Below the pieces are notes generated by a model, which had not been told where the DNA came from, searched no databases, and saw only the letters and a list, made by a program, of their open reading frames with translations. 36,583 nt of DNA from Turneriella parva (GTDB taxonomy: Bacteria; Spirochaetota; Leptospiria; Turneriellales; Turneriellaceae): NCBI GenBank assembly GCA_020719945.1, contig DYPL01000021.1, forward strand, positions 1-36,583. The letters run 5' to 3'. Below are positions 1 through 36,583 of this stretch, in pieces. The position numbers and the translations under genes are program-made. The number at the start of each line of letters is the position of its first letter. Positions within the stretch are counted from its first letter, which is position 1.

Positions 1-665
1 CCCTGCTGCATGCCTTGCTGGATTCCCTTCTCAAAACCCTCTTCTACAATCCAATCATACATGGGTGAATGTATCATAATATCCCTCCTTCGATTATACA
101 ATTCCAAGGACAAACTTTTATCCCGCATTCCCGATAATATACCCAAAATAGTCAATTTGTCAAATTTATATGGATCGCTTGATTCGTAAATCAAACGCTC
201 CGCTTCCAAAGTTAAATCGACGCCGCCATCCATGAGCGGAATCAAAGGCAATAAATGCTTTTGAGACATAAATTTCTTTGCAGGGAGTTCCCATATTTTT
301 ACAAGATTGAACCTGAACGTAATTTCTTTCTCTTCCAGATAATTTACTGCTGCTTTGGAATTGTTCATCAGCACCATGGTTGACTTAACCGGCAAGCCAT
401 ATTTTTCTACATAGCGTGCTTTATATCCAAGCATGCTCCAAAGTTTTTCCGCACTCCACTCTGACTGGAACTCGACAAGGTGGATTATCTCTTCTCCATT
501 TTCATCCTGTACTCTTACGGGAAAATCTGACCGCCGCACAGAGACTGTTTCTGTGGGCAGCTCTTCTATTCCCTTAAACTCGCGAACATTCTCTCCGAGT
601 ACTTCGCGGAAGAATTCTTCCCGCGCATTCTCTAACAGCGTTTTTAAGGCTATATCGTATTGCAT
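1..665 (-). CDS. PD-(D/E)XK nuclease-family protein (Rpn/TIGR01784-like), 3' end outside window
   Basis: The reverse strand is open from an ATG at 665 to the left edge (about 221 codons, C-terminus missing). The start is supported by a strong AGGAGG just upstream. The N-terminal half contains D47 and, after a turn, the strand E65-F-Q67, which is the D...ExQ arrangement of the PD-(D/E)XK 'putative transposase' family (Rpn/PDDEXK_2). The visible C-terminus runs into glycine-spaced repeats (EEGFEKGIQQGMQQG), typical of the tail of this family. Rpn-type members act as DNA nucleases that promote recombination; in spirochaetes the family is common and often multicopy. Activity here is inferred from family only. 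The gene stands alone at the edge of the window, pointing away from the FecR gene's terminator, and no terminal inverted repeats are visible, so it is not obviously part of an insertion sequence. Confidence 0.7.
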   Translation of the reverse strand, partial: MQYDIALKTLLENAREEFFREVLGENVREFKGIEELPTETVSVRRSDFPVRVQDENGEEIIHLVEFQSEWSAEKLWSMLGYKARYVEKYGLPVKSTMVLMNNSKAAVNYLEEKEITFRFNLVKIWELPAKKFMSQKHLLPLIPLMDGGVDLTLEAERLIYESSDPYKFDKLTILGILSGMRDKSLSLELYNRRRDIMIHSPMYDWIVEEGFEKGIQQGMQQ

Positions 666-745
666 ACTCCTCCTGCGCTCTATTTGCCCATAAAGCCTTC
701 TAATAGAATAATGTGGAGAAATTTGCAATAGTTTCGATTTTTATG

Positions 746-786
746 AAAAAAAATCTACGCGGGGGCCCGGGGGCGGCAGCCCCCGG
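746..786 (-). terminator. Rho-independent-like terminator of the FecR lipoprotein gene
   Basis: A perfect 8-bp G+C stem (767-774 with 779-786, loop GGCA) lies 8 bases past the stop codon of the minus-strand FecR gene. In the minus direction it is followed, after a C/G-rich linker, by eight T residues (746-753). The T run is about 13 bases from the stem, further than usual. A competing stem of GGGGGC (761-766) with GCCCCC (779-784) would move it closer. Confidence 0.55.
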
Positions 787-793
787 AAAAGAA

Positions 794-1870
794 TTACATG
801 CCTGGGATCTTTTTCTTAACGTCGTTCACAGAAGGAGCCTTAACATCATTCACCGACGGAGTTTTTACATCGGCGGTCTTGTTATACGGCTTCACGCTGG
901 CAACATCGGAATTGGGTACCGTCACCTTTCCAGTTGGAGTGGCAATTTCCATATTGGCGCCCACCATCTTAAAAGTGCCTACATAGGTTTTTCCGCTCTT
1001 CGTGGTGATTTGCGCTACATTACCATGGGCCTTTTTGAGATCTTCGAGAGAAACAGCAGAGTTGTCTGACTTCTCGCCATCCTGCGGCAGTGCAGATGAC
1101 ATATTGATAAGTTTTTTGTCGATAATCTGCTCGCGAATATTCTCTGGAACAACTTCTGGCAGAGAATCCTTTCCTTCGGAAGAATCAGACTTGCCAAGGC
1201 CCTTAAAGACTTCGGAGGGCTTTTCTACCATTTTGATTTCATCCAGTTTCGCAAGGTTGGTTTTTTCGCCTTCGCTGAGTGACTCTTTCTTCAGGAGTCC
1301 CTTTGCATCGCTGACAACCTTTTCTCCGGGAGTGAGTATTACCTCTTCTTCTTTAGCTGGTTCCTCTCCCGATGCAGCTTCTGTAGAGGGAGTTACTTTG
1401 CTAACACGCACCTCTCCGCTCAGTAATTGGATTTCCACCTTATCCAGATTGGATTCATCCTGCGTTACAGCAAAAGAAGTACCGCGCACACCCGCGACCA
1501 TGGTAGCCGTGCGAATCTGATAATCAGAGCCTTTTGTCACTACGCGCGAAAACGTGGATCCCTTAGGCTGTGCAAGATTCAGCTTGGGCTTTCCGTCGGG
1601 ACCCATCAGCATCTCTTCAATGCGCAATACCGTGTTAGGTTGCAGCGTTATGTTAGCATCTGTCCCAAACTGGATGACAGCGGTAGATTTTTCTCCAACG
1701 CTGATTTCGCTGGATTTGGTCAGAGACTGGCCAACAGCAGCGTCGGCTCCATTCACTGTTACATTTCCCGTTTTGAAGGTAATAATGCCCTCATAAGCTT
1801 TTTCAGTCTGTTTTGGGGCACATGCAGCCAGCCATAAGGCGGCCAAAGTAAAAAAAATCGTCTTTTTCAT
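794..1870 (-). CDS. FecR-domain lipoprotein
   Basis: This 358-residue protein has a lipoprotein signal peptide ending in the lipobox L14-A-A-C17. It then has a FecR-type domain (about residues 27-160) with the family's signature GVRGTSF at 127-133. FecR domains in spirochaetes and related bacteria occur in periplasmic or surface lipoproteins rather than in classical anti-sigma regulators. Here there is no transmembrane helix, no sigma factor and no TonB receptor nearby, so a FecIRA circuit is not supported. Residues 160-290 are acidic, low-complexity and probably disordered. A second small beta-rich segment follows (about 290-335, TTKSGKTYVGTFKMVG). The C-terminus carries a tandem octapeptide, (K)xPSVNDV twice, before KKKIPGM. 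The start is well supported by AAGGAGAT 3 bases before the ATG. It lies downstream of remA but is separated by 200 bases and a palindrome, so it is probably transcribed separately. Exact function is unknown. Confidence 0.85.
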   Translation of the reverse strand: MKKTIFFTLAALWLAACAPKQTEKAYEGIITFKTGNVTVNGADAAVGQSLTKSSEISVGEKSTAVIQFGTDANITLQPNTVLRIEEMLMGPDGKPKLNLAQPKGSTFSRVVTKGSDYQIRTATMVAGVRGTSFAVTQDESNLDKVEIQLLSGEVRVSKVTPSTEAASGEEPAKEEEVILTPGEKVVSDAKGLLKKESLSEGEKTNLAKLDEIKMVEKPSEVFKGLGKSDSSEGKDSLPEVVPENIREQIIDKKLINMSSALPQDGEKSDNSAVSLEDLKKAHGNVAQITTKSGKTYVGTFKMVGANMEIATPTGKVTVPNSDVASVKPYNKTADVKTPSVNDVKAPSVNDVKKKIPGM

Positions 1871-1930
1871 AGTATCTCCTTAAAATTTTCTGCATATTCT
1901 GGATTCTATGTATCAACCGAAATTCCATCC

Positions 1931-1946
1931 TTGCGGTACACCGCAA
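1931..1946. promoter_or_regulatory. Palindrome upstream of the FecR gene (candidate operator)
   Basis: TTGCGGT-AC-ACCGCAA is a perfect 7-bp dyad separated by two bases, 61-76 bases upstream of the FecR start codon and inside the only sizeable gap on that strand. It is not followed by a T run, so an operator fits better than a terminator. I found no convincing -35/-10 pair; TAGAAT on the minus strand between dyad and gene is a possible -10. Confidence 0.35.
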
Positions 1947-2071
1947 AGAAATCACGCATCGACTAAAAAAAACGTCAGAATATGCCATTTTCTGTTCTCC
2001 CAAACCAAAATTCAGCTCAGGATCGAACACAAGTAAATATTGCAAAAACTATCGAAAACGTCTATATATTT

Positions 2072-2344
2072 TTATTCATCTTGAGGGTCTTCGGGAGGTG
2101 CATACGATTCGTCCCTGGCAAGGCGCTGCAGCAGGGCCTCCGGGCGAATGGCAGACGTAAATGTATACGGAGAATCGGTTAAAATCATGGAGCGCGTTTT
2201 TCTACCCATGGTGCAATCTACCAGATTATTATTATCGCGCGATTCATCGCGGATGCGTTTAGCAACAGCAGATTCTGGCGAAATAATGGCCACGACTTTA
2301 TCCATGGAAACAACGTTGGAAAATCCTATGTGCAGTAATTTCAT
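2072..2344 (-). CDS. remA: RemA-family (DUF370) protein
   Basis: This is a 90-residue protein that matches the DUF370/RemA family along its whole core: HIGFSNVVSMDKVVAI, then SPESAVAKRI, then VDCTMGRKTRSMILTDS and SAIRPEALLQRL. In Bacillus, RemA is a DNA-binding activator of extracellular-matrix genes; in other phyla the role is not well established. The usual length is 80-90 residues, and here the last 15 residues (acidic, proline-rich) extend beyond the family core. It starts 3 bases after the yicC stop (TAA-AAG-ATG), so the two are probably translationally coupled. The yicC-remA adjacency is common across bacteria, where gmk and rpoZ usually follow; here neither follows. Confidence 0.88.
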   Translation of the reverse strand: MKLLHIGFSNVVSMDKVVAIISPESAVAKRIRDESRDNNNLVDCTMGRKTRSMILTDSPYTFTSAIRPEALLQRLARDESYAPPEDPQDE

Positions 2345-2347
2345 CTT

Positions 2348-3232
2348 TTATTCCAGGTTTCGAACCTGCTCCTTTAACTGTTCAATATCTGCCTTGGTAG
2401 CAACGGCAATCTGGTTGACCGCCGTACTGCGCGTTTTGGCTGCAAGAGTATTGATCTCTCTCTGGATTTCCTGTAGATAAAAATCCATCTGGCGGCCTGG
2501 TTCCTCGCTAGACAATAAATCGAGAAGCTTATCGTAATGGACAGCAAGCCTCTCGAGCTCTTCTGTTATGTCATAATGAAAATACTGTAAAATAGTTTCC
2601 TGGTGTTGTCTCCAGAATTCTTCTATGAGAACAGGATATTCTGATTTTTTAACGCGCGTCGATTCGGGAACGATTTCTTTCATTAAATTAAATATTTCGC
2701 GGCGCTTTGTAAATCCGTACTGTCTGTTCAAAATCTCCATTTTTTTCCGGTTGCGCATCATCTGCCGGATATTTTTGCGCATCCAGAGAGCAAGGCGGCG
2801 GCCCTCTCGTCTTCTCTCTCTCTGCATTTTAAGAAGAGCCCGCATCAGAAAAAATTCAAAGCGCGGGGAGTATACGCGAAAATCGAGAGTTTCCAGATTA
2901 AATAATCCGGGCAGCTGTAGCAGTGTTTCCGGGGAGAATTTTTTTTTGCTGCCAGTGAGCTCACGCATATACTCCTGGTAACGACCTAAGACTTCGTGGT
3001 GCAGCACGGGAGTGCGGGGAAGATCTCCCGACACTTCCAGATGGACAGTTATTTTTCCACGACGAAAACGCGAGCGCGTAAGCTCCTCGGCTCTGAATTC
3101 GAGCCACTGGAGTTCTGCGGGAAACACAAAGGCGGATTCAAAAAATCGACTGTTGAGACTGCGGGCCCGGAAAAGAAAGCGAGTTTCCTCCAGCGTGAAA
3201 GAACTCTCACCGTATCCTGTCATGCTTTCCAT
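2348..3232 (-). CDS. yicC: YicC-family endoribonuclease
   Basis: This 294-residue protein has the family's N-terminal signature SMTGYG (residues 3-8) and the conserved C-terminal block EIQREINTLAAKTRS...KADIEQLKEQVRNLE. Length is normal for the family (about 290). Characterised YicC proteins are endoribonucleases that act on small RNAs and mRNAs and influence stationary-phase survival. The middle region here is unusually rich in Arg/Lys (for example around residues 130-175), in keeping with an RNA-binding role. It lies 2 bases after the stop of the small upstream gene and 3 bases before remA, in a three-gene operon. The first ATG is kept because the MESMTGYG start matches the usual family N-terminus. 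Confidence 0.92.
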   Translation of the reverse strand: MESMTGYGESSFTLEETRFLFRARSLNSRFFESAFVFPAELQWLEFRAEELTRSRFRRGKITVHLEVSGDLPRTPVLHHEVLGRYQEYMRELTGSKKKFSPETLLQLPGLFNLETLDFRVYSPRFEFFLMRALLKMQRERRREGRRLALWMRKNIRQMMRNRKKMEILNRQYGFTKRREIFNLMKEIVPESTRVKKSEYPVLIEEFWRQHQETILQYFHYDITEELERLAVHYDKLLDLLSSEEPGRQMDFYLQEIQREINTLAAKTRSTAVNQIAVATKADIEQLKEQVRNLE

Positions 3233-3234
3233 AA

Positions 3235-3405
3235 TCAGGCTGATATGTCTACTTTATGAGGATACTTTTCTACGACATGGGCTTTTACAGCTTCCGGCAT
3301 TTCTGCAGGGAGATCCACACTACCCCGGATGCCGAGATATAGAATCGCTTTGATATCGCGTGCGGTTATCATTGGTGCCTGCTCGTTGTTTTGTACAGGT
3401 GCCAT
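3235..3405 (-). CDS. Small conserved-looking hypothetical protein ahead of yicC
   Basis: This is a 56-residue unknown that begins MAPVQNNEQAP and ends in a compact folded-looking region (MITARDIKAILYLGIRGSV, then LPAEMPEAVKAHVVEKYP). An in-frame ATG 11 codons further upstream (3438) also exists. The ATG at 3405 is preferred because it follows a near-ideal AAGGAGGAGAT, whereas 3438 has only a weak GAGAG. It is not RNA polymerase omega, Gmk or any family I recognise. It ends 2 bases before yicC, so it is the promoter-proximal gene of the yicC-remA operon and is probably cotranscribed. The alpha/beta pattern and the absence of a signal peptide or membrane helix suggest a small cytoplasmic protein. 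Confidence 0.6.
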   Translation of the reverse strand: MAPVQNNEQAPMITARDIKAILYLGIRGSVDLPAEMPEAVKAHVVEKYPHKVDISA

Positions 3406-3512
3406 ATCTCCTCCTTGACTTTCGTCTGGTACTTCCATTTACTCTCTTTCATCATCGGAAAAAATCCAATAAACATGAGTCATTTATTCATAAGCCAGCT
3501 AAAATATATCTA

Positions 3513-3580
3513 TTCCGATTGTAACATTTTCCGATTCAAAAAAATGTTAACGGATTAATTCAATTTCCGATAATAGGGAC
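3513..3580 (+). promoter_or_regulatory. Promoter and candidate operator for the helical-repeat gene (divergent region)
   Basis: A perfect 9-bp dyad, TAACATTTT (3522-3530) with AAAATGTTA (3541-3549), overlaps a candidate -35 box TTAACG (3547-3552). After 16 bases comes a -10 box GATAAT (3569-3574). The -10 ends 6 bases before the ATG at 3581, which predicts an almost leaderless transcript. The heptamer TTCCGAT occurs at 3513, 3529 and 3565, and inverted at 3454-3460, within the 142-base divergent gap. This pattern suggests binding of a dimeric regulator that could control both divergent operons. Function is inferred. Confidence 0.45.
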
Positions 3581-4345
3581 ATGAATACTACGGCTAACTA
3601 TGAGGTGGAAATTCGGTATCCAGGCTTTCCGGATTTTTCCCACAACATTTCTTTCAAGACGAAAAAGTCTCCTGAAGATATAGAGAACTCCTTGCGTGAA
3701 GCAGCCACCGCAGAAGAATGGATAGAGGCCTGTTTTCATCTCGAAGCAGTATCCGACACCAAATCTCTCGAAGCACTCTGGGATACAGGATATTCCAGGT
3801 TTGGCGGTTCCACTGTTTTTCTTGAGGCATTATCCTATTTTTACTATCGCTCCAAAAAGCATCACAAAGTACTCGAGACGATTCAAAAAGTCCTTTCTAA
3901 ATCTGCCTCGCTGCTCTCTGTAAAAGTGGGAATTTCTTCAGCATATTCTCTGGCCCAGTACAATCTTGTCTGGGATTTTTTTCTGAAATTATCTCCATCG
4001 GACCGCGAAAAACTGGAAGACGATCTCCTTTCGCGCACGGCAACATCTGCCATGATGCTCACAAAATACAAGGAAGCAGAAAAAATTCTTGAATTAATGC
4101 GCAGGCGACTGGGTGCTCCGCAACTGCCATCCCTCGAAGAAACGCTTTTGAAAGAATTCGGCAGCCATGCAGAAAGAAAAAACTGGATGAACAGTGTCTC
4201 GCAAAAAGTCTCTAAACGCGACGAACTTAAAAAAGTATCTCTGAATGAAATGGTAACCTATGCAAGCGCACTCATGTTTGAAGGAGCCTATGACACGGCT
4301 CTAAAAACTCTGATTCAATACCGCGAATTTTTTGAAATGAATTAG
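3581..4345 (+). CDS. Hypothetical cytoplasmic helical-repeat (TPR-like) protein
   Basis: This 254-residue protein has no signal peptide or membrane helix. After a short beta-like N-terminus (residues 5-28) it is almost entirely alpha-helical, with helix pairs spaced roughly 34-38 residues apart (for example TKSLEALWDTGYSRFGG, TVFLEALSYFYYRSKKH, MMLTKYKEAEKILELM, TYASALMFEGAYDTALK). This periodicity resembles degenerate TPR or SEL1-type repeats, which usually mediate protein-protein contacts. No catalytic motif is visible, and I do not recognise a named family. The start is the first ATG after the GATAAT box; there is only a weak AGGG, two bases before the ATG, consistent with leaderless or near-leaderless initiation. 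It stands alone between a divergent operon and a convergent gene. Confidence 0.75.
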   Translation: MNTTANYEVEIRYPGFPDFSHNISFKTKKSPEDIENSLREAATAEEWIEACFHLEAVSDTKSLEALWDTGYSRFGGSTVFLEALSYFYYRSKKHHKVLETIQKVLSKSASLLSVKVGISSAYSLAQYNLVWDFFLKLSPSDREKLEDDLLSRTATSAMMLTKYKEAEKILELMRRRLGAPQLPSLEETLLKEFGSHAERKNWMNSVSQKVSKRDELKKVSLNEMVTYASALMFEGAYDTALKTLIQYREFFEMN

Positions 4346-4472
4346 GGAATGGGGGAAGGTTTTTCTTTTTGTCGGCAGGAATTACTTTTTTGCCAAAGTT
4401 TCTGCCGCTCTTTTGCCCATTCACCTGCGTTGGGCTGTTCCTTCACCAGACCCCACCCAGATGCAATAACGG

Positions 4473-5102
4473 TTAAAACTCTCTACCGAGTAACAGCGAG
4501 ATCTCATCGCGAAGTCTCGCAGCTTCTTCATAATTTTCAAGAGCTACTTCTTCGTCCAGCTTGCGCCTCAGTATATTAAGGCGGGATTCTTTTTCCGAGG
4601 TTTCGCCCTGGTTCATAATTTTTTCGGTTTCAAAATTCAGCTCTTCGAGAATATCGAGAGGAATATCAATTTCAGAACCGTCCTCTTCGGATCTGGTCAA
4701 CAGCGAAGCATCCAGTGAAGTTTGCTTATATATTTCTTCACTCATTAAAATGGGCGCGCGAAAGCGAATGGCCATGGCAACCCCATCCGATGGCCTAACA
4801 TCGTAAATGCGGCTGCCGTCGTTGCTGTTGATGTACAGCCTGCCAATAAAGACTCCATCCTTAAAATCGTGAATTTCGACTTTTTCAACAGACTGCCCCA
4901 GATTTTTGAGAATAGTCTCCATGAGATCATGCGTCAGAGGTCTTTCGGAGCGACGGTTTTCGAGAACAGAAGAGATAGAATACGTTTCGAGAGGCCCAAT
5001 AAAGATGGGAACAATCTTTTCGGCTGCATTATTCTGCAAAATCATGGCAAATCCCATTTGCGTAACGGCAATTTCCATTATCTCGACGTGGATCATCTTC
5101 AT
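4473..5102 (-). CDS. Bifunctional nuclease (DUF151/BFN) with C-terminal UVR motif
   Basis: This 209-residue protein has the DUF151/BFN domain at residues 1-135, including the conserved VPIFIGPLE (31-39), RPLTHDL (54-60) and DVRPSDGVAMAIRF (101-114). A linker and a UVR motif follow (about 176-207: LDEEVALENYEEAARLRDEI), the helical hairpin that UvrB and UvrC use to contact each other. BFN-domain proteins have reported RNase/DNase activity in plants, and the BFN-UVR combination is widespread in bacteria. A nucleic-acid role is likely but the substrate is unknown. Two starts, MKM, are two codons apart and neither has a good ribosome-binding site; the first is used. It lies downstream of the giant-protein operon on the same strand but is separated by a weak terminator. 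Confidence 0.88.
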   Translation of the reverse strand: MKMIHVEIMEIAVTQMGFAMILQNNAAEKIVPIFIGPLETYSISSVLENRRSERPLTHDLMETILKNLGQSVEKVEIHDFKDGVFIGRLYINSNDGSRIYDVRPSDGVAMAIRFRAPILMSEEIYKQTSLDASLLTRSEEDGSEIDIPLDILEELNFETEKIMNQGETSEKESRLNILRRKLDEEVALENYEEAARLRDEISLLLGREF

Positions 5103-5103
5103 A

Positions 5104-5133
5104 TAAAAAAACAGTTTTTTCCGCGTTCACTGT
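5104..5133 (-). terminator. Weak terminator between the giant-protein operon and the BFN gene
   Basis: In the minus direction, ACAGT (complement of 5129-5133) can pair with ACTGT (complement of 5111-5115) across a 13-base loop, followed at once by seven T residues. The stem is only 5 bp, so termination is probably partial and the nuclease gene may receive read-through. An alternative CTGT/ACAG pairing just upstream would compete with it. Confidence 0.35.
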
Positions 5134-5159
5134 AAACAATTTTTTATGGAACAGCCTCT

Positions 5160-5500
5160 TTACCGCGCGACTACAACGGTTCCACGGTAGCGTTTTCCTT
5201 CTGCCTCTATAACATACTGGTATACCCCTCCAGGAACCAGGGCGCCTGCTTCATCGCGGCCATCCCAGTATACGCTACCCTGCCCTGTGTCCGTATCTTT
5301 TTCCCAAAGTTTCACGCGCCGACCGCGCAAATCGAGAATGGCAATTCTGTATTCCGAGGACGGATTAGGCAAAGTAAAGGAAATCTTCATGTGTCCAAAT
5401 GTTTTCTCGCCACCCGCCATCTCATCCGCTCCACTGTAATGGGAATCGGTTCTGCCGGGAGTAAACACTCTCGGAAACAAGGTAACGTTGGCAATCTCTC
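5160..5500 (-). other. C-terminal FlgD/CHU_C-like domain of the 2909-aa protein
   Basis: This segment encodes the last ~110 residues. It opens with a PRVFTPG motif, continues with a strand IAILDLRGRRV, a WDGRDEAGALVPGGVY turn, and ends exactly at the C-terminus with YRGTVVVAR. This order is shared by FlgD Ig-like domains and by the CHU_C/type-B sorting domains of type IX secretion. The segment at 13893-14205 has the same order. Whether it sorts, anchors or is only structural is not shown by sequence. Confidence 0.65.
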
Positions 5501-8500
5501 CACCGCCAGAAAGCGGCATCACCGTATATGTTCTGTGCATGTAAGAAATCTCCGCCGTTACCGTATTCTCCGTGCTGTCAACTTTTCCACCCATGGGAAC
5601 CCATTTCTTTCTTGTAAAATCCCAGTAATGAATCCCAAAGCTGTCCTCGCTCCAGCCATTGGCAGAAATCAGAGAATTGTCATAAGCGAGAATGAGCGTT
5701 GCATCTTCGCGCAGCTGGTTTTCTACCACGGGCTGAATGCCGCTTCCGTTATCGAGTTCGTTAACGAGATTGTAGACGGGATGCGTTGCCCGGTTTGCCG
5801 ATGGCATGGAATAGGCGGTCATTTGAGCTTCAGCGTCCGACAGCAGACCCCACACCTGCGACGCAGTCTCCTCTATGCGAATATTGATTCTTGGCGAATT
5901 ATCCAAAGCTCCCGCCGGTAAAATGATTTTGCTTTTCCCGTCCAGAGGAGCTATTACCGTACCACCTGTTTCAGCCGACAGCTGTCTGTATTTCACTTCG
6001 TAGGGACCCGGCAGAGTTACGGTCAGATCCATGGCTGCATTCGATACGATCGTGAACTGCGACCAGAGATTTTTCTCTGTTTTGGTTTTCAGATAATCTT
6101 CGCTCTCGAGATCCGCATCCGATGAGCTTGCCTTGATTACATAGGTTGTGCCTGCGGGAATGCGATCGAACACGAACTGGCCGTATTTTTCTCCCGAACG
6201 CGTCACAGAAATTGAAGGCGATATATCCAGTCCGAGTATATCTTTTGCTGTAGCGAGGCTGCCCGAAGTATTCGTATACAGCGAGAACGACAAACTTCTC
6301 GATGCAGGCGCCACCTCTCCCAGAATTCTTCCAAAGGGTGCTTTTCTCAAATGAAAATATTTTTGTCCGGAATCTTCGACGATTCCCGCTCCTCCCATCT
6401 CAAACGTGGCAACAAGAGATGTCTCCATTTGAATATTTTGTGTGACATCTCCATCGAAATAGGTTAGGAAATTGGTGCCAGGGGAACCATCTACCTTATA
6501 CGAATCCGTTGCGTTTAAAATGTTTTTGGAAACACTTCCCCCAGGCAGCACGGAGGGCAGCGTATTTTTCCAAGCGAGCGTAATGGTGAGGGTATCGGTT
6601 TCTCCTACGGCAAGGTTTCCCACCCCAGTATAATCTACCGCAAAACGCATGGTCTCTTTGACTGAATCTGTTCCTAATACCCCAAAGCCATTTCTGGTAT
6701 CCTGCCAATTCACAGAAGAGACTGTTCCTCCTTTCGATGACGTAATGGCGGCAATCTGAATATAATCCGAAAGATTTGCCATTACCAGTGAATTGGGCGC
6801 CACGATAATATCGAGCTGCGACTGCGTGATGGCAAAATTGCTCGATGCATTTTTTATCTGATACGTTATCTTAAATGTATTGTCATACGCAGTCTGTGCA
6901 GCCGATCCAAAATTGTCTATCAGGTAGCCGGCAAATCTCGCATCGCAGGCAACCTCTAAAGAAGGCGCAGATGGCGAACAGTTATTCTTGAGAATTTCAA
7001 GATCCGCTGCGCGCGAAATATCCGTCACAGAGGGATCCACAAAATAGACTATTTTACCCTTTGCTTTGTAATCGTCAGGTACAAAGGTGAGACGCAGCTC
7101 TCCCGTAGCTTGCGTTCCTTGGGTAAGGCCAGAATTGTCCGTTAAGTTTATCCAGCCATTCGTATTTGCAACAGAAGCATTGTCATTAGAGGCGCCGGTT
7201 GCCGTAATCGAAGAATGGTTATCCGCGTAGGCCTGAATAGACAGGCTTTCGTTATTTCCCAGATCTTCCATGATAGTAAATGTAATGGTGTCGGACTGGC
7301 CCGGCAATAGACCACCATCGTTTTCATAGTTAAGGTATACAAAATAGTCGCTGCTCCCGCCATCCTGAACGACACTTACATTGACGGCATCATTACTAAT
7401 AACCGAAGAACTCACATTAGAAACTCCACTGATAAGCCCAGACAACCTCGGAATGACAATCTTCGCGCGATAGATTCTATCCTCAGGTCTGTTGGCTAAA
7501 GCAACGGAATTGGTTACAGTCAAATTGTAATCCGTGTGGGTTCGCGGGCCGGCCTCCGGGCCCGTCAGCGTGGTAACCGGCAAAGAAGCCGTAACGCTGG
7601 CAGCATGCTGCACCAGAGATAGACGGTTAGATCCATTGGGAAAAGAGCGTATATACGCATATCCACCGGAGCTCGTATTGAAAGCAGCCGATGCTTTAAA
7701 ACTAATCGCTCCACCGCTCGTTTGTCCAGACAAAGCTCCCCCCGGACAGATCAACGTGCCCGTGGTTCCACTGCGCGAAATCAACCCGCAGGCATCGGCC
7801 CGGTCGTTCATGGCCAGAGAAGCCGCACTAAAAAAGGAGTCAGATACATCTGTTATCGTGATCGTATCGCTTTCTCCAACGGGAACAGGAACGGTATACT
7901 GAATCTCAATATAATGGTCTTTATTAAAGGCATTCAATTCTGTCGTTTCTATGGCTCCTTCTACGCCGACCGTGTCGTACTGATCCAAATCTTCGTGGAC
8001 GGTAATAATACCTCCACGGCTACTCGTAATCGTCGCAGAATCCAGATCAAAATATCCTGGCAGAGCAACGCGAAGGCTACTAAGCGTGTTTCCCGTCATA
8101 GAACTGTTCGTCAGTAAAAACGAAAAACTGTTCTTGGAAGAAGCAGCGTCTATGGAACTGCCACCCGCGACACCATTGACAGAATTCAGAACAAAATTGG
8201 CACTGTATGTGGGCGAAACAACGGCAAGCTCGGCGGAATAACCAAAGGGAACGGGATCGCCGCCCGCCACTATATTCTCGGTCGCGTCATAGTTTCCGGA
8301 GGATACAGACCAGTTTACAGAGGATGTTGTCGTTTCCGCATGCGAAGCAGAAAACGCAATTTTTAGACTCTTCCCCTGTTCAATGCGCGCTGATTCAGCA
8401 AGGGTAAAAAGGAGCGTTTCTCCCGCAGAGAGGGAATAATCTCCGCCGGACTCGACACTCGCCACCGTAAAATCTGTCGTCGCAATGGTAGACCAGCCAG

Positions 8501-11500
8501 ATTCATCGCTGCCAGTATTGCCTTTTTTTAGTACAAAATTATTCTCATCTAAAGTACAGGCTGCCGAATCCGTACAACCAGCAAGAGCTGTCAGTAAAGC
8601 CGGAGCCTTAATGCGGAAAATGCGCAGATCGTTGGAGAGTTCTCCCTGGTTTTCAAAGTAAACATTTTGCGTCCACGTATAATCCGGGTTTCCCGGATTG
8701 ATTCGGTAGGCCTCGTTAGGATTTGCATACGCTATAAAAGAGGGTTCTGGATTTCTTGAAATTGTTTTGTCCCATGTAATACCGGCGTCTCCCACTCCAG
8801 AAACAGGAGACAAAGCGGCGGGAGCAGAAAGATCCGATTCCGCTATATAGGCAATGGAATCATCTGTAGAATCGGGATTTAATTTTCCGGCAAAAGCAGG
8901 CCCCGGCAGGTTCGTATAAGAGTATGTTCCAGTATTGAGAATGTCCGTAAAAAAGTCTGCGTGCGCCTTCCACAATAATTCTTCTGCATTTAAGTGGGTT
9001 CCCGGAATATTAAAATTGCGGTTTTCGCGCACGCGGAATTCTAAAGTAGCCGTTGCCGCTGTCAGCTTTCCACCGGGAAACGTGACAATCCATTCGCCAC
9101 CAGAAACTGACATGGAAGTTCCCGAAGGCAGAAAATCCACGGTATCGAGAGAAGATGCATCGAACACCGATGGCGGAATAATTTTAACCCGCGCGAGTTT
9201 CTGCAGTCCCGCATTTCCCGCAATGGTCATCTTAAAGCGATGATACGAAGTATTCGGAACTGTTACAGCAATGCTCTGGTTGTCTATCCGAGAGGGCGGG
9301 TTTTGCGGATCACCTGTTTTTTCAAGAACTTCTACTTTGATTTGCGGTTCCGCTACAAAAGAAACCGTCGTAAGCGAAGCAGGCAGGGATTCCTGGTTTC
9401 CGCCAAACAGATTTCCGTCATTATTATCAAAACCAAGGACAAACTGTTTTGTCGTCTCTGAACCTGTATTGTGCGACCATTTCAAAAGAATCGTGTCTTT
9501 AGAATTTGAAGCCGTATCTAACCAAGGAATCGAATACGAAGACGAATTATCGATTTCAATTTTTTCTGTTGGGCCAGCACAACCTCCGCCAAAACCATCT
9601 CCCCCGGAACAGGTCACCCCGCTGCCCACTCCATAGCGGGTTGAAACATCGCCTGCCGCCGCAACAGTTACTCCCGAGGGAAGAGCAATCTGAATTTTAT
9701 AAATATAATTTGTAGTTCCACTCACAGCCGTATTTTGTACATAGAAACGGCTCTGGTGCGTTCTCGAAGAAGACGTGGTATACGCCACTGCAGGTTCTAC
9801 AATACCCGTGGCCAGACCCGGCGGAATCTGGTACAGAATAGAATTGTCTTCTGTTAATCCATCGTTATAGGTATCATCTCCATCAGATCCATTATAGACA
9901 GAGGCCAACACAGATTTGCCTGTATTGCTCGCAGAAACCTTGTTATAGCCATACAGCTTTAAGGCCTGCAGAGAGTTCGTCGAAACCGTATCGGCAAAAG
10001 AAAGCTCTACTATGTCTATAACAGAAAATCCAGCACCGGCAGAGGGAGGCAGTTCATCGCCAGATTCATAGGTTATCGTAAGTTTGCTCGTTGCGCCATC
10101 CCAGATGGCAGAAAAATCCGTTCCAGAAACAAGTTCAATCTGCGAAGCACCGGGATTCCATGTTTCTCGATGTATCGAAGAAACTGCCGGAACGCCAGAC
10201 ACAATGGCGGGAAACTCTATATCCACTTTATAAATGTTGTTCCCAGCCAACTCAGAAGGATTCTTAACATAGACTTTTACAGAAGAGGTAGATGACGTTG
10301 CATTCACTTCGTACACTTCTGACTGCGCCAGATCCGATGTTACAAAAGACTCCAGCGCGGGATCTGGATATTCCAGTATTGTTGTGAGCCTTGAGCCCGT
10401 TTTCTCGCGAGCATAAGAAGTTACTCCCGACGAATTATTTAATTTCGCCCGAAATGTTCCGGAGCGAACCGTATTGTTTCCATCGGAGCCGACATTTGTC
10501 ACAGTCTCGTATATTCCATCGCTGTTAGAGTCGCTGACAGTATAAAGAGAGTCCGCGAGTCCGGGATTGGCCAGATTGGAATTTTGCCGTATGGTAAAAC
10601 TAATCAGGTCGCAGGGAACATTGCTCTCGCCCGGGCATACGGTTCCACTGATTGTATCCTGATCTGATTTTAAGACATATCCTGCTGTGGAATAATCGAT
10701 GGTAACCTTATGGGTCACATGATCCAGAGAAATATGGCTGGCATCCGAAGCGCAATCGCTCGATGTTCCCCCGAGCACATTCAGATAACTGCTGCAAACG
10801 TCTACAATACCATAATTTCCACTGCCCAAATCTTCATCGAAAAAGGCTGGTATGTCTATGACGACAGAATCGATATTGTTAGACAGGCCCCCCTTGTTTA
10901 GAATCTTCATGTGGATATTTGAAATATTGCCACTGCTGATTTCGCTGGTAAACACGAGTGGCGACAAAAACTGATCTACCTGAATAGATTTGTCGCCCCG
11001 GAATAGAAAAGCCTCGCCGCGAGGTTCCGGAGGGGTAAACGAAAGCGACCAGCTTGCAGCCGGGTTTTCCGAGCCATCCGTATACTGCGGATACGGATAT
11101 GCCGGGGCCACCGAGTAATTTTCGTTATCTGACCTGTGTTTTATCGCATACTGCACAAGAGCTACATTGGTATCGCGAAAATAGCGCAGATTCATATTGA
11201 CAGCCAGTGTAGAACCAGAAGCCAGCGGAGAACCAGATAAATCGAGCCGTACCACTCTGTAGGTATTTCCGCCAATCGTTTCATTTCCGACTATGGTAAT
11301 CGTGGGAGTCACCGCGCTGCCATCTGCCAGCACGGAAACAATATCTCCCGAATTGACTGTTTCAAAATTTTCTCGGGTTGCCCCGGATGTTCCATCGCAG
11401 GTTGCTGCCTCGGGTCCCAAACCATCGCAGGTATAGGTTTCGTAGGGAATTAATAACTCGAGATTCTTTACCTGGTTAGAGGCACTCCCCTGGTTTTTAA

Positions 11501-13889
11501 CATAATACGTGACATTCACCGCAGATGGATTGTTCCCGTTCGCATTATTGCTGGCCACATTGGTATTGAGCCAGGCAATCGTCTGGGCTGGCGTTGCGCG
11601 CACCAGTGTTTGGGTGTTGGCGGCAACTCCATTATAGGCCGTTGCCGTCTGCAGTGTGGTTCCCTCTACATAACCGGGCGATTCGCCCTGTGCCGTCCAG
11701 TTTGCCGTTATCTGAGAAGCTGCAGAAAATTCTGGCGCAGATTTAAAGAAGAAAGTAAGTCTATCGTATCCGGATTTTCCTGGAATATAATAGCTGCTCG
11801 TATAATGGACGACGAGTTTTCTGTACGCAGGCGACGCGGCATTTGTATAATAACAATACGTATATGTCCCCATGGTGCAATCGTCAAGGTCGTCTGCTGC
11901 ACCCGAAAAAACCATCATCTTACCTGCCGTTTCCAGCGAATCGGGGATGCGCAGGGAATCGATAATGGACGAGATATTGCTACCATCTTTGAGTTCAAAA
12001 TTGAACGGCTGCAAATCCCCCTCGGATGGCATTTGCAGCACAGCGCGGGTTATTCCGGGTCCCGAACTGGCTGCATCGGTCCGCAGTTCAATGGTGGCAA
12101 ACGGAAGCAAATCCCCCCAGTAGAGAGGATCCGGACTTACGCTGACTGCCATATTGAGAGCAGGCTGGGAAAATATTTTTACCTGCAAAGCCGATGCGCT
12201 CGCTGGTGATGCCTTCATTCGGTGCGTCGTCGCGTAGCGCAGACCCGCAGCATTGAGAGCAAATTCCGGCGCAGTATCACTGAATTTCTGGTTGTCTACC
12301 CAGGCTGTAAACTGCTGGCCATCAGAATCTACATTGGCAGCGGAAAGAGTGAAATACACGCGTAAATGAGCGCCGGCTCCCAACTGCTTAAACACCTGGT
12401 TATCGGCACCGGAAGTTTTGCGAAACCGCAGTACTGCAATGGAACCCTGCCCCCCCGTGGCAATGGTTTCGGCAGTATCATTGTTGACAGAGAAGGCAGA
12501 AAAGTTTCCGGAGGAAGGATTATTGGCATTGCCACTATACGTAAGTCGCACTTCTCCAGCGCCGTTACAGGCTTTTCCGCTCGATGCATCGGCATCGTTA
12601 TCCTGGCAAACCACTATATTGGAAAAATCCCAGTTGCTTCCGTTAAATAATTCTCCCGCTGCATCCGGTTTCTGGATATAAATTTCACCCACCCCGGCAT
12701 CGGTTGCATTCATCGAAGGAGTAATTTGTAGGGCATATTCCTGTGCAGTGGCAACCAATGCGCGGATCTCCCCTCCGTATTGGGGAGAGGTAAGCTTCAC
12801 CGAGGCACTTTGCGCAACGGGACGCACGAGGTAGTGATCATAAGCCGCAGATACATTTTCGGTTAGAAAATAGAATTGCTCTTGTCCCAGCATCACCTTC
12901 ATGTTGGAATTGAAAGGCACAGACTTTTGCCCTACGTAATGCCACGAATTGGCATACGCAGTATAACTGCCACCATCACTTTCGGGATTGGGATTTATGT
13001 AAAACCGCACGACAGAACCGTCATGCGTCATTCGAAAACCAATTTTTCGATTGTTCGCTCGTCCACAACGGTTTCCGGTGAAATAGACATCTCCATCTGT
13101 TTCGTTATTTTCGTTGTCATTGTAAGACGCGTTGTTATTAGTATCTGAATCCGTGCATCCAATGGCATCGCCATCGAAAGGAGCACCCGAAGTGAACAAC
13201 AACCCGGAATTATCTGGATTTAAATTGTTTACGGATTTTTCTGGACTCGATGCCTGCGTTAAATCAAAATCATTTTCTGAACCCGAAAAATATCCTAATC
13301 GGCTCGATGCCTGATTTGACTGCTGAAACTCATAGAAATAAATAAAATTGGACAGAGTGGAAAAATCGTAAGAGCTATAATCGGTACCCGCAGGAGAAAA
13401 TGGACCATTCATGGAGGATAACCCCGAATTTTCGATAAGCCAGATATTCAATGCTGCCCGGTGATACGTTGTATCTCCCTGTACCTCGTTATTGGCATCA
13501 ATCACGGAATAATAACGAATAACCTGGAAACCAAAAGGTTGCTCAGGACTGGCACTGTAAGTGGAATCCAGTCTGGCTACCCTGCCTGTCCAATAGTTAT
13601 TATATAGAAGATCTCCATTGCTCGGCATATCTTGAATGTGAAGAACAGAATTATCACTGAAACCGGTTGATGTGCTCATACCAATAGGGTTTCCAGCGGT
13701 ATAAGCCGCCCAACCGCCGTGATCTACATCTAAAAAGCCACTGCGCCCATACGGAAAATTCATGCACCAGTTATTGGCACTCCCGCAGGTGTTATTGGCA
13801 CCATCAAAACTGTCATGGTATTCGCTTAACGCAAAAAGTGGCAGTCCAGAAAACAGAATGGTTATAAGTATTTTTTTCATTGTCTTCAT
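5160..13889 (-). CDS. Giant secreted repeat protein with C-terminal FlgD/CHU_C-like domain (2909 aa)
   Basis: The signal peptide (MKTMKKILITILFSGLPLFALS) is followed by a lectin/ConA-like domain (about residues 22-360). About eleven beta-rich repeats of 180-210 residues follow (about 400-2480). Each opens with a strand-turn-strand such as YYVKNQGSASNQ or VYVKNPSELAGNN, then a hydrophobic strand ending in 'IP' or 'LP'. Next come a carboxypeptidase-regulatory-like domain (about 2500-2630), a domain beginning with a PAGAL-type motif (about 2640-2790), and a final 105-residue FlgD Ig-like domain (VFTPG..., WDGRDEAGALVPGGVYQYVI, RGTVVVAR). Composition is rich in Ser, Asn, Thr, Gly and Asp, as in adhesins. 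The first ATG is used because GAGG lies 6 bases upstream, inside the stop of the preceding gene, implying coupling. Most likely a surface or extracellular structural protein or adhesin; no enzyme motif was recognised. Confidence 0.85.
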   Translation of the reverse strand: MKTMKKILITILFSGLPLFALSEYHDSFDGANNTCGSANNWCMNFPYGRSGFLDVDHGGWAAYTAGNPIGMSTSTGFSDNSVLHIQDMPSNGDLLYNNYWTGRVARLDSTYSASPEQPFGFQVIRYYSVIDANNEVQGDTTYHRAALNIWLIENSGLSSMNGPFSPAGTDYSSYDFSTLSNFIYFYEFQQSNQASSRLGYFSGSENDFDLTQASSPEKSVNNLNPDNSGLLFTSGAPFDGDAIGCTDSDTNNNASYNDNENNETDGDVYFTGNRCGRANNRKIGFRMTHDGSVVRFYINPNPESDGGSYTAYANSWHYVGQKSVPFNSNMKVMLGQEQFYFLTENVSAAYDHYLVRPVAQSASVKLTSPQYGGEIRALVATAQEYALQITPSMNATDAGVGEIYIQKPDAAGELFNGSNWDFSNIVVCQDNDADASSGKACNGAGEVRLTYSGNANNPSSGNFSAFSVNNDTAETIATGGQGSIAVLRFRKTSGADNQVFKQLGAGAHLRVYFTLSAANVDSDGQQFTAWVDNQKFSDTAPEFALNAAGLRYATTHRMKASPASASALQVKIFSQPALNMAVSVSPDPLYWGDLLPFATIELRTDAASSGPGITRAVLQMPSEGDLQPFNFELKDGSNISSIIDSLRIPDSLETAGKMMVFSGAADDLDDCTMGTYTYCYYTNAASPAYRKLVVHYTSSYYIPGKSGYDRLTFFFKSAPEFSAASQITANWTAQGESPGYVEGTTLQTATAYNGVAANTQTLVRATPAQTIAWLNTNVASNNANGNNPSAVNVTYYVKNQGSASNQVKNLELLIPYETYTCDGLGPEAATCDGTSGATRENFETVNSGDIVSVLADGSAVTPTITIVGNETIGGNTYRVVRLDLSGSPLASGSTLAVNMNLRYFRDTNVALVQYAIKHRSDNENYSVAPAYPYPQYTDGSENPAASWSLSFTPPEPRGEAFLFRGDKSIQVDQFLSPLVFTSEISSGNISNIHMKILNKGGLSNNIDSVVIDIPAFFDEDLGSGNYGIVDVCSSYLNVLGGTSSDCASDASHISLDHVTHKVTIDYSTAGYVLKSDQDTISGTVCPGESNVPCDLISFTIRQNSNLANPGLADSLYTVSDSNSDGIYETVTNVGSDGNNTVRSGTFRAKLNNSSGVTSYAREKTGSRLTTILEYPDPALESFVTSDLAQSEVYEVNATSSTSSVKVYVKNPSELAGNNIYKVDIEFPAIVSGVPAVSSIHRETWNPGASQIELVSGTDFSAIWDGATSKLTITYESGDELPPSAGAGFSVIDIVELSFADTVSTNSLQALKLYGYNKVSASNTGKSVLASVYNGSDGDDTYNDGLTEDNSILYQIPPGLATGIVEPAVAYTTSSSRTHQSRFYVQNTAVSGTTNYIYKIQIALPSGVTVAAAGDVSTRYGVGSGVTCSGGDGFGGGCAGPTEKIEIDNSSSYSIPWLDTASNSKDTILLKWSHNTGSETTKQFVLGFDNNDGNLFGGNQESLPASLTTVSFVAEPQIKVEVLEKTGDPQNPPSRIDNQSIAVTVPNTSYHRFKMTIAGNAGLQKLARVKIIPPSVFDASSLDTVDFLPSGTSMSVSGGEWIVTFPGGKLTAATATLEFRVRENRNFNIPGTHLNAEELLWKAHADFFTDILNTGTYSYTNLPGPAFAGKLNPDSTDDSIAYIAESDLSAPAALSPVSGVGDAGITWDKTISRNPEPSFIAYANPNEAYRINPGNPDYTWTQNVYFENQGELSNDLRIFRIKAPALLTALAGCTDSAACTLDENNFVLKKGNTGSDESGWSTIATTDFTVASVESGGDYSLSAGETLLFTLAESARIEQGKSLKIAFSASHAETTTSSVNWSVSSGNYDATENIVAGGDPVPFGYSAELAVVSPTYSANFVLNSVNGVAGGSSIDAASSKNSFSFLLTNSSMTGNTLSSLRVALPGYFDLDSATITSSRGGIITVHEDLDQYDTVGVEGAIETTELNAFNKDHYIEIQYTVPVPVGESDTITITDVSDSFFSAASLAMNDRADACGLISRSGTTGTLICPGGALSGQTSGGAISFKASAAFNTSSGGYAYIRSFPNGSNRLSLVQHAASVTASLPVTTLTGPEAGPRTHTDYNLTVTNSVALANRPEDRIYRAKIVIPRLSGLISGVSNVSSSVISNDAVNVSVVQDGGSSDYFVYLNYENDGGLLPGQSDTITFTIMEDLGNNESLSIQAYADNHSSITATGASNDNASVANTNGWINLTDNSGLTQGTQATGELRLTFVPDDYKAKGKIVYFVDPSVTDISRAADLEILKNNCSPSAPSLEVACDARFAGYLIDNFGSAAQTAYDNTFKITYQIKNASSNFAITQSQLDIIVAPNSLVMANLSDYIQIAAITSSKGGTVSSVNWQDTRNGFGVLGTDSVKETMRFAVDYTGVGNLAVGETDTLTITLAWKNTLPSVLPGGSVSKNILNATDSYKVDGSPGTNFLTYFDGDVTQNIQMETSLVATFEMGGAGIVEDSGQKYFHLRKAPFGRILGEVAPASRSLSFSLYTNTSGSLATAKDILGLDISPSISVTRSGEKYGQFVFDRIPAGTTYVIKASSSDADLESEDYLKTKTEKNLWSQFTIVSNAAMDLTVTLPGPYEVKYRQLSAETGGTVIAPLDGKSKIILPAGALDNSPRINIRIEETASQVWGLLSDAEAQMTAYSMPSANRATHPVYNLVNELDNGSGIQPVVENQLREDATLILAYDNSLISANGWSEDSFGIHYWDFTRKKWVPMGGKVDSTENTVTAEISYMHRTYTVMPLSGGGEIANVTLFPRVFTPGRTDSHYSGADEMAGGEKTFGHMKISFTLPNPSSEYRIAILDLRGRRVKLWEKDTDTGQGSVYWDGRDEAGALVPGGVYQYVIEAEGKRYRGTVVVAR
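6450..12690 (-). repeat. Array of ~11 degenerate 180-210-aa coding repeats in the 2909-aa protein
   Basis: Matching strand motifs occur near nucleotides 12670, 12030, 11500, 10890, 10240, 9720, 9220, 8640, 8090, 7490 and 6840, about 500-650 bases apart. The recurring element is [FVY]-x-[VL]-x-N, a polar turn, then a hydrophobic strand ending in P. DNA identity is low, so these are old protein-level repeats rather than recent tandem DNA duplications. Confidence 0.6.
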
Positions 13890-13892
13890 GGT

Positions 13893-14205
13893 TTACCTCG
13901 CAATCACAATGGTACCCCGGTACCGCTCTTCTCCGGCGCGAATCACGTAGACGTAAATTCCGCCTTTTACCATATTGCCGTTATCGTCGCGGCCATCCCA
14001 GAAAATCTGGCCGCCTCCCGTATCGCCCGGCTTTTCAATAAAATACACCCGCTTGCCCTCTACTGTGTAAACGGCAACCTCAACGGAATCGGGAGAACCG
14101 TTGATTGTATAGGTTAGCGACACGCGGTCAAAATTGCGGCTTCCCTGTCCTGGCGTAAATACGCGCGGTGAGACTGTTACATCGGCTATGGTACCACCAG
14201 AAGAA
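13893..14205 (-). other. C-terminal FlgD/CHU_C-like domain of the 2735-aa protein
   Basis: The last ~103 residues show the order PRVFTPG, VEVAVYTVEGKRV, GGGQIFWDGRDDNGN, GGIYVYVI, RYRGTIVIAR, ending exactly at the C-terminus. The same blocks occur at the end of the downstream paralogue. The terminal position and conservation between two otherwise divergent giants suggest a common sorting or anchoring role. This is inferred by analogy with the type B C-terminal domain of type IX secretion. Confidence 0.65.
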
Positions 14206-17200
14206 TCAGCACCAAAGATTCCATAATATCTATTGAGAGTGCTCACGCTGATGGTTGCCGTATTAGCGGCAGCATCTATTTTGGAGCCAATTTTGATCCA
14301 TTCGCCTCGGTATAGATCATAGGCAAACACGGAGAGATTGTTCTCACTCCAGCCGGCTGCTGTAATAATCGCTTCGTCATAAGTAAACGTAATCGTTCCG
14401 TTAGCTTCTGTCTCGTTGATTCCCTTATTGAGTTCGCGGTGCAGCAGATCCATTGTCTCAATGGAATTTCCACTGGCATCCTGGAGATCTAACGCAAATA
14501 CGGGAACGTTAGGCAGCGCTGTAACAGACGGTTTGCGGATATTCTTTTTTCCGGCCAATATGGCAGAAGAACCAGTCGGAGCATACTTCACATCCCATGC
14601 ATGGGTAGAGGCTTCCCACTGCGAAAGTTTATAACATTTTGGTTTAACGAAAAATGTCTCATTGATGGCTTCTCCGGGAATTTCTATGATGGCGCATTTA
14701 TCGGTGCCATCGCGGCCCACGGCTATATTTTCGTCCGAACCGCCAACGCTGAATGGAGCTTCTTCGAGAGTGAGTATATCCCCCAGATCTTTGATTGTAT
14801 TGCGATCCAGAACTATTTGTTTGGATGCCGTGATATAGCCGGGAGCGGAAGCTTTCAGGACAATGGTTTTGGTGGCAGAACAGGAGCTACCAGCAATGTC
14901 CGTACACATGGGAATTCCCTTTCCAGCACCGCCAATCGATGGATCGGAAAGCGTGCTGCTTCCGCCGGTATAAGTAATCTGTCCCACACCCGATGTGGTA
15001 TTGACCACCAGGGGATCAGAAGAAAAATCTACTATGGCCGTACCATTGGGTTCGTACAGAGATACAGAGACCTGAATATTTTCGTCTTTTACATTTTGCT
15101 TAGGCAGGATTGTACCGGATATGCCTGCAAAAGGAGCGGTAAGAATGGAGAAATTTCTGTCTCCCGTTGCGGAAATGCAATTGGTTGCCTTGTTTAGCAG
15201 ATCATCCGTGACGTTAGAAACAAGTGAATCACAAATGCCTGTCTGGGGAATGCGGGTTTCTAAAGCAAAGTCGGCAGGGGTTGCAAAGCTGCGCTTCATG
15301 GTTCCAGAAAGCGTAACGGTTACGGTATCTGTGGCATTGGCCGCAAGCTCAGTTCCAGTTCCATAGTTGACCGGTATAACATAAAAGTCTGGACCCGCTG
15401 CAGGACCCAGTGGTCCAGCGGTAGAAGAAGATGCCACAACCGAGCTTACCCCAAACTCCGATCCCGGAACGCGAAACGCAAAGAATGGCAATACTGCCGC
15501 GCCATTGGTCACCTTGACTTTGATCGTGTGCGAAAAGGTGCGGTTATCGGCTTCGTTAGAGTAACTGTACAACGTATTTCCCTCGACAACTTCCACTTCT
15601 ACCTGGGATGGCGGCGATGTAAACGTATGAGAAAGCGTTCCGTTAGAAGCAAGATCTGCGGTCTTGTACGTGCTCACCGCAGCACAGGGCTGATTAGAAA
15701 TTTCTACCGTCCATGCGGGCGGTGTAGCCGGAAGAGACAATACTTTGTAATCTACCGGTATTTCGATCTGAACTTTTTCTCCTGGATCCAAAACAGGTGA
15801 ACCCGCATTACAAAACGAAACCGAAAAATTGTTAGAGGATATGGAAGAAAAGTCCTCTGCACCGGCTCCGGTAATATCACCACCGCTGAGCAAAGTGGCT
15901 GTTATCTCGTTACTGAGCAGAGTAGCATCGTTCCCATCCCAGCTGCCATTTTTATCGGGATCCTTCAGGTAATCGGCTGCAAAACCGGGGAATGTAATTT
16001 TAACGGAAGAAATTGCATTGGTTCCGTTTCCCTTATTCTCCACATTCAGCCGGATTTTTCGTTTATTTCCAGTCGCCACTACAGATGCATCTGTCTCGTT
16101 CTGGTAACCATACACGGAATACCATGCGCCGGCTGTAGCCAAGAGCTGCCTATCTGTGTCAATCAGCGTTACCCATGCCGATGGATCGGGTCGCTTTAGA
16201 TAGATCACATCGCTCTTTCCCGTTAAAACGGTAGCAGTATAATTCTGGGTATAACCGGTAGAAAAACGCCCACTCACGGCAAACCGATGCGCAGCGGTTA
16301 CAGTAACCGGATAAACCGAAGCAGAATCGGCAATGGCTGTATCTGAACTTTCTAATCCCGAAAAACGAACTTCCACAAAACTGTCTCTTGGAATGATCGC
16401 TGCGGCACTCGTAAAGGTGACAATAAAATCCGCTGCATTTGAATCTGCTGCTGGATCGAGAATTCCGCCCGCACAATCACCGCTGCAACTGAAATCCATT
16501 CCATCTGTAAACAGTGTGCCGTCGGCATTATATAACGCATAGGTAGAATTGCCATCCGCCTTAAATACGGATAGCGGCAGGGTAACGGTGATTTGGTTTA
16601 TCTCTGCGCTGGCGTGTCCTGCGTTGCGAACCAAAAGACTCACGGAATGATCTACCCCGCTTTTGTACAGGATGATTTGACTGGCAGTATCTCCATCCCC
16701 TTCATTGGTTTTTTGCACAAAAATTTCCGAAGCGTGAGCAGGTTCATAAAAATAGAGAATCAGGCTTCGGCTGGTGTTCCCCGTTCCCTCGGTGACCGGA
16801 GTTGTCGCCGTTGTGAGCTCAGAGCCGGCGGGATCATTGCTGACGCTCACGGTAAACGCACCGGAATTGCCGCTTGCCGGTGTGTTGAACGTTGCCGCAG
16901 TGTTAATTTCTATTAGACTGCCTTGGGTCGCTACTCCCTTTTTAAACTTCACAATGATATCTTCTGCGTCGGAATTGTCGTCGTAGCAGAAATCCCCCGT
17001 TGAAAAATCCCAGCCATCGCACTGGCCCGCTGGAGTAACAGTATTGGCTGCCGACAAGGGAGTTCCATCTTTCTTAAGCGCGAGTACGGTTTTATCGAGA
17101 TTACTTACCAGCGCCGGACCGCTGATGCGGATATACTGCATGTCGTTGCCAGCAATAGCACTCTCGTTTTTCACAAAGAAACTCAAGGCTCCATTATCTA

Positions 17201-20200
17201 GACTCGTATCTCCGAGCGAACCCCATGCGGGAAACAGATACGACAAATGATTTTTGCGGTTGTCGAAGACATCCGTATTGACAGATAGATAAGCAGATGC
17301 CGGCATGGGAGGCAGAATAAATTCGGTGGAAATAGATCCCCCACTCACAATGCGGGAGGAGAGATCGTACCAGTCGCCACCGGTTCCCGTAAAATTTTGC
17401 GGCAAATCGGCAACTGAATCTGTTGTACCGTCCCTGTATACCGCCTCGGCAGTCCATGTATGGCTGCCTGCAGAAAAGTTGTCTCCCGATGGATTTTTCT
17501 TAAACGATATAGAAATGTCGTCAATATCTCCAGCCGCAAGTCCAGAAGAATACTGGAGAACCACATATTTGCAGGCCTCCAACTCATCGCAGGTTCCATC
17601 GTCATTGCCAATGCCATCCGTTAAAATTTCATCATACCCCGACTTAGACTGATTTCCAAAAGCGGTTGGGTTGCTGCCCAACTGCGTTGATTCAATATTC
17701 GAAACAACAAATCCTCCCGGAACAGCAATACGCGCTTTTGCAATGGCAGCAGCTCCAGACGGATTTTCGTTCGTCAGGCGATACAGTATTTGTCCCACGG
17801 AATCGGTAGTGTACAGCTTAACGGGATTTCCCGGCGAAACCGTATTTTTATCCAAAGAACTGGTCAGGCGCGTGAGGCCCTCTTTATTGATAAGCAGAGA
17901 CAGCGAATATCCATTTTTCGCCGTGCCCGAATCGTAAACCAGGGCATCTGGAGAAGAATCGTTAGTTGCGCTTACCGACCAGAGTGAAGAGGCAGAAGTA
18001 TTATATAGATGGTTCAGCGTAATCTCTAAGTTATCGGTACCAGAAGCCAATAAACAGCCAACGGTATAACTGTCGTTGGGACAATCGGCAAGGCCTTCGT
18101 AATTCACAAGCAGATGATCTCCATTATCTGTAACAGTTGCCCCCAGATTAGAGTTGCCACCATTATCTATGCTGGAAATTTTTCCCTGCCACGCAGAAGG
18201 AATCTCTATTTTAGCCTGGTATATATAATTGGTACCCACTCCGCTGTTTTTGAAATGCAAATAGGCTTTGACGGACGTAGCTGAGCTGACGGCAGGCATG
18301 GAATTAACAGCCGCTGCATTGCTCAAAGACAAATAAGCCTGAATCGATGCCTTAGGTTTGGATACGGAAACCTCTACCTGCTGCGTGCTGTTGGCCATTT
18401 TTGCCGTAGAAGCAGCAGGGATAAAATCAGCAGAGCCGTCCGATGGATACCAGGTTCCACCTGTTGCAGCTGAAAATTGGTTATAGCCGCGTGAGCGCAG
18501 AGAAATTATCTGGGAAGACGGCATAGCTCCCTGAGAATGGCCCATCTTCAACTCTATGTAATTGTCTGTGTCGTCTGTGTCTACCCCGCCTGCGCCAGAA
18601 AAATCGCACTCAATATATTTGTTTGTGTAAGCTGCATCTGCGGTACAAGTCACGCTTGCAGAGTTTCCGTTTACAAAGCCAGTAACTGAATCAAAGGCCT
18701 TACTGTCTCCCGTGGCTAGCCACGCAGTATTGAGAGCATCGGCACCCGCTGAGTCCCAGAGAGTCTCTGCATCTTTGCGAATATACAGGCGCAGTTTGTT
18801 GATGGAAGCTCCCGCCATTCCCGTGTTCATAAAATAATAACGGATTGTATTTTGTCTGCTTCCGTTGTCCCATGCAAGAGATTTATCGATGAGTAAAGGA
18901 TTGCTCTCATTATCAGCAGAATCAGCATGGGAACAGCGACCGGGTTCCGGAGAATAGTGGCATACCTCTGCATACCCGACAGCGTTCAGAGGCTGGTAGA
19001 CAAAGTCTATTTCATTCGCAGAAGCAGAAAGCGCAGCTGTATTTTTATAGTCTGCCGTATCCGTAGAATTGCTCACCTGCGATGCAAAAGCATAGGAAGA
19101 TAACGCGTTGTTATTTTCTACAGCATCAAAGGTGATTTCATCGAAATTTCCCGGAGCGACAGGCGTGGCATACGTTATGGTAATCTCGTTACCGGCCACA
19201 ACGGGAGTGCCTCCCCGCGCAGAAGTAACATTAGAAATGGAGGTGAATACCGCCGGAACAGAAATGCGAGCCATTTTGATACTGTTTCCAGCGTTGGTAG
19301 AATCTTCTGTTTCGGAAGGGTCAAACAGTTTGTAACTTATGCGAACGGAATCATTAGAGCTGGTAACGTATAATTCGCGGCTTCCCAATGGATCTTGTAT
19401 CGGATAAGAAAACCCGGTGCTTCGCCCGGCTTGTGCCTTAGCGCGCGGGAAAGGATTGACATAAGAGAGCGTATAGGTACCGGCAGAATCCTGCGTATAA
19501 ACATTATCGGTCAAAGCATCTCCGTTGCCGTTGTCAATGTTTCCATCAATGTCGAACGCTGATGTTCCAGAAAGAGTCGCAACGGAATCTTTCAGCGTAA
19601 TGGTTGCAATCAGGGAATTTTTTGCACCGCTGCTGCCTAAAAGTCCCAGATTGCCAACTCCACTCCCCTTTATTCCATCGAGATAGAGCGTAAGAGTTTT
19701 GGCTCCGGAAGTATTGTCAAAAACAATTTTAGCTGGATGGGTTGTATTCGTAAAAGAGAACGATTCCCCTCCCTGAACCACGCTCACAGAAACGCCCGTA
19801 ACCGAAGTAATCACATCTGGTAAATTGAGACGAACTGTTTTTATATTATTTCCGTCCTTTCCCTGGTTTGTAAGCTGAAAGGATACATCAGAAGAATCCG
19901 TATTATTGCAAAGGGTATAGTTGGGTTCCGCCGGCGGAGCATTGGGTCCATACGCCGCTGCATTGGAATTGCAGGCAATAGAAGGCGAAATCATGGCGGT
20001 GGCAACCGGTTTGGCAGGGCGCAATACAAAGAACTGACCAAACGCCGGGAATATTCCCGTTGTAGTATCGGTGGAACTCGCAGACAGAGAAGTGTTATAA
20101 ACCCGGCTTTTTATGCGAAAATAGGAGGGAGTAGTAACCGATGGAGTTGCCGTTCCGGGAAAGGTAATTTTATCCAGACCGCCGTCTCCAGGAATCATGG

Positions 20201-22100
20201 CGGAAGAATTAAACTGCACAACCGCCGTATTGCCAGCCAGCGAAGAGCTTAATCCAGCGTCGAGCAAACTGGTGGCAAAGTTAGTTCCACTCACACCAAA
20301 ATCTGACCAGGGGACTGCTGCGTTGACGACATAACAATCCGGGTTTGTGGCAGAAATACCAGCACCCGTACAGGTTCCGCTGCCTTCTGTATACGTCTGG
20401 CTGTACATTTCAAATTCTACTTTGTCTATTCCAGAATTATTGGGATCGTTTGGCGTTGCTATGTAATTTGCAAGATCCTGCGGAAAGCCCACGTAAAATA
20501 CAGAGGGAGAAAACGCGGAATACCCGACAGGCAGATCCAGCACTTTTACCTTGAGTAGATTTGCCGTCCAAGTATGCGCATTGCCGGCGCGCACCTTCTG
20601 CCACCCTGTGGTTGCATAGTGAAGTCCATCGGTTCCGCTTGTGTTATCTGTGTGCGAAGCATTGTATTTTTCGTTTCGCGCAAAAATGCCAAATTCCGCT
20701 CCGACCGCATCGGGAGTTGCTGGAGCCGTAAACGTAAACGTGATGCCAATGCGCTTTTCGGCATCGCCGGGTTTGATGACATCGTTATCGGCAGAAGAGA
20801 CGGCGCGAAATCTTAAAATGAGATCGTTGCCGCTGGTACAGGCATCTACCCCACCGTCGGCGGGAACGCTGTAAGAACAATCCGCACCCTTGTTGTTTAC
20901 TGCATGGCTTTTGAGAGCGGCTATTTCACTCCAGGCCGCACCACCGCCATGGGTAGTATACACGCCAAAGGAATTAATATTCCATGCTGCATAAACAGAA
21001 GGTTTGGCAATCTTAATCTCGGCAATGCCGGCATCGTCTATATTGAGCGTTGGGCTTATGACCATGGAGAATGGCACGACATCTCCGGCGCGCACCTGCG
21101 TTGGATTCATTTCAGCATAGGTGGTTTCTCCATCGGCAACCGAGCGAACGAGAAGATTGTCAAACGTGACAGCTTGGCTTTCTGTATCGGCTCTGGCAGA
21201 TTCCACCCCAAACATGAATTTTAAGTTATTGCTGAAGGTTGCTCCTACAGAACCCGTTTCTATATATTCATTTGGAAGACTGTCATTGTCATCGGGATCC
21301 GGATTGATAAAGAAACGAATTGTATCCCCATTGTGAACCATCCGAATTCCAATGAGATTGGTATTGACAGGATTTGCATTGAGTGTACCATTGTCGTCTG
21401 CGCCTCCCCCGGAATTATCAAAACACGCTCCGCCTCCGCTCTCGCAACTCGAGTACCTGTCATCGTAATTCCACTCTACCTGCTGGCTGCCAATACCCTG
21501 GTAACTGAGATCTATTGTTGTATTATCTGGTCGAACGCTGGAAACCATAGAGAAATTAGTCTCTGCAGCATAATAATATCCCCACATGCTCAGGGGCAAA
21601 CCTGTTGTACTCCAATCGTTCGGAGACTGGTATGCAGTGCGCTGAGAGCGATAGATCTCGTACATGTAGGTAAAATCAGATAAAACCTGACCACCTCCGG
21701 TAAAAATGGCTTCATCGCTGTACAGATAAAAGCTCATCCCACTCATGTGCCTATGCGATTCTGGATTGGAAGTATCGTTGCTCGGATCCAGTCTCGCGGC
21801 TGATTTTATTACCTGAACGCCAAACGGTTTTTGCGATGAAGCAGAATAGGTGTCACCTTCCCGCTGCATTCTTCCAAGCCAGATTCCATAAAGCGACCCA
21901 TTCTGATGCATTTTATTGTTGAAAACAAGTACACCAGATGCAATGCTTTCGTCCAATGATGAGGAAGCAGTCGTTGTTGCCCCATCCCGCCCATACCAGA
22001 CAACACTCGTCGCGCCACCGCTGTAATCGTTATAATAATAAAAACTTGTGGCAGACAAAGAACTAAAGGCTATGAGTGCCGCAGAAAGTAGTCTCAACAT
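13893..22100 (-). CDS. Giant secreted repeat protein with C-terminal FlgD/CHU_C-like domain (2735 aa)
   Basis: This is a paralogue of the next gene downstream. The signal peptide (MLRLLSAALIAFSSLSATS) is followed by a lectin/ConA-like domain (about residues 20-325) with motifs shared with its neighbour: YSASSQKPFGVQVIK here, YSASPEQPFGFQVIR there. About eleven repeats of 160-200 residues follow (about 350-2290), opening with segments such as FQLTNQGKDGNN, LHFKNSGVGTN and LNVENKGNGTN. A regulatory-like domain (about 2320-2445), a PGEAI domain (about 2455-2620) and a final FlgD-like domain (SPRVFTPGQGS, WDGRDDNGNMVKGGIYVYVI, YRGTIVIAR) complete it. The start directly follows the stop of the barrel gene (TAA-ATG) and its GGGG ribosome-binding site lies within that gene's end, so translation is coupled. 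Likely exported to the cell surface; the role (adhesin, sheath or filament) is unknown. Confidence 0.85.
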   Translation of the reverse strand: MLRLLSAALIAFSSLSATSFYYYNDYSGGATSVVWYGRDGATTTASSSLDESIASGVLVFNNKMHQNGSLYGIWLGRMQREGDTYSASSQKPFGVQVIKSAARLDPSNDTSNPESHRHMSGMSFYLYSDEAIFTGGGQVLSDFTYMYEIYRSQRTAYQSPNDWSTTGLPLSMWGYYYAAETNFSMVSSVRPDNTTIDLSYQGIGSQQVEWNYDDRYSSCESGGGACFDNSGGGADDNGTLNANPVNTNLIGIRMVHNGDTIRFFINPDPDDNDSLPNEYIETGSVGATFSNNLKFMFGVESARADTESQAVTFDNLLVRSVADGETTYAEMNPTQVRAGDVVPFSMVISPTLNIDDAGIAEIKIAKPSVYAAWNINSFGVYTTHGGGAAWSEIAALKSHAVNNKGADCSYSVPADGGVDACTSGNDLILRFRAVSSADNDVIKPGDAEKRIGITFTFTAPATPDAVGAEFGIFARNEKYNASHTDNTSGTDGLHYATTGWQKVRAGNAHTWTANLLKVKVLDLPVGYSAFSPSVFYVGFPQDLANYIATPNDPNNSGIDKVEFEMYSQTYTEGSGTCTGAGISATNPDCYVVNAAVPWSDFGVSGTNFATSLLDAGLSSSLAGNTAVVQFNSSAMIPGDGGLDKITFPGTATPSVTTPSYFRIKSRVYNTSLSASSTDTTTGIFPAFGQFFVLRPAKPVATAMISPSIACNSNAAAYGPNAPPAEPNYTLCNNTDSSDVSFQLTNQGKDGNNIKTVRLNLPDVITSVTGVSVSVVQGGESFSFTNTTHPAKIVFDNTSGAKTLTLYLDGIKGSGVGNLGLLGSSGAKNSLIATITLKDSVATLSGTSAFDIDGNIDNGNGDALTDNVYTQDSAGTYTLSYVNPFPRAKAQAGRSTGFSYPIQDPLGSRELYVTSSNDSVRISYKLFDPSETEDSTNAGNSIKMARISVPAVFTSISNVTSARGGTPVVAGNEITITYATPVAPGNFDEITFDAVENNNALSSYAFASQVSNSTDTADYKNTAALSASANEIDFVYQPLNAVGYAEVCHYSPEPGRCSHADSADNESNPLLIDKSLAWDNGSRQNTIRYYFMNTGMAGASINKLRLYIRKDAETLWDSAGADALNTAWLATGDSKAFDSVTGFVNGNSASVTCTADAAYTNKYIECDFSGAGGVDTDDTDNYIELKMGHSQGAMPSSQIISLRSRGYNQFSAATGGTWYPSDGSADFIPAASTAKMANSTQQVEVSVSKPKASIQAYLSLSNAAAVNSMPAVSSATSVKAYLHFKNSGVGTNYIYQAKIEIPSAWQGKISSIDNGGNSNLGATVTDNGDHLLVNYEGLADCPNDSYTVGCLLASGTDNLEITLNHLYNTSASSLWSVSATNDSSPDALVYDSGTAKNGYSLSLLINKEGLTRLTSSLDKNTVSPGNPVKLYTTDSVGQILYRLTNENPSGAAAIAKARIAVPGGFVVSNIESTQLGSNPTAFGNQSKSGYDEILTDGIGNDDGTCDELEACKYVVLQYSSGLAAGDIDDISISFKKNPSGDNFSAGSHTWTAEAVYRDGTTDSVADLPQNFTGTGGDWYDLSSRIVSGGSISTEFILPPMPASAYLSVNTDVFDNRKNHLSYLFPAWGSLGDTSLDNGALSFFVKNESAIAGNDMQYIRISGPALVSNLDKTVLALKKDGTPLSAANTVTPAGQCDGWDFSTGDFCYDDNSDAEDIIVKFKKGVATQGSLIEINTAATFNTPASGNSGAFTVSVSNDPAGSELTTATTPVTEGTGNTSRSLILYFYEPAHASEIFVQKTNEGDGDTASQIILYKSGVDHSVSLLVRNAGHASAEINQITVTLPLSVFKADGNSTYALYNADGTLFTDGMDFSCSGDCAGGILDPAADSNAADFIVTFTSAAAIIPRDSFVEVRFSGLESSDTAIADSASVYPVTVTAAHRFAVSGRFSTGYTQNYTATVLTGKSDVIYLKRPDPSAWVTLIDTDRQLLATAGAWYSVYGYQNETDASVVATGNKRKIRLNVENKGNGTNAISSVKITFPGFAADYLKDPDKNGSWDGNDATLLSNEITATLLSGGDITGAGAEDFSSISSNNFSVSFCNAGSPVLDPGEKVQIEIPVDYKVLSLPATPPAWTVEISNQPCAAVSTYKTADLASNGTLSHTFTSPPSQVEVEVVEGNTLYSYSNEADNRTFSHTIKVKVTNGAAVLPFFAFRVPGSEFGVSSVVASSSTAGPLGPAAGPDFYVIPVNYGTGTELAANATDTVTVTLSGTMKRSFATPADFALETRIPQTGICDSLVSNVTDDLLNKATNCISATGDRNFSILTAPFAGISGTILPKQNVKDENIQVSVSLYEPNGTAIVDFSSDPLVVNTTSGVGQITYTGGSSTLSDPSIGGAGKGIPMCTDIAGSSCSATKTIVLKASAPGYITASKQIVLDRNTIKDLGDILTLEEAPFSVGGSDENIAVGRDGTDKCAIIEIPGEAINETFFVKPKCYKLSQWEASTHAWDVKYAPTGSSAILAGKKNIRKPSVTALPNVPVFALDLQDASGNSIETMDLLHRELNKGINETEANGTITFTYDEAIITAAGWSENNLSVFAYDLYRGEWIKIGSKIDAAANTATISVSTLNRYYGIFGADSSGGTIADVTVSPRVFTPGQGSRNFDRVSLTYTINGSPDSVEVAVYTVEGKRVYFIEKPGDTGGGQIFWDGRDDNGNMVKGGIYVYVIRAGEERYRGTIVIAR
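15240..21040 (-). repeat. Array of ~11 degenerate 160-200-aa coding repeats in the 2735-aa protein
   Basis: Equivalent strand motifs lie near 21020, 20410, 19850, 19290, 18810, 18230, 17755, 17145, 16600, 16015 and 15490, about 480-610 bases apart. Unit count and order of motifs resemble those of the neighbouring giant gene, which suggests duplication of the whole gene followed by divergence. Confidence 0.6.
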
Positions 22101-23321
22101 TTACTGCCCCTTTGATTTTACCTTAATCTTTGCTTTTCCGTTTTCTGTTTTGGGCGGTGTCGTTTCCTCGGGTGTCTCAGGAGTCAAGTCTTCCTTAACG
22201 TCCAGACTTCTCTGCACCTTTTGTTTTGGCAGCAAATGGGAATCGAACTTGTATTTATAGAGAAGAGAAACATAATACCGGTGGTCCGCTCCCATGCCAT
22301 TGAACATACTCGACCATGCCCAGGCCATATCCAAATCTACGCGATGTTTTTGAGCGGGGTCTATGGCGCGGCCTATCCCTAAACCAAAATCGAACTCCGA
22401 GTACTCCATATCTCCCATGGAAAAACCGCTGCGTGCAGCCACTTCGATCTCTGGAATTTTGTACCACGATTCCCAGCCCACATGGTACGTATCCGTTCCC
22501 GCCAGATTAGACGTAGAATTTGCGCCCTGGTCTGCTGGAGAGATCATTTTCCAGGCGCCGTTGATTGTAATGTCCTGTAACAGGGGAAGAGCACCAATGT
22601 CGCCAAAGGCATACGAAAGGCCAAGTATGGTATTGGAAGTGAGCCGCTCTCCGTCTTTAAAGGGAGAAAGCGAAGTCGGAAGCAGGTTTTCCACAATGAC
22701 AGAGACGAGAATATCATCCGAAAAATTATAGATTACGCCTATATCGGGAGAAAAGGCAGCCGAATCTGTATTCTTAAAGGCAGCGTTGTTCTCTACATCC
22801 TGTCCAGCAAAACTGAGCATATATATATTCCCCGTAATTCCAACAGAAAGGCGCGCTCCTTTGAATAAAACGTCATCGAGTCGTTTGGCATAAGAGAGAC
22901 CCACATAGCGCTGGGCAACCGTGGCCGTGCCATCGCCCGAATCGTACGACTGCTGGATAAAAGAAAGCCCAAAACCTGCGTCTGTGGTAATAAAATCGTC
23001 TACCCAGCCCGCCGTTTTCAAATTCACTGGATTGGCAAAAGGTGTAACTACGGACATATCGAACTGAAAAAGCGATGAGCCATCGTCAAATTTAGTAAAT
23101 CCTCCAGCCGGCTCAAAAACCGACATCATGACATCGACGGTTTTCTGATGAGCAATGGAAGCAGGATTGTAATACAGGGATGCAACGCCATCGAATGTGC
23201 TATAAGAAGCATTCCCCATGGACTTGCCTTTTACCGACTGCCTGAATTCCTCAAACCAAGGAAACGCGGATTGCGCCATCAAAAAAATGGCGGTTATCAG
23301 TAGTATCCGAATTTGTTTCAT
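22101..23321 (-). CDS. Outer-membrane beta-barrel protein, PorV/UPF0164 (FadL superfamily)-like
   Basis: This 406-residue protein has a clear signal peptide (MKQIRILLITAIFLMAQSAF). The mature N-terminus KGKSMGNASYSTFDGVASLYYNPASIA is the hallmark of the FadL/PorV/UPF0164 group (GNA...DG..LYYNPA). The rest consists of alternating amphipathic strands (for example RYVGLSYAKRL, NTILGLSYAFG, YYVSLLYKYKFDS) that fit a barrel of about 14 strands. After the last strand a charged Pro/Glu/Lys tail of about 40 residues (365-406) would project into the periplasm, which is unusual. PorV in type IX secretion carries substrates through their C-terminal domains; UPF0164 proteins in treponemes are FadL-like transporters. 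Being the first gene of an operon with two giant exported proteins favours a role in their export or display. The start is supported by GGAAGGAGCA before the ATG. Confidence 0.75.
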   Translation of the reverse strand: MKQIRILLITAIFLMAQSAFPWFEEFRQSVKGKSMGNASYSTFDGVASLYYNPASIAHQKTVDVMMSVFEPAGGFTKFDDGSSLFQFDMSVVTPFANPVNLKTAGWVDDFITTDAGFGLSFIQQSYDSGDGTATVAQRYVGLSYAKRLDDVLFKGARLSVGITGNIYMLSFAGQDVENNAAFKNTDSAAFSPDIGVIYNFSDDILVSVIVENLLPTSLSPFKDGERLTSNTILGLSYAFGDIGALPLLQDITINGAWKMISPADQGANSTSNLAGTDTYHVGWESWYKIPEIEVAARSGFSMGDMEYSEFDFGLGIGRAIDPAQKHRVDLDMAWAWSSMFNGMGADHRYYVSLLYKYKFDSHLLPKQKVQRSLDVKEDLTPETPEETTPPKTENGKAKIKVKSKGQ

Positions 23322-23550
23322 TGCTCCTTCCTATCACACTATAATTTTTCTGAACGTTTCCGTTCTGGGCAACACATCTATATAACGTGCACTCTCTATT
23401 GGTGTATTGTATAGAATCGAGAAAAAGTATAACGCACTTTACGGGAAACTGCTAAAAAATGCGTGCATCAATCCTGCTCGTTTTACAATTAACCTCTTGC
23501 CCTGCGTACTCTGTGACGGGAACAAAGCAATAAAGACAACAAAATATTTC
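23322..23550 (-). promoter_or_regulatory. Leader and presumed promoter region of the giant-protein operon
   Basis: This is the only gap upstream of the 18-kb operon, so its promoter should lie here. Minus-strand AT-rich hexamers such as TATACA (23408-23413) and TATATA (about 23380) are possible -10 boxes, without a convincing -35. In the predicted leader RNA, GAACG-GAAA-CGTTC (complement of 23352-23365) forms a 5-bp hairpin with a GNRA tetraloop about 30 bases before the start codon. It has no T run, so it is not a terminator and may stabilise the mRNA. Confidence 0.35.
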
Positions 23551-23850
23551 CTACCTGCAGGAAAGTACCCGACTCCAATCACCCTTTTGGCGAAAAAGAT
23601 GCGCCGCAAAGGCTGCCCCATAAGCTTCCCTGTCCAGCATTCCTGCAAAGTGAGAGAATTGCGTACTCTGAACCGGATCTAACAGTCGCCGCGCGACGGA
23701 AAGGAGATCCTCCTGCGGATGGGCGCCGAGCAGGGCACTGACGAAAGAAAGCGAGGGCAGAGCACCCTTTCCCGAAATGATTAATATGCCACCGGCAGTG
23801 GAAACTCCAGAGCTTCGGCGCGGTGAACAAAATGGAGAAGCTGCATGCAT
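23551..23850 (-). CDS. Possible small hypothetical protein between the barrel gene and pth
   Basis: A 99-codon reading frame lies in the ~570-base gap between two divergent genes. Its interior looks protein-like: GGILIISGKGALPSLSF, then LLGAHPQEDLLSVARRLLDP, then AAFAAHLFRQKGDW, with amphipathic helices. The first ~18 residues (Ser/Cys/Arg-rich) look less natural. No good ribosome-binding site is present, and it could be the remnant of a longer gene. No family recognised. If real, its start lies only ~40 bases from the pth start on the opposite strand. Confidence 0.3.
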   Translation of the reverse strand: MHAASPFCSPRRSSGVSTAGGILIISGKGALPSLSFVSALLGAHPQEDLLSVARRLLDPVQSTQFSHFAGMLDREAYGAAFAAHLFRQKGDWSRVLSCR

Positions 23851-23888
23851 TTCCCTTTACGGCGGGCAAGCCCTGTCAAGTGTATTCC

Positions 23889-24407
23889 ATGGATTATCTG
23901 TACGCAGGGCTTGGAAATCCCGGGAACAAATATGAAGGCACCCGCCACAATCTGGGAGCCGAGATTCTTCGAAGTCTTTTTCCGGTGTCGCTCAAAGAAT
24001 CTGCCCCTCTGCATTCTCTCACGGGAGAAATTACCCGGAATGACGACCGGATCTATCTGATTTTTCCCCAGACCTTCATGAACCTGAGTGGAAAGGCCCT
24101 GCAGGCCGCTGCTAAAAAGTGGAGAATTTCTCCTGAGAATATTGTCGTTTTTCACGACGAAATAGAACTGCTTCCGGGACAGGTTCGCTATAAATTTGGG
24201 GGAGGACACAAGGGCCATAACGGACTGCGCGATATTCTTCGCGTATTTTCCAATGCAGATTTTCATCGAATTCGCCTGGGAGTTGGCAGACCGGAAAACC
24301 CTTCCTATTCTGTATCGGACTATGTACTCTCGCGCATCTCTGCTTCTCAATGGCCCGCACTGGAGGATGTTCTCAGACTGCTTTCCGAACAGGACCTGCC
24401 ACATTGA
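23889..24407 (+). CDS. pth: Peptidyl-tRNA hydrolase
   Basis: Pth releases tRNA from peptidyl-tRNAs that fall off the ribosome. The 172-residue product starts MDYLYAGLGNPG, with the substrate-binding Asn of GLGNPG and the catalytic His of TRHNLG. The FHDEIELLPG segment carries the conserved Asp (normally DD, here DE), and GGGHKGHNGL follows. In-frame starts exist upstream (GTG 23823, ATG 23832), but family alignment places the start at 23889, because Pth begins within two to four residues of the GLGNPG strand. No strong ribosome-binding site is seen for any candidate. At 172 residues it is slightly short at the C-terminus compared with the usual 180-195. It is followed after 3 bases by the signal peptidase gene. 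Confidence 0.93.
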   Translation: MDYLYAGLGNPGNKYEGTRHNLGAEILRSLFPVSLKESAPLHSLTGEITRNDDRIYLIFPQTFMNLSGKALQAAAKKWRISPENIVVFHDEIELLPGQVRYKFGGGHKGHNGLRDILRVFSNADFHRIRLGVGRPENPSYSVSDYVLSRISASQWPALEDVLRLLSEQDLPH

Positions 24408-24410
24408 TCC

Positions 24411-24932
24411 ATGCGCGTGTTGTCAGCTTTATTGTACGCTACGCTAGCCGGCCTTCTGTTAGCCGGAAGTGCCCAGAAGTTTTTTGTTGATGTCATTGTC
24501 GTGTCCGGAGAATCCATGGAGCCAGCATACCATAGCGGTGATTTTGTCTGGATAGAAAAAATTTCTCTGCAAGACAAAAACTTTTGCCACAGAAACAAGA
24601 CAGTCGTCTTTGATACAGGCGGGAGCCTTCGCATAAAAATAATCCGCGCCTGTCCTGGAGATACCGTGCGACTTAAGCCACACAGCTTGGATGTCAATGG
24701 CGTTACCATACAAAGCTGGAAAAAGAATATTATACGACAAAAGAATCCGGGCTGGATTTCGTTTCCAGAAAATACGGAATGGCCCTTTCCGCCCCATTGG
24801 GAAAAAATTGCTGTACCGGAAAATGCATGCTTTGTAACCGGTGAGAATGCGGATGCTTCCATTGACTCACGACACAGAGGCCTTTTGCCCTGCAAGCAGT
24901 TACGCGGCGTTGTGTTTTTTCCGACGCAATGA
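24411..24932 (+). CDS. lepB: Signal peptidase I (short, single membrane anchor)
   Basis: This 173-residue inner-membrane protease removes signal peptides from exported proteins. One N-terminal membrane segment (about residues 5-22) precedes box B, SGESMEP, with the nucleophile S35. Box D is IKIIRACPGD: counting back from PGD, the catalytic Lys is K76. The Arg that normally follows this Lys is replaced by Ile. Box E is GENADASIDSRHRG. The protein is short compared with the 250-320 residues of many Gram-negative enzymes, resembling compact Gram-positive types. It lies between pth and the penicillin-binding protein with gaps of 3 bases on each side, so it is probably cotranscribed with both. It may be an accessory signal peptidase rather than the only one. 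Confidence 0.85.
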   Translation: MRVLSALLYATLAGLLLAGSAQKFFVDVIVVSGESMEPAYHSGDFVWIEKISLQDKNFCHRNKTVVFDTGGSLRIKIIRACPGDTVRLKPHSLDVNGVTIQSWKKNIIRQKNPGWISFPENTEWPFPPHWEKIAVPENACFVTGENADASIDSRHRGLLPCKQLRGVVFFPTQ

Positions 24933-24935
24933 TCT

Positions 24936-26774
24936 ATGAAATCCAACCGCTTAAATTCCTACTACATTGCAGCCGGTCTTCTTTCCGCCATTTACGTGAT
25001 TCTGGTTTTGCGTGCGGCGGAACTGTTTTTTGCCAGCCCTCTCCCCTCCTCTGTGCGGCCTGTTCCCGAACCCATTCGGCGTGGAATGATTCTGGACTCC
25101 GTGGGGCATGAACTTGCCATCACTCTCGATACTGCATCTGTGGGTGCAAGACCCGGACAGATAGAAAACCCGGCGTCTGTGGCAGAAAAAATATCCAGCA
25201 TTCTGGGTATTCCATCCAATGAACTCCAGAAGACGCTTTCGCAGAAAGACAAATCTTTCTTGTACATTAAAAGAAAAATCCCGGAATCTGTGGGAAAAAA
25301 ACTGGAAGAAATGAAAATTCTGGGTCTCGATTTTTCGAGAGAGCCAGACCGTTTTTATCCCAACGGACATCTTGCTTCTGCCGTGCTCGGTTTTACCGGC
25401 GTTGACACAGAGGGCCTCTCTGGCATTGAATATCAATACAATGCAGATTTAACAACCTCCGACACAAAGCAGAGAATGGGAAGGAATGTATCGCTTACCA
25501 TCAATGCCTATATTCAGTACCAGCTCGAAAACATCCTGGGCGAAACATACCGGGAGACAAATTCTATTGGGGCGGTTGGTATTGTCTCTGAAGTCGCTAC
25601 CGGAAAAGTCCTCGCAATGTCATCCCTGCCCGATTTTGATCCGAATTCTGCCACCAGCTTTCCGGAAGCGAATCATCGCAACCGCGCCATTACAGATTCT
25701 TTTGAGCCCGGCTCCACGTTTAAGATTTTTACTCTGGCTTCCATTATTCGCGAAAACCTGCTCGATGAAACGCGCACCTATTACTGCCCCGGCCACTTTG
25801 AACACAATGGCGCAAAAACGGGCTGCTGGGGCGTTCACGGTAAACAGACGTTGCGGCAGGTGATCCAGAATTCCTGCAATACGGGAATCATAGAAGCGGC
25901 CTGGCCCGTTAGGGTAGACCGCATGCACAACACGCTTCAGTCTCTGGGGTTTGGCAGCTCTACCGAAATGGATCTGCCGGCAGAAGCATCTGGATTTTTA
26001 CCCCGCGCACAAACCTGGGATGTCTATCGAAAAATGTCTGTACCCATTGGCCACGGAATATCCGCCACGGGCATTCAACTGATTACCGCAGCCAATGCCA
26101 TGGCAAACGGAGGTTATCTCCAGAAACCCATGATTGTCGAATCCATCACGACGGCAGACGGCAAGGAAGTAAAACTGTTTTCTCCCCGAAAAAAGCTCCG
26201 CATCCTGAATAACGAAGAAGGCTCTAAGGTGCGCCATTATCTCGAAAGCGTGGTATCCTCTGCGGGAACCGGTGCGCTGGCCAGTATAGGCGGAGAACAA
26301 AAAGTATGCGGCAAAACAGGGACATCGATTAAGTCAGATTCTACAGGATATTTAAAGAATAAACATATCGCATCTTTTATCGGGTATTTTCCATGCGACA
26401 ACCCTGAAATCAGCATTTTTATCATGTTCGATGAACCTCGCGGAGGTGCCTACCAGGGCGGATCTGTAGCGGCCCCGGCATTCCGAAAAGTCTTGGAAAG
26501 AATTATCACCAACATTCACAGAGGAAAGGAAATCCAGGTGAAACCAATGACCTCCCTGCCCTGGTTTCAAGGAGAATATTCCAAAACGGAAATGCCCAAT
26601 CTGATTGGAAAAAGCAAAAAGGAAGTTTTGAGCATTGTCTATTCGCACTACCCTGGAGAACATGCATTCCATGGAGCGGGTTATCTTACTTCGCAGTACC
26701 CAAAACCAGGAGCTGCCATTACAGCACCCTTTTCTTTCTCGTTTGGCTTTTCGTTTGGCCCGGAAGCAGAATAA
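24936..26774 (+). CDS. ftsI: Class B penicillin-binding protein (FtsI/SpoVD type) with C-terminal PASTA-like domain
   Basis: This 612-residue peptidoglycan transpeptidase is anchored by one N-terminal helix (about 9-30). The PBP-dimer domain spans about 45-170 (RRGMILDSVG start). The transpeptidase domain carries all three active-site motifs: S260-T-F-K263, S313-C-N315 and K460-T-G462. Residues 551-598 (MPNLIGKSKKEV...SQYPKPGAAI) match a single PASTA module. The last ~12 residues, FSFSFGFSFGPEAE, are an odd aromatic/Gly tail. FtsI-type enzymes cross-link septal peptidoglycan with FtsW. Here the gene is not in a dcw cluster but follows lepB after 3 bases, so it could be a second class B PBP rather than the essential division enzyme. 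The ftsI symbol denotes the subfamily only. Confidence 0.88.
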   Translation: MKSNRLNSYYIAAGLLSAIYVILVLRAAELFFASPLPSSVRPVPEPIRRGMILDSVGHELAITLDTASVGARPGQIENPASVAEKISSILGIPSNELQKTLSQKDKSFLYIKRKIPESVGKKLEEMKILGLDFSREPDRFYPNGHLASAVLGFTGVDTEGLSGIEYQYNADLTTSDTKQRMGRNVSLTINAYIQYQLENILGETYRETNSIGAVGIVSEVATGKVLAMSSLPDFDPNSATSFPEANHRNRAITDSFEPGSTFKIFTLASIIRENLLDETRTYYCPGHFEHNGAKTGCWGVHGKQTLRQVIQNSCNTGIIEAAWPVRVDRMHNTLQSLGFGSSTEMDLPAEASGFLPRAQTWDVYRKMSVPIGHGISATGIQLITAANAMANGGYLQKPMIVESITTADGKEVKLFSPRKKLRILNNEEGSKVRHYLESVVSSAGTGALASIGGEQKVCGKTGTSIKSDSTGYLKNKHIASFIGYFPCDNPEISIFIMFDEPRGGAYQGGSVAAPAFRKVLERIITNIHRGKEIQVKPMTSLPWFQGEYSKTEMPNLIGKSKKEVLSIVYSHYPGEHAFHGAGYLTSQYPKPGAAITAPFSFSFGFSFGPEAE

Positions 26775-26803
26775 CCGCCCGTTTACGCCGATTTCTTAAA
26801 AAA

Positions 26804-26848
26804 GACTTGAAAGCAGGTTCCAAAGTCGATATCTGACTTTAGCAGGTT
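26804..26848 (+). promoter_or_regulatory. Dyad flanked by direct repeats before the VOC gene (candidate promoter/operator)
   Basis: AAAGTC (26822-26827) and GACTTT (26835-26840) form a 6-bp dyad, flanked by two copies of AGCAGGTT (26812-26819 and 26841-26848). A further GACTT at 26804 could pair with the AAGTC, giving mutually exclusive stems. TTGAAA (26807-26812) followed after 17 bases by TATCTG is a possible weak promoter. No T run follows, so this is not a standard terminator for the upstream gene. Confidence 0.3.
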
Positions 26849-26877
26849 GTTGAAAAAAACAATGAGGAATGAATAGT

Positions 26878-27237
26878 ATGATAGTAATAGAAGAACTTAA
26901 ACATTTAAATGTACCGACATCTAATATAGAAGAATCCGTAAACTTCTACACCATGTTTTTTGATTTTGATGAAATATCAAAAGAAGACGATTCTGCAGAA
27001 ATATCCTTTGAGAATATACGATTCAGATTGTTTAAAACTGACAAGGCATTGCCGACTTCTTTTCCGCTGATTTCTTTTTCCATGGACATAGACGACTTTA
27101 CAGACGCGCTGCAGTTCATTGAAAAAGAGCGCATTAAGATTGTATCCGGACCCGTTGAGATAGCATCTGGAGAAAAACTGATTATTGCCGACCCATCTGG
27201 AAATCTCCTCGAACTGTATTACGTACAAGAAGAGTAA
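26878..27237 (+). CDS. VOC (glyoxalase/bleomycin-resistance) superfamily protein
   Basis: This is a small (119-residue) single VOC module pair with the expected order: HLNVPTSNIEESVNFYTMFF at the N-terminus, a beta-alpha-beta-beta-beta core, and the C-terminal strand ADPSGNLLELYYV. H9 and the Glu of NLLELYY are at metal-ligand positions. The substrate cannot be told; the family covers glyoxalases, dioxygenases, fosfomycin-resistance thiol transferases and non-enzymatic binders. The ATG at 26878 is preferred over the one at 26869 because GAGGA lies at proper spacing (about 9 bases) only for the former. The gene is visibly richer in A and T than its neighbours, with runs such as AATAGAAGAACTTAAA, which may point to recent acquisition. 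Confidence 0.8.
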   Translation: MIVIEELKHLNVPTSNIEESVNFYTMFFDFDEISKEDDSAEISFENIRFRLFKTDKALPTSFPLISFSMDIDDFTDALQFIEKERIKIVSGPVEIASGEKLIIADPSGNLLELYYVQEE

Positions 27238-27248
27238 CAATTTCACGC

Positions 27249-27680
27249 ATGGAACTGCTCCGTATAATGCTTGTTACTGTTCATGCGGTCAGCGGCGCCC
27301 TCTGGACGGGAGCCGCTTTTTTTTTCCTGTTCGTTTTTTCTCCCATCACGCGCTCCTTCCGAGATTATGATTTTTTTATTTCTTTAAGATCCATCGTAAT
27401 CAACCAGGCTATGCAGTACATGCTGTACTCTTTCAGCGTTTCTCTTGTTTCCGGAGCTGGTCTGTTCATTCTCTACCGCCGCAGCCTGGGCAATTTTGAG
27501 TATGCCTCCCTATTCTCTGCAAAAATGCTTCTCATCATGCTCGCTTTCTTTCTCATCCGCAATTACATTGGCCAGACGGACCGCGTGGCAGACAATCCTG
27601 ACAACGCAACCAAAACGGGAGTACTCGTCTCTCTATCCGGTGTGTTTATTTTGGCGTTCCTGTTGCCACTTTTCCCATGA
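27249..27680 (+). CDS. Four-helix inner-membrane protein (CopD-like)
   Basis: This 143-residue protein has four predicted membrane helices at about 5-31, 55-76, 87-106 and 122-142. The N-terminal helix contains H12 and a VSGALWTGAAFF motif that resembles the first helix of CopD/DUF2269-type proteins, which often bind copper or haem, but the similarity is short and other 4-helix families are possible. The gene starts 11 bases after the VOC gene and overlaps the lipoprotein gene by 4 bases (ATGA), indicating an operon. No ribosome-binding site is obvious. Function is unknown. Confidence 0.65.
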   Translation: MELLRIMLVTVHAVSGALWTGAAFFFLFVFSPITRSFRDYDFFISLRSIVINQAMQYMLYSFSVSLVSGAGLFILYRRSLGNFEYASLFSAKMLLIMLAFFLIRNYIGQTDRVADNPDNATKTGVLVSLSGVFILAFLLPLFP

Positions 27681-28126
27681 AACGATTTCTCTGGTTGCTC
27701 CCTCTTGCACTGGTTCTTGTTGCCTGCAGCAGCGACTTGCAGATTTGCGCTAACCAAGTGCCCTGCCGCTCTTCGCACAAGCGACTGCAATACAGTATTT
27801 CCGAACCTGCGCTGAACAAAAAAGCAATCGACTCACTCTACTTTGCAGGAAAAACGCTATCGTTTTCACGCAGGAAACCCTGCCCCACGCCTATTCTTAT
27901 CCTCGGCGATGGGAAATCCAAAAGCATGGAATTGTCCGTAACAGAAAAAGAGAAGTATTTGTATTCCTTTGAGCTCGCCGCCAATATTGCAGATTTTTTT
28001 CAATCCAGTCTGCAGCCGTTAGAGCCAAGCGGGCACCAGTTGCCGCTCACGGTAACGCTGGAATGCAACCACTCCGTAGAAGTCCAAAAAGATATTATTG
28101 TGGAATTCGTTCATGGAACAGAGTAG
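27677..28126 (+). CDS. Small lipoprotein of unknown function
   Basis: This 149-residue protein has a lipoprotein signal: a positively charged start, a hydrophobic core and the lipobox L14-V-A-C17 followed by SSD. The mature part contains four further Cys residues, three near the N-terminus (DLQICANQVPCRSS, FSRRKPCP) and one near the end (LECNHS), which could form periplasmic disulfides. The fold appears mixed, with a beta-rich C-terminus (LPLTVTLECNHSVEVQKDIIVEF). No family recognised. The ATG overlaps the upstream stop as ATGA, and its own end overlaps the DUF115 gene by 14 bases. Confidence 0.7.
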   Translation: MKRFLWLLPLALVLVACSSDLQICANQVPCRSSHKRLQYSISEPALNKKAIDSLYFAGKTLSFSRRKPCPTPILILGDGKSKSMELSVTEKEKYLYSFELAANIADFFQSSLQPLEPSGHQLPLTVTLECNHSVEVQKDIIVEFVHGTE

Positions 28127-29168
28127 ACAATGCATCGAAGAAATACTTCAATGGATACTTATCGAAAAAGAAGGACGATACTATTTGCCTTTTCTGAATA
28201 GTCCATTGTATAGCGAACGGGGTACAACGCGCGAGATGCAGCTGCTCACAGCATTGCGCAAAGAAAATCCAGGAAAACTGATTTATGTAGGACCGTACCG
28301 TGCAGAATGGAGAGAAGCAGAATCGTTCTTTGAAGCATGGATCCCAACGGGCGGAGAACAGTGGAATCCGGGTCCAGGTATCATTGTATCAGCGGATCAA
28401 TGGATTGAGTTTCTGCACTCCATCCGTCCCGAAGATTCTCTCACCGTTGTGGTGCATCCTTCTTTTCCCGCTTCTATGTACAGAGAGACCATAGACAACT
28501 GCCTTCGCAATTCTCTCGCTTACGCTGCTGGAAGATTAAAAACCCTGCGCCATTTCACTAAAATCTGGGAATACAATGCCCGCAGAAATGCAGAACTTTG
28601 GAAGGCTTTTACGTTTCCAGAAAAAATAGAAAAACCGGATTATTTCATTCTAGGTGGTCCACAAGTGGATAATGCTGTAAGGAATATTCCCTTGGGTGCC
28701 GTACTCTGGGTGGCCGATACGGCCCTGTTTACTGTATTGCACCATGGATTTTCTGTCTCGCTCACTTTTTCTGTAGATGCTGGATTTGCGAGCCGGGAGC
28801 ATTTTTTCGGCATCCCCCGGAAGGCGCTCTCAAAACTGGATATCTTTGTAGACTTTCTCTCTCATCCAGCAGTATTAGCATTGCCCTTTCGTAAAACATA
28901 TTCGTATTCGAGCAGCCACCCTCTTACGCCTAAAAGTCTGCCCGCTCTCGTAAACGGTTCGGGAGACGTAAAGGGAATCATGACGGCGCTATTCACAAAA
29001 CTGTTTCCCGGAAAAGATCTGCCGGAAATGATTGGAGGAACGGGTTTGCACAGCGGGCTCGTTTCCCATCTGAGGGGATCCGCCTACCACCGGCGCATGG
29101 CTACGCGCGCAAACCGATTCATTACGGCAGAAAATTATTTCCGCATTCTGTCGCAGCGTTACCGGTAG
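28113..29168 (+). CDS. DUF115 (MptE-like / motility-accessory-factor) family protein
   Basis: This 351-residue cytoplasmic protein has the core (about 170-340) of the DUF115 family. YFILGGPQVDNAVRN is followed by VLWVADTALFTVLHHGF and SLTFSVDAGFASREHFFG, a Rossmann-like nucleotide fold. NGSGDVKGIMTALF and a terminal HLRGSAYHRRMATRANRF complete it. Family members include archaeal MptE-like pterin pyrophosphokinases and bacterial proteins (Maf type) linked to flagellin glycosylation with nonulosonic acids. In spirochaetes such genes often accompany cell-surface or motility loci; here no flagellar gene is near. The ATG at 28113 is used instead of a TTG five codons upstream. It overlaps the lipoprotein gene by 14 bases and converges on the RDD gene with a 10-base overlap of stop regions. 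Confidence 0.7.
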   Translation: MEQSRQCIEEILQWILIEKEGRYYLPFLNSPLYSERGTTREMQLLTALRKENPGKLIYVGPYRAEWREAESFFEAWIPTGGEQWNPGPGIIVSADQWIEFLHSIRPEDSLTVVVHPSFPASMYRETIDNCLRNSLAYAAGRLKTLRHFTKIWEYNARRNAELWKAFTFPEKIEKPDYFILGGPQVDNAVRNIPLGAVLWVADTALFTVLHHGFSVSLTFSVDAGFASREHFFGIPRKALSKLDIFVDFLSHPAVLALPFRKTYSYSSSHPLTPKSLPALVNGSGDVKGIMTALFTKLFPGKDLPEMIGGTGLHSGLVSHLRGSAYHRRMATRANRFITAENYFRILSQRYR

Positions 29169-29812
29169 TTTTCTCGGATAAAACGGGCGATGTCATTCTC
29201 TGATATGGATTCGTCGCGCACGCGAACTACATAGGTACCGAAGATTTTATCGTGAATCCCACGCACCTGAGAAGAATGCTCCATGGTAACCGTAACGAAG
29301 AGATTGATGGGAAATCCTTTGAAAAAACTGCGCAGGAACGATTTCCAGAAAGAAAGCGGTTTGCCGTCTTTGGTGACTACTCGAATATTCATGCTGCGGC
29401 GCAAAAAACTGCTACCACCGCGACTGGGACTGGATTCCAGAAAAGCCATCCAGACATGCCACAGGGCCCACAGCAGCAATGCACCCGCAGCAAGGGCAGG
29501 CCGTTGTGCAGAAGACAAATCTCCCTGAAAATATCCCTTCAATAAAACCATGGCAATCACAGCCCAAACGATCATGCCGAGCCGCAGCAGATAGCGCTCG
29601 TAAAAGTGCGTCCAGATTCTAATTTCCATGGGAGCCCTGACAATGGAAGGATGTTCCAGGGCAAACCAAGCCTCCCGCAATATTTCATATTTCTCCGCGT
29701 CTTTATCGGAATCGATAATATTGAGAAGTTGCATCAGATCGTCGCCCTTCAAGCGAAAAGCGTTATCCCGAAATTCCTGCATTTCTTCGGATAGTATTTG
29801 TTTTTTAGCCAT
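29159..29812 (-). CDS. RDD-family membrane protein, last gene of the efflux operon
   Basis: This 217-residue protein has a soluble N-terminal part (1-65; DSDKDAEKYEILREAWF) and two membrane helices (about 72-95 and 105-125). An RDD-type C-terminal half then includes MNIRVVTKDGKPLSFWKSFLR (Gly/Arg-bearing segment) and the typical end RGIHDKIFGTYVVRV. RDD proteins are thought to take part in transport of small ions or to accompany transporters; function is poorly known. It starts one base after the RND stop (TGA-T-ATG), so it is the distal gene of the tetR-tolC-RND unit. It may act with the pump. Confidence 0.75.
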   Translation of the reverse strand: MAKKQILSEEMQEFRDNAFRLKGDDLMQLLNIIDSDKDAEKYEILREAWFALEHPSIVRAPMEIRIWTHFYERYLLRLGMIVWAVIAMVLLKGYFQGDLSSAQRPALAAGALLLWALWHVWMAFLESSPSRGGSSFLRRSMNIRVVTKDGKPLSFWKSFLRSFFKGFPINLFVTVTMEHSSQVRGIHDKIFGTYVVRVRDESISENDIARFIRENYR

Positions 29813-29813
29813 A

Positions 29814-32800
29814 TCAATCCTTCTCCGGTTCGCGCAAATGTTTGGTAATCACTCTATGAAAAATATACGCCCTGTCTTCCCAGATGGTGTAATACACGGG
29901 AATTACAATCAAAGTGATGAGAGTGGCAAAGGTCAATCCCCATGCTATCGTAATTGCCATTGGCTTCAAGAAAGGATCATCGCCTCCTATGCCATATGCG
30001 GTAGGTAGAAGCCCAAAGAGAGTTGTGATGGTGGTGAGCAATACGGCGCGAAGGCGCGTGGTTCCGGCCTCCACGACGGCCTGGTCCCGGCTTTTTCCCT
30101 GCGCGCGCAATTTGTTGATATAATCGACGAGAACAATGGCATCGTTTACCACCACGCCGGCCAGACCAATAATTCCAAACGTAGCCAGAAAGCTGAGCGT
30201 TAAATTTGGGATCCAGAATACCTTGTGGATAAAGAAAGTAAAAATAACACCCACGAGGCCAAGGGGGATGGCCATCATGACCACGCGCGGATGGCGCATA
30301 TTGCCAAACATGAGGACTAAAATAATCATTATTCCCAAAACAGCTATGAGGAAAGAAAACCCGAGATCCTTCATGGAATCCTGCGTGTCTTCGTATTCTC
30401 CGCCCGCCTTAAATGTCAAATTGGGATGCGCTTCCCGTATTGCTTTTGTTTTGCTCATGAGCTCGGTATTGACGCGCACGGAAGAATTTCTGTTCTCGTC
30501 AATGTTGGCCTTAATGTAAATAGTGCGGATAAAATCGGAATGTGTTATCAGCGAAACTCCATCTTTTTTCTCGAACCAGGCAAGCTCCGTGATGGGAACC
30601 AGATTGCCAAAATTGTTGCGCACTTTCACCTGCTTTAATGAATCGAGAGAATTTCTGTAGTTTTCTGGCAGAATAACGCGAATATCAATTTCTTCGTCTG
30701 CCTCTTTAATTGAAGATGCCACTCGGCCTTCAAAGAATGTCTGTATGGTACTCGCAATTTGCGTTACGCTCACCCCCGCCATAGCAGCGCGCGCCTCATT
30801 AATCTGAACGTGGAACTCCTGCTTGCCCTCTTCCTGGTTGTCGCGAATATCATAGACGCCTTCAACTCCGGAGAGAATCTCTTTGACCTGCCGCGATACG
30901 CTGCGCAGCTCTTCAAAATCATCGCCCCTAATTTCAAACTGGACGGGAGCCCCCACGGGCGGGCCACCACCAGCCTGCATATATTCAATTTTTTCGAGCC
31001 AGCGCTCTCCATTCTGGATAACGCGAAGGCTGCCACCGTTTTCCAGCAACAATCCATGGGTTCCCGGAAGAATGCCCGCTTTTTCAGCATCGGGAAAGAA
31101 TTGCGGAGTTCCCGAAAAGGAAACGCTCCGGGAAGAATTCAATTGCTCTGGAACAACAGAGATGAGACCATCGATAAGACCAAGATAAATTCTGTTTTCT
31201 CTGGCAGGAATAATCGAATAAAGACCTTCCTGCGAATACTTAGTCTCCTTTAATAATTTCTTCTGTGTTATGGAAACTTCTCTCAAAAAACCGTCGGTTG
31301 CGGTAAACAACAGTTTGTCACCCCGTACCAATACATCTGTCACGGGAGCCAGACGCGCAAAAGCCGGCTTACCATTTTTTTCGGGCGGTTCTGCGCGGGT
31401 AAGCGCATGGCGAATCACAAAGCCTTTTTTAAGATTTTTAGCATGGAATTGCGTAACCGTCCCGGCGCGGGATCCTACATAAAAGTTTTCGGCTTTTTCA
31501 TCCCAGGCGATGGAGTTTACTGGTTCACTGAGTTTTGCCTTTTTGGTTCTTTTGAGCGATTGTGGCGTGAGTTCAAACACATCGCCAAGCTCCGTAAAAA
31601 GGAATCCTTTGGATGCGTCCGGCGCAAATGTCGCAAATGATGGCGAATCAAATCGTTTTAGATCGTACTCTTTTTTCTGAATGACTTTTCCTGTTGTCGG
31701 ATCTACCACAATAAATTCATTTGCGATGGTATAGGCTGCCACCAGATTATTACCGGGCAGCAGAACCCCCTTGAGCCATACATCCGAATCAACGACATAA
31801 CTTTTTGCAATGCGTCCGGGCGCGGCGGGGCTGTATGCCTGCATGATTCTATCACGACGCATTATATACAGCAGATTGTCCTGTTCAGAAAAGCCGGCAA
31901 AAACAACAGGATTCGATGGATCCAGGTGCTTTTGCAGATATAGAATAATTTCTCCCGCCGTGCGCGCGCGGGTATTCTCTGGAGTAAGATACAGAGTCAC
32001 CTGCCCAAACTTTTTTCCGATTTTGGTAAAAGGATCGGCAGAGCTCTCCTGGTGTATGCCGATTCGGGCAGAATAATCGGTCAGCTCTTCTTTGGGCAGC
32101 ACGGATACACCGTGTTCAAAGAACGAAATTTTCTTCTCCATTTCGGAGAGCGATATTCCCTGGGCTGCTTCTGCCTTTATAAAAATCGTTTCTATGTTGT
32201 TTTTGGGAAACAGTACAAACCCAACTTTGGGCAACAGAGAAAAGCCCAAGAGAACAACGCCTATCGTAATAACAATCACCGTATAGCGGTTGGGCACGGC
32301 CCATTCAATCACGGGACGGTAAAAACGAAGCAGAAGGTTGTACAGTTTTGCTTCAAACCGGCTTTCGTGCGGCATTTCGCCTTTCTTTTTTTTGGGACTA
32401 ATATCGACAAGGTGGCTGGGCAATACAAAGATACTTTCTACCAGAGAGGCCAACAGAGCAATGATGACTACCATGGGAAGGTTCGACATAAATTTGCCCA
32501 TAATCCCGCCAATCATCAGCAACGGTGCGAATGCCACTATAGTCGTGAAAATGGCAGCAGATACGGGAGCCACCATTTCGGTGGTGCCCACAATGGCGGC
32601 TCTCACGGGGGAAAGGCCCTTTTCAAGATGCCTGTAAAAGTTTTCACCAATCACAATGGCATCGTCCACAATCATTCCGGACACAATGATGAGACCAAAC
32701 AGGCTTAGAAGATTGATGCTGACACCAAACAGCTTCATGAATAAAAAGGTAGCGGCAAAAGAAATGGGAATTCCGATGGCAACCATAATGGCCACGCGCC

Positions 32801-33875
32801 AGCCAAGAAAAAGATAGAGAGAAATGGCAACGAGAAGAATACCCACAGAAACATTCCCAATGAGCACGCTCAGGCGACGGCGAATAAAATACGACAAATC
32901 ATTCATTGTCGTGAATTCAATTTTTTCGGCTCCTTTTGTCTGCTTCAGTTGATGAATCATAGACAGCACTTCGTCTACGAGATCAATGGCATCGCCCTTT
33001 TCTTTTTTAAGTACCGTGAGAATAATGGCCTTTTCTCCGTTGGCTTTTTCGATAACATTGTTTTCTTCAAAAGAATCGCGCACGCGGGCGACATCGCCCA
33101 CGGTAACAGAGCGACCTATATCGTTAGAACGAACCACGAGGTCAGCAATCTCCGGAGCCGTCGCGAACTCCTTAACGGTGCGCAGTGCGTATTCTTTTCC
33201 CCCGTCAGTAACTTCTCCACCAGGAAAGTTGATATTGCGGGCGGCAATGGCTGCAACGACATCGTCTGCCGAAACATTAAACGCAAACAGGCGCTCCGGT
33301 ATAATATCGACAAACATTTCACGATTGCGGTAGCCGCGCAGTTCTACGGTTGCTACATCTTGAATCGTCTCTGCCTGGTCCTGCAGGCGGTCTGCCCATT
33401 CGCGCAGTTCATGTTCCGTCACAGAGGAATCCTTTGCAGAAACGGCGACTTCAATAATCGCCGATCTCGAGGTTGAAATTTCCATGACTACAGAGTCTTC
33501 TACATCCGAAGGAAATTCCCGTTCGGCGGAATCTACGGCATCGCGGATTTCCTGAAGAGTAGACAGCTTGTCCTTTAAATCTGGCTCTAACGTTAAAACT
33601 ACGGTAGAGCGCGAATCGAGAGATGTTGAAGAAGAGCTCTTTATATTGTCTAGCCCTTTGAGCTTGCGCTCTAAAGGAATCGTAACGAGTTTCTCTACCT
33701 CATCGGGAGATGCTCCCGGGTACACGGTCTCTACGAGAACAATGTCAAAGTCGATATTGGGAAAAGCCTCGCGCTGCAGCGAGAACATGGAAAACAATCC
33801 GAGCACAATAACGGCAAAAGAGGCAAGATTGCCAAGAACAGAGCGGTGAATTAAAGCCGCGATGAGTTTATTCAT
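29814..33875 (-). CDS. RND-family efflux transporter (HAE/AcrB type) with inserted beta-propeller
   Basis: This 1353-residue inner-membrane proton antiporter has the RND layout. Helix 1 is at about 13-32, then PN1/PN2 with the docking segment (40-330), and helices 2-6 at 335-490. D404/D405 in GMIVDDAIVIG match the proton-relay aspartates of AcrB. Helix 7 is at about 530-548, followed by PC1/PC2 and helices 8-12 from about 1171. N1244-D1245 lie in GLAGVVVNDAIVLVDYIN (helix 10). Family members have about 1030-1050 residues, and the surplus is one block at about 655-960. That block lies after the PC1 helix (GEIILYLQKHL) and before the strand GAPVQFEIRGDD at the PC1/PC2 boundary. It reads as seven ~40-residue blades, as in WD40/PQQ-type propellers. 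The start overlaps the tolC stop (TAATG). Substrate unknown. Confidence 0.9.
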   Translation of the reverse strand: MNKLIAALIHRSVLGNLASFAVIVLGLFSMFSLQREAFPNIDFDIVLVETVYPGASPDEVEKLVTIPLERKLKGLDNIKSSSSTSLDSRSTVVLTLEPDLKDKLSTLQEIRDAVDSAEREFPSDVEDSVVMEISTSRSAIIEVAVSAKDSSVTEHELREWADRLQDQAETIQDVATVELRGYRNREMFVDIIPERLFAFNVSADDVVAAIAARNINFPGGEVTDGGKEYALRTVKEFATAPEIADLVVRSNDIGRSVTVGDVARVRDSFEENNVIEKANGEKAIILTVLKKEKGDAIDLVDEVLSMIHQLKQTKGAEKIEFTTMNDLSYFIRRRLSVLIGNVSVGILLVAISLYLFLGWRVAIMVAIGIPISFAATFLFMKLFGVSINLLSLFGLIIVSGMIVDDAIVIGENFYRHLEKGLSPVRAAIVGTTEMVAPVSAAIFTTIVAFAPLLMIGGIMGKFMSNLPMVVIIALLASLVESIFVLPSHLVDISPKKKKGEMPHESRFEAKLYNLLLRFYRPVIEWAVPNRYTVIVITIGVVLLGFSLLPKVGFVLFPKNNIETIFIKAEAAQGISLSEMEKKISFFEHGVSVLPKEELTDYSARIGIHQESSADPFTKIGKKFGQVTLYLTPENTRARTAGEIILYLQKHLDPSNPVVFAGFSEQDNLLYIMRRDRIMQAYSPAAPGRIAKSYVVDSDVWLKGVLLPGNNLVAAYTIANEFIVVDPTTGKVIQKKEYDLKRFDSPSFATFAPDASKGFLFTELGDVFELTPQSLKRTKKAKLSEPVNSIAWDEKAENFYVGSRAGTVTQFHAKNLKKGFVIRHALTRAEPPEKNGKPAFARLAPVTDVLVRGDKLLFTATDGFLREVSITQKKLLKETKYSQEGLYSIIPARENRIYLGLIDGLISVVPEQLNSSRSVSFSGTPQFFPDAEKAGILPGTHGLLLENGGSLRVIQNGERWLEKIEYMQAGGGPPVGAPVQFEIRGDDFEELRSVSRQVKEILSGVEGVYDIRDNQEEGKQEFHVQINEARAAMAGVSVTQIASTIQTFFEGRVASSIKEADEEIDIRVILPENYRNSLDSLKQVKVRNNFGNLVPITELAWFEKKDGVSLITHSDFIRTIYIKANIDENRNSSVRVNTELMSKTKAIREAHPNLTFKAGGEYEDTQDSMKDLGFSFLIAVLGIMIILVLMFGNMRHPRVVMMAIPLGLVGVIFTFFIHKVFWIPNLTLSFLATFGIIGLAGVVVNDAIVLVDYINKLRAQGKSRDQAVVEAGTTRLRAVLLTTITTLFGLLPTAYGIGGDDPFLKPMAITIAWGLTFATLITLIVIPVYYTIWEDRAYIFHRVITKHLREPEKD
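30996..31913 (-). other. Seven-bladed beta-propeller-like insertion in the RND porter domain
   Basis: Residues ~655-960 hold seven successive units of about 38-40 residues, roughly at 657, 699, 745, 785, 844, 884 and 922. Each unit has the order strand-turn-strand-(G/T/D)-hydrophobic strand. Examples are NSIAWDEKAENFYVGSRAG, TDVLVRGDKLLFTATDG, YSIIPARENRIYLGLIDG and FIVVDPTTGKVIQ. Blades 4-6 best resemble WD40/YVTN/PQQ-type blades. Flanking residues continue the normal RND sequence on both sides without a frameshift, so this is a true in-frame domain insertion. It would lie in the periplasm. Confidence 0.7.
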
Positions 33876-35404
33876 TATTCCACCTCCGCTATCAGTTTTT
33901 CAATATCAATCTGGTAGCGTTCAAAAATTTCATTTTTTGCGAGATCCAGGCGAAGCAGCGCAACATTGAATTCAATGAGGCGTGCTAATTCTTCCTGCCG
34001 CGATGAATTCAAGGAATCCATGGCAATTTTTACGACAGTTGCATTCAGGCGACCCTGGTTGCTGCGAGCTATTACTTTGGCATAGTAGGCCTCGGACTCT
34101 GTGCGAACGCGGCGCGTTTTCAGAAGAACGTCGTGGGCAAGGCGAACATGCTCCAGACGATTCAGAACATCGTCGCGAATTTCACTTTTGAGTTCCTCTA
34201 TTTCTATTTCGCGCTGTTTAATGGTCAGACGTGAATCGCGCACAGAGGTGCGAATTTCCTCATCCCACAGTGGATAGCTCATTTTTACAGAAGCCTGCCA
34301 TGTCGGATATGTAAATCCCGGCAAGTCGGCATTTGCGGTAAGAATATCCTCGTCCTGCCCGTTTCCCTGCACAGATAAAATGGCAGACAGAGAAGGCAAA
34401 GCATTGTTCTCGCTGATTTTTCTGGACTCGCGGGCAATCTCGAGAGCGCGCAATGCATTGCGGTAATCGATGCGTTTGGAAAAGGCGGCCTCCAGAGACT
34501 CCTGCTCGTTCAGCGAAGGTAAAACGTCGGTGAGATCGGTAATCCCGGAGACCTGGGTTTCGGGGGGCATGTTCACTGTGCGCAGCAGAGTTCTAACAGC
34601 TTCGCGGTTAGCCTGTTCGCGCTGGCTCAGGCGGCTTTCGGCAGAAGCAACGATGGAGTTGTACTGGTTGAGTTCGTACTGCTCAGAAATACCAAGGCGA
34701 ACATTGCGGGCAATGGTATTGCGAACATACGTGGCGGTCTCGACTTCTTTTTGAGCGTTCTCGACTCCCTTTTTTTCTATCGTCACTTGCCAGTAATCTA
34801 TGAGCGCCTGAACGACAAGGCCAGAGAGCTGGTCGAGAAGAGCGGAACGCGTGATGGCAGAATTCAGCTTGTTGAGTTTATCTTCCCTTCGATGATTTTC
34901 GCCGAACGAATTTTTGAGCAGTTCCTGCTGGACACTGAAGAAAAGAGAAGGCTTGTAATAAGCAGGATCCTGGTCTTTCAGCATGGGAATTTCAGGATCG
35001 TTGCTGTCCGAAAGATGCTGCGTAATGCCGGCAGAGAGGACGGTACCCGTGCCAAAAAGCTTACTGATGCTGGCAGTGAGTTCGTATTGTTCAAATTCAT
35101 CGCCCGAAAAAACAGTACCTCCGGAAGCTGGCTGCTTCCGTTTGAGTACGCTGGCCTCCACATCTACGACAGGCGCATACTTTTTGCGGGCACGACGCTC
35201 GGCAGAATCCGACATGATCACATCATATTTGGATTTGCGCAGCGTAAGGTTGTTTCGCAACACGAGCTCCAGGGCATCGGCCAGAGGAATTTTCATTCCG
35301 TTGATGTAAATGTTCTGTTCTTCTGTCGCTTTTGGCTCCTCCCCCATGGCGTGGCCAAACGTTAAAAAAATTGCGTAAATAGAAAACAGGAGCTTTTGTT
35401 TCAT
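33875..35404 (-). CDS. tolC: TolC-type outer-membrane efflux factor
   Basis: This 509-residue protein has a signal peptide (MKQKLLFSIYAIFLTFGHAMG). The OEP family layout occurs twice. It starts with the segment IPLADALELVLRNNLTLRKSKYDV (about 36-60), followed by a beta segment with FSGDEFEQYELTASISKLFG. A long helical stretch follows (about 165-260), rich in Gln/Glu/Arg/Ala (RNTIARNVRLGISEQYELNQY), then a second helical and beta repeat (about 290-500). Length is normal for TolC-like channels, which form trimers joining a periplasmic pump to the outside. The tetR gene overlaps its start by 4 bases (ATGA) and the RND gene overlaps its stop (TAATG), so three proteins are produced as one coupled unit. 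The tolC symbol denotes the family only. Confidence 0.88.
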   Translation of the reverse strand: MKQKLLFSIYAIFLTFGHAMGEEPKATEEQNIYINGMKIPLADALELVLRNNLTLRKSKYDVIMSDSAERRARKKYAPVVDVEASVLKRKQPASGGTVFSGDEFEQYELTASISKLFGTGTVLSAGITQHLSDSNDPEIPMLKDQDPAYYKPSLFFSVQQELLKNSFGENHRREDKLNKLNSAITRSALLDQLSGLVVQALIDYWQVTIEKKGVENAQKEVETATYVRNTIARNVRLGISEQYELNQYNSIVASAESRLSQREQANREAVRTLLRTVNMPPETQVSGITDLTDVLPSLNEQESLEAAFSKRIDYRNALRALEIARESRKISENNALPSLSAILSVQGNGQDEDILTANADLPGFTYPTWQASVKMSYPLWDEEIRTSVRDSRLTIKQREIEIEELKSEIRDDVLNRLEHVRLAHDVLLKTRRVRTESEAYYAKVIARSNQGRLNATVVKIAMDSLNSSRQEELARLIEFNVALLRLDLAKNEIFERYQIDIEKLIAEVE

Positions 35405-36132
35405 GGAGAACCTTCCGGGATTTCGGTTTTGTTTCGGGAAAGGAATTGATCAATCATTTGAATTAGACCCTCTGGGATGGCGGATAGTTCCGGGATTTTC
35501 TCTGCAACGGCAAGCGTCTTAAAAACAGATGTTTTCAAAAAGTCATAAAATGATTCCCACTCGTATTGGGGCAATACATGTTTTATGGAAGCCGTACTCG
35601 TCGTACTGAGATAAAACAGCAAAGATGAAACAAACTGCATCACGACGAGTTCCGGATGCAAAGTTTCAAAAACTTTTATTGAAATTCCTTCCTTAATAAG
35701 TATAGTGAGTTTACCCATACCCATCATGAGCCGTGCCGGAAAAGCCGAAAACGTTCCCTTCTCCAGTTTTTCCCAGTGGATAATACGGATCATGTCTTCG
35801 TCGAAACACTGAAAATGCTGCTTGACAAAAAAGTATAAAATGGCGTTTAATCTGTCCTGAACAGGCAAATCCATTTCAATAATGCTGTTTACGAGAGAAT
35901 CCGAAGCATGGATTTCTTCGGAGAGTCTTTCTATCACAGATTCGTAGAGTTGTTCTTTGGTGGAAAAATAATAGTGGATCATGGCTTTATTGACCCCGGC
36001 GTTTTTGGCAATAGAATCCATGCGCGCACCGGAAAAACCAACCCTAGCAAATTCATCTTTTGCCGCGTTCAATATCTGTCCTTTTGTACTCGGTTCCACG
36101 GGAAAGAATAATTTAATTATCCGGTTGGTCAA
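35401..36132 (-). CDS. TetR-family transcriptional regulator of the efflux operon
   Basis: This protein of up to 243 residues has a TetR-type N-terminal DNA-binding domain: ILNAAKDEFARVGFSGARMDSIAKNAGVNKAMIHYYFSTKEQLY (about residues 20-63), with the helix-turn-helix at 38-57. The C-terminal ligand domain is alpha-helical. It is the first gene of the efflux operon and probably represses it, as most TetR regulators of RND pumps do. The start is unsure. The outermost candidate is a TTG at 36132 with an AAGGA directly against it. A GTG at codon 12 (36099) also fits the family and would lie right behind a possible promoter (TTGACC at 36127-36132 and TATTCT), giving a leaderless message. The wider limit is listed. 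Confidence 0.85.
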   Translation of the reverse strand: MTNRIIKLFFPVEPSTKGQILNAAKDEFARVGFSGARMDSIAKNAGVNKAMIHYYFSTKEQLYESVIERLSEEIHASDSLVNSIIEMDLPVQDRLNAILYFFVKQHFQCFDEDMIRIIHWEKLEKGTFSAFPARLMMGMGKLTILIKEGISIKVFETLHPELVVMQFVSSLLFYLSTTSTASIKHVLPQYEWESFYDFLKTSVFKTLAVAEKIPELSAIPEGLIQMIDQFLSRNKTEIPEGSP

Positions 36133-36272
36133 TCCTTTTTTTAGGTAAAAAGGGCGCTGCGCGCGGCTTAGTTTCCCCCCGGCAGGTGTTACTGTACCCC
36201 CGAAGCGGCTACCGTTCTCATTTTATTTTATTTTGTGGTGGCTTTATAGTTCTTATAATATATTTTTTTTTC
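36133..36272. promoter_or_regulatory. Divergent gap between tetR and the transposase fragment
   Basis: Plus-strand TATAAT at 36254-36259 is a good -10 box, but with only a weak TTGTGG -35. TGTTACTGTACCCCCG (from 36187) has the 5'-TGT start and G+C-rich content seen in IS481-group termini and might be the left end of the element; its partner would be outside the window. No clear TetR-type palindrome was found in this gap. Confidence 0.3.
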
Positions 36273-36583
36273 TTGCAACCCGTAGACATATCTGACAGAT
36301 TATTGAAAGAGGTACATAGAAAAATCCAGCAAAATTTGAAGGGAATCCGCGACAATGAGGTGCGAAGAAAAGCGGCCCTATTGATCATGGTTCTGGAAGC
36401 CAAAAATATTTCAGAAGGTTGTCGAAGGGCCGGGCTTGCCAGGAATACGTTTTACGACTGGATGAAAAAATTGAGGGCGTCTGAATTTAAGTTACTCGAA
36501 CTAAATAATCAGTCCCGGAGGCCGCATCACTCGCGCATCAGCTACATCAATTACGCGAAATCGAATTGTCGCATTCGACCGTG
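36273..36583 (+). pseudogene. IS481-like transposase, 5' part, probably frameshifted
   Basis: From a TTG at 36273 the frame is open to the window edge (about 103 codons). It encodes the N-terminal helix-turn-helix of an IS481/IS3-like transposase: VLEAKNISEGCRRAGLARNTFYDWMKKLR, then ELNNQSRRPHHS, the typical 'SRRPHxS' link to the DDE catalytic core. Directly after PHHS the frame yields no family-like residues. A +1 shift near 36530 gives ATSITRNRIVAF, which resembles the usual RIVAL segment. The copy therefore appears frameshifted, though only the first ~75 residues and about 50 bases of shifted sequence are visible. No ATG or good ribosome-binding site marks the start; an ATG exists only at 36387. 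Likely a degraded insertion sequence. Confidence 0.45.

Follow-up and report, generated by a model that had tools for sequence, protein, structure and literature searches.

In Turneriella parva we found a unit of three genes that code for one barrel and a pair of giant exported proteins. On sequence comparisons, the unit probably supplies the shuttle and the cargo for a SprA-based, type-IX-like but divergent route of export across the spirochaete outer membrane, a reading to which we assign a probability of roughly 0.7. The unit lies in a window of 36,583 nucleotides (contig DYPL01000021.1) and consists of the following features:

22101..23321, minus strand: P0001, outer-membrane barrel of the PorV/PorP (FadL-like) superfamily, 406 aa, presumed shuttle/anchor
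22104..22241, minus strand: C-terminal tail of P0001 (approximately residues 361-406), rich in Pro, Thr and Lys, free of cysteine and presumably periplasmic (by eye)
13893..22100, minus strand: P0002 (giant 1), exported protein of 2735 aa, presumed to be cargo
13896..14189, minus strand: terminal Ig-like domain of giant 1, FlgD_ig above cut-off, presumed sorting signal
5160..13889, minus strand: P0003 (giant 2), exported protein of 2909 aa, paralogous to giant 1 and likewise presumed to be cargo
5163..5495, minus strand: terminal Ig-like domain of giant 2, FlgD_ig above cut-off, presumed sorting signal

Gene unit

The three minus-strand ORFs are packed as an earlier note on this DNA had described, with the stop codon of P0001 (TAA) abutting the ATG of P0002 and a Shine-Dalgarno-like AAAGGGG within the last codons of P0001. 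Similarly, P0003 starts 3 bases past the stop of P0002, and its ribosome site, AGGT, falls within the final Arg codon and stop of P0002. By eye, all three products have signal-peptide-like N-termini without a lipobox cysteine. An Rfam search gave no match within the window. Chance can be excluded as the source of this arrangement because the unit is conserved in other genomes, as described below. The earlier note's description of the genome as spirochaete-like is also right.

Giants and their terminal domain

In P0002, residues 10-889 and 2562-2735 show homology to P0003. Both giants end, at their last residue, with the same domain, which matches FlgD_ig (PF13860) with E-values of 2.2e-6 and 5.4e-8; this bears out the earlier description of a shared FlgD/CHU_C-like end, with the CHU_C part sub-threshold on the giants themselves (18.3 and 16.1 bits vs a cut-off of 27) and matched by all 22 aligned members of the domain. 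Identity between the terminal stretches (100 and 113 residues) is 47%, and a profile of the domain retrieves giant 1 at E 1.5e-37 and giant 2 at E 8.4e-36. Every strong match has the domain at its extreme C-terminus.

An AlphaFold model of the giant 1 terminal domain is a seven-strand Ig sandwich (pLDDT 87.7). The first row returned for it by VIA-align is the C-terminal domain of PorU (Z 11.5, 2.6 A, 96 residues), with which generic Ig folds tie in the same comparison. The gingipain-type C-terminal domain (CTD) was absent among the best 50 rows each of Foldseek and VIA-align, a result that excludes nothing. At the sequence level, the giants' domain does not reach the type A model TIGR04183, and the type B model TIGR04131 was not among the matches of P0002 and P0003 up to E 10, a search in which the HMMER filters drop most weak matches.

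Barrel identity

Judged by sequence, P0001 belongs to the PorV/PorP superfamily, and this relation is clear. Among NCBIfam models, P0001 matches the PorP/SprF family TIGR03519 (E 3.8e-10, 39.7 bits vs a cut-off of 90.55) and the PorV/PorQ family NF033709 (E 2.3e-6, 27.4 bits vs a cut-off of 90), both below cut-off. A profile-profile comparison with spirochaete PorV-family proteins gave an hhalign probability of 99.3 and E 1e-20. What had been called a PorV-like barrel is thus upheld at the level of the superfamily, with NF033709 matched by 17/17 aligned relatives, while its best single-model match is PorP/SprF and not PorV. The PorP/SprF family provides the shuttle and anchor of giant type B adhesins.

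Searched alone against the PDB, P0001 found no PorV; the profile of its family retrieved PorV at E 0.016, with no single stretch significant alone. The tails of the relatives are similar to that of P0001 and hold no conserved cysteine in the 17 aligned. NF033709 alone was rejected as a marker of the barrel, as it matches 112/149 genomes of the phylum, and a single-sequence AlphaFold model of P0001 was discarded (pLDDT 30.5).

SprA homologue and a second pair in the genome

SprA/Sov is the type IX translocon. The search of the full genome that the earlier note had proposed recovered a homologue on another contig, P0007 (1969 aa; TIGR04189, 127.6 bits, E 2.9e-37, cut-off 200). P0007 alone did not find SprA in the PDB by phmmer. 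A profile built from 23 of 25 SprA-like proteins, on the other hand, retrieved only SprA at E<=1 among 177,635 PDB sequences (E 6e-32), in three colinear stretches. An ORF of 1873-2289 aa is present at each of the 25 SprA-like loci that were fetched. SprA-like matches occur in 56/149 genomes of the phylum and in 0/14 named controls; among the carriers is G026, a genome in one contig of 2.5 Mb. The SprA, barrel and giant-CTD matches all lie below the curated equivalog/subfamily cut-offs.

Elsewhere in the same genome, P0008 carries a type A sorting domain (TIGR04183, 25.4 bits vs a cut-off of 23), and its gene touches that of a PorV-family barrel (62.1 bits). In the stretch from G040, the P0008-type neighbour is not beside the PorV-like gene.

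Distribution in the phylum

Of the 149 genomes of the phylum, 21 have the barrel and 22 a strong terminal domain (E<=1e-24); both are present in 20, the barrel only in 1, the domain only in 2 and neither in 126. The co-occurrence of barrel and domain, which the earlier note had offered as a check, is therefore borne out (Fisher 1.5e-21, with kinship not corrected for). The threshold was chosen after the list was seen; looser cut-offs to about 1e-11.6 add only G012 among the matches listed. At E<=1e-5, the CTD profile matches 100/149 genomes, and among the weak ones are OmpA/Lsa66-like proteins roughly 900 residues long, for instance one on contig 130 of the T. parva genome itself, and probably FlgD as well.

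In 16/21 barrel genomes, the barrel gene has that of a CTD protein next to it on the same strand, with a gap of 0-56 bases (240 bases in G040); in the other 5, the barrel has no such cargo beside it. Two CTD giants stand in tandem at 9 of these 16 loci, and the remaining 7 are cut off by the end of a contig. The barrel lies downstream of the giants in 13/16 and upstream in the window's family, so that the pairing is seen in both gene orders and in several families. Additionally, the gene neighbourhood is conserved within the order, and the first and second genes of the tandem form separate clades in several families in a tree of the giants.

We propose that Sec would export both giants to the periplasm, where the barrel would recognize their terminal domain at the SprA-like channel. 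The barrel may then dock on the channel, bring the giants out through it and hold them on the cell surface, by analogy with SprF for the giant adhesin SprB. The conservation of the two-giant arrangement suggests that the giants act jointly on the surface, as a heterotypic adhesin or filament.

An unlikely alternative is that the barrel serves solely as a surface anchor, with the giants exported otherwise and the SprA-like protein serving other cargo such as the type A protein P0008. This would fit the 36 of 56 SprA genomes without giant-CTD cargo, the f18 genomes, in which the giants are not adjacent to the barrel, and the proposal, in the part of the source available to us, that PorP-like proteins act as anchors in Porphyromonas (PMC9143113). 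Yet SprA is found in 20/22 CTD genomes, the two exceptions being 76-78% complete, and the window showed no further secretion component accompanying the unit. Two other routes were considered and rejected: type I, since the RND/TolC genes found at 29-36 kb make up an efflux pair, and autotransport, since the giants have no C-terminal autotransporter barrel.

We consider it somewhat less likely still that an ordinary FadL/TraF-like barrel shares a conserved, non-secretory operon with large Ig-repeat proteins that have FlgD-like ends and reside in the periplasm or on the surface. By sequence, the terminal domain matches FlgD best, and FlgD_ig is its top Pfam model, P0001 matches TraF_2 (PF13729) at E 0.0018, and FadL-family chains rank next after PorV when the P0001 family profile is searched against the PDB. 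Such an operon does not readily account for the strictly C-terminal position of the domain, the CHU_C matches of its aligned members, its pairing with the barrel in either gene order and in several families, or the presence of SprA.

Motor, ring and sortase

The remaining type IX parts that were searched, PorL, PorM, PorN and PorU, were not detected, although a Bacteroidetes control matched all four. The motor proteins GldM (TIGR03517; control E 6e-113) and GldL (TIGR03513; control E 1e-57) were found in 0/149 genomes and 0/23 carriers, respectively. GldN (TIGR03523; control E 2e-57), the part of the PorKN ring that was searched, was found in 0/23 carriers, and the PorU peptidase C25 (PF01364; control E 1e-101) exceeded its cut-off in 0/23, with 2 sub-threshold matches. 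The unit is therefore not part of a complete known type IX secretion system (T9SS), and we do not assign it as a T9SS member. The earlier view of one export unit in a parallel or divergent type IX system is thus supported in part: strongly by the co-occurrence, the adjacency and the SprA homologue, and not by the tested motor, ring and sortase parts.

A Bacteroidota T9SS that was gained by horizontal transfer and is now a remnant in decay would explain these missing parts, but this reading is very improbable given the long intact ORFs at all 25 SprA-like loci, the neighbourhood conserved within the order, the separate clades of first and second giants and the wide spread in the phylum, which together point to an old, maintained system. 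At somewhat under even odds, we tentatively picture an old, maintained spirochaete SprA pathway that would work without PorLM motor, PorKN ring and PorU sortase, draw on another energy source and display a conserved pair of giants. The drive might come from another ExbBD/MotAB-type motor or from the folding of the giants outside the cell.

Relation to the literature

Reviews, in the portions consulted, describe T9SS genes as absent outside the Bacteroidota/FCB group (PMC11285876, PMC4793230), and a passage on Treponema denticola states that T9SS-type genes are absent there (PMC11833123). We found no report of SprA or a T9SS in Spirochaetota in the open-access literature searched, including the accessible parts of PMC10266427, PMC12045153 and PMC12236494. 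A SprA homologue in 56/149 genomes of the spirochaete phylum, accompanied by shuttle-like barrels and CTD cargo and no detectable GldM, alters the picture of T9SS confinement and puts forward a way in which spirochaetes could display giant proteins on their surface. It also makes testable which type IX parts (channel, shuttle, signal) are core and whether cargo can be drawn through SprA with no PorLM to power the step. If a motor-free SprA pathway proves true, type IX would be one branch of a wider SprA-shuttle-CTD secretion class.

Comparison with known systems

Similar to the SprB/SprF unit, the gene for a giant CTD protein lies directly beside that for a PorP/SprF-like barrel in a genome with SprA, and the predominantly downstream position of the barrel agrees with that published for sprF; type B CTD genes are described as commonly having a porP/sprF gene immediately downstream (PMC12618676, seen in part). 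In contrast, the terminal domain here has no TIGR04131 match, there are two giants, motor parts were not found, and the window's family has its barrel upstream. The SprF tail carries a Cys-X-Cys motif according to the section consulted of PMC12635249, whereas P0001 has 0 Cys.

The unit shares with PorV and type A CTD proteins a terminal domain whose model, a seven-strand Ig sandwich, resembles the ends of PorU and PorZ, NF033709 matches in all 17 aligned barrel relatives and, elsewhere in the genome, the pairing of a type A CTD protein and a PorV-family barrel; it differs in the giants' domain, below TIGR04183, and in the PorU peptidase, not found in the 23 carriers. The likeness to FlgD is the sequence-level match to its Ig-like domain, which here is terminal on giant exported proteins beside a barrel, with no hook-cap context. 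Finally, P0007 and its relatives match F. johnsoniae SprA over 137-314, 418-884 and 991-1529, although P0007 has about 1970 vs 2403 residues, falls below the TIGR04189 cut-off and has a C-terminal third that is not alignable by profile.

Anatomy and neighborhood of the barrel and giant genes

The anatomy, neighbors and genomic context of the window's barrel gene and of the two giant genes beside it are consistent with a shuttle-and-cargo unit working through a SprA-like channel. The window, contig 25 of a 2.42 Mb, 100% complete assembly, carries the three genes as follows:

22101-23321, minus: barrel protein, 406 residues
13893-22100, minus: giant protein 1, 2735 residues
5160-13889, minus: giant protein 2, 2909 residues

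The barrel stop and the giant 1 start touch, giant 2 starts 3 bases past the giant 1 stop with its ribosome site within giant 1's last codon, and all three products have N-termini that, judged by eye, resemble signal peptides. The giants are paralogues (25% identity over residues 10-889, 38% over the last 174 residues) with a terminal Ig-like domain (CTD) in common. Elsewhere in the window, an RND pump of 1353 residues (29814-33875, minus) carries approximately 300 additional residues after position 657 that are beta-propeller-like by weak Pfam propeller matches, and genome G090 has a 1352-residue ORF at the corresponding place.

Among 149 genomes of the phylum, the barrel is present in 21 (ten family labels) and strong terminal domains in 22 (nine family labels), with both in 20, barrel only in 1, domain only in 2, and neither in 126 (Fisher 1.5e-21, kinship uncorrected). 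The barrel gene adjoins a same-strand CTD protein in 16 of the 21 barrel genomes, with the cargo first at 13 loci and the barrel first at three, all in the window's family. No such neighbor was found for the barrel in G014, G026, G045, G002 and G012; in G026 two pairs of giants both lie away from the barrel gene, and in G012 a different FadL-like gene touches a CTD protein. The G026 pairs (L198/L199) are two copies of the tandem giants, approximately 0.9 Mb apart in a single-contig genome. Tandem CTD giants occur at 9 of the 16 adjacent loci, and the contig end comes first at the remaining 7. In a tree of 22 of the 24 giants, the first genes and the second genes fall into separate clades among the Brevinematales-like and related families, showing that the pair is old in them; the pair of the window's family is its own split, on long branches.

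Identity of the terminal domain and barrel

Pfam assigns the giants' terminal domain to FlgD_ig above cut-off and, weakly, to CHU_C, the type IX signal. Both models are matched by all 22 aligned domain members (E<=1), and Por_Secre_tail by 13 of them. Among solved structures, FlgD is the nearest by sequence (E 1e-6); PorU scores E 0.003. The AlphaFold model of giant 1's last 105 residues (pLDDT 87.7) has seven strands, the layout described for type A CTDs in the literature (PMC12618676). VIA-align places the PorU C-terminal domain first (Z 11.5; PorZ 10.3), but because unrelated Ig folds score 10-11, the modeled structure agrees with a CTD without proving one. A 900-residue Lsa66-like OmpA protein of the same genome (L043:9-2711, contig 130) has an internal FlgD_ig/CHU_C-like domain.

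In NCBIfam the barrel scores best against the PorP/SprF family (E 3.8e-10) and next against PorV/PorQ (E 2.3e-6), both below cut-off. PorV_fam is matched by 17/17 aligned barrel relatives and PorP by 11/17. Profile-profile comparison ties the barrel to the phylum's strong PorV_fam proteins at 99.3%, and the closest solved relative of those proteins is PorV (E 5e-5). Against the PDB, the barrel family profile ranks PorV first, yet at an E of just 0.016. The window unit is most like SprB/SprF. The barrel's Pro/Thr/Lys-rich tail has no cysteine, whereas SprF has a Cys-X-Cys tail that links it to GldK (PMC12635249).

A SprA-like channel and the missing type IX parts

The SprA model TIGR04189 (SprA/Sov being the type IX translocon) matches 56 of the 149 genomes when E is limited to 1e-3. 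All 56 fall below the curated cut-off, and a few are weak (E 1e-5 to 5e-4); of 14 named control genomes, none matches. The match in the window's own genome, P0007 on contig 28 (1969 residues), scores 127.6 bits across the whole protein, and every one of the 25 loci fetched contains an ORF between 1873 and 2289 residues long. When a profile built from 23 of these 25 proteins was searched against 177,635 PDB sequences, it retrieved only SprA entries at E<=1 (6e-32), aligning in three colinear stretches with the final third unaligned. SprA is present in 20 of the 22 CTD genomes, and a further 36 SprA genomes are without giant-type CTD cargo. Contig 28 also encodes a lipoprotein-like protein of 1853 residues in which Laminin_G_3 and DUF1554 domains occur (L042:10132-15693). 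Scanning the contigs of named genomes turned up 41 SprA-like loci, almost all from uncultured Spirochaetota, with single loci filed under Elusimicrobiota, Fibrobacterota and Hydrogenedentota (L149, L151 and L119) and under Bacteroidetes; faulty binning may account for some of these names.

GldM was found in none of the 149 genomes, and GldL, GldN and the PorU peptidase in none of 23 carriers over cut-off. Since a Bacteroidetes control genome matched all four, the searches work, but very divergent forms could escape them. Because these motor, ring and sortase parts were sought and not found, we describe the system as SprA-based and type-IX-like and do not class it as a T9SS. We infer that the giants would be exported, recognized and displayed via the shuttle and the SprA-like channel. 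Reviews (PMC11285876) give T9SS genes as absent outside the FCB phyla, and we found no open-access report contradicting this.

Further candidate pairs

A possible second shuttle-cargo pair lies elsewhere in the same genome:

L161:6779-11152 (contig 87): PorV-family barrel touching a Calx-beta protein

The barrel (62.1 bits) touches an ORF of 940 residues that carries a Calx-beta domain and, at its end, a type A sorting domain (25.4 against an NCBIfam cut-off of 23). The stretch fetched from G040 has a PorV-like gene with no neighbor of this ORF type. Type-IX-like cargo appears greatly expanded in the uncultured lineages of G012, G025 and G036, each with many PorV_fam and CTD-like matches (at least 13-14 and 32-33, counting those scored).

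Follow-up and report, generated by a model that had tools for sequence, protein, structure and literature searches.

Few transporters have been studied as closely as RND pumps, and the route by which cargo reaches their porter cleft is still debated. The described permeases closest to the protein reported here are those of the AcrB/MexB/MdtB/MexK type, with MexK and MdtB as the nearest solved structures by sequence. The entrance to channel 2 is the cleft between the PC1 and PC2 subdomains (PMC8277102), and the AcrB residues M662 and F664 are located at this entrance (PMC8300642). Both residues are carried by the strand AMVFAF, which lines the channel-2 cleft in AcrB. AcrA, a separate protein, makes contact with PC1/PC2; the membrane-proximal domain of AcrA has been linked to channel-2 access (PMC8934357). 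Large insertions in porter-like subdomains have a precedent elsewhere in the RND superfamily, in the luminal domains of NPC1 and Patched; those insertions separate beta2 from beta3 in the porter-like domains, and they are not described there as propellers (PMC8277102).

Here we describe an RND permease that carries a predicted seven-bladed beta-propeller inside its PC1 subdomain. The original prediction knew of no RND pump with such an architecture, and our search of the open-access PMC literature likewise found no description of one. The pump and the propeller fold are each known; their combination at the PC1 site is new. A natural pump with a large folded domain in a cleft-forming subdomain, retained throughout an order, offers a direct test of what the rim of the cleft and the adaptor each contribute.

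The DNA analysed, referred to as the window, is the whole 36,583-nucleotide stretch of a Turneriella parva contig, and it contains an apparent operon in the order TetR, TolC, RND, RDD (Table 1). The reading frame of the RND gene confirms the previously reported length of 1353 residues. The protein matches Pfam ACR_tran (PF00873) with an E-value of 4.5e-194 and 647.5 bits (cut-off 28), in two stretches flanking an unmatched block at residues 655-960. As in AcrB/MexB/MdtB/MexK-type permeases, the RND core aligns in two halves and the relay aspartates and the TM11 arginine are kept. The proton relay was assessed with the AcrB-type residues D407 and D408 (TM4), R971 (TM11) and K940 (TM10): D404, D405, R1274 and T1281 align with AcrB D407, D408, R971 and T978, whereas the equivalent of K940 is N1244, adjoined by D1245. 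Because of this replacement we do not class the permease as AcrB-type in the strict sense. The NCBIfam model NF033617 (RND_permease_2) scores 574.3 bits, below its curated cut-off of 1250, and the protein is left outside that family as well. Apart from the propeller the pump looks functional, and its transport would be proton-driven.

Table 1. Features of the pump locus in the window. Blade residue numbers are the local numbers of the block model plus 645.
Feature	Residues	Window positions	Strand	Basis
TetR-family regulator, at the head of the apparent operon		35401..36132	-	Pfam TetR_N 1.2e-13
TolC-type outer-membrane factor (OEP), 509 aa		33875..35404	-	Pfam OEP 2.3e-16; one-base overlap with RND start
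RND permease (ACR_tran family) with inserted propeller, 1353 aa		29814..33875	-	Pfam ACR_tran, conserved relay residues
Last PC1 helix, directly before the insert	640-650	31926..31958	-	Model of residues 1-1200, alignment to AcrB 641-651
Predicted seven-bladed beta-propeller	657-954	31014..31907	-	AlphaFold2, Foldseek; not in L053/L054 or class relatives
Blade 1	657-694	31794..31907	-	Model strands 657-663, 668-673, 677-681, 689-694
Blade 2	700-736	31668..31778	-	Four strands in model
Blade 3	745-781	31533..31643	-	Four strands in model
Blade 4	786-822	31410..31520	-	Four strands in model; then low-confidence loop 823-844
Blade 5	845-879	31239..31343	-	Four strands in model
Blade 6	887-919	31119..31217	-	Four strands in model
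Blade 7	935-954	31014..31073	-	Three strands modelled
PC1 edge strand KIEYMQA, directly after the insert	962-968	30972..30992	-	Model of residues 1-1200; aligned with L053 strand KINFTQI
RDD-family membrane protein (217 aa), next gene downstream of RND		29159..29812	-	Pfam RDD 2.2e-9

The surplus length is best seen against two Bdellovibrionota homologues (L053 and L054, 1035 aa), whose RND core is ~36-39% identical to that of the window pump and which are without the propeller. From the conserved RxR motif before the last PC1 helix to the GGPPVG motif there are 331 residues in the window protein versus 28 in these homologues, an excess of 303 residues that forms a single in-frame block, as had been predicted. 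Alignment to AcrB and to the two homologues upheld the proposed insertion site, after the last PC1 helix and before the next strand, and it is this block that sets the window pump apart from the AcrB/MexB/MdtB/MexK-type permeases. The linker between helix and strand measures ~5 residues in L053/L054 (GLPQG or GQPEG), is variable and charged in the insert-less relatives from the class, with ~40-60 residues in most of them, and totals ~110 residues in one relative (L064). Since its length differs so among these proteins and the window protein, the loop is a place of length change; it appears to tolerate such change, the propeller being the extreme case.

We modelled the block with AlphaFold2 from an alignment of seven orthologues and obtained a mean pLDDT of 82.6, a pTM of 0.81 and 27 beta strands, which we read as six blades of four strands each plus a seventh of three. 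Both the fold and the blade number agree with what had been proposed, and the anticipated limits of 655 and 960 needed a correction of only a few residues. The leading PDB matches in Foldseek include WD40 domains and the seven-bladed YncE of E. coli (probability 1.00), and the TM scores against YncE and compact WD40 domains are ~0.65-0.73. A profile built from the seven inserts finds regulator-type propellers and WD40 chains among PDB sequences (E-values 1.6e-9 and 2.3e-8), and members of the insert family match propeller families in Pfam with a best E-value of 8.1e-6, under the curated cut-offs. As a single sequence, the insert has no match above cut-off in Pfam, PHROGs or NCBIfam, and the propeller therefore shows only with a profile or a model. 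The window insert reaches 22.4 bits with PF13570 against the required 133, which places it outside narrow WD40/PQQ membership. The domain thus shares its predicted fold and its profile similarity with WD40 domains, YncE and other seven-bladed propellers, but differs from them in being embedded in a membrane transporter and in having a sequence far under the WD40 or PQQ cut-offs. Modelling thus supports a seven-bladed beta-propeller for the insert, a fold that is solid as a prediction; it is WD40/YncE-like as modelled, with WD40 and PQQ/YncE as candidate sub-families. The missing single-sequence Pfam match is what one would expect if the block were an artefact of assembly or gene fusion, or a non-propeller RND domain. 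Against this stand the confident model and its fold matches, together with the recurrence of the block at the identical site in six other independently assembled loci and in one more that is split over two contigs. Because of this recurrence the block is no chance reading, and we regard the artefact or non-propeller explanation as having practically no probability.

In the AcrB alignment the insertion point comes behind approximately residue 651 and ahead of the strand AMVFAF; the exact AcrB residues assigned within the gap are unreliable. The propeller would accordingly be found beside the cleft in three dimensions, and the periplasm would hold three copies of it per presumed trimer. In AcrB, R637 (R637-D568) is locked to the membrane side, at the interface between membrane and porter domains (PMC8300642). 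Because this is the start of the helix preceding the insert, the insertion loop probably lies, by analogy, where the cleft strand is farthest from the membrane and not at the mouth of the cleft. A model of residues 1-1200 returns RND pumps in a search with its overall fold; with a pLDDT of 61 and a pTM of 0.43 it is too poor to place the propeller relative to the cleft, and we claim no orientation of the propeller from it. Gating by the propeller at the cleft is a guess that we advance tentatively.

The pump is present in 8 of the 18 genomes from the order of the host, every time with the propeller (the G013 copy is divided between two contig ends); in the remaining ten only distant RND proteins are seen. 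The insert is absent from all 30 genomes of the other families of the class, many of which have an insert-less orthologue. A clade of RND proteins with an insert at a shared site, which the original prediction had envisaged, was indeed found: in a tree built without the insert columns the carriers group together in a single clade (support 100/100), and the character changes state once. Since the carriers form one clade and the insert is absent from the other families, the data support a single gain of the propeller, in the ancestor of an order of spirochaetes related to Leptospira. No paralogous propeller that could have been the donor was found in the host genome at E <= 1. Nor was any further propeller-bearing RND protein recognised, among the weak matches checked, when 393 genomes sampled from the phylum were searched. 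The phylum-wide weak profile matches are reading frames of 194 to 1014 aa; four were tested, and these have matches to WD40, PQQ or other propeller families and no RND domain. The carriers include MAGs of Leptospiraceae and Spirochaetia, and one MAG deposited as Caldithrix sp. (L047, DYKF01000006.1). The pump of the latter is 92-93% identical to that of the window and groups with spirochaete sequences, and for these reasons the taxonomic label of this MAG is likely to be wrong.

Comparison of the window with this congener gives a dN/dS of 0.12 for the insert and 0.086 for the whole gene, and purifying selection that keeps the propeller is supported at the sequence level. Between genera the insert is only 16-19% identical, versus 49-69% for the rest of the pump; across genera the fold is kept and the surface is not. 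Such low identity argues against a conserved chemical binding site. The propeller could also be a nearly neutral decoration, tolerated in a length-variable loop, given that its site is a hot spot of length change and that, between genera, no other part of the pump is as poorly conserved as the insert. The full length of the domain in the orthologues of the order and its low dN/dS speak against this, and domains of 300 residues are rarely retained without use; we consider neutrality improbable.

In each of the eight carriers the gene immediately after RND is the RDD gene. Elsewhere in the class no strong orthologue of it was found, the other matches being weak (E >= 3e-6), and no RDD gene was recognised after the pump at the loci of insert-less orthologues that we examined; L053/L054 are without it too. 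The RDD family is poorly understood, and our finding makes this protein a likely pump partner. Some carriers (L049, L051) have no TetR or no TolC gene next to the pump: the L051 locus is without TolC, and none was seen in L049.

Adaptors were sought in gene neighbourhoods and by matches to HlyD_D23 and Biotin_lipoyl_2. At none of the loci examined, whether or not the pump has the propeller, did we recognise an adaptor gene nearby; the adaptor gene that goes with the pump in tripartite HAE-type systems is found neither in the window nor in the carrier loci. The host genome has a single HlyD_D23 match, in a TolC/ABC-2 exporter locus, carriers G001 and G006 (98-99% complete) have none, and in other carriers adaptor homologues are encoded elsewhere in the genome. 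Some carriers thus seem to manage with no RND-type adaptor that can be detected, a condition that is not tied to the propeller. It had been suggested that the propeller might replace an adaptor, and replacement of a lost one would leave a two-part pump of RND and TolC. The absence of an adaptor gene from the operon speaks for this, as do the missing matches in G001 and G006 and the location of the only one in the host. The suggestion is weakened by the insert-less proteins, as the class relatives and the outgroup pumps L053/L054 (where an outer-membrane-factor-sized gene likewise lies upstream) also have no adaptor gene beside the pump; the adaptor was consequently gone, or elsewhere, before the propeller came. 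Simple replacement fits poorly in time and was rejected; adaptor homologues do exist in other carriers, and one propeller per protomer is small for spanning the periplasm. Replacement is in our view quite improbable, and the least likely of the functional readings.

Propellers such as those of WD40 proteins, TolB and BamB are general protein-binding scaffolds. The window propeller may similarly dock a specific periplasmic protein, whether cargo, a peptidoglycan or outer-membrane partner or a TolC-type channel, and have no part in gating the cleft. If every lineage followed a partner of its own, one would expect the fold to be kept while its sequence drifts, as it does here, and the TolC and RDD neighbours are conserved; on the other side, the neighbourhood of the pump holds no third conserved periplasmic protein and TolC is not constant. 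We give this docking reading a fair chance, though less than an even one.

The interpretation that we favour, and hold to be somewhat probable, is that of a proton-driven ACR_tran permease whose once-gained propeller serves as a cleft-side cap or gate and/or as a docking module. The propeller would be a covalently attached module of the periplasmic PC1 subdomain that may cap or gate access to the PC1/PC2 cleft, dock a periplasmic partner, or both, and it might do in cis part of the job that the membrane-proximal domain of AcrA does in trans; that domain has an unrelated fold, and its likeness to the propeller is one of analogy only. The pump may act with the neighbouring TolC-type channel where this is present and with the RDD membrane protein, its constant genomic companion. 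The evidence for a cleft-side role is positional. Against the favoured reading count the sequence drift of the insert, the probable membrane-distal position of its loop, N1244 in place of K940, and the absence of a nearby adaptor gene from insert-less relatives as well. Pure docking is about equally likely, with neutral decoration less so. A stronger version would make this a new class of RND pump, with a propeller fused into the porter domain that governs the entry of substrate or links the pump directly to its partners in place of any periplasmic adaptor, and with the RDD protein as an obligate subunit; it strikes us as unlikely.

Several other genes were noted. The host genome (G000) encodes four RND permeases versus one detectable HlyD-type adaptor, that of the ABC-2 exporter locus. 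On host contig C26 (L062:5356-9663) lies the gene for a second unusual RND protein, of 1436 aa, in which ACR_tran (residues 20-997) is joined to a C-terminal OEP/TolC domain; RND-OEP/TolC fusions are known in Bacteroidetes. Two class relatives (L064:4496-8491 and L065:3780-7412) have RND proteins with ~112 extra residues after PN2, a segment similar to the PN1 motif (TPYPG...ITKPLEE), which gives the impression of a duplicated porter subdomain. In the window itself, 24936-26774 on the plus strand encodes an ordinary penicillin-binding protein 2-type transpeptidase (PBP_dimer and Transpeptidase). Two adjoining giant reading frames on the minus strand (5160-13889 and 13893-22100; 2909 and 2735 aa), with a C-terminal FlgD Ig-like domain as their sole Pfam match, probably encode large secreted or surface proteins.
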